Origin: Hexactinellida sp. DTS-2022
Lineage: Eukaryota; Porifera; Hexactinellida
Direction of reading: 5' to 3'
NCBI GenBank assembly: GCA_028753945.1
Contig: JAPNXP010000002.1
Location: forward strand, 7,130,001 to 7,194,000
Length of the DNA stretch: 64,000 bases
Part shown: positions 1 through 64,000 of the stretch, piece by piece
How the letters are laid out: each line of letters opens with the position of its first letter
How positions within the stretch are numbered: position 1 is the first letter of the stretch
Translations under genes and position numbers: made by a program
Notes under the pieces: generated by a model
Told to the model about the DNA's origin: nothing
The model's input: only the letters and a program-made list of their open reading frames with translations
The model's database searches: none

Positions 1-434
1 GACTTTGAATTGTGGATTATCTATTTTTGCAAATATGGGAAGTGTCTCGTTCGAAAATACACAAAGAAAACAATAACAAGGTGATCCGGACAAAAGGTGG
101 CAGAAAATTGAGACTTAGAAGTTTCAAACGCATACAGTGAATTTTGAGCAGTTGCATCAGACAGTAAACATTATTTCTATGAATTTTCAACCCTTTCTAA
201 TTAATACTGTACTCAGGAAAAATAGTAACGTGCTGTATTACACTATTTAAGAAGATAAAATTTGATATTTCAAAAATTTCGTGTCTAAAAACATGAAAAA
301 TTTCAGGAACAATGCATAGAATTCTCTTCATATATATGCAGGGTTGTTTTTGAAGTATCTAAACTATCGCATGATAAACTAAGGCTCTACAGAAATCACT
401 GCGTACTGAATTACAATTTACTAAGTGCCCTATC
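1..434. other. AT-rich non-coding DNA
   Basis: No reading frame, hairpin or repeat stands out here. It runs directly into the satellite array. Confidence 0.6.
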
Positions 435-967
435 GTTAATTATGCATATTTCTCTAATATAGACCCACACTTCAATAGGCCCTAACGGCCAGGTGGAGAG
501 GGAGACTCTCTCCCACGTATTGTTTGTAAGGGTCCACTTTGGTTAAGTAACTTAAGTTTAATTATGCATATTTCTCTAATATAGACCCACACTTCAATAG
601 ACCCTAACGGCCAGGTGGAGAGGGTGACTCTATCCCATGTATTTGTTTGTGAGGGTCCACTTTGGTTGACTTTAATTATTCATATTTCTTTAATATAGAT
701 CCAAACTTCAACTGGCCCTAACGGCCAGGGGGAGAGGGAGACTCTCTCCCATGTATTTGTTTGTGAGGGTCCACTTTGGTTGACTTTAATTATCCTTATT
801 TCTCTAATAGAGACCGACACTTCAACAGGCGCTATAGGTCAGGGGGAGGAGGAGACAGTCCACTTAGTATATTGTTTGTCCTATACCACTTCGGTTTTAC
901 TCTAATTATGCTTATTTCTCTAATATATACCCAAACTTCAACAAGCCCTAATGGCCAGGGGGCAGTG
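435..967 (+). repeat. ~115-bp satellite array 1
   Basis: Five tandem units. The shared segment TCTCTAATATAGACC (with small changes) begins at about 451, 573, 687, 801 and 917, giving spacings of 122, 114, 114 and 116 bp. Each unit continues with CACTTCAA(T/C)AGGCCCTAACGGCC, a GGAGAG...CTCTCC dyad and GGGTCCACTTTGGTTGACT. The same unit recurs inverted at 9691-10510 and 16756-17510 and, more diverged, at 53130-53710. Short reading frames across it are repeat artefacts. Confidence 0.9.
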
Positions 968-1894
968 GCGTAGCCAGACCTTGAGGCCAACCTGGGCACA
1001 CTTGGGGCACTCACCCACCGCGTGGCCCGAAGAAAATCAAGGGTGTCAAAGGTAAGTTCTGCGAGCGTAGTGAGCGATCTAAAGGGGGCTAGGGGGTGTA
1101 ATCCCACAGAATTTTCACATCCCTTTCACAGAGTGTATGTGAAAAATCAGAGTATTATTGTTCTTGCTTGAACTAGTCATAACATCATTCATATTAATAA
1201 TAATAATAGGGGATAGGGCATCCCATACAATAAGTAATTTTAGCTATAATAATAATATTATATAATACTACCGTAACACGCTTTCTCGGTCGCTTCGACA
1301 CCTGTAATATCCACAGAACAACCGCTTCGCAGTTGTTGTGTGGTACTAATCCAAACAACTCTCGTAATTTGTGTGCAGTTGTTCCAGATACAATAATTAC
1401 CTTCCATTATTAAGAACAATCTCTTTCAGGCTCGTAGCAAGCCAATTCATATTGGTACGGCGAAGTGACGTAGAGTCTTTGAATCTCAGTGTGAATTAAA
1501 ATGGTACCCGAATATTGATGCGGCTAGCTAAATATTGTCGCGGTCAAGGCCGCACCTGCCGCCAAGGGCGTATTTGATTGGGGCTCCAGGGGCTCCATGG
1601 ATCCACAGTCGGTGCTCCACTCTATCTCGTCGGAGGAAATGGAGTAAGAAGGAAGGAAAATAATAGTTAAGTTCAGGAGGCAAAGTTAGAAAGGGTGGAA
1701 AAAGTTAGAATGATCGATTTGATCTTTTTGATAAATAGTCTAAACATTGCAATTCTGAATATTGAACGGAATATTATTGAATTCATTATTGAAATCGAAT
1801 AGATGACCTCATCAACTCATTTTCGCATCATAAAAACCGTGAAAATATGTTAATGTATTAATTAAACATTTATCTCATTTGAATGTGTTAAGTA
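968..1894. other. Intergenic, possible repeat fragments
   Basis: At 964-1130 there is a GC-richer stretch beginning CAGTGGCGTAGCCAG and containing GCGAGCGTAGTGAGCG, wording typical of short dispersed elements in marine invertebrates; I cannot define its ends. A second GC-rich patch lies at 1540-1625. The remainder is AT-rich with no supported gene. Confidence 0.4.
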
Positions 1895-2528
1895 CAGTGC
1901 AACCCTATAAGTGGGGGATCTTGGAAGGGCAAAGTTTTAATTGCCCCCCTTTCCCCAGTTATAATTTAAAATGGATAGACACTACACATGGTCATATTAT
2001 GAAATATTTACTTATAACACATCCATTAATGTAAGTTCTAGTCAGTATATGTATATTTTGACAATTTTAGTTAAATTCTGATCCACCGCCGCGGATTTCT
2101 TAAAAAACATTAGAGTAGAGTCATCAAAAATATTTATTCTGTAGAACTTTAGAGTGTATTTATTAGAAATGCAACATGATTTATAAGTACTACATAGGCC
2201 TAGTACGCGGTCCGGCTAGTCCGGCCATGGCCGGACCAGTTTTCATATATTCTACTATATTATCTCGAACGGTCCGGTTTTGGCCTGACCACTTTAACTG
2301 TTTGCAGGAGATTTTTCAGAGCCGTACTACTCCCGTGTATTATGATATAATTTGTCCATCTCCACAATTTATAGAGGTCACTTTGCATGGGGATAATAAT
2401 ACCTTTATATTAAGGACCCCATTCCCCACTTCCCCGCTTATGGAGGATCATTTGTATGGAAATGAACGAATATGGACGAAAATTCCCCCGCTTATAGTAG
2501 AAGTTCCCCATTTATAGAGACACCACGT
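1895..2528. mobile_element. pogo/Tigger-like MITE, family A
   Basis: The left end CAGTGCAACCCTATAAGTGG follows a TA dinucleotide, and the right end (...CCCCATTTATAGAGACACCAC) is decayed. It is co-linear with the complete element at 11105-12285. It contains the uninterrupted site CATTAATGTAAGTTCTAG near 2031-2050, which in the other copy is split by a TTAA-flanked MITE, so this copy is the empty-site control. An extra segment at about 2190-2330 contains the dyad GTCCGGC...GCCGGAC and is absent from the other copy. The frame at 2176-2517 has no coding signal. Confidence 0.75.
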
Positions 2529-2619
2529 ACACAATATATTTTTAGTTTTGGTTAGTAAACTCGATTATGTAACCTTTATTAATGATTTTTTTGTAATCAT
2601 TAGTTAGGTTGGATTAGTA

Positions 2620-2950
2620 CAGGGTTCCGAAAACTAGGTTTTCTGGCCGCATGCGGCCTGAAACAACCTTATGTGTGGCCTGATAGCCCAATGGCTATCA
2701 GGCCACACATAAGGACAAATCCAACCTTCTCACTAAATATAATTGTCATTACTTTTATCATAAATGTATTACCTTTTGACTAGAATCCTTTAGGCACTTT
2801 TTGCTAAGTAATTTTATTATAGTTCTAGTATTACAACTACATAATAGTTTTGTTATAAATTTCTAAAAATTTCTCGAAATTGTTTGCGTCCTGAGGAAAA
2901 TGTTGTTAAAATTATGTGGCCTGATATAAATGAAAGTTTGCGGAACCCTG
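2620..2950. mobile_element. hAT-like MITE
   Basis: 331-bp element with inverted ends CAGGGTTCCGAAAACT and AGTTTGCGGAACCCTG. It is flanked by near-identical 8-bp repeats GATTAGTA (2612-2619) and GATTAATA (2951-2958). An 8-bp duplication with ends starting CAGGG is the hAT pattern. It contains a strong hairpin at 2667-2714. Confidence 0.8.
2667..2714. repeat. Perfect 22-bp hairpin
   Basis: Arms CCTTATGTGTGGCCTGATAG.. (2667-2688) and their exact complement (2693-2714) around a 4-base loop. It lies inside the hAT-like MITE and is probably an internal stem of that element. Confidence 0.9.
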
Positions 2951-3159
2951 GATTAATATAAACTCGTCGGAGCTGAAGTTGTGGAGCCCCACCTTGTCTT
3001 GGGGCCCTACGCCCCTGCCTGCCGCACCTGCTCTTTCGAGCATGTCATATATACTATGTGAATATTTTGACATTTATTAATATTTATGTCTAAGAATACC
3101 AATACGAATTCAACCTTCTCTCCCATGTGTTTTTCTATATACCCTACCCTACCAAACTC

Positions 3160-3569
3160 GTCGTACACTTAAATGAAAGTTACTTAGTTATATAAAAATC
3201 AACAAACATGTTTTTGATGAAACATGGATTACGAAAAAACACAAATATTAAAGTTATATCTATCACAACACTATAAAAGCCCAACAAAATATTATAAAAA
3301 GAGTATATTAAGTCTAACATATTCTTATGGATATTTCCACTGTGAAATTTTGCATTTCATAAATGCCCAAGGAAGTGGAAGGCAAGTGGAGGAGTTCACT
3401 TACTAACGCTACGTCATCAACACAAATTCTCAAAATTTTGATTTTTTGAATTTAATCGAAAGGCAATTCAAAACTATGTCTAAATCCGAATTTTCACGAC
3501 ATTTAAATAATCTTATCGAGTAGTTTTCCAACTGTTACAACGAATATCAGTTAGCCAGTGTACGGTTAA
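3160..3569. mobile_element. Partial TTAA MITE, family P1, inverted
   Basis: Read in reverse from TTAA at 3566-3569, the sequence begins TTAACCGTACACTGGCTAAC and follows the family at 11237-11921 and 24059-24747, including the block TCCACTTGCC(T)GCCACTTGC. The distal half is missing or decayed. The 60-codon frame at 3224-3406 lies inside the repeat and is not a gene. Confidence 0.75.
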
Positions 3570-3725
3570 TTCAAACAAAACATTACCGTAGTATACTACC
3601 TAAATACTTGTCTGAGACATATTTTTGTATAATTCCAATCTAAAATATAATTTTTTTTAATTTTTTACCAGTTTTATACGAAAAATTATGTAGGGTCTCC
3701 TGTTCGCACTAGCGAGGGTGTACTG
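3570..3725. mobile_element. pogo-like fragment, family B, inverted
   Basis: The outer end at 3709-3725 reads, reversed, CAGTACACCCTCGCTAGTGC and is next to TA. The inner part shares the word for GTCTCAG(A/G)CAAGTATTT with 7129-7290. No coding remains. Confidence 0.65.
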
Positions 3726-3862
3726 TATAACGTATGTAAAGTATTACCAATTTTAAATTAAGAAATAAGTTCCTTCAAAATATAGTCTTGCAAACATGAG
3801 TAAATTACACGTACCATCAGATAATTTATTCTATGCGAAGTAGTATATAGTGGAACATTTAT

Positions 3863-3896
3863 TCTCAAACATTTATTCTAGAATAAATGTTTGAGA
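3863..3896. repeat. Perfect 34-bp palindrome
   Basis: TCTCAAACATTTATTCT is followed immediately by its exact complement, with no spacer. It has no obvious host element and could be the fused ends of a deleted foldback. Confidence 0.9.
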
Positions 3897-4439
3897 TGAT
3901 GTTGGTACAGGTAGAAGACGTCATTGTCCCATATTGGGAATTGGGAATTAGAAAAATACTGATCGAATATGTTGAAAGTGGCCTGCGAATTAATCAAACG
4001 CATTGAAATTTGAACATCGAAGTTTGGCTCGTTTGACATGTTTTGTTTCTTATGTAGCCGCCCTTCCCACCCCCAACCCCCTAGAAAAAGTTTCCCAATT
4101 GAAGGCTCAAGTACACCCTCGTAATCCGAACAGTGGATATGCGACCTATCATATCTTGAAATTTGCATCCATTCATTCAAATTGGCAAAAAATGTTGGCA
4201 ATATTTACAATAGCCATCACCTATGTATGAAAGCCTAATAACACTGTACAACAAATTTAAACTTTTTTACTGTTTCTCTGATCTTATTATCTTTTATATA
4301 TACATTCAAGTATGCTGAATTTAACATAATACTTTGTTTTTTGGTAGAACGCATAGATATTACGAAATTACAATTCAAAATTATCACGTATTTTCAAGAA
4401 ATTACGTTATAAAAGTTTACAAAATCGTCTAACTATTAT
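3897..4439. other. Intergenic
   Basis: A pogo-like scrap (GTACACCCTCGTAATCCGAAC) lies at 4110-4130. The overlapping opposite-strand frames at 3878-4230 show no domain or coding bias. Nothing else is recognised. Confidence 0.4.
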
Positions 4440-5620
4440 CTAAAAATGCTTTGAATATGTCATTCTCTTGTGATTCGGACAGGTCTCATCTCTTTTCAGA
4501 TTCCAGCAATAATCAGCGAGCATATTTGGACTCCATTTCCCCTTATAACGCTTTTCCATCTTAGAAATATCTTGGTGAAATCTTTCTCCTTGTTCATCAC
4601 TTACTGAACGGAGATTCTCAGGGAAATACTCTTGGTGGGAGTGTAGAAAATGAATTTTAATAGACATGTTGCAACCCATAGCCTTGTAGCTTCCAAGTAG
4701 AGTGTCCACAATTTCTTTGTAGTTATTTAATTTATGATTTCCCAAAAATCCTGCCTTGAATGCAACCCAGGAATCTCGCTCTAATGCATTTAATGTCAGA
4801 TCAAAATTTGCATCATGAATTAAATCTATGATTTCTGGTCCAATGAAAACCCCTCCTTTGATCTTTGCATCGCTGATACCGGTAAATTTAGATCTCAAGT
4901 ATGCCAATCTTTCGCCATCTTTATTGAACTTGACTATTCCCTTGACAAAATTCTTGATTAAACCCAACTTTATATGTAATGGAGGAAAAATAACCTTTTG
5001 TGGTTCAACTAGAGGTCGCTGTCTAACATTTTTTATTCCAAGCACTAGATTTTGACGAGGGGTTCAATTTTTTCTACGTAGTCCAATTGCCGGGCACGAC
5101 TATCCCATTCACACAAAAAGCAACAATATTTTGTATATCCGGATTGCATACCCATCAAGAGACCAATCACTTCGTCTAGAGACTCTATCAGAATCAAAAT
5201 CAAAGTTTGTTCGAGGTTTTCGAATCAGCAATTCATCCGAATGAGGAATGGGGCGAATCGCTGAATTGAGATTCGGATATCTAATGCTCTTTTTGAGTTT
5301 AGAAGTGACCCATATGTAATTGTGGTACAAAAGTAGCAGTCTGAGGAATGATATTTTTGTTCTCTCAATATCATAGGTATTGCGAAAGGCATAGATTTGC
5401 GTACACCGTTTAGCCAGGTTCTTAGATTCATAGTACACTTCGAACAACTAATATGTGGAGCCCAAACCTTGTCTTGATCACCAATATGGCATTGAAAATA
5501 GATTTGATATGCTTTCTTCACGAGAGGTGTCATATTGCGTCATTGAACCTTGGTGGTAAATTCACCGCAAATATAACAGAAAGAATCAGGATCATTGACA
5601 CATCCTCGAGACATAGTTAT
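4440..5620 (-). pseudogene. Transposon-like gene (LHIKLGLMKNF family), decayed
   Basis: I recognise this as a protein family common in arthropods, fish and other animals, usually annotated only as uncharacterised; its copy number suggests a mobile-element gene. Reading leftward, 5613-5109 gives FCYICG, then VKKAYQIYF, GDQDKVWAPHI, MPFAIPM and DCYFC, a cysteine-rich N-terminal region. After an internal deletion it resumes with GYTKYCCFLCEWDSR (about 5140-5080), then a 201-codon open block (5045-4440) with PPLHIKLGLIKNFVK, FLGNHK, SDEQGERFHQDI and LADYCWNLKRD. A stop after FTTKVQ, at least two frameshifts and the missing middle make it a pseudogene. Compare the fuller copy at 37620-39304. A catalytic role for the GER-preceding Glu is my inference. 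Confidence 0.85.
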
Positions 5621-7126
5621 GCTAGATCAATATGTGAAACAATTTAGAATTTACTGATACTAGAGCAAAATGTGTAAATATAAGTATTTTTTAGTATATA
5701 TTTTTGATTAAAATTTCGGAAATTTTGAAGATTGAACAAAAATAATTTGAGACGTTAAACAAAAAATCTAAGTATATAATCATTAATATACATGGTCAAT
5801 TAGCCTGGAAAATTATATTTCATTGAAGAAACAAAAACTTTGTTGGACAGTGTAACACATTCACGTTTCTCGGTCGAAAGACATTAGTGGCTGCGGGCTT
5901 CATTCAGTGAAGTTGATGTCACAGTTGGCCCTGTGGAGGCCAGGCCACCTTTGATATCCAGGGCAGTGTTTTATCCAGGAGCGCCATACGCATAGAGGCG
6001 TATGAATAGAGATATTTTTGCGTTTGGGAACGCGAAAATTGCCGTAAGTCCGCATAGAGTAATACAAAACTAACCTTTTAGCGTACAAATTTCATTATGT
6101 AGTGACCATATGGGCCAAGTTTGGGAGTTTGGGGTTTTGGGGCGGCCGTCTCCTCCCAAATTGATAATTGGGTGGGGGAGGCCCAGACCCTTTATTTAGC
6201 CCCCCTGTACCCAGACAGAGGGAACTAAATATAGGGAACGCGATCAGCTGCCCCGTATAAACTTTCCCCGACGGGGTGGGGCTATTGCCCCCCCTGCCTC
6301 CCCCTAGCACCACCCCTTGGGGGAGGCTGGGGGTCACTGGGAGCGATCCCCCGGCCCCGGACCTGTCGGTGGATTTATTTTTTATATGAAAGTGGTCCTT
6401 TTGAACGACCAAGGGATGATAGAGGGTGAGAATTACGTTAGTTTACTCCATATATCCGGATTTTGTTTCTGAAAAAACAAATCTTGAAATATTAGTAACC
6501 TCCAGTATGCCCTCCCCCCGACCCTCAAGTGGGCCCCCCCAATCTTTGATTCTATTTTCCAAAACTTGACGCCTATGATAGTGACCTAGGAGTGTTCAAT
6601 TCTAGTCCTGTATAATACCCTGATCCAGAGGGTTCTCCACGTTGCTTGGCAGACTACTTATCCCCATAAATATGACAGAGTAGTTACCTCATAATAGATT
6701 ATCAAACTGACTTCGTGTTTGATGCAGTTGGCGACAGGTTAGGGGTTGAGTCGAGGCTGATTTGACTTTATCCTCATTCTCGTAGAGGAAAGGGTTTGCT
6801 TTATAAATAGTAGTGCAAGACGGATTAGGTAGCGAACTGAGCTTTTTTTTTAAATCAGAAATATACTGGGAGAAGTAAGCTTTCGATTAATGTCGAAAGA
6901 GCTGTCTATAAATTGGGGAGTCAGAGGAACAGGAAGAATGGTAGGAGTATTCATCTCCAAGCAGTGCTGCCAAATCTCCGTAAATTACGTAGACTACGTA
7001 AATATACCCCTATCTACGTGTCTACGTCTGAAGACTTATTTCTACGTATTTCAAGCGAAATATATTTAAGACTTCTTGTTTAATATATAACTACGTTTTG
7101 TTTTTACTAGTGAACCACCATATCAT
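5621..7126. other. Intergenic with a C-rich patch
   Basis: 6110-6370 is strikingly rich in C/G runs (CCCCCCTG, GGGGGAGGC, CCCCCGGCC) compared with its AT-rich surroundings. The minus-strand frame through it (6095-6412) is Gly/Pro/Ser low-complexity and I do not call it coding. No other element has definable ends. Confidence 0.4.
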
Positions 7127-7128
7127 TA

Positions 7129-7290
7129 CAGTACACCCTCGCTAATCCGAACACCGCTAATCCGAACCCTCGCTAATCCGAACAGAGGAAACAAAAGATA
7201 ATTTTAATAAATGTGGGAAAACTCGTAAATTACAATGGAAGTATAAAAAATAAGTCTCAGGCAAGTATTTTAATAAGAACTATTGGGTCG
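7129..7290. mobile_element. pogo-like fragment, family B
   Basis: After TA at 7127-7128 the sequence reads CAGTACACCCTCGCTAATCC, with the CGCTAATCCGAAC word repeated three times. The inner part shares GTCTCAGGCAAGTATTT with the inverted fragment at 3570-3725. No right end was found. Confidence 0.65.
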
Positions 7291-7439
7291 CAGAGGGAAT
7301 TTTAGCATGCTCCGTAAAACTATTGTGTCTCCGTAAATTTTATGGTCAATCTCCAGGAATTTATCTGAACTCACTTGGCAGCACTGTCTGATAGCCTCCA
7401 AAATACGCTCTGGCATCGATACTAAAAAAATCCAAGGCA

Positions 7440-8400
7440 GTGATTTATATACTGGGCCACTATGGTATAGTCGGCCCAGTAAAAATAAAATATTGTGAAT
7501 GTAGAAGGTGGTCTTTTAAAACGTTCAAAATCATTAGTAAACAGAAGCTAAATTAAACTTCTTAGATCAAGAGACCACCCACAAAGATCAATTCATGAAT
7601 AAAAGCATAAATTTAAGAATAGAATGTGTGCTTATTAGATCATTCATATAATCTAGTATTGCTAACAATATATATTAAGATAAGGCTCGAGCTCAACCTT
7701 CAGAGATTCAGCTCCATTCAAATTCAAACTTATATCAGTTTTAGCCTTATCTATACTGAGAACAAATCCGTAATCAAAATTGAATTCAGAAAATATTCGC
7801 TCGAGTGAATGAATATAGTTCCATATTACGTAATATTAAATTCCTATACCCGACTGAAAATATGTGCGCCCTTTTAACAATTAAACAATAATAGACTAAG
7901 AGCTGATTAAGCTTTATTTATTCAATACATATAGTTGTGTAACACCTCTAGCAATAATAGTCAGGAATTTCATCCTTACCAGAAAAATTGTATTCGTATA
8001 GTGAAACCAAGACAATTATTCATGATTATATTGCATTTTTTTGATTCAAATTCTAATAAAATTCTTCTGATGTGTTGGATGCGTTATTGCATGGTGAATG
8101 TTATGTATTACTATACACTAAGTAATGCAGAATACTATGATCATCAAATACAATCATAAATTTCCAGTTATCCGGACGCAGGTTGGTACGTCTTGGCGGC
8201 TGAAAATATTTTTGAAAATTAGTACATTTATATTTATATAATTTACTATCAGTACCATATTTCCTAAAGTATTTAATATTTCTGGACTAAATTTGCAGGG
8301 AATATACACAACATATAGACCTCTGGAAATAAGCAATAAAACCAAATTATTGAGAACTCATTATATTTCCCTGAAGGTTGAGTTCGAGCCTTCAAATCAT
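7440..8400. repeat. Dispersed repeat D, copy 1
   Basis: Begins near GGCAGTGATTTATATACTGG and contains the dyad TACTGGGCC...GGCCCAGTA. Blocks of it recur at 21451-22460, partly in inverted order, including GTTTGGATTT/AAATTCAAAC and CTCGAGTGA..CGCTCGAGTG. Two TTGAGYTCGAGCC words (about 7690 and 8375) resemble a pol III B box but are not surrounded by a tRNA fold. The reading frames here are AT-rich shadows. Confidence 0.55.
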
Positions 8401-8624
8401 ATAAATTAACTATTTTGTATGAATAATCATTTATAAAGGTATATATATGGACGCTTTCGCGCTTGTAAACAATGAGATATACTCACTAATAGTATGTATC
8501 AAACTATCAAAGTAAGATTTAATTTAACTAATTTATAATTGTGCAACTGTTTTAATCAAGAGTATTCTGCGATTGGAATAATTCATCACTATGATATTAT
8601 TTAACATATTATAAAACATAAATA

Positions 8625-8780
8625 CAGTACAACCTCGCTATTCCGAACAGAGGTGTTCGATTCAATAATCTTTTGTCCGATTAGTGAATTCGTTCGGATT
8701 AGTGAAGTAATGCATTTTCTATGGGAATCTATAAATGAGAATTTCGATAATCCGAACCAAACTTGTACAAACCTTGTTAA
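8625..8780. mobile_element. pogo-like fragment, family B2
   Basis: TA followed by CAGTACAACCTCGCTATTCC, then several TCCGATTAGTG / TTCGGATTAGTG subrepeats. The right end is not defined. Confidence 0.6.
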
Positions 8781-9690
8781 TCCGCCCTAAACATCCAGTA
8801 TACTCCTTAAATTTGGATATTTTTAGTGTCAGTCTATGGAAAGTTCTAAATTAAAATTGAACCAGAACATGATTCTATAGCGTTTAAAGCTAGAAAAGAA
8901 ATACTAATAAAGTAATAAATAATTAAATGTATATATTCAGTCAGTACATCCATGTAGCTAGGTATAAAATATGTCCTAGAGTGAGTTATTCAAAATGTGG
9001 GATTAGTTTCTCCTTTGGGATAACATTGAATGTTATTTTCTTTTAAAATGACCATTAATTGGAAATACAAGTGAAAATGTTTGATGGACCATGAATTAAT
9101 ATGTTGGTAAGATAAATTGATCAATTTTGTTCTTAATTTTCAAAAATAATAAGCCTGAATACAAGCGTCAGTTTTCCTGCAAAATGCAAATTAGATAGAG
9201 TATAGTTTCCAATACAAAAAGTATTGATATAGTTGCATGCTATTAGAAACAACTACTTAAGAAGCTCATTATAATAATAATAAATTATTTTCATTTTCTA
9301 TGAAAAAATATGGAAAATGCACTTTATAATTACAGATTTTAAAGAAAAGATTATATAAACTAATTTATGATGCTGAGATTTTATACTGCAAGTAATTACT
9401 AATAACAAACACTGATTTGCCAAGCCAATACTACCATTCAAGACTGTGGGTGAAAATTTAAGAAGGAAAACTTGAAAGGTTATCGAGAAATTGTACTAAA
9501 ACGACCATCCATTATGAAACTACAAAGTCTTGTAACTCAGCTTCGAATGAACGTAATCGTTCAATATTTGAAACTCATACTATTTTGGCTTATAAAATGA
9601 GATCCTAAAAAATATTCCAAATTCTGCAAAGAAAGAATGATTATTCATTGCAAACAGACACGAATTAAATATGTCAATCCTTAAAGTCAT
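8781..9690. other. AT-rich intergenic DNA
   Basis: No supported frame, hairpin or recognised repeat. It ends where the satellite array begins. Confidence 0.5.
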
Positions 9691-10510
9691 ACAAAGCGGA
9701 TCCTTCCAAACAAACACATAGGGGGGAAGTCAGCCTCTCCCCCTGGCTGTTAGGGCCAGTTGAAGTGCGGGTTTAGATTAGACAAATACGCATAATTATA
9801 GAAAACCAATGTGGTATACGACAAACAATATACTGAGTGAAAGTCTCCCCCTTCCCCTGGCATGTAGTGCCTGTTGATGTGTGGGTCTATGTTGGAGAAA
9901 TATGCTTAATTAAATTAAACAAAGCGGATCCTACCAAACAAACACATAGTGGGGTAATTACCCTCTCCCCCTGGCTGTTAGGGCCAGTTGAAGTGCGGGT
10001 TTAGATTAGACAAAATACGCATAATTATAGTAAACCAATGTGGTATACAACAAACAATCTACTGAGTGAAAGTCTCCCCCTTCCCCTGGCCTGTAGTGCC
10101 TGTTGAAGTGTGGGTCTATGTTAGAGAAATATGCTTAATTAAATTAGACAAAGCGGATCCTACCAAACAAACACATAGGGGGGAAGTCACCCTTTCCCCC
10201 TGGCTGTTAGGGCCAGTTGAAATGTGGGTCTATAATTCAGAAATACACATACTAGTTACTCAAACTTAGTGGAGTACGACAAACAATACACTAAGTGTAC
10301 AGCCTCCCCTCCCCAAGGACGGTAGTGCCTGTTGAAGTGTTTGAATATTGTTAGAGAAATGTGCATAATTAAACTAAGACAAAGCGGATCCTACCAAAAA
10401 ACACATAGGGGAGGTTCACCCTCTCACCTTGCTGTTAGGGCCTGTTGAATTTTGGGTCTAGATTAGAGAAATACGCATAATTATAGTAAACCAATGTGAA
10501 TATGACATAC
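9691..10510 (-). repeat. ~115-bp satellite array 2 (left half)
   Basis: About seven half-units alternating between two subtypes. One carries GGATCCTACCAAACAAACAC and CCCTGGCTGTTAGGGCC; the other carries CAAACAATATACTGAGTG and CTGTAGTGCCTGTTGAAGTG. They are inverted relative to array 1. The array stops at the P-like element end (10511) and resumes at 16756 in the same orientation and register, so both halves were one array. The 67-codon frame at 10066 is repeat-derived. Confidence 0.9.
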
Positions 10511-10709
10511 CGTGGAGTACGAAAGATAAGGAGGGAGTACTGTTATGATAAAATGGACCATGGACTGGTTAGAATTCCCAATTATTATTTTATTGAAAGT
10601 GAACACAATAAAGTCACACAACTAAAGTAAATTCTAAGAAAGGTAAACACACCTAAAGGTATTACACACAGGGTCAATTAACACACACAAGGTTAAAACT
10701 GAGGTAAAA

Positions 10710-11102
10710 CTAAGATTCTTTGAACTTTTTCAGCTTTCGATCTTGAATTGATTTCAAATGTTCTCGTTGTATCGAGTTTACATTTCGAACTTTATTTGCC
10801 AGGATACAATTGGCTGCCACTGAACATATTTTATGAAGAACTGTCCAACCTTGTTGTTTGCAACAAATACAATAATTTCTCCAGTTTTCAGACTGAGTTT
10901 CTTCAACATAGAGTGTTGTAAGTTTGATTAAAATATTCCGTGATGGTCCTGATAAAAATCGTTGCATTAGAAGCTTCTCACTCTCAATTGCTACATATAT
11001 TTTCCACACTACAATAATGACATCAATGACAAAGTGTGAATGCCATTTGAGAGCTCCTCGATCTATTAATTGGATTAGCTTGTTTTTGTCTTCTATGTCA
11101 AC
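10710..11102 (-). pseudogene. C-terminal part of the THAP/P transposase
   Basis: This is the severed 3' end of the transposase at 12193-14784. It reads from ...DIEDKNKLIQLIDRGALKWH through about 130 codons to a stop near 10710, with a Lys-rich tail. The LIDRG-LKW stretch matches the usual C-terminal region of THAP9/P-type transposases. Removing the pogo MITE (11105-12285) and one TA joins the two segments in the same frame with no lost codon. On its own it has no start codon of its own and is presumably not expressed. Confidence 0.85.
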
Positions 11103-11104
11103 TA

Positions 11105-12285
11105 CAGTGGAACCTCTATAAGTGGGGGAACTGGGACGGGGAAAATTTCAATTGCCCCCCATTCCCCGGTTATAAAATTCAATTGGAAAAACATTATATA
11201 TGCTATATTATACAAAATATTCATATAACACACACATTAACTGTAGGCTGCCTAACTGATACACGTTGTGTCAAGTGGAAAACAGGTAGATCAAATTATT
11301 CAAATTTCTTTAAAATTCGGATTTAGACATGGTTTTGTACCCTCAATCGATTTTATCAAAAAATTTCAGAAATTGTTATGGTGACGTAGCATAAAGGTGA
11401 ACTGCTCCACTTGCCTGCCACTTGCTTTTGTAAATTCTGAATGTTAAATTTTCACCGTCGAAACACCCGTAATATGATATTAGACCAAGAAATACCCAAT
11501 TAGGATATTTGGTTGAACTAATATAGAGTTGTGATAGATATAGCTCAAATATTTGTATTTATTCGTAATCCATGGTTAATCAAAAACAAATTTGTCAATT
11601 TTTTAAAAATCATGTAACATTCGTTAAGTAAATCGGATTTGTTCAATTTTTGAGATCTGATAACTAATAAGAAAGTCGTAATTGTTCAAGTTTATAAACA
11701 AAGGATTACATACATGTTTACGGCGTTATATCGATTTAAAGAGAAAGAATTTGTCTTCACTTTTCGTCGAGATTGTCTGGTAATTTTTTTCAAAAATTCT
11801 AGCATATAGATATAATATTGTGTTCTTGTTGGATTTCAAATTAATAGGTTCTAAATAAAAATTACAAAGAACTACTGGGTATTCTAGTTTTCTGATAATC
11901 AGCCCGGCAGTGTACGGTTAATGCACGTTCTAGTTCTTATTTGTATATTATGACAATTTAGTTAACTGCTGATCTACACTAGGTGATTTCTTCTAAAAAC
12001 ATCAGAGTAGATCAATCGAAAATATTTTTTCTGTAGAACTTTTGAGTCGATTTATTGGAAATATTGTATTATTTTATAAGAATCATGTTAGGATTTGTCC
12101 ATTCCCCCCATTTATGGAGGTTGTTTTGTATGGAGATAAAAACTCCTTGAAATTTATGGTCCCCCATTCCCCACTTCCCCGCTTATAGAGGTTCATTTGT
12201 ATGGATATATACGAATATGGTAAAAAAATTCCCCACTTATGGAGGTTCCCCATTTATAGAGACCCCACTTATAGAGGTTGCACTG
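11105..12285. mobile_element. pogo/Tigger-like MITE, family A, complete
   Basis: Ends CAGTGGAACCTCTATAAGTG and its inverse CACTTATAGAGGTTGCACTG, bounded by TA at 11103-11104 and 12286-12287. TA duplication with ends starting CAGT is the Tc1/mariner-pogo pattern. It interrupts the P-type transposase gene and supplies the last ~31 codons of the read-through frame. About 500 bp is its own sequence; the rest is a nested TTAA MITE. Confidence 0.9.
11237..11921. mobile_element. piggyBac-like TTAA MITE, family P1
   Basis: Starts TTAACTGTAGGCTGCC (11237) and ends GGCAGTGTACGGTTAA (11921), imperfect inverted ends with TTAA at both borders. The related pogo MITE at 1895-2528 holds the empty site CATTAATG, confirming precise TTAA duplication here. 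No coding capacity. Sister copies: 24059-24747 (complete), 3160-3569 (partial), 58600-58850 (diverged). Confidence 0.9.
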
Positions 12286-14784
12286 TACTTCCAAATCTCT
12301 ATCTTGGGTTAACATTGACAAACAAGCTTCACACTTTGAACTGGAATTTCGAATAAAGGAATGTACTGCATAACCACCAACGAAGGCGATAGATTGTAGA
12401 AGTGAAGTACTCAAAGGTATGTTATGAATTGTGGTTAGGACAGAGAGAAATAATTCTACATTTAAAGAATTATCCAGTTGTTCGCTAGGTTGTGTAGAGT
12501 AGGATGGGAAGAATTCTTTTAAGCTGATATACTCAGTAGCCTGTTGTTTCGAGAATAATTTAAGGATGCTGGAAAGTTTGATTCGCCTTTCACTCTGTAA
12601 GATTTGTGTATATGATATATGATATTGTGCACCAGACATCATGCGATACAATCCGAAATGATGCTCGATTGGATCATTTTGCAATCTTGATGTGAGCACA
12701 TAATCAAAACCACAATTCTCCGTGAGGTGTTGAACGATTTCTATCAAGGCACGACAGGAGTGAGAAAGACTTGTAAAAGTTTGTGGACTTAACTTTCCAT
12801 GTTTTCCTTGTCTACATTGCCAACGGTGAATCCAGTTAACAATGTGTTTGAGAAATGCAAACCGTTCATCATTTTGCTGGAGAGGTTTGGAAAATTCATC
12901 ATTCAGTCTGATGTGTTTATGTGTGGTGTTAACATTAAATATTTTCCAAAGTTTGATTATTATGTCTAAAAATTCCGGTGTCTTGGATTTTGAGTTAGCG
13001 TGTGTTGCATTGTAAATCGATAGAGCTGCATAAGTTGATTGGTCAAATATTTTTAAGGCTAAATTGACGTTTTGTCTCTCTAACATGGTAGGCCAGCAAG
13101 CTTTGGAAGATAATCGATGTGCTTGTTTAAGTAAGGAAAACTGTTCACTCTTGTACAAAAGCCTGATGTCCTGAAAACGAGCGATGTGGATCTTGTTTAC
13201 ATCATCATAATTAGGAAAAATCAATGGGTTTGGATAAGTGAATGTGTGATCATAATCCTTTAAGTTGAGCCAGTTGTTTCGAATTGTTTTGAGAATATGT
13301 ACAAAATCAAAAAGGAGAAAGAGTTTACGACTTTGGTTAACAGGATGAGGAACGGTTGGAGTCAGAGTCTTCCCATCTGAAGAGAATAATTTGAACATGT
13401 TAACGTTCAGTGGATAATTGTCTGTGCAGATGGCTTGTACTTTCAGATCGCAATTCTCTATATTAGAGATTACAGACTTTACCACTGTAAACAAATCACC
13501 AGCCGAATTTGAAGAGCAGGGTATTAAACGAATTACTTGAGACCACTTTCTATATAAACTTGAAGCCATTATAGCGAATACAGTCTTGATAGGCTTGTCA
13601 GATTCTAAAGAATATCCAAGTATTCTCCCTCCTGTATAAGCGACGTTAGAGTTGACATGTATTTCATCCATATGCAATATTAAATTTCGTTCTTTTGAAC
13701 AAAAATCTGCTGTCAATTGCTTCAAGAGGGTTGTAAAGTCGCTTTCTAATCCGATTTTCGAGTAAAGTTGCTGTAGCGTTTTAACATGAGGTAAGCATAG
13801 ACAGTCTAGGGACTGGAGATATCTGTAACAAGAAGGTGATGTAAGATGTGCTTTGAGAGCCATAGCCTGTGTAATTACGTTATATTTTCTTCTATTTTTA
13901 TGCACAAGAACGTTAGCTAGTTGACATTGGATGAAGTGGAGACGCGATAGATATGGAGATAAATCTGAAACATCATCTGTAAAAGGATCCGTTAACAGTG
14001 AATTAAGTTTTGATATTGAAAGATCGAGTTGGTGTAAAGCTTCTTTAACGTGATGCTCAAATGTAACGAGCTTGTTTGGAGATGATTCATGGGAACTGTA
14101 ATTCTCTATTTCTTCGAAAAGAAGTTCAATCTCGCGAGTATCAGTTAACATATGAATTGAGAGAGGAATAACAACATTATCCCGAAATCCCTGGACACTC
14201 ATATCTTCGCTTACCAATAAACGCATCTCAATAGATATTGTATGACCTTGGAGCTTAGGCTTAAGGATGTGTAGTTCAGATCCAGAACGAAATGCCATCC
14301 ATTTATTAGATAAGGATATGGAGGATATGTGTGTGAGTAAGTTGGAGAAATTGTGCACACCATATTTTTCTGTATCATGCGCTTGCTGTTCAATGCTTAA
14401 TTTGAGAGCCTGTGCGAACAGTTCTTCGTCTTTTGATTCGCGGACAAATCGAGTTGGTCTTGGTAATGGTTCCGACGAAAGATATGTAGGGCAGCCGGGT
14501 AGGATCGATGGTACAGCATTTTGACAGAGTTTTGGTCTGGCGCGTATTCTTTCAGTAAAATTACCGTCAGCTTGCAAAATTCTGTCAACTGTAATAATAT
14601 CTTTGGGATGAAAGTGATGCATGCAGACATAAATGTTAGATAAATCAGCAATGTTGTCACGATGGAGTGCATTCAACCACTGAGTACGTAACTCTTGAGG
14701 GGCTGTAGGAAGCTTGAAAACTGGTGTATATGGCTCACCTCTGTAATTGCTTTTACACCCAGGAGCAGAGCAGTGGTTTGGCAT
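12193..14784 (-). CDS. THAP-domain P-element-type transposase, C-terminus displaced
   Basis: 863-codon open frame starting MPNHCSAPGC. A THAP zinc domain spans residues 1-96: C5, C10, C54 and H57 fit C-x4-C-x43-C-x2-H, and AVPSILP (90-96) is the AVPxxx box. This domain binds the element's DNA ends. The RNase H-like catalytic region follows: D373 in LHMDEIHV, D455 in CTDNYPLN, FDFVH (493-497) in the place of the usual DxxH, and E707 in QNDPIEHHFGL, the DDE set of P/THAP9 transposases. The last ~31 residues (from about residue 833) are encoded by the pogo MITE, so the natural C-terminus is cut off and lies at 10710-11102. Apart from that one insertion the frame has no stop or shift, suggesting recent activity. 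Whether it was spliced is unknown. Confidence 0.93.
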   Translation of the reverse strand: MPNHCSAPGCKSNYRGEPYTPVFKLPTAPQELRTQWLNALHRDNIADLSNIYVCMHHFHPKDIITVDRILQADGNFTERIRARPKLCQNAVPSILPGCPTYLSSEPLPRPTRFVRESKDEELFAQALKLSIEQQAHDTEKYGVHNFSNLLTHISSISLSNKWMAFRSGSELHILKPKLQGHTISIEMRLLVSEDMSVQGFRDNVVIPLSIHMLTDTREIELLFEEIENYSSHESSPNKLVTFEHHVKEALHQLDLSISKLNSLLTDPFTDDVSDLSPYLSRLHFIQCQLANVLVHKNRRKYNVITQAMALKAHLTSPSCYRYLQSLDCLCLPHVKTLQQLYSKIGLESDFTTLLKQLTADFCSKERNLILHMDEIHVNSNVAYTGGRILGYSLESDKPIKTVFAIMASSLYRKWSQVIRLIPCSSNSAGDLFTVVKSVISNIENCDLKVQAICTDNYPLNVNMFKLFSSDGKTLTPTVPHPVNQSRKLFLLFDFVHILKTIRNNWLNLKDYDHTFTYPNPLIFPNYDDVNKIHIARFQDIRLLYKSEQFSLLKQAHRLSSKACWPTMLERQNVNLALKIFDQSTYAALSIYNATHANSKSKTPEFLDIIIKLWKIFNVNTTHKHIRLNDEFSKPLQQNDERFAFLKHIVNWIHRWQCRQGKHGKLSPQTFTSLSHSCRALIEIVQHLTENCGFDYVLTSRLQNDPIEHHFGLYRMMSGAQYHISYTQILQSERRIKLSSILKLFSKQQATEYISLKEFFPSYSTQPSEQLDNSLNVELFLSVLTTIHNIPLSTSLLQSIAFVGGYAVHSFIRNSSSKCEACLSMLTQDRDLEVQCNLYKWGLYKWGTSISGEFFYHIRIYPYK

Positions 14785-15017
14785 GACGAGTGTTCCAATC
14801 GGTACTAAATAGTAGGCTATGATTAAAAATTAATAAAATAATAAGTCATGGAGACTGGAGACGGCAGAAAACAATCGAAGGAATCAAAAATTGTAACTAA
14901 TATAATAAAAGGGATATGTCAGAGGTCAAATTATACGAACGTTAAGGCCAGGGTTCCTCTGCAATTTTTACTTACTTACTCTTATATATTATACCCCTGT
15001 ATATTTGCAAATATTCA

Positions 15018-15548
15018 AGACAAAGTTTGAATCTCTAGCTCATATACTTTCCAAGTTACAGCAAGGTGTTTGAATATGGAACTAAATGACGTGCTATTAT
15101 TATGTAACACTAATTGAGATTTTACTGTAAACAAAGTTCTAAAAGAAATTTGGGTAGTTATCAATGCGATGTTAATGCCTATATAGTTAGTACTAACTAC
15201 GAGCATGGGGGCGATGAACGGCATTTTTTGATATGATGTTGACTTTCAATACTGAAGCGATGACTAGTCGGAATTTTCTGCATTCTAGAAAATTCCGAAT
15301 AGTCATTGCAACAATATTGAAAGTAAACACTAGATTAAAAAATGCAGTTCATCGCCCCCATGCTAGTTGTTAGTACTAACTATATAGGCATTAACATCGC
15401 ATTCATAACTACCCAAATTTCTTTTAGAACTTTGTTTGCAGTAAAATCTCAATTAGTGTTACATAATAATAGCACGTCATTTAGTTCCATATTCACATAC
15501 CTTGCTGTAACTTGGAAAGTATTTTAGCTAGAGAGTCAAACTTTGTCT
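15018..15548. repeat. ~530-bp near-perfect palindrome (foldback)
   Basis: Two arms of about 260 bp (15018-15280 and 15290-15548) are reverse complements with few differences, meeting at TTTTCTGCATTCTAGAAAATTCC. Both arms contain the same 60-70-codon frame in mirror image, which is a by-product of symmetry and not a gene. It sits between the transposase start and the right end of the P-like element. Transcription would give a long hairpin RNA. No clear target duplication was identified. Confidence 0.9.
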
Positions 15549-15797
15549 TAAATAATAGGTAACATGTAAGGGTTTAGTGGAATAAACTAACGAGCGAATA
15601 TAACTTTTCCTGAGCCAGAGGATCCCAGGCCTTAACTAACCTAGCTCCCAAAAATATCAAAAATTTGTTATTCCAGTTAATTCTTGATATGAAAAATTCA
15701 TGACAAAATATTATGGTTGTATAATATAGTTATAGGTATGTTTTCTAAATTAACCATAATATAAATCTTTGAAACTGATATAAACCTCTGACACTAA

Positions 15798-16676
15798 TTA
15801 AGGTTCAGGTATACTCTAGAGCACTTCTACCAAATATATTCACCCGAATTAATTAATTTTTTTACAGCGGATTTACTTCATCTTCTAAATGGCAAAAATG
15901 CAATAATATTCGATATAGGTAACTCAGTGAAATTTTTTTTTTCTATAAAATCGTATTTTGCGGAACGGATAAGTTTTTTCATGTTAATGATTAAGAGTAG
16001 ATTGTTGTTGCATTGCATGGAGAAACTTCTAAACTATCATATGAGTCAAGAATTCTTTTAATCACTTATTAGTCAAATTCTTCATCAATAAATGTGGACA
16101 TCACTTTTTTCATCATCAATAAATTAAATAAAAAGAAAAAGAGAAGTTACAAATGAAATCGCTGCTCTCATATGATAGAACTAATTGAGAGCTGCCCAAA
16201 ACCGTTGAGATTTGTTTCTAGGTTGTATATGAGTCATAATATGACTTCCGCAATGCCAATAATTGTGTTTGGAGATAGCGGGGTTTGAAAAAAAGTGTCC
16301 CCTATGGCAGTGGCTTATGTGGAGGACACTAAAAAGTATGTATCATTGAAAGTATTTAATATTTTTCCATAAGATTTGAAATTAAGATGCGATATATGCT
16401 GTTCTATCCTAATATAAGATAAAACCTATATGTGGCTATGTCCCGAAATTATCAAGTTTCTATGGTATACTGCAACCGGCAACCAACACCAGAACCCGAT
16501 ATTTTTTCAAAACTCGAAGTGAGTCAAACTGGAGAAATAATTGGAATTTTTCTTTGAAATTTCGTGAGAGTCCACATGGGTTTCCACACAATCCTAAGAT
16601 ACAATAAAAACGAGATTTACAATAGTTGGGATTCTATCGAAATTTTGGTATTTTGTAGAGTAGACCTGAACCTTAA
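15798..16676. mobile_element. piggyBac-like TTAA MITE, family P2, copy 1
   Basis: Begins TTAAGGTTCAGGTATACTCT and ends TAGAGTAGACCTGAACCTTAA, with TTAA borders at both ends; 879 bp. It is strongly similar along its whole length to 18350-19232 in the same orientation. It was inserted into the right part of the P-like element. It is non-coding: small frames are not shared between the copies. Confidence 0.9.
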
Positions 16677-16755
16677 GAAGTACGATGGGACTTCTAACCC
16701 ATCCGTGGTGGCATATTTTAATTCAGTACTCCCTCCTTATATTTCGTACTCCACG

Positions 16756-17510
16756 GACATACAATATAATAAGTAAAGTCTCCCCCTCCCCATGGCCTGT
16801 AGTGCCTGTTAAAGTGTATGTCTATGTTAGACAAATATGCATAATTAAACTCAGATTAAGCGGATCCTACCAAACAAACACACAGCGGTAGTCACCCTCT
16901 CACCCTGGCTGTTAGGGCCTGTGGAAGTTTGGGTCTAGATTTGAGAAATACGCACAATTATAGTAAACCAATGTGGAATAGGAGATACAATATACTCTGT
17001 GAAATTCTCCCCCTCCTCTTGGGCGGTAGTGCCTGTTAAAGTGTAGGTCTATTTTAGAGAAATATGCATAATTAAAGTCATACAAAGTGGATCCTAACAA
17101 ACAAACACATAGGGGGGGAGACACCCTCTCCCCCTGGCTGTAAGGACCAGTTGAAGTGTGGGTCTATATTTCAGAAATACACATAGTTTTACTCAAACTT
17201 TGTGGAGTACGACAAACAATACACTAAGTGTACAGCCTACCCTCCCCAAAGTCGGTAGTGCCTGTTGAAGTGTTTGTCTATGTTAGATAAATATGCATAA
17301 TTAAACTCAGACAAAGAGGATCCTACCAAAAAACACATAGGGGAGGTTCACCCTCTCACCTTGCTGTTAGGGCCTGTTGAACTTTGGGTCTAGATTAGAG
17401 AAATACGCATAAGTATAGTAAACCAATGTGGAATAGGACATAAAATATACTAAGTGAAAGTATCCCCCTCCTCTTGGCCGGTAGTGCCTGTTAATATATA
17501 ATATTATATT
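16756..17510 (-). repeat. ~115-bp satellite array 3 (right half)
   Basis: Continuation of array 2 after the P-like element. It has the same two alternating half-unit types and the same orientation. The first unit resumes at GACATACAATATAATAAG, the other copy of the target duplication. It ends in AT-rich DNA near 17500. Frames at 16685, 16912 and 17367 are repeat-derived. Confidence 0.9.
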
Positions 17511-18349
17511 GATATTTGGGTCCCTAGAATGTGAAATCCAACAGAACAGCCAAAAACGCAGTGATAAAATTGTCATAACTCAAAATATACAAGAGCTTGA
17601 GGTTTAGAAACTAATCCAAATATACATAAGAAACAATCCTACCTATTTGAGGAAAAACAGAAACATCCCTCTATACAGTTTTCTACAGCAATTTATAATT
17701 ACAGCGGGGTGGCCTAGCTTTCATCTCACTTATATGCCCCAAATTTCCTTATACTGTATATATATTATTGGATCTTTTGAAGTGAACTTGTATCTGTGAC
17801 ATCAAGATCCGTGATGCAGCGATCTGGAATAAATATAGGCTATTACTGTGATAGAGATATTTTGATGGCAGGGCCGGATCACCAAATAGGCTAAGTAGGC
17901 TGCACCCTAGGACTCCCGTGGGTTTGCGAGCCCCATAAAGTCTCCTCGTCTTAGGTTTCACTTTATTTATCCATTTTTAATCTATCAAAGCGGAAATCTT
18001 GACCTACTAATAAGTGATGACATTACAATCTATATATTTAAAACCCGATTGTTGTTTGTCTGTATGTTTGTCCAGAATTAATAGGAAAGACCACAAGCTC
18101 TAGAAATCGGAAAACTTGCATACAGAGATAATTTTAGACGCTGACAACGATCTATTGGTTTTCTAAGCGAAATAACGGGACTATAACGTCATAATTGCAC
18201 ATATTAGGGAATAAATATTTTAGGTATATCCGAGAAGCCCATAATTTTTGTTGGCGAAGACAACATGAAAGAGACACACGTATACCGATTTATGGGTTTA
18301 TGACGTCATTTTAATTAGAATACGTTCTATTCACGCAAAAGTAGACATT
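17511..18349. other. Intergenic
   Basis: A segment at 17870-17945 (CAGGGCCGGATCACC..., GC-richer) resembles the end of a dispersed element, but its partner was not found. 18020-18350 contains several TGACGTCA-like words (ACGTCATAA, GACGTCATTTT) and no gene. Confidence 0.35.
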
Positions 18350-19232
18350 TTAAGGTTCAGGTATACTCTAGAGCACTTCTACCAAAACTATTTACCCGAA
18401 TTAATTAAATTTTTTACAGCGGATTTACTTCATCTTCTAACCGGCAAAAATGCAATAATATTCGAACTAGGTAACTCAGTGAAAAATATCTTTTCTAGAA
18501 AATCGTATTTTGCGGAACGGATAGGTTTTTTCCTGCTAATGATTAGGAGTAGATTGTTGCTGCATTGCATTAAGAAACTCCTAAACTATCATATGAGTGC
18601 AAGAATTCTTATAATCACGTATGAGTCAAATTTTTCATCAATAAATGTGGACATCACTTTTTTCATCATCAATAAATTAAATAAAAATAAAAATAAAAGT
18701 TACAAATGAAATCGCTACACTCATATGATAGAACTAATTGAGATCTGTCCAAAACCGTTGAGATTTTGTTTCTAGGTGGTATATGAGTCATAATATGACT
18801 TCCGCAATGGCAATAATTGTGTTTGGAGATAGCGAGGTTTGAAAAAAAGTGTCCCCTATGGCAGTGGCTTAGGTAGAGGACACTAAAAAGTCTGTATCAT
18901 TGAGAGTTTTCAATATTCTTCCATAATATTTGAAATTAAGATGCGATATATGCTGTTCTATCCAAATATAAGATAAATCCTATATGTGGCAATGTCCCGA
19001 AATTATCAAGTTTCCATGGTATACTGCAACCGGCAACCAAAACCAGAACCCCAATATTTCTTTCAAAACTCGAAGTGAGTCAAACTGGAGAAATAATTGG
19101 AATTTTTCTTTGAAATTTCGTCAAAGTCCACATGGGTATCCACACAATCCGAAAATGCAATAAAAACGAGATTTACCATAGTTTGGGGTTTATCGAAATT
19201 TTGGGATTTTGTAGAGTATACCTGAACCTTAA
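18350..19232. mobile_element. piggyBac-like TTAA MITE, family P2, copy 2
   Basis: Ends TTAAGGTTCAGGTATACTCT and TAGAGTATACCTGAACCTTAA with TTAA borders; 883 bp, co-linear with 15798-16676. The frames at 18479 and 19063 are not conserved in the sister copy and are not called. Confidence 0.9.
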
Positions 19233-19439
19233 ATTCACTGCACATGTTGAGGTTTGGTGATTACTTAATGATTCCACCTGCATGATTTCAGTTTTTGTTA
19301 GTTCTATTAGTGATAATTATACAACTTATATCATATATATCATATATCAAGTATACATATATATTAATAGCGTACAGATATTGATTAGTTTGGATCTCTA
19401 TTCTGGCTGTGAGGCAGCCTTTAAGTTTAAATTACTGCA

Positions 19440-20011
19440 GATTCTTGCAAAAAAACACATAAATTTCGTTTTGAAGTTAGGTGTTTGATTTTCACATATA
19501 TGATAGAAGACATTATAGCTATATCGAAACTGAAAACGAAATCGAATTATCTTCTATAAATTCGAGTTTATGGGGCGTTAAGTTTTATCGTAATACAAAA
19601 GTCCCATAGGGGAATTTCTTCTTACTCCACCTGATAAGATGTGGTTTGCAAGATCATTATTAGCTGAAGACATATTCTGTGCGATATATCACATAGATCA
19701 TCGTTATGGGCGGTTGGTGGCCTACTTAGAATTTTGATTTCTTCTAAATAAATAAAATTGCTACCTTTTGAACTCAAAAAATGATAAAAAGGTCATATTT
19801 CTTTGGGATATTTGATAAAATGTTTCAAAAGATAAATTCGGAGTCATAATCCAAAAATGTAAACCGACTACCAACTCCGTACGCTTATGATCTTTCAATA
19901 TTGATTCTGATAACAAACATTGATGGCCGCATTGCCAAAATACCGTATAATATCGACCACCACTTTTGGAAATCGCCCTATGAGAGATTTGTGTTACCCT
20001 TATTTTGAAAC
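19440..20011. repeat. Dispersed repeat E, copy 1
   Basis: Matches 34925-35520 in inverse orientation along several hundred bases. Shared blocks include the AACTCCGTACGCTTAT word, the GGCCGCATTGCCAAA word, ATCGACCACCACTTTTGG and the GATGATCTAT/ATAGATCATC region. No protein is conserved between the copies. The ends are not defined. Confidence 0.75.
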
Positions 20012-20150
20012 CGAGAAAAAAAAATCCAAAATTGCAGCCTGTGCCGACGCATGTTCCTTTGGTGGCACTATATTTTGTTGGTTTTTTATTGATAGTGCCT
20101 CCAAAGGAACATGTTGTCGGCACAGGCTGCAATTTTGGATTTTTTTTTCG
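20012..20150. repeat. Long hairpin (~58-bp arms)
   Basis: Arms 20012-20071 and 20091-20150 are reverse complements (GCAGCCTGTGCCGAC... against GTCGGCACAGGCTGC) with about three mismatches and a ~20-base loop. It sits exactly where repeat E would continue, so it may be a small foldback inserted there. The frame at 19761-20165 only reads through it. Confidence 0.85.
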
Positions 20151-21450
20151 CCAAGTCATCGTCACTATAAAGGTGTTAAATTATTTCAGAAAGGTGTTTC
20201 AGAAGGCTACGACCCTTAGAGTGGTAGAAGTTTGGTTTTAGCTCACTTCATTTTAGAGATATTCAAGTTTAAGTAGAATATAATATGTGATGACTCAGCA
20301 TTTTTAATGTACGTGTTGGGTGATCTCCCAAAACCAACCGTCCCATTTGAATTATATAATTCACAAAATTGTGAACCACATTTTTTTTAAGATTTGGTCA
20401 ACACCTCAAGGTGTCAAGACCCACTTGTATAGGTGGTACGTGGCATAAGGACCAATTGATAAATTGATAGTTTGTTTCTATCATCTATGATGTCTGAGAT
20501 TTATGATATTTAATTAATTAGTATAAATATTTAATTAATAAATTAATAATTTAACACCTTTATTATGTACAGCAAAATAAATATAGTTCAATTATTTGCA
20601 CTTATTATTAATTTAAATCGAATTTCACTATCATATTTGAATTCAGCGCACTCGATAACCCCAATAATCCAATTGGAACCGTCTATAAGTTAAATACAAA
20701 AGGAATTAATTATAATAAATTACGTCAGTACATTAATTGTGCAAGAATATTCTCGCGAAATAAATATAATCACTTTATCTATCGTTGTTGTGGAATGTAA
20801 AATGTTAACGGTTCTATCATAAACCATCTTTAGTTTAATGCCATTCATTACTTATTGATAATAAATTAAATTATTAGTTATTTATTTTAGCAATGTTATC
20901 CACGGTGAGTTGAGTAAAGTCAACAAATTCCTTATATAAATTAATTTAATTTAATCCATTGTATAGTAATGCTAGAATTAAATAGAAGCCAGCTGGAATT
21001 TATAAGTTAAATCAATATAATTATCGCAAGTTGAATCACTAGAGAGGATTTAAAAAGTTAAATCAATATAATTATTACAAGTTGAAACAATAGAATTAGA
21101 TTTAACACTTTACTGAAATTGAAGTGTGAGTAAACAAAGAAATTTCAACCCCCATTTATGGCAGAAATTGACCCCTTTATTGGAAAATTTATTCTCCCAT
21201 CAGACGGAGAATTTTATGGCGAATCCAAATATGAAATAAAATTTGGGGGTTTAGTAAAACATATCTTGAGTTATGGACCAGACAAATTTTTAAAGGTGTT
21301 AAAGATGTGTCAAAAATTTGTTAACGAAAAATCGTAACCCCAGGTGCAAATTAGACGGTCCCATCGCACCTACATGCCAAGTTTCAGCCCATCAACAATT
21401 AAGCTCTGGCCAGGGCACCGTCTACGGAGAAAAAAAAAATAATAAAAATA
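20151..21450. other. AT-rich intergenic DNA
   Basis: A short direct repeat, AGTTAAATCAATATAATTAT, occurs twice near 21005-21075. No gene, tRNA or terminal repeats seen. Confidence 0.5.
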
Positions 21451-22460
21451 AAGGCAGTGATTCTAATACTGGGCCACTATACTATAGTATAGTCGGCACA
21501 GTAAAAATATAATATAATAGATAGACATTTTCTTTTTGGTTTATTGATTTATATCGTATAGGGATCTATTACTCAGAATTACAGATTAAGGCTCCAAGCT
21601 CACCTTCAGGACGGAGACCCATAACATCCATTAAATGTACACTATTGCATATTCCGCATGTTCTATAGATGGGGTATATTCACAGGAATTTTCATTCGGA
21701 AATTCCTAATACTTTAGGAAATATACCACCTTGCGCCACTTTGCGCCACTGACGTTATACATAATTTGGTGGGGATTTCGTCACAATTTATAGCGGAATT
21801 ATCTAATTTTTAATGCTTAATACTACATAACATAAGATTAAACCATTGCATAATACTTAGTTAACATTGTTATATAACCACTATATAAGATTCCTACTGA
21901 ATGAAGTGTATATATATAGGAAACAGTAAAACAATATTTATAAACAGATATTCTTCAACAAAGTACCAACCTAGTCCAACATGCGCCGACGTCACAAAAA
22001 TATTATGCAACTATTTGAAGATTTCAGTTCAAGGAATTATTGTAGTTATAGTGATACATAAATTATAGTAGGATTAGAAGTTTCTGACACATTTTCAAAT
22101 TGTTGTAATTCTTTGAATCAGAAAAATGCAATAATCATCATTCAAATAACTTGTTTTGACTTTGAAGCTTTGAAAAATATTAGTAAGCTTCAGAAACGAT
22201 CTAATCCTAGTATAGAGAATAGCTATGCATATGTATTGAATAAACAAGGAATAATCAACACTTAAACTTCTGTGGTTTTTTTTTAGACCTGCGCACATCT
22301 TTTCAGTCAGGTATAGGAATTTAATATCACGTAATATGGAACTATACTCAATCACTCGAGCGAATATTATTCGAATTCAATTTGTATTGCGGATTTGTTA
22401 TCAGTAAATATAAGGCGAAAACTGATATAAGTTTGGATTTGATTGGGAGTTTTTTTCTGA
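21451..22460. repeat. Dispersed repeat D, copy 2
   Basis: Starts GGCAGTGATTCTAATACTGG with the ACTGGGCC...GG(C)CCAGT dyad, as at 7440. The far part (22260-22460) matches 7690-7860 in reverse complement, for example GAACTATACTCAATCACTCG against CGAGTGAATGAATATAGTTC. Frames 22095-22684 (minus) are not supported as genes. Confidence 0.55.
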
Positions 22461-23505
22461 AGTTGAACTTGGAACTTAATACAAGAAATTTCATTCACCT
22501 GGGGTAATTTAACCTTAATTGTAATGCGAGAGTTTACCAAGAACGTGCAAAGGTCGCAAAGCAAACTTAATGGGAAAGTATCCCGTCGCAAAGCGACCAA
22601 GATTTGAAGGGCTCGAATTATTAAAATTCGTTTGTTGTGTGTTAGTCCGGATGTATTAAAGTGATCGGGTAATGGAAACCGCATTTATAGTTGAGTTAGG
22701 TTCTAATTTCCAAATGTTAAAATAGGTACCTTGGTGAGTAAACAAGAATGCAGATTCGAATTTGGCATTACAAATTAATAATATAAATATTTGTTGTTGT
22801 TATATACACAAATAGGTAAGCAAATTATTGAAAATTCAAAATCGACCCAAATTTTGTTTTCAACGCATATTATATGTAGTGATCAAAAAATACTTAAAAG
22901 TATGTATATAACTATGACAAATATGTACAAAATATTTAATCAAATGTTTAGTGAGGAGTACGGCGGGCCGCATAGTATCCGTTAACTTGAGCTGTGTAGC
23001 ACCGAACTGTCGCAAAGCGATCGAGACAGAAGGGCTCGTTTATTAAAGATACCACAAAAAACACCTTTTTATTGAATAAAGTTATTTTGTGGTCCATATT
23101 TTGGTTGAAGTATGGAAGGGGCCCTAATTTAACCCAGCATATGAACCCATAGACCCATGATCCGGCCATAGCTGATGGTGCAGAATTCGGCAAATTTCGT
23201 AGGCCGCAGGCCTAAAATGCTCACAATACCAATAATAATGATCAGAAAGAGACAAACAAAATTCAGGGGAGACATATGATCCATCTTCAGAACTCTATCA
23301 TGAATTGTTAAATTTTGCCTCGAAAATCAATTTTTCGAATATGGGAAAATTCCCATGTGCCTATCGTTAAACTCAAAAATAATTAATTGCCAATCTTCAG
23401 TAGAGATGGGGTTCAAAAATCTCGTTAGTGCGTGTTAGCAATTCTATTAAGCAAGTAGTGAATTAAATATATCTTCATGGCCATTGCCATGTGGTGTTTT
23501 GCATG
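22461..23505. other. Intergenic
   Basis: Contains GTCGCAAAGCGACC/ACTGTCGCAAAGCGATCG words at 22545-22600 and 22990-23035, perhaps ends of one small element. The minus-strand frame at 22948-23193 has no recognisable domain. It adjoins the C-terminal side of the RAG1-like fragment. Confidence 0.35.
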
Positions 23506-23845
23506 TTAATTTACAAATGTCTTCACTTCAAAGCATAGATTACACAACACAACATGTCGAAATCTTTTTGAAAGTACTGCGTCTCTAAAGCACAATATAC
23601 GAATGAAAATATACCTTGTTTTAAGACAGAAAGAATCTTTGCGTGCGAGATGTTCACAATATTTTCGAAATAGATTGTTGCATGATTCCACGCCTTTTTC
23701 TGATAGCTCCTTCAGACCAAAACTATTATTTCACTCTCTGATCAACTGTGCTATGAGCTAAAAGTTTGAGCTGTTATGGAGAGATGTTAGCCCAGGTAAA
23801 GGTGATCACAATAAATTCATGTGTATATATTCTAAAAGGTCATGA
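23506..23845 (-). pseudogene. RAG1/Transib-like transposase C-terminal fragment
   Basis: Third copy of the family at 43072-45366 and 62939-64000. Reading leftward: FTWANISP, a stop, QLKLLAHS (family HKLLAH), after a one-base shift LIRE, a stop, NNSFGLKELSEKGVESCNN, LFRKYCEHLARKDSF, then IFIRIL and a VVLCNLC tail. The Glu in SEKGVESCNN corresponds to RAG1 E962 and is kept. The first zinc-ligand His of HxxxxH is lost (CTC for CAC). Two in-frame stops and a frameshift show it is dead. Everything upstream of the FxWAN block is missing or unrecognisable. The match to copies 1 and 2 is clear by eye. Confidence 0.85.
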
Positions 23846-24058
23846 GAAGTGTTATTTATTTGCCTGCTACAAAAGAAGGATCTCAAAATGCAGACAAATT
23901 CCCTATCCCTAAGATGGTACAAAGAGGCTCACGAAATTCTTCGGGAACTAAACGCTGTTTCCGCCCAAATGCATGGAGTGAGTATATACAACACACTACT
24001 CATTTATCCTAGTAAGCTGATATTTTCAGTTCTATACTGGGTATATATGTAAGCTATT

Positions 24059-24747
24059 TTAACTGTAGACTGCCTAACTGATACACGTTGTAACAGGAGG
24101 AAAACAGGTCGATCAAATAATTCAAATTTCATGAAAATTCGGATTTAGACATGGTTTTGTACTCTTTATCGATTTCTATAAAAAAATCAAAATTTTCAGA
24201 AATTTTCTATGATGACGTAGCATAAAGTTAACTGCTCCACTTGCCTGCCACTTGCTTTTGTAAATTCCAAATGTCATAATTTCACTGAAAAAATACCCGA
24301 AAGAAGATATTAGACTAAATAATATCTATTTAGTATATTTGGTTTGGCTAATACAGAGATGTGATAGATATAACTTAAATATAGGGATTTTTTCGTAATC
24401 CATGGTTCATCAATCACAGATTTGCCGATTTTTTTAAATGATGTAACTTTCCCATACTGAATCGGATTTGTTCAATTTTTGAGATTTTATAACTAATAAG
24501 ATCGTCATTGTTCAAGTTTAGAAACAAAGGATCACTTACATGTTAACGGCGTTATATCGGTTTAAAGAGAAAGTATGTGTCATCACTTTTTGTCGAAATT
24601 CTCTCGGAATTTTTTTCAAAAATTAAAGCAAGTTGATATATTAATTTCCTCTTGTTGGATTTCAAATTTATTGGTTCATTATATTAAATACAAAGAACTA
24701 CATGTTATTCTATTTTCCTGAAAATCACTCCGGCAGTCTACGGTTAA
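24059..24747. mobile_element. piggyBac-like TTAA MITE, family P1, complete
   Basis: TTAACTGTAGACTGCC at the left and GGCAGTCTACGGTTAA at the right give 16-bp imperfect inverted ends including the TTAA. It is co-linear with 11237-11921. 689 bp, non-coding. Confidence 0.9.
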
Positions 24748-26602
24748 GACAACTAGTGCTCTTATATAAGGCTTCTAAGTACTGATTTTTTGAAATTCTA
24801 TATTTATGCTCCCATAGAGAATAATATAGTATCAAAAGCTTTCTTCTGAAGAATTGAAAAAGATTACAAGAATTTGAATTGGTCAAATTCATTCTACCAC
24901 ATACCCTTAAGGTTGCTAAGGAAGGTGCTAATATCAAAAAGTCAATTTTTTCATCGAAATTTCTCGATTTTACAAAAAACGGACGGTTTTCCCACATTTG
25001 AGCAACATTTTTCCTCCCAAAAGGCCCCAAGTAGTATATTAAGAACGAAATCAGACAATCGGAACTGTAACAGTACTTAGTTTACTTATTATAGTGCTAT
25101 ATTACAAATCTCAGCGATATAACTTCAGAAAGTTCCCCAAAACAATGCTTTAACAAAAGAACAGGGACTCGAAATCTCTCATAGAGCTAATAGTTATTTC
25201 GGTCGCAGCACCCTTAATAATGGGCAGTCCTTATAAGAAAAAATTCGGGAATTTCACTCCAAAACGCAACATAACAACTTTTCTTTCTACCAATCACTGC
25301 CGAAGGACCATAACTAACGTTTGTACATGGTTTTGAGTCTCGTCCACGCGTGTTTTCAGAGTTATGAGCTATTTTGTACCTGTTTTACAATTTCAAAATA
25401 TAATTTTTTGCAAGAAACTTGCTTTAAAAGGCTAACCTGGGCGAATCGACCATACAGTTTCAGATTTACCATTAGAAATTTGTTATCTTGCGTACATTGG
25501 GAACTGAATTTTCTGAGTTCACAGCAACCGGAATATGGAGCAAACCTTGCTATTGAAACACAATACTAATTCCTTAGTAATTTAATTTATCATATTTTCA
25601 TCGGAAATATTACACAATTTACAAACCACTATCTATTCTTTAGTTATAGGGAAGTAATCAATATAAACCTGAAACTTGACGAACAATAACAAATGATTCA
25701 TGAATCTCTTATAAATTCTAACTCTAATTTGAAATGTTTAAGGAGAAAAATGAACACTATTAACTATGTGTAAAAACGAGAGCAAAACTAATAATAGAAT
25801 GGAAACAAAATGCTAGCATAGGGGCCATAAATAAAAGTCTCATTGCTAAGTAGATGTTGTAACCTCTAGATGTGCAAATGATGGAAATCACTCATTCAGT
25901 AGGTGTACACAATTGATAGTAAGTAGGGATTGTGAGAAAGGAAATTTCCTCTCTCAAGGTGAACTGAGGTTGAAATAGACAGGTGGAACAACCTACAACC
26001 AGGGTTGTAAATCGATTCAAAAAATTCAAATATTTGATTTAAATTGATTTGATTCGGTGTTTTTGACTGTCCAGTGATTGTATCTTATTTGCTTTGAAAT
26101 TATTAGAAATCTGAATGATTTGATTTGAATAAAAAATGAAGTACGTTTACAATCCTGCTTACAAGTGTACAACTTAGTCATAAAAATTGATAAGGACATA
26201 CTATACCTAGCAGATGTCGATTTGGAAATTTGAAACGTCTAATATACGAATTTCGGAAATAGAATCCAATGCGAATAGTTGCATTATCAATATAACTTAT
26301 TATAGCAAGATACTCAGTGTACTCCTAATTAATTAGAGTTAAATGTTGCCAAAGCTCCCAATTTGCTATCACCCTTCGTTTGAGAACAAATTCTATAGTA
26401 CCCAATGGTCCAGCAATATAGTTTAAATTTCATGGGCAGCAACTAATTCCGGCCATTTAAGGGGTAATATATTGAGCATTATTGACCACCCCGTATATAC
26501 TCGAATAGCAGCAAACCTCGAATAATCGCCCCCCACTCCCCCGAATATTGGGCCCATCAATACTAGAAGTACTATACATTATATAGGTAATCAAGTTAGT
26601 AC
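24748..26602. other. AT-rich intergenic DNA
   Basis: Frames at 24725-25030 (minus) and 25321-25569 (plus) have no recognisable domain and AT-driven composition. No repeat with definable ends was seen. Confidence 0.45.
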
Positions 26603-27077
26603 CAGGGAATGAAAGGTTCACGAACGGACAGAATTGAAGCAATTCAGTTCATCTTAAATTGACGCACGTTCAGTTCGTTCAAGTTCACCTCCTAACTTCA
26701 GCTCCACCAGCGTTCGTTCAGTTCGTTCACGGGCTAACCCGCGTTCGTTCAATCCGTTCAATTAAGTTCGTTTAGTTCGTTCAATTAGTTCAGTTCGTTC
26801 AGTGTCATTGAGTGGGTCGAACTATTCCGTTTATGATAGACTGTTCGATCCTCCAAGGTGAAATTGAAGTTCAGGTTAAGAAGCTAGAAACTAAGCTAAG
26901 AGACATGAGTCCACTATGGATGTCAGGAATTACCACTTTTGCAGTCACCTATTATATTTAATGGATCTATATTAATAATTTATCTTTATTCAGTTTAGTT
27001 CGTTCTGTACAGTTCGTTCAATTCGTTCAATTGCCGTTCGGAAACTGTTGGCGTTCGTTCAGTTCGTTCACCGTGAA
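26603..27077. mobile_element. hAT-like MITE with GTTCGTTCA subrepeats
   Basis: The outer ends AGGGAATGAAAGGTTCACGAAC and GTTCGTTCACCGTGAATCCCT are imperfect inverted repeats. The subterminal regions carry many copies of GTTCGTTCA and close variants (about 26640-26800 and 26995-27075). Dense subterminal repeats are typical of hAT transposase binding. The flanking 8-bp duplication is not clear, so the superfamily is tentative. Confidence 0.6.
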
Positions 27078-27581
27078 TCCCTTAAGTGTGCATCATAGAA
27101 TCCTGTAATATAACTGTTAGTTTGAAGTTCAGGCATCTTGTTAGTTATTTGTGTTCTGGCCAGTCTAGCCATACATTTCTGACATTCCATTGTGTTATTT
27201 GATGTCAAATTATTATCAATCAATACAATAAAGTCTCCACATCCCAAAGTTAGGGATCGACTTGTACGTTTCTTAGTGATATTTAATTTTATATTTGGAG
27301 TTGGTATATTATTACACAGCTTTAATATCTAGAAAATTATCTGTTCAAATTAGCATAAATATCCAAATTATTTATTCTGTCGATATATAAACCGATCACT
27401 AGGATCTACGGAAATAAATACACAACTAGGGGTCTCAAGAACGTCATATAATTTGAAAAGGAACATGCTTGAAATATATGCGAGGGCCGCAGGCCCGAGT
27501 ACAAGTTGTATGGACTCGCGTAGAGCAGACGAGCAGCTTGTACTAATAAATATTTGTGGTTGGGATCTCCGAACTAGTTTC

Positions 27582-27732
27582 AATAATCCAATAAAACTTG
27601 AGCATATTTGGAATAATCCAATAAAAGTTGAGAATATTTGGAATAATCCAATAAAAACTTGAGTATATTTGCAATAATCCAATAAAACTGGGGTATATTT
27701 GCAATAATCCAATAAAACTGGAAAATATTTAC
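27582..27732 (+). repeat. 30-bp minisatellite, five copies
   Basis: AATAATCCAATAAAA begins at 27582, 27612, 27642, 27673 and 27703; the rest of each unit is CTTGAGTATATTTG-like. Overlapping frames on both strands are low-complexity artefacts. Confidence 0.92.
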
Positions 27733-27966
27733 ATATAAGTGGAGTATTGTTGAATATATTTGGAAACTTTGAAAAAAACTGAGCATTTATGGAATTTTCC
27801 CATAATAGTAGGATAAATATATATCACTATTTGCCCAACCCAGTAATTTGTTTCCAGGTAAACCTAAAAGTACTAAATGTGTGTGAAACTCTAGGATAAA
27901 TATTTAGGAGTTTATTATTTTTTATAATTAAAAAAAAATAGAATAGTAGAGGATATATAACAAATA

Positions 27967-29144
27967 CAGTGGAAACCCGCGTATCGGGGCACTCGCGTAT
28001 TGGGGCACGCCTCGTATCGGGGCAGTTGGTTGAGAATTTGGTTTTTTCAACCATTAAAAATAACCCCGCGTGTCGGGGCGCCATTCACTTATCGGGGCAC
28101 TCCACCGAAGATTATTTCTCTTGAGTAACATGCTTTTTACTTTTGAGCAGCTTAATATTCTTTGTAATGGCCGCTAAGCGTCACCCACTCACGCTAGAGA
28201 CTCGTGCTGAGGTAATCGGGGGAGTTTTTCAAAAAAGGAATTCCGTGAATATCATAGATTTGTGACTCCTAGTGTAGGTAAAGTACTGTAATACCTCGTT
28301 TACGCGGTTTTTTTAACGCGTTTTCGTTTTACGCAGAACAATTTTTATGACCAAAACTTTTTTTACGCGATCCTCAACTCGTTTTACGCGGTTTATCTAT
28401 GATTTTCATACAATAAATTCTCTTTTTTATGGATATTTTCGATAATTTTTAAGATTTAGAGTAAACAAAGCGGTTCTACATTTCCAAAAAAACAAAAATG
28501 ATGATTTAGAGATAGTAGATAGTTAGGGATATGTATTTGTCGTATAGTAAGTTCATCCAAATATATTATTGGTCAAATGAATACATATTTGCTTCACTAT
28601 TCACACTAGAAATACCCGGTTGTGGGAGGTACCCGAAGGTGTAGGGTTGCGGTGTGAAGGGAATTTTAATTCCCTTCACAACACAATTCCCTTTCTGTGG
28701 GATTTCCCAAGATTTCTCACAAGTTGGTCTCTATCAGGATTCCCATAGGTAAAAATAATTTCCATTGAAAACGATATTGGAAATCCTATGGGAATTCCCA
28801 TGGGATTAACATACACACGGAAACCTTGGCTATCTGAGAGGTCCGGATGTTGGATTTTTTAGTGTTTAATAAACACTAGGTATTTAAAATTTTATTCGAT
28901 GTTTATAATATTTGGAAACGCATCTATTGGTTTAATATGTGTTACTATGAGAATGAACCGTTTTTTTTACGCGATTTCGTTTTACGCGGGCTTTTCAAGG
29001 AACGCATCTACCGCGTAAAAAGAGGGACACCTGTATAATGTGAAATTGTAATGTGTAGTACTACTTAAATATCAGCCTTAACTCTAGGTTTTGACTATAT
29101 GTATATGATTTGTTGTGTAGGTGCTAACTTAATTGTTTTAAGTA
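27967..29144 (+). mobile_element. Tigger-like element, right end missing
   Basis: TA then CAGTGGAAACCCGCGTATCG, with the CGTATCGGGGCAC word repeated. It is co-linear with the complete element at 50011-50531 up to TTAATTGTTTTA (about 29143), where the similarity stops and the 29145-33434 gene begins. An ATG near 28168 (ATGGCCGCTAAGCG) opens a short MAAKR-type start as in Tigger/CENP-B-like transposases, but only about ten codons survive here. It is interrupted by the MITE at 28286-29033. Confidence 0.8.
28286..29033. mobile_element. pogo-like MITE, family C (TTTACGCGG ends)
   Basis: Left CTGTAATACCTCGTTTACGCGG and right end, reversed, CAGGTGTCCCTC..TTTTACGCGG, with TA at 28284-28285 and 29034-29035. 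The empty site is visible in the sister Tigger copy near 50322 (GTGAAGTATAATGTGAAA), which proves the TA duplication. Confidence 0.9.
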
Positions 29145-30101
29145 GTTCAGTGAATAAGGCCCCTGTGCAGCAGGTACTTCAAGAATGTCGTCGTAACTAT
29201 TGTAAACCAGATCAAATAGCCAAAACTCTTAGACTAAAAGTACAAGGTATAGCCACAAATACTGGAAAGCAAGTGCTCAGGTCAGCAGAAAGGCAATCTA
29301 ATTTTAGCACTGACTGCTTTTTTTGTGCAAAACCAGCAACATTAGGAAGAAAGAGAAAAAGTTCAGATGTTGTTCTTGTCAGGACGGTTGAAACAAGGGA
29401 CACAATTCTGGAAGTTTGTTGTGAAAGGGGTGATGAATGGGCAAATGCTGTGCAAGCGAGAATTTTACATGCTCACGATCTGCATGCTGTAGATGCAGTA
29501 TATCATAGAGTGTGCAGTGTCAATTTTCGTACTATGAAGCAGATTCCAGCAGTTCATGAGCATGAAGGGAACCCATCCAAAAAAGTGCAACTGGGTCGAC
29601 CACAAGAGAAACAAAGGACAGATGCATACCTCGAAGTTGCCAGATTCCTTGAAGAGAATGATGATGAACAGATTACCATTCATGACCTGATTCAACGTAT
29701 GGAGGAAAATCTGGCTGACACGGAACACAGCGCTTATAGCTATCCACATATGCAACAAATGCTCAAGGAACATTTTGGAGATAAGATTATTCAGACTGAG
29801 ATCAATGGTAAGCCTAATGTTGTAACTTTAGAAACAAGGCAAAGGAAGTGCTCTACGACTTTTACAATAATCGTGATCTTGATCATGAGATAGACAAAAT
29901 GAGGATAATAGAAACTGCTGCCAAGTTGATCAAGGATTACATTAAAGCAGATAACACATCTCACTGCAACTATCCAGGTTTTGATGAACTGGGGTCTGAA
30001 GAGTGTATCAACTTCTTACCTGAATCTTTGAGAGTACTGCTTGCAGGTCTGATTGTGGGAAAAGAAGTGCAGACAAAAAATTCTAAATTGGACAGGCAGT
30101 A

Positions 30102-32056
30102 ATGCAGGCTGCTCGGCCAAGAGTTTTATTGGCACCACTTCATGTTGGTTTGGGTTTGCAACTGCATCACCATTACACATCGCGTTTTTTAATCGATACA
30201 TTACACAAACATGGTTTCTGTTGCTCCTACAACGAAGTTCACCAATTTGAACAAAATGCTGTATTGAGTTATGAAACCGACATTCCCAACTACTCATCAC
30301 AGTTTGTCCAGTATGTTGCAGATAATGTTGATCACATCATCAAAACCCTGGATGGAAATGATACCTTCCATGGCATGGGGATGATAGCTTCCATAATCCA
30401 TGGAACAAAGAAAAACAACCGAATTCTCCGAGTAAAGTCACACCCAGGGACATAGCAAGTATTGGAAGAGTCCCAATCCGATACCACAGAGAAGAAAGTC
30501 TTGGTATGGCTATGGTGACATATGAAAAGTTATACAGCTTCAAAGCTAAGGATCCTACAGCCCATCTGGATGTCCTTTGGAAGAGATCAATCATGTTTGG
30601 GTCACCGAGGCCAGCATGGTCAGGAATGATGCAACTTGTACATCGTGGCAGACAACCTGGCAAATCAACCGTGATTTTTCTCCCAATGATAGACATGAAC
30701 CCCAGTGACATCACGTGTGTATACTCCACACTGAAGTACATTCAAGAGCATGCACACCGCCATGATGTCACACCAATCATCACCTTTGACCAGCCACTCT
30801 GGTGGAAGGCTTTAAAGATTATTGTCACTGAGCCAGTCGGAAGTGATTTGAGAAGTATAGTTCTTCGCCTGGGAGGTTTCCACACTGAAATGAGTTTTCT
30901 TGGGTGCATTGGCCACCTCATGGCTGCATCTGGTTTGCATGAATTGTTCGAATTGACATATGCATCCAATGCAGTAGTACACATGCTCAGTGGCAAAGCT
31001 ATTGCTCGAGCAGTGCGAGGGCATTTCATTTTCGATGCAGCACTCAATGCCCTGATTCTAGCAAGCACATTCAATGTGCCCCTACCTGGAGTTTCGAATG
31101 TCGCAAATGAAGAAACAGAAGAAGTCATGGTAACCGAACAAACACATGAAGAATCTGCTGGAAGGACTGACCTGGAAGAAGCTGCTGTCCTCTATGAGAA
31201 GCTGATGCAAGGTTCAGTGTCTGCAGATCACGTTTGCCAGGATAATATAATAACCAAGATTAATGATACCGTTCAAGCAAAAAAGGAATATATGAAATCT
31301 TCTAGGACTGCTACAATGTGGTTGCAGTACATGGACAGGGTTGATATTCTTCGCAAATATATCCGAGCAGAGCGTACGGGCAACTGGGAATTGCATCTCC
31401 AAGCTGTTTCGGAAATGCTTCCTTACTTGGCAGCTTCTGGCCACAACAACTACACAAAGTCTGCATTGATATACCTACAGCGAATGTCTCATCTTCAGAG
31501 TGATCATCCAGAGGTATACCAACACTTCCAAGATGGTCTCCATGTGATCAGAAGGAGTGATCGTTATTGGGCAGGCCTCTATTCAGATCTTATCTTTGAG
31601 CTGGTGCTGATGAGAACCATGAAGACAAGTGGTGGCATCACAAGGGGACGAGGCATGAGTGAGCAACAACGACTGATTTGGTTATTATCAATGCCAGCAT
31701 GTGCAGAAGTGAATAGAGCAATGCAAGAGCTAACTGGTGTATCCTACAACTCAGGGGAGCAGAATAAGGACATGACACAGGCTAGGCAAGCTCGTGATTG
31801 GAAGGATACACTGACACTTCTGAGCTACCTCCAAGAGAGGAACCCCTTTACTTCTGATGCCAGTCTACGAAACATTTGTACTGGAGTGCATGCACACAGC
31901 ACCGTTAATGCTGACACAGCAAAGGATGTTGGTAATGCCATTCTGGCTAGCATGGAAGGTATTACAGCTGCAGACTACACTTTCAAGAGGAGTGATCAAG
32001 TTGTCACACTAGAGACCAAGTCTGCAGTGAAGATTGATGGTGTACAGTGCAGATAG
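30102..32056 (+). pseudogene. Central segment of the 29145-33434 gene
   Basis: Two consecutive open blocks: 30102-30455 (QAARPRVLLAPLHVGLGLQL..., ...FHGMGMIASIIHG) and, after a one-base shift near 30412, 516 codons to 32056. The second block contains PIITFDQPLWWKA, RLGGFHTEMSFLG, GRGMSEQQRLIWLLSMPAC and VNADTAKDVGNAIL. I know these only as conserved blocks of this family and cannot name the fold. The 516-codon run without stop argues that the gene decayed recently or that the shifts are assembly errors. Confidence 0.75.
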
Positions 32057-32274
32057 ACCCTCAACTCCTTTTCCAGAGACTAACAGTAGCTGCAAAAGCA
32101 ACCAACAACATTGAGGACATATTCAAATATGAGCTCTGCAGTTATCCACCAGCACTCTTTGATTCATCGCTGTTGCTTAGAGAGCCACAGAAGCCAGTGC
32201 TGGCTAATTCCATTTGGGACATTTTGACACAAGATATTCCAGGAATATCTGGGAGGTCCACTTTGTGCTAGACG

Positions 32275-33434
32275 GTGGTTCCCTCCTCCAGCGCATCCCA
32301 TGGACCCGAGGGTCCACTTATAGGGATATATGTAGTGTACACAGATTACGTGGCAAAGAAGTATGGGGAAGCAATTGTTATTTTTGATGTCTACAGTGAA
32401 TCATCAACGAAAGACATGGTACATCAAAGACGAGCCAAAGGGCAAGCTGGGGTAACTGTCACGTTCACTGAGGATATGAAACTCACCATGAAGATAGTGA
32501 CTTTTCTAGCAAACAGTACCAACAAGCAACAGTTTATCAACATGCTTGGCAGCTACCTAGAGAAGAAATGCAAAGTGTACCATGCTCCAGGAGATGCAGA
32601 CCTACTCATTGTACAGAAAGCAGTGGAATCAGCCACAATGGTGAACACTGCATTGGTTGGTGACGATACAGATCTTCTCACTTTGCTGTGTTACCATGCC
32701 ACTTTGGATTCCCACAACATATTTTTTCTACCAGAGCCAAAGAAAAATAGCAAAAAGCCCAGAGTGTGGAACATCAAGGCTGTCAAGGAGCAACGAGGCC
32801 CTGAGATATGCAGCAATACCCTCTTTCTACATGCAGTCCTTGGCTGTGATACTAGTTCACACCTGTATGGCATTGGAAAGGGTACTTCTCTCAAGAAGTT
32901 CAAATCAAGTAGGCACTTTAGAGAACAAGCCAAGGTGTTTGCTACAGAGTCAGCTACGCCCAAGGCAATCTCTGCTGCAGGAGAGCAAGCATTGGTAAGT
33001 GTGTATAATGGGACACCTGGAGAATCGCTAGACTCTCTGCGCTATAAACGTTTCTACGAAAAAGTGGCTACGAATACTTCCTGCATTCATCCAAAAACTC
33101 TACCACCCACTTCAGCTGCTGCAAATTACCATAGTCTCCGTGTGTACTTCCAAATTCAGGAGTGGAAAGGTTGTGGTGATGAAATTCAACCACTGGAATG
33201 GGGATGGAAAAAGAGCGAAGGAAAACTTATGCCAGTACTCACTCACTTGCCACCACCTCCAGATGAGCTCCTGAAAATAATCAAATGTAACTGCCACACT
33301 GACTGTAGCAGTGTGAGATGCACATGCAATAAACACAATGTAAATGCTCTCCTGCATGTGGCAACTGCAGAGGATCAGGTTGCACAAACTCAGACAATCT
33401 GATACATGAGGATGAAGAAGACGATTTAGATTAA
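32275..33434 (+). pseudogene. PIN/FEN-like nuclease and CXC tail of the same gene
   Basis: The 375-codon frame contains AVIVFDVYSESSTKDM-type start (about 32370; read IVIFDVYSE), HAPGDADLLIVQKAVE (about 32580) and ALVGDDTDLLTLL (about 32655). The spaced Asp pairs (DAD, DDTD) and hydrophobic strands are those of PIN/FEN-type metal-dependent nucleases. The tail reads CNCHTDCSSVRCTCNKHNV; one missing base near 33345 then hides the rest, because the next frame reads CSPACGNCRGSGCTNSDN and an acidic end closing at TAA 33432-33434. Together these give the repeated Cys pattern of a CXC domain, a DNA-binding motif. Nuclease activity is inference. Confidence 0.75.
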
Positions 33435-33776
33435 AATACTGAATAATTGCTATTTTTATCACATATCTCACTCTTTTAGATGAAAAATAAATACTAATTC
33501 ATTACATATTGAAAGTGTTTTCACTATTACTTCCTAATTATTATAGTAAAACAGTTTTAATCCCCAGAATCTCATTTTGTATCATACAAAAAGGGCCAAA
33601 TTTGGCTTAAAAGTCCATTCGGGTGAGGTCAATTTCCTATACTTTCCCCACATAGGATTCCTTAGGATTTTTAGTATGTTATAAAGCACATTTTTCTGTA
33701 CCAGAAACAGTTGAGAGAGTTTGTGTTACAATTTGTTTAAGGTTGACCCCCTAATTCTCAAAAAATGACTGGACTA

Positions 33777-34669
33777 TTAAGGAGTCACAAAGTTAAATAT
33801 GGCCAGTTTCTATAGAACGTCTCCACAAAGTTAATCAGAACACTCCAATTTATATCAGCATGACAGGAAGCACATGTTAAGTCATTAAAAAAAATTCTAG
33901 AAGATTCTGAAGCATATTCTTGTCAGGATCGATCAAAAGGTCGTATATCCAACACCTGCCGGGCAAGCAGGGGGCAGAAAATGGATCCTAAGCTATAAGT
34001 CCCTCATATTCAATAGTATTGCTTAGCAAATTTGGATTTAGACCTATTAGAATGACTGTAAACAGTTGAGAAACTAAAATTCATATTTCTGCAAATTTAA
34101 ATTTCTTTGACCATATATGGTCATATGTATGCGCCAATTTGATGACGGAGCAATTAATTATCTCACGAATGAGAAGTCGTTACGACTAGCTCTAACCATG
34201 TAACGATGTCAATTAATCAATACAAATTCACTGGGCAACAAATTGGGACTACATACCATGTAGTTTACATTCTATGATTTTGTTTACCATATATGGATGT
34301 GTCATGTGGCACAATTTGATTACGTAAGCAAAAATAAAATCTTCGTTAGACCTTAGTTCTAACTTCCGGACACTAACAGCGGCATATTTTAGACTTCTTT
34401 ACCAGGATTATGATTATATAACAAAGTTATTTTGACCCGTTATAAATGACCGCTGCCACGTGGTTTAGTGTCCTTTTGTCCGAATTTCAGACCGATTTTG
34501 GGACGTTTTGTACTTTCCTGACAAGAATATACATTATAACATTCTATAAAAATTTTTGATGACTTTTTATGTCCTTCCAGTCATTCTGATATATAAATTG
34601 GAGTGTTCTGATTAACTTTGTAGTGACGTTCTATAGAAACTGGCCATATTTAACTTCCTGACTCCTTAA
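33777..34669. mobile_element. TTAA MITE, family P3, ~150-bp inverted ends
   Basis: TTAAGGAGTCACAAAGTTAA at the left and its counterpart TTTAACTTCCTGACTCCTTAA at the right. Both arms continue with TATGGCCAGTTTCTATAGAA and TCAGAACACTCCAATTTATA, in inverse order, over about 150 bp. TTAA borders at both ends; 893 bp. It contains the dyad words TACCATATATGG/ACCATATATGG internally. Non-coding. Confidence 0.88.
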
Positions 34670-34924
34670 TAAATGGAAAGAGATACCCAGGAAATTGGGA
34701 AACAATCTCAGACTTTTACTAGTTTCCGCCATTCTCGCAAAGTTATATGTTCTATTGCTAACCATCTGACAAAGGAAGGTGGATTTTCATATTTTCTTAC
34801 ATCTTTCATAAGGTTAAATTTCCCCACGTGAATGAAAGTTCTTGTATTAATCTGTAATTGTGAGATATAGATACCTATACGATACAAAGCAATAAACCAA
34901 AAAAAAAATGTCCCTATCTATTAT

Positions 34925-35520
34925 ACTTTTTATTTTTTGTCGGTTTCAAAATTTGGCTAATACAAATCTCCCATAGGGAGATTTCCAAAAGTGGTGGTTG
35001 ATATTATGCGGTAATTTGGCAATGCGGCCATCAATGTTTGTTATCAAAATGAATATTTAAAGATTATAAGCGTACGGAGTTGGTAGACGGTTTACATTTT
35101 TGAATTATTACTTGGAATTTTTTTTTTCAAACATTTTATCAAATTTCGCATAAAAGATGACCTTTTTATTCATTTTTTGGTTTCAAAAGGTCTAAACTAT
35201 TTTTATTTAGATCTAATCAAAATTCTAAACCGCCCACAAACCGCCTATAACGATGATCTATCTGATAGATCACACAGTATAGGTCTTTAGCTAATATTGT
35301 TCTTAAAAACCAGACACTTATCAGGTGGAGTCTGAAGAAATCCCCCTATGGAACTTTTGTATTGGCAGAAAACTGGAAGCCCCATAAAATCGAAATTATA
35401 GAAGTTAATTTAATTTCGTTTTCAGTTTGGCACTAGCTATAATGTCTTCCATCATATATGTGAAATTCAAAGGCCTAACTTCAAAACGAAATTTATGTGT
35501 TTTTTTGCCGGGATCTGCCC
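34925..35520. repeat. Dispersed repeat E, copy 2 (inverted)
   Basis: Reverse complement of 19440-20011 over most of its length, including GGCAATGCGGCCATCAATG and AAGCGTACGGAGTTGGTAG. No shared reading frame. Confidence 0.75.
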
Positions 35521-36311
35521 TAATTTAACCTTAAACTTAACCCACTAGAACACCACATTGGGTATTACCGGATGATGGCTGATGCTCAGTGCAATATTAG
35601 TTATTGTCAAATCCTTGAAAGTGAAGACGTATTAAATTATCTATAATTTGAAAAATATTTTCACATCAAACTTCTTTGTCTTCAATAACTATCCACGAAT
35701 TCATTAATTCCGTTTCCAATCCATTATCATCTCTCACTATGAAAAGAATAAACCATCAACATTTCATCCCCGTTTTAAGAATAATTCTTTTATCAAAGTT
35801 TCAAGTCCAACACTCCAGGCCCTTGCATTTATTGCCGGTTATCCATTTCATGCTTATTTAGGAAATATAATCGTTGTCAACTATATTTATCTTTTCCAAC
35901 AGAGCATAAAGAGATATAATTGTTTGTATGTTACGAGTTGATTGAAGAAAGTGGACGGTTTCCAAATGTTATTTTTGGCTTATAGAGGTAACCTTTGGCA
36001 CCCGTCAACAGGTTGAGGTTTCCAGTCAAAATTTATCACACCTCGACAAGTTATGACGTCATTGTCACATTCGAGAATCCTCAAAATTCACTTAATTGGA
36101 CATAATTCGCGCCCTAAAAGAGATAAAAATCAGATAAATTAATAGAACATGCACATTGAGGTATCTGGCCCCCAAAAAAATTCCACTTCCGGGTACTTTG
36201 CCACTTATAGGTTTTATATAATTTCTAGATAGAAAATCCCATGCGCATCTCCATTCCAAATTTTTAGAAAAATATTGAAAACTTTAAATAACACTGACTT
36301 TTTTGTGACCT
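35521..36311. other. AT-rich intergenic DNA
   Basis: The frame at 35676-35861 has no domain. Nothing else recognised. Confidence 0.5.
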
Positions 36312-37000
36312 CCACCATGGCATACTATAATACGGCTATACATGCTGCCGAATCATAGTAGGAAATAAGAGACCAATGATAAATTGGTTATTTATATTTA
36401 TCTCCATAACTAGTAATGATAGACGTCATAATGAGATAATTTGCTTAGAAAAAGCAAATAATTTCTCTAAGCTAATTATATCTCATTATCTCAAAAATTA
36501 ATGAAGTTAAGCAAAATTTATGTATTATCAATGAATAGGAAGTTACCTATTCCGGATAGATCAGAACTAGCCCAGTTTACATAAAATCGATGGTTTTTGA
36601 GTTATGACTCATTTAGGAAATATACATTTCCTTGGAAACCGATGAATGTGTCAACATTCCATTTATAATTTCGATATATTTTATTCAACTAGTTATGGGC
36701 ATCATCATGTTCCATCTTGAACATTTATAACGAGTTTAACTATGGTAAAAGCAGGTTATAAAACACGATATTTCGCAACCAATATATCGATTACGTCATA
36801 ATATGATGACATAGCACAATTCTGAAGGATGCTATGTATACCTTGATACCAAGTTCCTATATAGTTATAGTACATTTAATTTATGACGTCTAGCATTACT
36901 AGTTATGGAGATAAATATAAATAACCAATTTATCATTGGACTCTTATTTCCTACTATGATTCGGCAGCATGTATAGCCATATTATAGTAGGCCATGCCTC
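36312..37000. mobile_element. MITE family F, ~120-bp inverted ends
   Basis: The left arm CATGGCATACTATAATACGG...CTAGTAATGATAGACGTCAT (36315-36432) is mirrored at 36885-36996. Internal parts match 51341-51600, 55200-55745 and, inverted, 53890-54375 (shared AATAGGAAGTTACCTATTCC and TCCATTTATAATTTCGATAT). The target duplication is not clear, so the superfamily is unassigned. Confidence 0.8.
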
Positions 37001-37619
37001 CACTTAAGCCACTCGTCTGGGGGCTCCTTTATTTCTGACCCCGCCATCTCTAGCAACAACTTTTGTCGTTATGTTACACACATTTTCGATCCTATACAAC
37101 CTAGAAACAAAATCTCAACGGTTTTGGACAGCTCTCATACAGATACATCCTTACTATGTTTGGATTCATTTAATTTGAAAAACTTCATTAGTTTTATCAA
37201 TTTAGAAAATAATTTTTCATTTTCAAACTGAAATCACTTAAAATTTTGGAAAACACATTTTTATAAAGTTTTCCTCAATCGGTCCATAGCCAGCGTATAG
37301 CTACTCCAGATAAGCATTACACTGGTATACATACATTTTGATGAATTGTTATGTGCAATAATTTATTATTCTTTATATATTCTTGGCACATCCTACGCCA
37401 TTTTTACCCTTCTCAAGGGCCTGTGAAAAATTTTACACAAAAAGTTGTTATTTTTCTATTTTCTCTTGAAATTTGTATTTAAATCTTTTGTTGTAGAAAA
37501 TGCACTTGCTATTGAACCTCCTATAATTTTTCTACATGCAACGAATATCCTTTACGCATTCACTGTTATTTTTCTTTAATTCTGTTATTCGTATTCATTG
37601 TTTCCTGCTTCATTAGATT
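37001..37619. other. Intergenic
   Basis: 37090-37140 is a reverse-complement scrap of MITE family P2 (AGAAACAAAATCTCAACGG). No gene before the transposon-like pseudogene begins. Confidence 0.5.
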
Positions 37620-39304
37620 TCTATTTTGTGGATTTTAGCCGTGCAATTCCTCGAAATTGCAGAAATTCTCCCGAATTTTTTTGCTATGTTTGTGGAAAGT
37701 ATACCACTATTGATCAAAGGCAATGTATCACTAAATCGGTGAAGCGCTTTTATTTTGCGTACATTGGCTGCCATCTTGGTGATCAAGACTAGCTATGGGC
37801 TCCTCACAGTGCATGTAAAACACGTGTAGAAAATTTACGCTTGTGGTATGCAGGGAAGAGAAATACGATGCCATTTGCAGTTCCAATGATATGGAGAGAA
37901 TCGACATGCTGTGCCACAGATTGTTATTTCTGTCTTACCAATGTAGATGGTATCACGAAGAAAAACAAGGGCAGTGTTGTGTTCCTAATGTCCCATCAGC
38001 AATCAGACCAGTTCCGCATTCAGAAAATTTGCCTGTCCCAGTTCCATCGGTGGAAATGTTTGATACAATCAGCGATAGTGATGGAAGCGGGGATGAGTTT
38101 GAGTTCATCCCACGACAAAATGAAAAGTTGCCTCAGCCTTTTGACCAAAATGATCTTGATGACCTAATCCGAGATCTTAATTTGTCGAAATCAACATCAG
38201 AGATTCTTGCTTCACGTCTGAAAGGGAGGAATCTATTACTTCCAGGAACGAGGATTACAAAATATCGAATAGAGAGCAAGAATCTCTTCAGTTTTTCAAA
38301 ATGCAGGATTCACTTGTATAGTGTGTAGATGTTCTTGGTCTTGTAGAAAATCTTGGAGTGAAGTATGATCCAGTTGAACGGCGCTTAGTCATTTATTCAT
38401 CGAAAAGAAGCTTGAAGGGTGTGATGCTCCACAATGGAAACAAGCTAGCGTGCATTCCAGTAGCACACTCCGTCCAACTGAAGGAGAGCTACGACAACAT
38501 GAAACTCCTCCTAAATGCTCTAAATTACTCCTCACATCAATGGTTGATTTGTGGAGATCTCAAAGTCATTTCTTTACTTCTCGGGCAGCAAGGTGGATAC
38601 ACAAAGTATCCATGTTTTATGTGTCTGTGGGATAGTCGCGCAGACGCTAGACATTACGCCCAGAAGATTTGGCCAACACGTGATGAATTGGCTCTTGGAG
38701 ATCACATTGTTGTAAAGGAGCCACTAGTTGCGCGAAAAAATGTTTGTTGCCAACTCTTCACATAAAACTTGGACTAATGAAAAACTTTGTGAAAGCGTTA
38801 GCTAAAGATAGTGCAGGTTTTTTATACCTTGTCCAAAAATTCCCTGCAATTTCAGATGCGAAGATTAAAGGAGGTATCTTCGTTGGACCACAAATTCGAG
38901 AGTTGTTTAAAGATCATGTATTTGTTGCTAATCTAAATAATTTAGAAAGTAAAGCGTGGCTCAGCTTTCAAAACGTGGTGGAAAACTTCCTTGGTAACCA
39001 CAAAGCAGACAATTATGTTGATATAGTTGAGGAGCTTGTAGAGAATTATAGAAATATCGGCGCAAGAATGTCAATAAAATTTCACTTCCTTAATTCTCAT
39101 TTGGACTATTTTCCCAACAATCTTGGCGCATTAAGCGAAGAACAAGGGGAGCGAAATCATCAGGACATCAGCGAGATGGAGACCAGATATCAAGGGAAAT
39201 GGAATTGTAATATGATGGCGGACTACTGCTGGTGTTTAAAACGTTCAATACCAGATTTTGTGCATAAAAGTAAATCAAAGAAACGACAATTTATAGAAAC
39301 TTGA
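37620..39304 (+). pseudogene. Transposon-like gene (LHIKLGLMKNF family), near full length
   Basis: Same family as 4440-5620. In order: FYFVDFSR, FCYVCGKYTT, GDQD, a stop (TAG about 37790), NLRLWYAGKRNTMPFAVPM and DCYFC; a shift near 37985 and then SAIRPVPHSENLPVP, DLDDLIRDLNLSKS and LASRLKGRNLL; a shift near 38300 and then VKYDPVERRLVIYSSK, LLHNGNK-like VMLHNGNK, LICGDLKVISLLLGQQGGYT and CFMCLWDSR; a shift near 38745 and then LHIKLGLMKNFVKAL, FLGNHKADNY, SEEQGERNHQDISEME and MADYCWCLKR. CGDLK Asp and SEEQGER Glu are plausible acids of a DDE-type fold, an inference only. Total about 560 codons, close to the family's full length. No terminal repeats were identified. Confidence 0.88.
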
Positions 39305-40656
39305 ATTTGCAGCTGTTGCTAACAATCATATGTTTGAAATGGATGTGATTACAATTAGGTAGATTGAACTATATTGTTAATTAACGGTATCCGGACTGGG
39401 ATTACATAAATTATAATGGTAAATTATTATTGATTCATCATAACTACTTTTGATTCATAACAAGTATCTAGGAAGGCATTTCTAAGAATAACTGCACTTT
39501 AAAAAATTCAAATTTCAAAATGTAACTAAATATATATAGAATTTCTAAAAATGGCTTCTAATTGACCGTAACATAGTCTAATAGTCTATAATCTTTTGTT
39601 GAAGCACTTCCCAACTTCTAACTAGTTGTTGTATAAGATATTGAGTTACTTAGAAACCTATCCAACTTGCGTTAACAATGAATTTACTTTTTTTTCCTCG
39701 ATTTTTTACAGTTTTCGATTCAAAGTCCACATTTCTTCAATTTATTGGGAAATTTCACACAATCTGTTGCCATATTCAATCCCAAATAATAAATTACTCA
39801 TTCTACTTCCTATTTTTTTATGATATAGTTATGTTATTGACAATGCAGTTGAGTTTGTCGCGATAACTCATTACATTTCATCAAAACTAAGCTTCTAAAT
39901 CAATTTTTATTATTCTTTGAACGAAGCTTTTGAAAATTAAGTGTATATTTAGTTCTAATGTCTCAATAGTCACTTACTAACATTCCAATTCGATTCCAAA
40001 GTGTCTTAGTATTCCCCCGCAATATATTAATTCTAGAAAAAACTAGATAATCTCTACTCTTACTCTTACTCTACTCTTAAAATTTCAAGGATATCGGCGA
40101 AATTTGTAATTTTTGCCATATATGGAGGTGTTGAAACGTCATATTGTGACACTTATGAATGACAAAATCAAAATTAAGATTGGAGGAGAAATATTAATCT
40201 CATTGAGTGTATATTTAGAAAAAAAAATATTCCGGTGGAATAAATACATTTCGGTAATTGGCCTGTCCGGACACCGTTAAGTTATATTAATAAGTGATTT
40301 TCTTTAAAATATTCGAACCTAAAAATCTAAAAATTCATACCCGTTGTGAGAAAACGGCTTTTATTATTGAAATCAGCGTCTCAAACTTTATTAAATCCAG
40401 GTATTATAACAAGATCATCATCAAAATATTTTTGTCTTGTATATCAGTGTTATGAGCATAATAGACAAACATGAAAAGTCAATGATTCTTGCCATTTGCA
40501 ATGAATTAGTCAACATCGGTTTCGATTAATTTTAATCAAGTGGTGACGTCGTAATGAATTATACTGTGGAGAATTTCTTTGCGACTTAGGAGGATGTGCT
40601 TGACTGGGGTGTTGATTTTAAGGGAGTAGGCAGATCAAAATAAATATATATATATA
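39305..40656. other. AT-rich intergenic DNA
   Basis: Frames at 39626 and 39678 overlap in different registers over the same T-rich stretch and are not supported. (CTCTTA)n-like and (TA)n tracts lie near 40060 and 40645. Nothing else seen. Confidence 0.5.
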
Positions 40657-41203
40657 CAGTGTACTCCGCTTAATTGGGACACCGGTTAATCGGGACAGGC
40701 GCTTAATTGGGACAACGCCCCAAGAACAGAATCCTTTCATTAGAAGCTATTACTAAATTTTCGGTTAATCGGGACAAACTCCGCTTAATCGGGACAAACT
40801 AAACAAATTTGGTTCAAAATTGGTGCTCGCTCAATAGAAAATTCATATTAATCAGAACAAATTCTAATAATCTTTGTCAATACTGATGAAGGCAGGACAA
40901 AATATCTAAATATTGTCTATTTCTTATTGATTTCCGTTATATCGAAATTTACCAGAGATTATGACCTTGCGGTTTAGGGATCTATCAAACTGTCCAGAGA
41001 ATATTACGGCTCATACTATGGATTTGAGAAGAATCAAGGGTCCGCAGGCATTGGAGGAATTGTTGTAACAGGTTTAAGACCAAGATTTGTGTAAATCACA
41101 GGTAAATGACTACTTTACAAAGGTTTTTCGGTTAATTGGGATCTCCGCTTAATCGGGACAAGAGGCCTGGAACAAACGTGTCCCAATTAAGCGGAGTAGA
41201 CTG
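40657..41203 (+). mobile_element. pogo/Tigger-like element, family G, deletion derivative
   Basis: Ends CAGTGTACTCCGCTTAATTG and CAATTAAGCGGAGTAGACTG, with TA at 40655-40656 and 41204-41205; 547 bp. TTAATCGGGACA is repeated several times inside. Near 41085 the plus strand reads SQVNDYFTKV, resembling the C-terminal end of Tigger transposases, so this is probably an internally deleted autonomous copy and not a pure MITE. Confidence 0.9.
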
Positions 41204-42655
41204 TAATTCTAATAAATTATGAATAATCATGCATTATAGTAGTTGGATCAAATTAGATAATTATTTTATTAGTATATTCAGGAGATTTATAAATAGTCTT
41301 GGAAATCCTCTAATAGTAATTTGTATATAAATTTGTATATACAATAAATATGCAAAAATACTCCATTAACTAACTTACCAATCAACTTACCTGGCTGATT
41401 GAAGTCAATAATATCGACTTATTGAAAAGGTTCACGCGAGGGATTATTATGATGCTTGCAGAAGTATTTATTAAGCATCTAAATAGTGTATATACGTATA
41501 TATATATATATGATTTATAAATAAATGTTATGAGTTCAAATAAATATTTAACAATTTGCTACGTAACAACTTACACTGTAGGTGTCTTGAATATGCGCCG
41601 GTCAATAAGAATCGCATTTGAATGATAAAATTTTAACACATTTGTTGATAAGGATGCTTGCTTTGAAAAGGGTATTAGGAGTATGGTAGTTTCGCCAATA
41701 ATGTGAAAAGTTAAGTGTTAGAGGTGAAACATAAATTGTAATTCACTAACTAAGATTATAGGCAAACTTCAATAACTTGCTTAGATCTATTTTTGGTGTG
41801 TGATTACATAACATGATGTTTGACTTCCTATGTAAATAACACAGTAGCATCAGAATTAAGTGAATTCTTTCTACATGAAATATGATAGGTGTATCTCCAA
41901 GAATTACAGTGATTAATCATAACTACAAGTACTAAATTTGCAAACACTTCAGACCTCTAGAATGTGTAGAACATATTATTTTATTTTATGCAACATGAAT
42001 TGTCAAAAAATGTCAAAGATTAACATTTTTCACCTTCTTTCCCATGTAGCACATACACCAAATGTTTGTTATGTCCAAAGTGCTTGCAAAATAAAGTTTA
42101 GACTATAGATATACATAAGCCTGACATTCTTGGAGTGTTTCCTTCAGTACTTCAACATAAAAGAATTCATCGTTTGTAAAAAATCCCGTTTTGAGTAAAT
42201 TAAGGTTAATACATATTCAATCTATTCAAATTGTCAAATTGATCCAAATGTCTTATTAACTTCTCAAATTTCTTCTTTGGAGCTGAGAGACAATAATTAT
42301 CAATATCAAATTATTTAAAAATTTTTATGTATCCGCTAAAACACATATAGCATTCTAGAGCTGAGAAATTTCCTGTGGCCATTCTATGAAGGAACATATA
42401 CAACATATTAAAGTATTTTGATTCGCTTCGATGCGCAATATAGAATTTAAATTCAAATTCAATTTTCTATTTTTCGTTGCTAGGCAACTCGCAATACATT
42501 TGCTATGTTGCATCATGTTACAAACCACTATGTATAGAATGCTATGACACTATATATTATGTATATAATATGTAAATGGTAACACATATTTAGTCAACAT
42601 TTATTCTTTCAGTATTCTAACTCTGTAACATACAATTCTGTAACATACAATTAAC
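41204..42655. other. AT-rich intergenic DNA
   Basis: (TA)n near 41495. No frame or paired repeats. I looked here for a RAG-type CACWGTG terminal repeat upstream of the RAG1-like gene and did not find a convincing one. Confidence 0.45.
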
Positions 42656-43053
42656 CAAGGTTGAAACCGAATAGTTCACCAAATAGTTGCTTGCCGATTA
42701 GCTAACAATCGCTCGCTTACCCAAATTCAGGTCTATTGGTTATTTAATATCCCTGATGTATTTGGCTGATCAAATAAAAGCATTTGGCCCACCTGATGAA
42801 AATATTTTGATAATCTGCTATTAGTATTCGGTTGACCAAATAGTATTATTCGGTTGACCGAATAGTAAATTTGTCAACCGAATACTAACATATATTCAAC
42901 AAAATATCATTATCAGGTGAAGCAAATGCTTGTATTTGTAGACAAGGATATATATGCGGTCCAAAATGACAAATAATACTGGGTTTCGGTAAGCGACCGA
43001 TTCTTAGCTAATCGGCAAGCAACTATTCGGTCAACTATTCGGTTGCAACCTTG
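42656..43053. mobile_element. hAT-like MITE, ~65-bp inverted ends
   Basis: Left CAAGGTTGAAACCGAATAG and right end, reversed, CAAGGTTGCAACCGAATAG, continuing as inverted repeats through TTGCTTGCCGATTAGCTAA. CAATTAAC flanks both sides (42648-42655 and 43054-43061), an 8-bp duplication. It inserted just upstream of the RAG1-like start codon. Confidence 0.88.
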
Positions 43054-43071
43054 CAATTAACCAATTTACCA

Positions 43072-45366
43072 ATGGCTGAAGTGTATTTTCCACGGAACCG
43101 TCGTGATTTTGCGTACATTTTGAAGAAGAATTAATTCAACATTCCGGAAGCAGTCAATGAAGTGATAATTATGAGATTCTGCAAGATAATTATTAGTGAA
43201 CCATGAATGAGTTAAACGATTAATAGTTAATGAGTTAAACGATTAAGTTATATATAATTAACTAAAATATACAAGTACAAGTACAGAGAAGTATTTAGTA
43301 TACGAAGTAATCTCACATCATGATAATCTCTATTAAGTAGTTAACTATTAATCGTTTAACTCATTCATGGTTCACTAATAATTATCTTGCAGAATCTCAT
43401 AACAGAAGTAATTAGTCTTTTAAATATTGAAGAAGAATTGAGAGATTCTGTTACTTCATATATGATAATAATTCACTCTAATTTAAAGTAAACTAAGAAA
43501 TCCTTGGAACTATTAAATAATGAGTGGTGGACCTCCGAAATTCCTTGGGAAGCAAAACCTAGCAAGCTACCCGTCAAATCTTCAGTACCAGCCGTAATTT
43601 TGAAAACGTCTCAGACAAGAAAGTCTCTATTGAGTGTTTCTTTGCAGCAACAAAGATTCAGACTATCCTTTATTTTGGAGCAAATAAGGGAGGTTGCTGC
43701 ATTTGAAGATTCTAGCCCTGTAGTAATTTTAGCTTTATCATTGCAACTTTTAGCCAATGAAGAAGACAACCGTCAGGTTTCCAATGTTGCTAAAGAAGTA
43801 GTAGCTAATGGTGATTTCAGTAACTTAAAAGATAAAGTTGTTCCACTAGATAAAGCTTTATTCGTGCTCGATTTAGTTGGAGTGGGTAGAAGAATATACA
43901 CACAACTTCGCCAAACATTGATCCCAGAAAATAATATCTATCCTTCATACAACAAGATAGCAGATCTAAGAAACATTTTGATCTCGCGGCCTTCTATACA
44001 GTTGTATCCAGACTCAATCCAGCCATTGGTGTATACACTTCGTATTTTCTTCAAGTTCAACAAACCTTGGAGAGAATATTATCTACTGTAAATCTTCCAG
44101 CTAGCGAAGAATTCCCGTTAACATTGAGAATTGCTGATGGCCTAGATGGCTCTGGTTGCCATAATATCTATAACCAGCAACACACTAACACAAGAACAAA
44201 GAATTTCATTTTATTTTGTTTTAAGCCAATATCCATCCATACAAAATCGAACACGGTTGTTTGGAGAAACAATTCTCCCAATTCTCCATTCTCACAGAGT
44301 CCCATTTTCTTTGTGCTGCGAAGGAATGTAAAGATAACATCCGGAAATTTATGGAAGATATGATCAATCCTTAAACAGCAAAGCTCGGAACAGGTGTATC
44401 TCTCGATAGAGGTTTAGTAGTTGTCGATATTATTCGATCCATGTTCGACGGAAAGATGGCGGCAATCCTTTCTGGTTCAGGAGGTGCTAGTTGTAAAATG
44501 TGCACTCCCACACATAAAGATTTGAAAGATAAAGTCTTGGTAGTCGATGGATCAACAGAACCATTACTGACGCTAGACAGTTGTTCTCAGATATTGAAGA
44601 TACAGATTCCTTCTTTGCACTTCCAAGTAGTGAGCGTTTTGGCTTGACAGACACACCTATTTCTACCATAGACATAAATTCAGCATCTCCACTACACTCG
44701 TATACTTGCATCTTTTGGTGGTTTAATCTGTTGGTTTATGTTGACCAACCAGACTCAAGTGGTGGAACAACCTCTACAGGAAACGTAGCTCAAAGAGCAT
44801 TTTCTAATGAAACAAGTTTTTTAGAATGTGTACTTTATGCTATTGCAAATCCCCATCGACCAGCATTAGCAAAGATACATACTCAACTTGCTGCTATACT
44901 CAAAGTGTATAATTCCAGTAGAAAAGTGAAGACAGTGGAGTTGGGAAAAGTGTGTAAAGACAAGTATCTATTGATTGTAGATTCATTTCCCTGTTCGAGT
45001 TTCACACCAACTTAACACAAATTATTAGCCCACTCTGAGGAATTGATTCGTGAATCTAACTCTGGATTTGGATTAAAGGATTTTTCTGAAGAAGGGACAA
45101 AAGCATGTAATAAATTGGTGAGAAAATATAGGGAAACTTTGGCTCGAAAAGATTGTTTAGAAACTAATATTATGGATATATTTGTTAGATTAGTCTCCCA
45201 AAGTGATCCAGTCTCAGAGAGCTATCGGAGATGTTTAATCTGTGAACGATGTGGTCAGTCTGGACATTCATCAAGATCAAAATGTTGTAGGGCTGATAAT
45301 ATTGCACAAACTTCTGAAATTGACACTCTTATTGATTTTATAACAATTATTTGGACGTATTATTAG
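43072..45366 (+). pseudogene. RAG1/Transib-superfamily transposase, broken
   Basis: Starts MAEVYFPRNRRDFAYILKKN. The core shows, by eye against RAG1: D600 counterpart in LRIADGLDGSG (codon 44136); D708 counterpart in MFDGKM (44447); zinc CxxC as CKMC (44492-44503, RAG1 CTLC); SPLHSYTCIF; GGTTSTGN; HKLLAH (45016-45033, RAG1 HKTLAH); SEEGTKACNKLVRKYRETLAR, where the E962 position is Lys (45100). The tail is CERCGQSGHSSRSKCC (45241-45288). Breaks: stops at 43132, 43489, 44372 and 45013; frameshifts near 44055, 44305 and 44575; a foldback insertion (43169-43402); and an in-frame loss of about 38 codons after FNLLVY compared with copy 2. It is related to Transib and ProtoRAG; which branch needs a tree. 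In life such enzymes cut at their own terminal repeats by hairpin-forming transposition. Confidence 0.9.
43169..43402. mobile_element. Foldback insertion in the RAG1-like gene
   Basis: Perfect 62-bp inverted arms (43169-43230 starting TTATGAGATTCTGCAAG; 43341-43402 its exact complement) around 110 bp of AT-rich DNA. It separates the codons PEAVNEVI from TEVISLLNIEEELRDS of the transposase. The flanking GAAGTGATAA and GAAGTAATTA may be target duplication or may be gene sequence. Confidence 0.88.
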
Positions 45367-45965
45367 TTATATTTAGTGTATAGGCGTATTTCTAGATAGC
45401 GTTAGTCATTCTAATTAACAAAGAATATCAAAACATAATATATTAAAAATATAATGACGTCATATTGTGAAAAATAGACTCCGTACAATATCTTTGAGGA
45501 TTGAAATCGATTCGCAGGTATCGATAACCCATATGCTAATAATACATTATATAAATCCTAGATGCATAAAACAGCCTATACTTTACCATATGCCAATTTA
45601 GACCACTGTGATTTGTTCCCAGTTCACTTAGAAATTGCAATATTTAGACATAAGTTTATTGAATTCACATAATATTATAATTCGGATAATTTCTTCTATT
45701 CAACTTGATGAACTTTCCAGGAACTGTCGAAAAACGTTGAGTTTTTGACTCTACGAGTTATATTTTCCATAATAGACACCAAATTAAGTAGCATTTTTTA
45801 GTGATGAGATTGAAGTGGTCGAAGTGAAATCTCACGAATTTTTAATAGATCTTCAAAACTCCCAAATAATTGTTGTTTTAAAATGAAAATATACATATAC
45901 ATCGAGAAGCATTCAGGATGAGCCGGATTGATTACAACATTACAGGTGTTAAGTTCAAAGTTAAT
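45367..45965. other. Intergenic, downstream of RAG1-like gene
   Basis: A lone CACTGTG heptamer lies at about 45604. Without an upstream partner it cannot be called a RAG-type terminus. No Kelch-type (RAG2-like) frame is present. Confidence 0.45.
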
Positions 45966-46232
45966 TCATTTGCTGATTTGTTGACTCTTCGCACTCACAG
46001 CACTCGCAGTAGCCGAAAACGTTACGGGAACCTCCGTATTTTCAACAAATTCAAAGTCCTCGGGTACATTATGAAGAAAAACACTATGTACAATCTTACC
46101 TTTTTCATATGGGCCAGGGTTTATTTCAACTCCTCCTAGCACTAACAACATTGCAATAATACAAGCAAGCAGAGATATGGATATGCCCTTCTTGCTGTCA
46201 GTTGAATGAGAGAGAGAGAGGATGTGGGAGAG
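45966..46232 (-). CDS. Short ORF with 2A-like motif
   Basis: An 89-codon open stretch between stops (first ATG inside it gives 61 residues). It reads SISLLACIIAMLLVLGGVEI and continues NPGP, that is a hydrophobic run ending in a sequence close to the 2A ribosome-skipping consensus DxExNPGP, except that the leading Asp is Gly. 2A-like signals of this form are known at the N-terminus of several non-LTR retrotransposons. Downstream residues (NVPEDFEFVENTEV) are not recognised. No reverse transcriptase lies nearby. It could be the 5' scrap of a LINE or a chance frame. Confidence 0.45.
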   Translation of the reverse strand, partial: LSHILSLSHSTDSKKGISISLLACIIAMLLVLGGVEINPGPYEKGKIVHSVFLHNVPEDFEFVENTEVPVTFSATASAVSAKSQQISK

Positions 46233-46744
46233 CTAATTCGCTTAGCACCCCATCTTCCAATTCTGGCTCTCCAGAGATCCAGGGAAATCATCTCCGAACG
46301 AGAAACAAGGATAAAAAAAAGATAGAAAAATAAATGAAAAATGAAAAATTAAAGAAAGCTAAACAAAAGTTAGGAAAGTAATTTCAAGAATACAAAATAT
46401 GTAAATAGAAGGTATTTATAGTAAGAAATATAGTCGAAGTGTCAACTCTCTATGGGCATGGAAGTGTAACCACAAAAGTTCTAGAGGAATTTATAATCTA
46501 AACAGTTCTTTGTCTTGTACACTAAACTCATGTCTGGAATTCGTTTCATCCAATACCTGGAATTTTCTGTCTATTATTGTTCACACTAATGTCAGCCACT
46601 TTAGTGAGCGATATATCCCAAGAGAATATATTTCATTGCACTAAACGTTTAGTTTCATTGGTTATGCAATTTATTTGCATGGTAAATAACAAATAAAACT
46701 ACAAAAAACATCTACCTAACATCTACATAATAAAAATGCTCATA

Positions 46745-47392
46745 TTACAATCCCTCACTGTCCGGATCAGGAAGAGGCACATTAGTTGGCGATTCTGAGG
46801 GTGAACTAGTAGGTATAGGGACTTTGGAGGGAGAGATGGATTCTGAAGACCATGGCGAAGACTGAGAATGACTGGAATTTTGGGATGTCCAAACTCCTAT
46901 TCCCCCATCACAATGAGGACTCAATCCTAGAGATGGACTTCGGGAGGAGGAGGCGCTATAAATCCCCAACGCGCATGGAGATGGCGAGGATGATGGGAGT
47001 GGTACTCCAGATGGCGAGACGGAGGGAGATGGAATAGGAATCTCTGAGTGTGGATGGGTACACCATATTTGCATGGCTGCACTAATGGTGGAAGAAGGGC
47101 TACTACTGGTTACATGTGGTGCCAGTTAATCCGGTGACATGCGGTATGGCGACGAACCATAAAGGATTAGTTGAGTGCTAGGGGAGGATGAGGAGGAGGA
47201 GTTGGTATCATTGAAGCGAAAGCGTTTCGCAAGTGGAGGCCAAACGTAGGTTGTAATCCTATTCCCCCTACGGGTTATAGTATGCCTGGTGAGCGAAAGC
47301 CTCATACGTTTCGCTTGCGGTAGTTGTCGTGGCGGCGTGCTTGAAAAAGAGCCACGCTCTAGACCAGACGCATATGTTTCGTCAGTTGACAT
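46745..47392 (-). pseudogene. Ser/Pro-rich basic protein, one internal stop
   Basis: A single register of 216 codons, interrupted only by TAA after codon 88 (47126-47128). The first 88 residues start MSTDETYASGLERG and contain basic clusters (AKRMRLSL, HTITRRGNR, LAKRFRF) suggestive of nuclear localisation or nucleic-acid binding. The second part is Ser/Pro repeats (SPSVSPSGVPLPSSSPSP) ending PDPDSEGL. Composition differs from the AT-rich flanks, which supports real coding history. It diverges from the small ORFs at 47731-48090. Function unknown; the stop may be genuine decay or an error. Confidence 0.5.
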
Positions 47393-47730
47393 TTTGGAGA
47401 ATACAAGCGTGAATAATTAAAAAATTAGAATCTCAGAAACTAATTATAAAATATAACGTACCTTATATACTATAGTAGTTGCATCAGTTGTAGCGAAATC
47501 TGCGCATGCGCAAATTTTGAATTCACTTTATCACTTATTGATAGAACATATTTGCCCACACAGTAAGACATTAGTTCCATGTATAAGGTAAAGATCTTTC
47601 AAGAAGTTTATGTAATATAATTATTTACAAATGTTATAGTAGTTTGTTTATCCAAACAGAAACCATTATTGTAACAAGTATAGGAAATGTGATGAATACA
47701 CATTTTAAATCGCCTGAATTGTAAGCAACC

Positions 47731-47886
47731 ATGATGAGTGACTATTTGAAAATAGTAAAACCGGGAATGGTGGATAAACTGATTAGTTTACATTCATCGA
47801 ATCTAAGACAACAAGATCAACACCTAAGCAACAAGAACAAGCTCGTAAAACAACAAGAAAACCTAAAGAACAACAAACTCAAGTAA
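47731..47886 (+). CDS. 51-residue coiled-coil-like ORF
   Basis: Starts MMSDYLKIVKPGMVDKLIS and continues with a Gln/Asn/Lys/Leu-rich helix (NLRQQDQHLSNKNKLVKQQ) with leucines at roughly heptad spacing. It ends at TAA 47884-47886, 33 bp before the next ORF. No family recognised. Low-complexity composition means it could be chance. Confidence 0.35.
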   Translation: MMSDYLKIVKPGMVDKLISLHSSNLRQQDQHLSNKNKLVKQQENLKNNKLK

Positions 47887-47919
47887 GAAAAGCAACACTA
47901 ACAAGGACATATAAAACTA

Positions 47920-48090
47920 ATGGGATGCATATGCACAAAAAACGGGGAGAGTGAACCCCTCATTATAACCAACACCCACTGGTATCCTAGGAGGTGGGAG
48001 TGTCGGGAATGCGGGTCGAATTATGACCGCTTCTGGGAGATCTGCGAACATGTAGCTCGCCATGGACCGCCGGTTGAGGCTATTTCATAA
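47920..48090 (+). CDS. 56-residue C2H2 zinc-finger protein
   Basis: Starts MGCICTKNGESE and contains WECRECGSNYDRFWEICEH then VARH: Cys28, Cys31, His44 and His48 fit C-x2-C-x12-H-x3-H of a single classical finger. The N-terminal Met-Gly-Cys is the pattern of N-myristoylated/palmitoylated proteins, though that is only inference. Codon use is GC-richer than the surroundings. It lies 33 bp after the 51-residue ORF in another frame. No match recalled to a named family. Confidence 0.5.
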   Translation: MGCICTKNGESEPLIITNTHWYPRRWECRECGSNYDRFWEICEHVARHGPPVEAIS

Positions 48091-49863
48091 AATACATTAG
48101 AGGTAATGAGGTATTATTTTTATTAATTAAGTATTAAGAATTTATTATGAATAGTCTATAGGATTGTGAACAATTAATTTAGGACCTACTGATTAATTAA
48201 AATGCCAATTTCTGAAAAAATAATCTAGTAATCTGAAGATGGGAATTTATCGGAAAGTAGATGCAAAAAAGTCTAAAATTTTGAATGGTGTATTAGTTTG
48301 CTGATAAAGAAACTTTCACATAATCATGTAGACAGGTGGTTGATGCCGAAAAAGGATTTAAAGCATTATCAGTAGTAGAGCCAGATATTCGATATTTTTA
48401 GGATTTTTCTGGTATACTCACCCCTTAAGGATACTTCAAGTGAATACTGTATTAGCCCTATGGGTAGTTTACGGTTATTTTGAATATTGAGCTGAAATTC
48501 TCCATTATTGCCTGTAATAGTCCAACTAAGCATATAATCATGACTTTTGAACTTTTCATGAGCAATTTTCTGAATTCTAACAGGTTATGTCGTAGATGGC
48601 TTCCTATCTCCATAATACTAAATATTGTATAGGCGCAGACTTTTAGACTAAAACTGTAAGAGCTCTAGTTCTAAAATTTGCATAATATATGCAACACAAC
48701 TATAGGAAGAAAATTAACCATTTTCAGACTGATCATTGACAAATATTATTTGGGATATAAATTTCCAAAACATGCGGAATTTTGGTCGAAAATATCGATT
48801 TTAGTCAAGCTTTCATGGGATGCTCACGCAATATAAGTTCGTTTTGCTCAATCAAGGTCAAATATTCAGGAACCGATATATACTAATATATGCAAATTTT
48901 TTGAAGTATTTGGTAAGCCGTTTTTTCACCATATGTGGTCAAAGTTCCAAAATCACTGTTTTGAGTTATAACGGGCAAAGTTATTCCGATTAAAAGACTA
49001 TCTAACTAAAGTATTATATGGTGTTTTATCCCTGTATGGAATAATAATATAAGCTTCTATTCGTAGGATAAGCTTTACATGTATTGAAACATTGTTCGTA
49101 ACTAAATGGCATGATTTCTATTCATTTATACAAGTCCACTTTCTTTTGGGACACCCGCTGGAAAGTGAATTTGATCAAATTGGCTCTTAGAATTGTCTGA
49201 AATTCAACAGAAAGTCCATTCCAGCAATATTTTCAACTACAATGTACATGCACCATGTATACGTATAAATGTAGAATCTTTCAATTGAATTTGTTGTTCA
49301 AAAATATTCAAAAATATGGTCACCTTAGGGATACGAACCCATAACCTCAAGCATACATTCTCCATATACTTTCCACCGTTCCGTTGATACATATTAGTAA
49401 TATATTATCTGATATTAATATTAAGTTGCACAGTAAATAACCATCAAAGTGCATTAAAAATAGGTCAATTATCTTAAAGCAACAATATTTTAACAATCTT
49501 GAAAGTTTCAGACTGCAGAATAAATTATATCTCTATAAAATAACCTACTTTGAGTAAATTATTGTATAATGAGATAATGACGTTTAAAGTTTTATAAAAT
49601 AATAGTCAACAGATATGTGCAAATTACCTGGTATATCACCTCGGTATGGATTACTTAATTAACCTAAGTTCGATTAATCAATTAAATATCAAGTTAACGA
49701 TAATTAATCGAATCCCATGCAATGTTGCAGACATATAATCCGAGTCAGCTTTATTTTAGGACATCCTTTTTTGGAAATAATTCAGGCATTACGTCGTGAT
49801 TAATTTTGTAACATGTATTATATGTCTAGACTAGTAAGGATACAGTAAGTATATACTAATATA
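48091..49863. other. AT-rich intergenic DNA with a tRNA-like scrap
   Basis: On the minus strand at about 49395-49318 the word GGGTTCGTATCCC resembles a pol III B box preceded by tRNA-like spacing, but the stems do not pair well; possibly an old tRNA-derived SINE. No genes seen. Confidence 0.3.
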
Positions 49864-51192
49864 CAGTAAAACCTCTTTTTATGGAACACTTTGGGGACTG
49901 CTGAAAATATTTCCAAATATGGAGGTGTTCCTTGATAAGAGGTCTGCCTTTTTGGAGCCTATCATAAACTTCGTAACGTATTTGAATGTTTGTTACAGAT
50001 ATGCTCAATACAGTGGAACTCCGCGTATCGGGGCACTCGCCTGTCGGTGCACCCCTCGTATCGGGGCAGTAGGTTGGGAATTTGCTTTTTCCGATTTAAA
50101 ATAACCCCGCGTATCGGGGCGCCATTCACTTTTCGGGGCACTCAATCGAAGATTATTTTCTCTTGAGTCAATTTTTTTTTAATTTTGAGCAGCTTTGTAT
50201 TCTTTGTCATGGCCGCAAAGCGTTCCCACTCACGCTAGAGACTCGTGCTGAGGTATTCGAGGTAGTTAAAATAAAAATCCGTGAATATCATGGATTTGTG
50301 ACTCCTAGTGTAGGTGAAGTATAATGTGAAATTGTAATGTGTAGTAATGCTTAAATATCATCCTTTACAGTATGTTTTGACTATATGTGTATGATTTGTT
50401 GTGTAGGTGCTAATTTAATTGTTTTACCAAACATGTTGGAGTTCTCTTAGAACCCCGCGAATCGGGGCACTCCCTCGTATCGGGGCGCTAAACGCTTGGA
50501 CGGAGGTGCACCGATACGCGGGGTTCCACTCTATGCACACCTACCGGCCAAAGGTAATTGAATAGCAATAATTTGTATTCATAAAATAGTGCTTATAGTA
50601 GCATATTAACATTTTTAGATGTTTTAACATGGTTATTTTGATAAATTATATGTCAATTAAAATTTAATAGAGAAATTTTAGAATTCAGATTTTAGGGAGT
50701 TGATAAAGATAAACTTACTAACTATTTAATTTGCTAATTAAATAAAAAATTCTGATAAAGAATTAAGACGCAATTACAATATACAAGTTCTAATTGCAGA
50801 TTTGAATTCCACATGGTCGGTTACTTCAAGTGCATAATTTCAAACCATACGATTATTTTACGGAGATACAGCACATTTTATTAGTGCCACTTGTGCCAGA
50901 ATTGGCACCGGGCAGAGACACTTATGCCAATCAATGTATATTAGCTAAAATGACTTGAGATCAAAACTATGCCCACAAATTATGATAAATATTATTAAAT
51001 ACGAAGGTCCATCTGAATAGTTAAGTGACATTTGGGACACAAAAGGGTGTTCCCTGTTCACTGTAGGGAGGTGTTCCTTAATGGGATGTTGGTATCTATG
51101 TTAAAGCATAGTAGAAAATCGGTACTAAAAAAATGTGTCCCCTAAGTAGAGTTGTTCCTAAATCGGAGGTGTTCTCTAATGGAGGTTTACTG
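49864..51192. mobile_element. pogo-like element, family H, with nested copy
   Basis: Left CAGTAAAACCTCTTTTTATG and right end, reversed, CAGTAAACCTCCATTAGAG, TA at 49862-49863 and 51193-51194. GGTGTTCC words (GGAGGTGTTCCTTG, GGAGGTGTTCTCT) recur near both ends. 1329 bp including the nested 50011-50531 element; no transposase recognised. Confidence 0.85.
50011..50531 (+). mobile_element. Tigger-like MITE (CGTATCGGGG ends), complete
   Basis: Left CAGTGGAACTCCGCGTATCG and right end, reversed, GAGTGGAACCCCGCGTATCG, TA at 50009-50010 and 50532-50533. It contains ATGGCCGCAAAGCGTTCCC near 50210, a short MAAKRSHSRLETRAEV start resembling the N-terminus of Tigger transposases, then non-coding DNA. It serves as the empty-site reference for the MITE at 28286-29033. 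Nested inside 49864-51192. Confidence 0.9.
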
Positions 51193-51254
51193 TATACGAA
51201 TTGAGTGAATATATGAAAAAAGTCAATCAGTCTGTTGATAATGCAATAACAAAG

Positions 51255-51340
51255 GAAATATATATGCAGAATAGGGTTTCGAACCCAAGATATACTCATT
51301 GTTGGACATATATGCTAACCAGTGAGATATATCAGCTCAT
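51255..51340 (-). tRNA. tRNA-like sequence or tRNA-derived SINE head
   Basis: The minus strand reads GAGCTGATATATCTCACTGG then TTAGCATATATG and later CTTGGGTTCGAAACCCTAT. TGGGTTCGAAACCC is a well-paired T arm with a canonical B box, and TATCTCACTGGTTAGC resembles an A box. The acceptor stem is not convincing, so a pseudo-tRNA or SINE head is more likely than a working tRNA. Confidence 0.35.
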
Positions 51341-51600
51341 TAACCTGGGCATCATCATGTTCAAATCTTGAAGATTTATAACGCGTCTAACTAAGTAAAA
51401 AGCAGGCAATAAAAACACCATAATACCCACCAAAGATAGCGATTACGTAATCAAATGATGACATAGCTCAATTCTGAAGGGTGCTATGGCTACCTTGATA
51501 CCATGTTCCTATATAGTTATTAGTTATAGAACATTTATGAGGTCGTTTACTACTAGTTATTTATATAACGATAAATCATCTATTTTCAATAGCCTTCCTT
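51341..51600 (+). repeat. MITE family F fragment
   Basis: GGGCATCATCATGTTC, AACGCGT(C/T)TAACTA, CAATTCTGAAGGGTGCTATG and GTTCCTATATAGTTAT follow 36690-36890 in order. Both ends are lost. Confidence 0.75.
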
Positions 51601-51835
51601 TAATCCATGGTCCATTTTCACAAAGTTGGAGCATAGGCCTTATATAACGTGGGTCACTAAGGAATATATAATATCCAACTTCACAGGTGTTCTTTTAATC
51701 GACTTCTAATAAGATTCTGAAAATAAAATCGATAAGTCACGTCAACAATAGATTTTGAACTTATATGGGCATATAAATGTGCCAACTTCTGATGAATAAG
51801 CAAAATGGCTATCTCGTGACCCAATGACTCTAGAG

Positions 51836-52113
51836 CAGTAGTTCTTAACCTGGGGGAAATTTCCCCCTGGGGGGAAATTTCGGGAATATAAGGGGGAAAT
51901 AAATTTATTCAAAATTAATAATGATAATAAAACCTAAATAATTTAATATCTCCTAACATTGATCCACTGGTGGCCAAGAAGCAGTTATCGCCAGACAGCT
52001 AATAAATTGTAATTTCAAGGCTACTTTATTCCTTATACTACAAATGAAGAGGGAATTGGGTAGAGTGAACAGGCCAAAAGGGGAAATCACTTAAAAAAGG
52101 TTAAGAACCACTG
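51836..52113. mobile_element. hAT-like (Charlie-type) MITE
   Basis: Ends CAGTAGTTCTTAACCTGGGG and AAAAGGTTAAGAACCACTG are inverted. CTCTAGAG flanks both sides (51828-51835, 52114-52121), an exact 8-bp duplication. CAGTGGTTCTTAACC is the familiar Charlie-like terminus. Left subterminal region is a GGGGGAAATTTCCCCC dyad. 278 bp, non-coding. Confidence 0.93.
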
Positions 52114-52323
52114 CTCTAGAGCTTAGGTCTAAAATCTAGATACATCATTACTGCTAGTAAATTCATTGAAATGAGAATTATTATTACTGTTAAATCAAGA
52201 ATTCATTCTAGATAATTAATGTCTTAATTAATATGGTGGTAGGAGGTGGCTGGAAATAAAAACTCAGCACAAAATTCAACTATTGAAACATAGAGTATTG
52301 ATTCGAATAGTAGCCTCAATTCG

Positions 52324-52836
52324 CTAGGGCGCCGGCGGCACGGGTGCAACGGGTGCACGGTGCACCCGTTGCTCCGGTCAATTTCTTGAAAGGGGGTGCA
52401 GGGGCTTTGACCCCCCCCGGTTTTGGTTTATCATTTCTACTTCATACCTGCCAACCTATTTGAGTCTTATTCCTGTACAGGCTCCAATTTTCCCCTGTAC
52501 ATTGGCCAAAATCCCTGTACACCTCCCAAAAATTTTCGCGCTCGCTATGCTCGCTCGTCTAGGTAATTAATATACACTTACATTGCAAAATTAGTACTTT
52601 AAAAATGAGAAAGCATTGAATTATATATTGTGCAGGTAATCCCTGTACGCTTGAATAAATATATAAACCAGTTGTGCCTTTATGTGGTCAATGCAGAATG
52701 CATGGCTGAATATTCTATCATCACTAGACATTTTTAGGCATTATTTGACACATAATTAGTAAATTAAAAATCCCAGTACGGTTGGCAGGTATGCTACTTG
52801 TGCAACCGTTGCTCCGGCGGGTCGCCGGCGCCCCAG
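52324..52836. mobile_element. GC-ended MITE (CTRGGGCGCCGGCG), 5-bp TSD
   Basis: Left CTAGGGCGCCGGCGGCACGG and right end, reversed, CTGGGGCGCCGGCGACCCGC, flanked by ATTCG (52319-52323 and 52837-52841). The arms also share CAACGGTTGCAC-type words. It contains a second element at 52443-52793. Superfamily unassigned. Confidence 0.82.
52443..52793. mobile_element. Nested MITE (CATACCTGCCAACC), 6-bp TSD
   Basis: Ends CATACCTGCCAACC and GGTTGGCAGGTATG are perfect 14-bp inverted repeats. CTACTT flanks both sides (52437-52442, 52794-52799). It includes CGCGCTCGCTATGCTCGCTCG and repeated CCTGTACA words. Superfamily not named because 6-bp duplications do not match a common family I can assign. Confidence 0.9.
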
Positions 52837-53129
52837 ATTCGAATAATCGAATACCTCCAATAATAGCCTCCCTAAAGTAGCAAATAAAAATTGATTACTG
52901 CTACCCGGGGTTTATACATGTTATTGAGCATTTAGAGGTTATATGAAAAGAAATAATCGGCGGGGTAGTAGAGGCGGACAAACGCAGAGTTGGTTGGCTA
53001 CCCCGACATTTGTCCGTGTAGCCAACTCCATTGCCCGATGTTTAAACGAGCTGGTGAGTGCATAAAAATAGTAATATGGTTAATAATTTACTAATTTGTT
53101 AAAACAAATTTATTTTAGACAGGTTTAAA

Positions 53130-53710
53130 AATGAAGAGAGGGCGAATGCCCAGCATGGGCAATGGCACCCCAGCGACCAGCTGAGGTGAGTATACTGTTT
53201 GCAAGCTTCACACTTGGTGATTATATTGTCCGATATGGAGTCAGAAATTACAACCCGCCCTAGCAGGAACAAGGACGAGCCCCCCCAGCGACTACCTTGG
53301 GTGAGTATATTGTTTACAAGCTTCACACATGGTTGACTATATTGTCCGATTTAGACTCAGAAATCACAGCCCGTCCCGGCAGGGGCCAGGGCGAAGTCCC
53401 CACACCCTCTATCCTAGGTGAATATACTGTTTGCAAGCATTTTACTTGGTTGATTATATTGTCCGATATATACTCAGAAATCACAGCCCGTCCCGGCATG
53501 GGCAGGTGCAGGGGCAGGGCCACGTTGCGCTGCAGACTTTCTCCGAGAGTATCTAGTTTGTCAGGGTGCACTTTGGTTGACTCTAATATGCTTATTTCTC
53601 TAATATAGACCAACACTTCAGCAGGCACGCATCCGCAAGGGGCGGTGCAGACTGTCCCCGTAAGTATCTAGTTTGTCAGGGTCCACTTTGGTTGCATATC
53701 TTGTAATATT
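53130..53710 (+). repeat. ~117-bp satellite array 4, mixed subtypes
   Basis: First three units: GAGTATATTGTTTACAAGC, then TATATTGTCCGAT, CAGAAATCACAGCCCG and a GC-rich tract. The last two units switch to the array-1 type (GGGTGCACTTTGGTTGACTC, TCTCTAATATAGACCAACAC). Both types keep the ~117-bp period and the same landmark order, so they are diverged forms of one satellite. Frames at 53297 and 53323 are artefacts. Confidence 0.85.
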
Positions 53711-53889
53711 CTGTTCCTTTGTACTTGAATGCTCCCAAATCAGACTCAGGGGGGGCTTCCGGCGAGTTAGCCGAGTGATTCTTTTTTATATTTTTCTTTG
53801 TAAACCATAATTCGCAAAATAATTAGCTGATGCTATATTTCTATTTCGATCATTATCTTAGAAAGAAAAGAAGAAGAAAATTAGTACGT

Positions 53890-54375
53890 TAAACGCGATA
53901 TAAATGTTCAAAATTGGAACATGGTTATACCCAGAAGTAGTAGAATAAAATATATCGAAATTATAAATGGAATGTTGACACATACTTCGGTTGCCATGGA
54001 AAATGTATATTTCCTAAATGTGCCATAATTCAAAAACTATGAATGTTGTGTAAACTAGACTGGTACTGATGGTATGCTGGAAATGGTTCGAAAAACCAAA
54101 ACTGGAAATTGTTCGAAAAACCAAAACCGGAAATCGTTCGAATTTTTTAGTGTTGCTGCACCATGGATATGAGAAAATCACGGCTTGAATCCATGGTCCA
54201 ACAATACAAAAATGAAATTCGAACTATTTCCTTTTTTGTTCGAACTATTTCCTATTTTGAAAAATTCGAACCATTTCCGCATTACCGTACTGATCTGTCC
54301 GGAATAGGTAACTTCCTATTCATCGATAATACATTTTATATGCCTAACTTCAATAATCTTTGAGATAATGAGATA
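53890..54375 (-). repeat. MITE family F copy (inverted), interrupted
   Basis: Reverse complement of 55200-55600 (AATAGGTAACTTCCTATTCA, ATCGAAATTATAAATGGAAT), so the two copies form a long inverted pair around 54376-55199. Split by a 216-bp hAT-like MITE. Confidence 0.85.
54071..54286. mobile_element. hAT-like MITE with TTCGAA ends, 8-bp TSD
   Basis: Left GGTATGCTGGAAATGGTTCG and right end, reversed, GGTAATGCGGAAATGGTTCG. GTACTGAT flanks both sides (54063-54070, 54287-54294); the sister copy at about 55285-55305 has the undivided site. GGAAATNGTTCGAA recurs near both ends. Confidence 0.92.
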
Positions 54376-55199
54376 ATTAACACTTAAGGGTACTCTGTAC
54401 TGATATTTTGACACCCGACGACCTAATGTTTTTATTGCGTTTTTGGATAGTACTAATATATCTAAGATATCCCTGAAAATATTAGAGTTCTACTATGTAT
54501 ATATCCTTAGTTATGAACTAGACAATGTCAATATAGGCCTAATCCATACTAGCCAAGGAATTACATAAAATTTTTATTTTAGTTTTTAGCCCGAAACATG
54601 TCAATTATAAATTATACCTGAGTCAATACTCAATGTTTTCAATCAGACCTAAATGTGCTTTTTCTTTCATCTACTCTATGTTATTGTCATTTTTGTGAAA
54701 TTGGTCAAAAAAAACCCACATTTTTGCATTAAAAGTTTACTAATTCAATTTTTTTGTATTATAATGCCCTTACAACCGCGATTGAAAACATGCGCCTACA
54801 TATACTGAGCATTTTAAAAAAAGGTTTGACTTTCTAGGATAAAAATTGAATTTTTTAGATTTTTCTGCCCAAAGTGTCTTTTTGGAAAAATTTTCGAATT
54901 TAGAAATGACGTAATAGGATCGTTTCTTCTGCAAAATAATTAAAATAAAGACTATTACTGTGAAGAAATAGTCTTCTAATAATATGTTGAAAATTTCAAA
55001 AAGATTCAACAATTTTGAAAAATTTCCATATTTGGGAGATTACGTCATATTTCATTAAAAAACACCATCATTTACTGAAAATTAAGAAAAAAAAAATCAT
55101 AGAAGTCAATCTCTACATCATCTAGAGTATTCCTAGTAGTAAATTATGCAATTCTGAGATTCACCATATTTGCCCAAATAGCAATACAGGAATACCTTA
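54376..55199. other. AT-rich spacer between inverted copies
   Basis: T- and A-rich DNA with a weak minus-strand frame (54770-55012) lacking any domain. If the flanking arms belong to one composite element, this is its interior. Confidence 0.4.
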
Positions 55200-55745
55200 A
55201 TTCATTATTAGGTAATGAATCATTATCTCAACGATTATTGAAGTTAGGAATATAAAATGTATTATCGATGAATAGGAAGTTACCTATTCCGGACAGATCA
55301 GTACCAGTCTAGTTTACACAACATTCATAGTTTTTGAGTTATGGCACATTTTAGGAAATATACATTTTCCATGGCAACCGAATAATGTTTCAACATTCCA
55401 TTTATAATTTCGATATATTTTATTCTACTACTTCTGGGTATAACCATGTTCCAATTTTGAACATTTATAACGCGTTTAACTATGTTAAAAGTATGCTAGA
55501 AAAACAAGATAATTCGCAACCAAAATAACCATAACGTCATCAGATGATGACATATCACAATTCTGGAGGGTGCTATGTATACCTGGATACCATATTCCTA
55601 TATAGTTATAATACACTTTTCAGCTCTATCATTTCAAATTATTCGAATAAAGATCAATTCTCCATTTTGAAAATTAGAAACTGGCTTCTTTGTTTTATGG
55701 CCTTCTCGGCGACATATATAGCCGTAATATTAAGTAGGCCATGGT
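55200..55745 (+). repeat. MITE family F copy
   Basis: Co-linear with 36465-37000, ending GCCGTAATATTAAGTAGGCC then ATGGTGC, like the right end of the complete copy. The left end is replaced by other sequence. The frame at 55544-55753 is within the repeat. Confidence 0.8.
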
Positions 55746-57231
55746 GCAACTAACAAAAACTCAATTGACAATAGTTATGTTTTAACGGAAATGGATTTTT
55801 CGTTGCCGCTCATGCATAGGCTGCGGAACCACGGGGGGCTACGAGGGCTATAGCTCCCGTAAAGTTCATAACTAATTAGGATCAGATCAAGTACATTAGA
55901 TATTGATATAAACTTCCTGATTAACCAAGAGACCATCAAAAATTGTTCGTCTAATTTAAAACCGGTTTTAACCGGTGTAATTTAAATTTAAATAATTTTA
56001 AATTCAAAAATTGTGTTCGTACTAACCAAAGTTAGCATTAATCATGTTAATTCTAAGAATCTAACGAGTTTTGCTATATACATACTGACTAATAAAGTTA
56101 CTATTTACCTATATAAATACCCTATTTTAGGAAATTAATACGAATTGCTCTAAATCGCGTTAATTTCACTAACGTTAATTTCCAGCATTACATTTGCCAC
56201 TGTTATATATCCGTTATTTACTTCCAAGTTACATAGTATTATCCGATGCCATTTCAATAAAGTTGATGGAAAGGTTTTATTTTGTGGCGAGAAAAAGTAT
56301 ATATAGTGGGGTCAAAAATTAAGGTTCCTTGACCAACCTCTGGATAAATAAGTTTTATGCCTGATTCTGATACTATAGGATATAACTCGTGATTTAAGCT
56401 CCCATGCCGCTCTGGAAAGTTTGGGCAACTTTTTTATAGCTACAAATTCAAAGGGCCTCCGGAAATCATTTAAAAAAATTAAGGCCCCTCTCTGAACATT
56501 TCATAAATTGAGATTAGAATCTTTTTGAACAGTATGCAATAAGTAGTAGCTGCACTGAAAATTTCAACTCAATCGGGACTATACCTTTAATGTAATAACC
56601 TTTTGAAGATTCTTACGTCATGTGTCACCATTGGAGGTCCCCTCTTTAAACTATTTTTTTAAGGGATTTGAAGCATATCTCATCTTATATACATGCAATA
56701 ACCTTTTAACTCGCTATGTAGTATGTCTCCATGTAAATCTCGCTATAGGTTTCATATTCGTAATCTACGCATTCGAAATATACATTTATAGAAGCTTGAA
56801 CTCTATTAACTACTGATTAGGTTGAAAATTATCATCCTATGCAACCATGTACCAACTTATTCCCATCATGTACCATAGGGACAAATGGAAGAAGTGGTAC
56901 ATGGTGACACCGTATGATAATTTTCAAAGTAATAAATGTAATAGAGTTGAAAGCTTCTACAATTTTCAATTCGGTGGAGTAGAATACGATTCTGAGACCA
57001 AAGTGGCGACATCTCATAGAATTTGTATACATTTGCGATAAATATAGGAGTTATATACCCCGTAGTACTATTTCCATAGGAAATATTTCGGTGTACTAAT
57101 ACATTTGGTAGGGGAGAGTATATCAAATAATTGTTATTATTATTAATGTGCCGAGTATACAATAGTATAGTGGTCTATTATTATTATTACTACTACACAT
57201 ATCACTAATATTATTACTACTACATGTATAA
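55746..57231. other. Intergenic with small hairpin
   Basis: 56821-56929 is a ~108-bp hairpin (TTGAAAATTATCAT..CCATGTACC against its inverse) that produces overlapping frames on both strands. (TTA)n-type tracts lie at 57130-57235. A GC-rich scrap at 55820-55860 (GGCTGCGGAACCACGGGG) may be an element end. No gene supported. Confidence 0.45.
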
Positions 57232-57555
57232 CTATATTTGCTGCTTTGACCGCAATTCGGGGTAGTAGTCCAGGACCATATCATGTGGGAGTTGGGCACT
57301 GCCATCCCACATATCGTATAAGTGTTCTCTGCGGTGGTGATTCACTGTGGCTCTCGTGTTACGAGGACACTTTCTCGCAGTGACCCTCGATACACTCCTT
57401 GCATTCCTACGTGCCGCGCAGAGAGAGACAATTATGCGGTTCTTTTCCCTTTCCAGCGACCTGATCTTCTTCTGGAACATAGTCTGCGTTAGAGTGGAAG
57501 GAAACATGCTTTCATATAGGTGAAGTCGACTCGAATAGATGATGTCATATTTCAA
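57232..57555 (-). CDS. 107-residue ORF, basic, unknown
   Basis: Starts MKYDIIYSSRLHLYESMFPS. The middle is strongly basic (RSLEREKNRIIVSLCAARRN, then ARSVSRVTARKCPRNTR) and the end acidic/aromatic (MWDGSAQLPHDMVLDYYPEL). GC content is above the surroundings, which favours coding. It diverges from the ORF at 57935-58220. No family recognised. Confidence 0.4.
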   Translation of the reverse strand: MKYDIIYSSRLHLYESMFPSTLTQTMFQKKIRSLEREKNRIIVSLCAARRNARSVSRVTARKCPRNTRATVNHHRREHLYDMWDGSAQLPHDMVLDYYPELRSKQQI

Positions 57556-57934
57556 AAATTATAATTATTATTACTTTATAACAGTGAATTTACTACTGTA
57601 TTCAATAATTGAATCTATTTATACGTAGTAACCCAACAGGTAAAGTAAATTTTATGCATATAGAAATATATACTTCGTGGGTGTTCCTTCATCTGGTAAA
57701 TTCACCCCTTCAATCACTAATTTAGATGTGAATTACCTTCAATAATATTAGTTCCTTTCATACTGTTTGCCAACTTTGATGCACTGTTTATTTGAAATCT
57801 GCGCATGTCCAGATTTCATTATGTCATAATGATGCTATCCTTATCACTGAGACGCATAGCTGCTCCTTTCTTTACTCTCCCTCAGAATAGTACCCACCAT
57901 TCAAACACATATTAAACAATAACGTTATACATAA

Positions 57935-58220
57935 CATGTTACAAATTTGGGAGGAAGATTAGTTGGAATTGGTAAATCAGGACTTAATTTCGTATACTTT
58001 CATTGGTTTGCCATCAACTTTATCTAATAGAGCATTAAACAAAGCTCAGGATTATTTATCTAATGTTTCCTGGCGTGTAGCACAAGCAAGCTGTATGCGA
58101 GCAGCCTTAGAGCTGAGAGAAGACCACAATACGGAAGATTCAGAATTTTTAGAGGTTACTGTTTCTAAACCGTTGACGGCCCAGCGGTTTTTGAGGAATT
58201 TTCAAAAGTCTACAGTATAG
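57935..58220 (+). pseudogene. 94-codon ORF with one early stop, unknown
   Basis: ATG at 57935 reads MLQIWEED, then TAG, then LELVNQDLISYTFIGLPSTL and an Ala/Arg-rich helix (WRVAQASCMRAALELREDH), ending FLRNFQKSTV. With the stop counted as decay it is one 94-codon frame. No family recognised. Confidence 0.35.
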
Positions 58221-59160
58221 TTGGTATCCTTCCCAGGGGCTGTATCTTTCACAAACAAACAAATTATAATAATATATTAAGATTCAAAAAATTTTAAAAT
58301 ATTTTCGTCAAGGATTTTGAAATGAAGTGATGACAAAGCATTTCTCTAAAATTGGAAATATTGTCTGAAATAATGTACAAATATATGCACTTTATAACAT
58401 AATTAGATACAACCGTATTATTAGTTCTCATATACAAAAATTCAAAATATTCTGAATTATAGTTCTCAAGATAGAACAATTTGAAAAAATCATCAAATCT
58501 GTTTTCTTCGAAACAAGGATAATGCAATAATTAATATAAATTCCTTTGAAGCTGCACAACTTTATAATTTGATCACGAAATAAGGTTATCAAGTCATTAT
58601 ATTGTCAAACAATCAGCTGCACTGAAATTCCTCTGTCAAATTTTTGATTGACATTTTTCAAAAGAAGGTGGCAAGCAAGGGGCGGAAGTCACATTTATGA
58701 TGCATCATCATAATATAATTTGAAAAAAATTATTTTTTGATTGTAATCGATAGGGAATGAAAAATAATGTCTGAATCCGAGATTTTTTGCAATTTTGATA
58801 ATTATATCCACCAATATGTCACTGTTACAACGTGTAACAGCTGGGCCGTGTCATGTTAAGCCACCAAAGTTAAAATTTGGTGGCTTAAGAAAGATTTTTG
58901 GTGGATAACGCCACCAAACCACCTAATTTGTCGTACACTGGTTTGAACTATCACTAGTAATTGGACTCAATGACTGAACATAATAATGTGTGTTGTTTAT
59001 AAATATCATCAATGAGTATTATTTAGGTAATATCATACTATATAAGTAACCAGATCTAACAATGAATACCAAAATGGCTATACCTTATTAAGATGTGTTG
59101 TACGTATTTCTATGAATATAGTATGCAGAAATACAGTCATTGTTTTTTAAACGGCATGTT
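58221..59160. other. Intergenic with MITE scraps
   Basis: 58600-58850 is a diverged reverse-oriented piece of TTAA MITE family P1 (GTTACAACGTGTAAC, GGTGGCAAGCAAGG). 58856-58888 is a hairpin TTAAGCCACCAAA...TTTGGTGGCTTAA. No gene. Confidence 0.5.
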
Positions 59161-59164
59161 TGAA

Positions 59165-59325
59165 TTATTTGGCCCGTGTTGTGTTGGTCCGGCCGGACCA
59201 AATATTTCAGTTATATTTGGTCCTTGCGAGCAAATAGTTACCCGGACTAAATATTTCAGTAATCTTTGGTCCGGCTACATTTTGGTTCCTCCCCTGACCA
59301 AATATTTCGGTGTTTTGCAGACGCT
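59165..59325. repeat. Small dyad repeat (GGTCCGGCCGGACC)
   Basis: Three copies of GGACCAAATATTTCAGT / CCAAATATTTCGG in this stretch and a central TTGGTCCGGCCGGACCAA palindrome. A similar GTCCGGC..GCCGGAC dyad is in 2205-2245. It may be a very short MITE; it cuts into the 3' part of the 59330-59868 ORF. Confidence 0.5.
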
Positions 59326-59329
59326 GAGA

Positions 59330-59868
59330 TGGAGAAACATTTGCTAACCGAAGAGCCGAAGAGACTTTATGCCAGGGAAAATTTAGTAGAGTTATGAAAT
59401 TGTCAACCGGACAAGTATTGACTAATTCATTCCCTTCGAATTGACCAACCCAAGTAACACATGAATCTATCAGACGAAGTGGTGCAGGTGTGGCTTGAGT
59501 ATTATCATTGTTTGCCGATGCTTTAGAAGTTGCTAGCAACTGTTGAACAACAGGTAGAAGAACATTCGTAGAATAGTCCATGCTCTCTCCTGTCCAGCGA
59601 GTTGCAAAATCGAAGTCCTCACCTGTGTATTGGTGTTTTTGTATTTTTATCTCAAAACTTTCTTAATACCATTGAGCCAACAAGTTAGACATTTCATAGG
59701 TGGTTTCCAATTGATCTTCTTGAGCATACTCTGTTTAATAGGATGGGTAACGATCAGTTCTCCAATCGAATAAATACAAAATTTCATATCGCGTCGTATG
59801 TGAAGTTCCCGATGGAGATCACACAAAGGAATATTTGTTTTGATTGAGTTGATAATTAAACTTTTCAT
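59330..59868 (-). pseudogene. Unknown gene fragment next to integrase
   Basis: Two open blocks joined by a one-base shift near 59655. The first starts MKSLIINSIKTNIPLCDLHR and includes MKCLTCWLNGIKK. The second runs HQYTGEDFDFATRWTGESM, LRLIDSCVTWVGQFEGNELV and NTCPVDNFITLLNFPWHK, then degenerates where the dyad repeat begins. The CPVDNF block has the look of a conserved TE-associated gene but I cannot name it. It begins right after the integrase stop codon on the same strand. Confidence 0.4.
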
Positions 59869-61300
59869 TTAGTTGAGTTTATCAATCGTGTCTTGGCGGG
59901 TATGTCTAGGAGGTGATATCGTCGCAAATACCGTTTCTTCGGCGCCAATGGATAGTGTATCTTCAGTTTGTAAACTTTCGATAGTAGAGGTTTCTATTTC
60001 AGTAGATAAGCGCTGAGATCTTGTGGCTTGTTGGTCGGCAGAATCTATAGGAGTCAATCTTTTCAGGAGCATAACTTTGGATCTTTTCACGCGTTGGATG
60101 GATTTGTTACGATATATTTTGACTGTATTACGATTAAATTTATCAATTCTATAAGGACCAAGCCATTTATCATGAAATTTCGCTCCTTTCTTCTCTTGGT
60201 AGACATTTTCAATGAGGACTTCGTCTCTTTTATCCAGATTATTCTAGGTGATCGGGTTAAGATTCTTGTCATGGCGTCTCTTCATCAACTCCTTTGAGCG
60301 CAATAGAAGTTCGCCAGCACAACATGATCGTTAGCTTGTGCAACTTGCATGGACTGGATTAGTTCCGTTGTTGTATTTTCACTTGTGTTATTCCCCAGAG
60401 ACTGGGATTCTTCAATAGCCACATCAGGATGTAGCACTGCAAGATTTTCTGCCTCTATTGGTAAGAGAGGTTTACGTGACCCATGCATCAATTCGAATGC
60501 TGAGAATCCTGTTGTATCTCGGGGACTTATGTTAAGAGAAAAGGTGATTTCGTCAAGATATTGAGCCCAATTTTAATTCTTTTCATCCAACGATTTCACT
60601 AGGCATCTTTTGAGTGCTTTGTGGGCAGATTCAACTAACTCATTGGTTTGAGGGTGGTATGGGGGTGAGAAGATTAGCTTACAATCATAAGCATCATGCA
60701 GGGCTTTGGAAATTTTGTTTGTAAACTCAGTCCCGTTAACACAAATAATTTGTACAGGTGCTTCCTGTCTACAATAAATGGAGAATATCCCTTTTGCTAC
60801 CTCTTTCGCTTCCTTAGATTTAAGTGGGCGAGTTTCTAACCACTTAGTAAAGTGGTCCATCATAGTTAATGTATCCTTGTACCCTTCGCAATTCACAAGT
60901 GGGCCAGCACGGTCCATTCCTACACGAAACCACACCTTATTAATAACTGGGAGAGGTTGTAGTGGTATACTGGTAGCTCTCAGTGTAGGCTGTATCTTTT
61001 GACTGCGAATACAATTGTCCACGTAAGAACGAATTTGCTTTAGCATTCCAGGCCAAAAATACCTGGCTTTCGCGATATTATATGAGTAGTGTGCACATTG
61101 GTGTCCAACATTATCATGGATTTCTCTGAGAATACTTGGAAAATCATCAGTTTTGATTACAAGAAGTTGCTTGCCTTTAAAGAGCTTTACAAGCTTTTAA
61201 TTTCTAGCAATATATTTGGAGGCTCTCTTTCGTAAATTCCTCTTATGATCTTTCGTAAATCCATGGGGGTAGGAGTTGGTCATCAAGTATGACAATATAA
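59869..61300 (-). pseudogene. Gypsy/GIN-type integrase remnant
   Basis: In order: SKYELILSYLMTNSYPHGFT (about 61300), a stop, an HHCC-like zinc region (EIHDNVGHQC..., YFWPGM, DNCIRSQK; second Cys lost), the catalytic core with D in VGMDRAGPL, then CVNGTEF where the usual second Asp is absent, and E in YHPQTNELVESAH. After an in-frame stop near 60570 comes FSLNISPRDTTGFSAFELMH, then a frameshift near 60300, a GPY/F-type module (KFHDKWLGPYRIDKF, about 60155) and a Ser/Thr-rich tail ending 59869. No reverse transcriptase, RNase H or LTR was seen within 2.5 kb upstream, so this may be a stand-alone integrase gene (GIN or GINGER-like) or a truncated LTR element. Inactive. Confidence 0.8.
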
Positions 61301-62651
61301 GTTCATATTTGGAGGGGTCGATTGTTTTGAAGGTAGATGAGAATGTCAATGTAAAGTGTATATATTTTTTTGCATTTAGTTTCTACATTTTATAGTGAAT
61401 TTGAATTTAGATACATAATGTAACAAATGGTAATCAAAAACTGTATTTTATTTTGATACTTCATTTTTTGAGGTGACTAATTATTGCATCAATTATTACG
61501 TAAGTCTGGTATTAATTTTGCAATGTTCAAACTTCAAATGTTAATATAACTGTTGAACCAACACTTTCTTCGTGCTATTAGTGGAATGTAGTAATTTGTA
61601 CGCAACTCATTTGTATTACAAATGAATTTCATGAACTTTCTGGAATTAAATCTATCAGAAGGAAATAGAAATATCATAGTTTGATCTCATGTAGGCTTAA
61701 ATCTTTTCGTATGTACAGTACAACTGTTTTTGTCAAAAAATAAATAACCTCAGTTATCCGGACTGTAGATTTACTAGATTATCCGAACTTGTTTGAGTGG
61801 TCCCAAAGAGTCTTGGATAATCGAGGTTACACTAAATGAGTAACTTTCCTGCATAAATCACAATGAAGTATTGGTTACTCACTAAAAGATAATTTGTACC
61901 ATAGCATTCTAAAGCTATGTTTGTACATTCAAAAAGTAATCTTTTGTTGTATGAAATATAGAGATAACCTATTAGAATATATATGAAAGTAGAGTGAGAA
62001 AAGAAATCAAAGAAGTGTACATAAATGTTATAGAAAGGGGGGTCAATCGCAATACCCGATTTACCAACCTTCCAAAAAACTTTTTGTGACCCTAACTAGC
62101 TCCGTATTCAAATTGATCATATATGGCATAAAATGTGCCCATTTTTGATTATTTAGAAAATTTACCACTATAGAACTATAAACTCTAGAGCTTAGCATTG
62201 GATTTTTAATTACATCGTTAAATATTACATAGTCATATTCAGAATAATGAATCCATTATCCCAGGGTTCGGAAATTATGTTTCACTATTACCCATTTCAG
62301 TGCACAGCACATCACTGTTACCCCGAATCCAGTAACTAAATTGATAAACACAAAGAAGAAGCTGTTAACAACCATATTCCCTATAAGGTTTTGCTTTTCA
62401 TCTGAGTATCGGACCATTTTTCCCTGCAAGTTTAAGTCGTTGATACAAAAAAAGGGCCTAATTGGATTTGATCCAAACCTCACCAAAGTTAGTCTATCAA
62501 TGGATATATAATATATAAAAAATTTGGAGAGGGCTTTTTTGCAATTGATTTTTACATGACGAATATTCTCTGCGTAGTCAACTTAAGAGAACATTATTTC
62601 TTTAGCAAATCTCCTTATTTTTTTATTCACTCAAACTTGTAATACAATATA
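61301..62651. other. Intergenic
   Basis: 61715-61835 carries pogo-like words (TACAGTACAACTG, CAGTTATCCGGACTG, TTGGATAATCGAGGTTACAC) of a decayed element. The 62256-62486 minus frame has no domain. No reverse transcriptase found. Confidence 0.45.
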
Positions 62652-62720
62652 CAGTCGACTCCGCTTAATTGGGTCACATCGGGACCAGGTCATTTTGACC
62701 CGAATAAGGCACAGTGGGCA
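62652..62720. mobile_element. pogo-like fragment, family G end
   Basis: TA then CAGTCGACTCCGCTTAATTG, as at the ends of 40657-41203; breaks down within ~60 bp. Confidence 0.6.
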
Positions 62721-62938
62721 TTTCAGGGGGGGTAAGTGGAAATAGGAAAACTATGCTAGATACACTCAAAAATAGTATTATTGACATATAGGTTATCTAC
62801 CCTTCTAAATAGTTTTTTTTTGATTAAAAAATTATCATCCCCCTCATTAATTAATTATGACGTCATTGGAATTCTTTCATTGGCTAATTCAATAAGCAAC
62901 TCCATAAAAAGAATTATACAATGTAGTAACAAAATATC

Positions 62939-64000
62939 TCATCTAGATATGCAAGTTAGAAATGAGAAAAGCGATTCATGTTCAAAATGAGAAATGCTAT
63001 CTCCAATAACGTGCAGACATGTAGGATCTGATACAACACATTTTTTACACTTTGTCACTTTTCTAAAAGTGATCAAAATATGATCGCTGTTACACAATAG
63101 ACGTATAAATATGTCACGCGTGTTAGTAGAGAAAGAAAAAAAATTCGCTAGGTGCTCGCGATATTTTCTTATCAATTTGTTGCAAACCTCAACAGCCTCT
63201 TCTGAAAAATCTTTCATTCCATGACAATTGTTACATGATCGAATGAGCTCTGAACAATGAGCTAATAATTTGTGCAGAGAGGGTGTAATATTTGCCCATG
63301 GGAAATGAATTACGATGGATTCGTATGTTTCCTTGCACAAAACGTCAAGCCTTTCGGTGTTTATTTCTCTGTCACTGTTATAGAGACGTAATATCACTGA
63401 GAGGTTTGTGTGAATCATTTTCAGATTATGATGATGTTCTGAGGGTATTAAAGAGTTTACCCAGAAAAGAAATTCGTTCTTATCCAGAAAACAAAGACGA
63501 GCATTATTCCCAGTGGATGTTGTGCCACCATCACTACTGGGCTGTTCAATCTTCATGCCTCTCTTTTCCATCAATAAACTGGAAGTAAACTTCATGGATT
63601 TCTTTATTCCAATTGATGATGGTGACTATTTCCTTGATCCAGATTGCAAGTGGTAGACTAGTATCATAAACATCTAAAAACGCAGGTATAAGCATGTAAT
63701 GGCGATGCACAAATTATATCTATATCTGATACAGGTTCGTGTGTTAATCCAAAATGATCATTGGAAGCTAGAGATAGAAATTCTTCCTTGTTAACAGAAT
63801 CAAATATTTCATTAGCAGCAGAAATTGATCGATTTATAGGAAAACCTTCTCTGATTAGTTCAAGATCATGTAACTGTTTGAAGGTAGCTGTACAAAGCTG
63901 ACAAGGATCTCCGCCTGCTCCAGATAGTATTCCAGCCATTTTGCCATCAAACATGCTTCTAACCAGTTTGACTTTTACAATCCCTTGTGGTAAAGTTAAC
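62939..64000 (-). pseudogene. RAG1/Transib-superfamily transposase, better preserved, cut by window edge
   Basis: From the edge it reads LTLPQGIVKVKLVRSMFDGK. D708 counterpart in MFDGKM (codon 63948-63946); CQLC zinc pair (63903-63892, RAG1 CTLC) followed by TAT; SDIDIICASPLHAYTCVF. After a frameshift near 63665 and a TAG (Trp to stop, about 63640) comes a 218-codon run with GGTTSTGNNAR and LIPSEHHHNL (RAG1 has GNFAR and LIPSEERHEAL), SLHKLLAH (both His kept) and DFSEEAVEVCNKLIRKYREH with the E962 counterpart intact (63190-63188), then CKKC in a degraded tail. The first catalytic Asp would lie beyond 64000. Only two disabling changes are visible over ~340 codons, fewer than in the 43072 copy. 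Confidence 0.9.

Follow-up and report, generated by a model that had tools for sequence, protein, structure and literature searches.

A decayed RAG1-related transposon in a hexactinellid sponge probably belongs to a single-gene Transib family with short- and long-spacer ends

Introduction

Accounts of how V(D)J recombination originated have still to explain the 12/23 rule. The RSS heptamer has the consensus CACAGTG, as given in PMC8289069. Within the Transib superfamily, Subgroup I is characterised by asymmetric TIRs, an alpha11-12 region and a CTT1, and an NBD equivalent is found in both subgroups (Tao et al., 2022; PMC9435367). The TIRs of HzTransib are termed symmetric in PMC8289069, and its catalytic residues have been numbered D126 and D225 (PMC6941560). 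TIRs resembling the 12/23 arrangement were described in PMC8355894 for Transib5 of Drosophila and for Transib2 and N1-N3 of Anopheles; since asymmetry is reported there and in PMC9435367, it is already known for Transib. According to PMC4411706, a genome typically contains a single autonomous Transib copy or only a few. ProtoRAG ends are asymmetric (27/31) in PMC7204232 and PMC8289069, and AanRAGL, a RAGL element, has 4/13-bp spacers following a 13-bp element (PMC9435367).

Here we describe a decayed transposase gene in a 64,000-nucleotide stretch of the genome of Hexactinellida sp. DTS-2022 (contig JAPNXP010000002.1, positions 7,130,001 to 7,194,000; hereafter the window, within which positions are numbered from 1), together with the family to which it belongs. 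To this record the family adds an exact heptamer, end pairing that can be counted across many ends, its copy number and signs of recent movement. Among the titles listed from the literature on Transib or RAG1-like elements in sponges, none reports this family.

Results

The window carries a decayed RAG1-like transposase gene at 43072-45348 on the forward strand, which begins with the methionine codon at 43072 and was traced through several frames by tblastn, in pieces, with the protein of locus L009. The original prediction had held that five motifs occur in order within one decayed gene and that this order is unlikely by chance, and both points were borne out: DGLDGSG (44136-44156), MFDGKM (44441-44458), CKMC (44492-44503), HKLLAH (45016-45033) and SEEGTKACNK (45085-45114) are all present in order on the forward strand, distributed, as a result of the damage to the gene, over several frames, and the copy aligns piecewise to a 712-aa relative in the same genome at 44-71% identity. 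The aligned pieces are 43072-43167 (44%, E 0.006), 43402-44028 (52%), 44013-44324 (70%), 44306-44551 (71%) and 44551-45348 (59%), the last four with E printed as 0.0. The frame changes near 44013-44028, 44306 and 44551; in addition there are in-frame stops, a stop codon ahead of HKLLAH and, near 44739, a loss of about 34 residues.

By sequence and alignment, most of the RAG1 landmarks that had been assigned to these motifs hold. DGLDGSG and MFDGKM contain the first and second catalytic aspartates (D600 and D708 of RAG1), and CKMC and HKLLAH supply the cysteines and histidines of the zinc site. SEEGTKACNK does correspond to the helix of the third catalytic acid, but the residue equivalent to E962 of RAG1 is itself a lysine (codon 45100-45102). 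Judging by its sequence, the window copy is dead, catalytic glutamate included. The forward strand also encodes a RAG1 nonamer-binding-domain-like region (43612-43812) and, in the C-terminal tail, a CX2CX3GHX5C zinc knuckle (45241-45285; Pfam zf-CCHC, E 0.019).

The element extends beyond 43072-45366, the range first noted. Its 3' end is at 45610, where the terminal heptamer CACAGTG (45604-45610, reverse strand) is followed by the flank ATTTG, and homology at the 5' side reaches back to 42278 through a 5' untranslated region (42278-42484, forward strand; blastn to L009 positions 351-551, 63%, E 1.5e-12). Between the gene and the 3' end lie the palindrome ATGACGTCAT, part of a 3' module (45454-45463, forward strand), and a conserved subterminal block recognised by comparison of 3' ends (45523-45548, reverse strand). 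A 5' terminus was not found for the window copy: there is no convincing CAC-starting end in 41700-42420, and from 36000 to the gene the only CACAGTG is at 37805. A repeat search revealed two different inverted repeats inserted in this copy, one upstream of the gene (42656-43053; 90-nt arms, 86% complementary) and one inside it (43169-43402; 70-nt arms, 96% complementary), the latter breaking the match after L009 residue 32.

Taken alone, pieces of the window copy match known proteins weakly (HzTransib, E 0.48; RAG1 NBD, 3gna, E 0.096 for the region at 43612-43812; and, for the last piece, Pfam RAG1 at E 0.039), and the piece containing MFDGKM matched no RAG or Transib chain. Its homology to RAG1 and Transib is certain because of the matches made by its family. 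In the genome of 112 Mb (18 contigs), a 199-aa piece has at least 151 matches in a scan that scored 150 of its 328 candidates. Among the matches listed, 12 fall in frames of 711-757 aa that are free of stops, and the Pfam RAG1 profile marks 33 places genome-wide. For a 720-aa relative, the E value was 5.1e-26 against HzTransib, 1.5e-10 against the amphioxus RAG1L protein BbRAG1L and close to 1e-5 against mouse RAG1. The profile search proposed with the original prediction came out positive: a 10-member family profile run against the PDB gave 3.2e-44 for HzTransib, 2.1e-19 for BbRAG1L and about 1e-14 for mouse RAG1, and all 10 family proteins matched Pfam RAG1 at E <= 0.01.

Both catalytic aspartates, the glutamate, CxxC and HxxxxH are kept in 14/14 intact or near-intact family proteins, two of which are shortened at the N-terminus. 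By alignment counting, the glutamate of SEExxExxNK aligns with E962 of mouse RAG1 and with chain index 419 (E436) of HzTransib. A profile of the N-terminal region alone, built from 11 family pieces with that of the window included, has the RAG1 NBD as its top match (3gna, E 8.3e-5), and its best 17 matches comprise 16 RAG1 entries and one designed protein. A segment of about 45 aa, which HzTransib lacks, lies between CxxC and LH in 5/5 aligned members. The C-terminal CX2CX3GH...C knuckle was found by pattern in eight of the 14 proteins and by eye also in L021, with a variant in L012; it is missing in four (L013, L014, L020 and L025).

The proteins of L015, L016 and L017 are 99-100% identical and lie on three contigs, and L016/L017 and L018/L019 are sister copies. 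From these sequences, the family is large and apparently recently active. Close pairs gave dN/dS of 0.55-0.74 from 15-29 changes, too few to indicate selection, and dS was saturated in distant pairs. No RAG2-like gene fits inside the 13 complete elements (2975-3735 bp): among frames of at least 80 aa wholly outside the transposase frame, the longest has 88 aa, and a 150-aa frame in L022 overlaps the broken transposase of that element. A genome-wide search with PF03089 (RAG2) returned 0 matches, as did its control, and is thus uninformative by itself. Pattern searches for relatives gave 96 and 73 matches in prokaryote genomes and 71 in viral contigs, none of which was confirmed.

The window holds two further family members. 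The 3' end and C-terminal coding part of a second copy, less decayed than the first, occupy 62710-64000 on the reverse strand, with a 228-aa frame at 62942-63625 and a 471-aa frame that starts in the window and runs out of it. Its 3' end (62710-62746, read on the forward strand) consists of CACAGTG, a 22-bp spacer and GAAATAGG; no opposite end was recognised in the 4.8 kb examined. A short remnant of another copy lies at 23620-23794 (reverse strand; blastn to L024, 71%, E 3.5e-16, and to L016, 68%, E 2e-6). Elsewhere, L014 (C1:16861500-16868500) contains a 757-aa open family frame at 1625-3895 (reverse strand) with no detectable ends, and is perhaps domesticated.

The ends of the family start with CACAGTG, the RSS heptamer. 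At 20 loci, end pairs were picked by TIR similarity alone, with flank information unused; a pair was obtained at 15 and none at five. An exact 5-bp duplication flanks 13 of the 15 paired loci, with 4 bp at L026 and none at L023. Uninterrupted copies of the target repeat, in which the 5-mer occurs once, exist for L017 (TAGTA) and L018 (GGGCA) and are 82-94% alike; these matches represent other copies of the repeat rather than the insertion locus itself as it stands in a different individual. Two further empty-site matches differ by one base in the 5-mer, namely TAGCA for L017, found in L018, and GTGCA for L018, found at its own locus. For L025, the flanks match in three empty-site matches and the 5-mer differs. 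A dispersed repeat in the window at 21015-21507 (uninterrupted match 21020-21439) has served as the target for the L018 and L025 insertions elsewhere.

The two ends of an element differ in the position of a second motif, around GAAATAGG, whose distance from the heptamer is about 11-12 bp at the 5' end and in most cases 21-22 bp at the 3' end. When the comparison was restricted to sequence beyond position 12, 10 of 13 transposase-bearing elements had their best block common to both ends placed deeper at the 3' end, by 9-10 bp; the shift was -19, +14 and -2 in L009, L024 and L025, respectively. As judged by shuffling the 5' end 200 times, the signal was strong in L010, L013, L018, L020 and L022 (reached by 0-2 shuffles), intermediate in L024, L016, L017 and L019 (7-26) and absent in L009, L012, L021 and L025 (78-137, with 106 for L012 and 134 for L021).

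Genome-wide, CACAGTGG-N3..33-GAAATAGG has 419 matches, against 0 for the control. In the 100 of these ends that were listed, on contigs C1-C3, the distance from CACAGTG to GAAATAGG was 11-12 bp in 40 and 19-22 bp in 58 (21-22 bp in 56), and the remaining two had spacers of 14 or 16 bp, figures that depend on choosing GAAATAGG as the second motif. Among these listed ends, a short end was joined to a long one in 18/18 convergent neighbouring pairs less than 5 kb apart. The formal P of 1e-6 for such mixed pairing is too small, because by blastn the 18 pairs represent only three families and the copies are not independent. An exact 5-bp duplication was present in 12 of these pairs, compared with two of 306 mismatched flank pairs. 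Transposase similarity was detected in two of the 18; the other 16, which have none, look non-autonomous. As read from these sequences, the end pairing is 12/23-like, though it comes from three families only.

At their 3' ends, 10 elements have subterminal blocks in common with the window copy. Allowing up to two mismatches, AATGTATTAT-N5-TAT-N-GGTTATC occurs at 493 sites genome-wide and its control at two. Sixty of 100 listed module sites were sampled, all exact matches and with second members of tandem pairs omitted; in this sample, in which many sites are close copies, an exact CACAGTG lies 40-90 nt outward of the module in 53 (exactly 62 nt in 46), and TGACGTCA lies 83-88 nt inward in 46. 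The palindrome ATGACGTCAT was considered as an element-specific signal and rejected, as it has 2648 sites genome-wide compared with 102 for the control. Within the window it stands at 18300, 36053, 45454 and 62857, four occurrences against 0.05 expected.

Several other features of the window and genome were recorded. On the reverse strand, an 878-aa open frame at 12193-14829, which combines THAP and TNP-like RNase H domains, encodes a P-element-like transposase that looks intact, a 207-aa frame at 60573-61196, in which an integrase zinc-binding domain and an rve core domain were identified, is part of a retroelement, and an 88-aa frame at 45966-46232 contains the 2A-like sequence GVEINPGP, of a kind found in some retrotransposons. 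On the forward strand, 29069-33402 holds three long open frames (274, 564 and 376 aa), none of which matches a Pfam profile at E <= 0.01. One homeodomain probe gave three matches in the genome (best 46% identity), none of them Hox-like; two are presumably Msx- and NK2-like.

Discussion

With a probability of about 0.9, we read the window copy as a dead, single-gene, RAG1-related DNA transposon of the Transib superfamily that fits Subgroup I, and its family as working in the following manner. One transposase of about 710-750 aa would bind both element ends; it would be laid out as a RAG1-NBD-like N-terminus, a DDE RNase H core and a CxxC...HxxxxH zinc site, with a segment at the place of alpha11-12 and, in most members though not all, a C-terminal zinc knuckle. 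A dimer of this protein is proposed to hold a short end together with a long one, its NBD-like domain sitting on the second motif. DNA would then be nicked at CACAGTG and hairpins would form on the flanks, and insertion at a new site with a 5-bp stagger would give rise to the 5-bp duplication. The hairpin step is suggested by analogy with HzTransib and RAG, as is the idea that the enzyme itself imposes short/long pairing; that the NBD-like domain reads the second motif is a further proposal. Any role of the conserved 3' module is conjectural; it may be bound by the transposase or a host factor, or may be a regulatory or RNA-processing signal.

The family shows the Transib hallmarks of homology to HzTransib, D/D/E and CxxC/HxxxxH residues, CAC-starting TIRs and 5-bp duplications. 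The original prediction, that a Transib/ProtoRAG-type cut-and-paste element lived in this genome, is retained in its Transib half, and the sequence evidence supports the former presence of such an element in this window; the ProtoRAG half is not upheld, HzTransib being the best match and the 13 complete elements having no room for a RAG2L. It could be argued that the family is a ProtoRAG-type RAGL transposon, with RAG1L and RAG2L, whose RAG2L half has been lost or gone unrecognised, given that the NBD, the alpha11-12-like segment and the CCGHC-type tail are RAG1L-like features and that the match to BbRAG1L is itself significant. However, HzTransib beats BbRAG1L by 82 bits, and the limit of 88 aa on frames wholly outside the transposase in 13 elements leaves no space for the missing partner, so we consider this very improbable. 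Slightly less credible still is the idea that some copies are domesticated host genes and the window copy a decayed relative of one. The long open frame of L014, for which no end pair was found, would suit it, but a 3' terminus and a 3' module are present in the window copy itself, and 13 of 20 loci are typical insertions.

A more serious challenge concerns the short/long asymmetry, which might simply have been inherited from a few founder families with no pairing rule enforced by the enzyme. That the convergent pairs fall into so few families, and that related copies dominate the counts, speaks for this view. Against it, the 9-10 bp shift recurs across elements whose proteins are only about 40-60% identical, and it resembles published asymmetric TIRs such as the 4/13 bp of AanRAGL (PMC9435367). 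On balance we regard inheritance from founders as unlikely, while giving it considerably more weight than the two preceding alternatives, and we continue to favour a single-gene Transib transposase that handles a short and a long end.

It is possible, though we hold it as a tentative and rather doubtful proposition, that the single-gene RAG1-core transposons of a non-bilaterian animal already use the exact vertebrate heptamer together with strict pairing of about 12/22. If true, a 12/23-type rule and CACAGTG would be properties of the transposase core needing no RAG2, and an abundant, apparently recently active family would allow a direct test. In this one genome, several subfamilies occur together, some open copies are almost identical, and the ends that carry the exact RSS heptamer number in the hundreds; short/long pairing by a RAG2-less enzyme can therefore be counted now.

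Among known systems, HzTransib (Subgroup II; PDB 6pqn and others) is the best solved relative and has the same D, D, E and zinc-site residues, but it is without the segment of about 45 aa that follows CxxC in this family. The vertebrate system shares the heptamer CACAGTG, NBD homology and a one-turn difference between spacers. In contrast, it uses RAG2, for which the 13 complete elements have no room, and its RSS has the nonamer ACAAAAACC with spacers of 12/23, whereas the second motif here is around GAAATAGG with spacers mostly of 11-12/21-22. ProtoRAG and RAGL elements, as presented in PMC7204232 and PMC8289069, resemble the family in RAG1 core domains, CAC-starting ends and 5-bp duplications; unlike the single gene here, they carry a RAG1L and RAG2L pair, and BbRAG1L scores far below HzTransib. 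The end geometry of AanRAGL is nonetheless close to that of the family (PMC9435367). The insect Transibs with 12/23-like TIRs, compared by their description in PMC8355894, are likewise single-gene elements with short and long spacers, but their hosts differ and they are reported to have an RSS-like nonamer. Transib Subgroup I offers the closest correspondence we can draw by features. The exact CACAGTG, the hundreds of ends, the several subfamilies in one genome and the lack of a tail knuckle in 4/14 proteins are unlike the described Subgroup I. The family shares with it a single RAG1-like transposase, asymmetric TIRs and an NBD equivalent (PMC9435367), as well as a segment at the place of alpha11-12, judged by alignment position and not by structure; the tail knuckle of most members may correspond to CTT1. 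Placed by such sequence features rather than by a tree, the family fits the published description of Transib Subgroup I, and not that of ProtoRAG.
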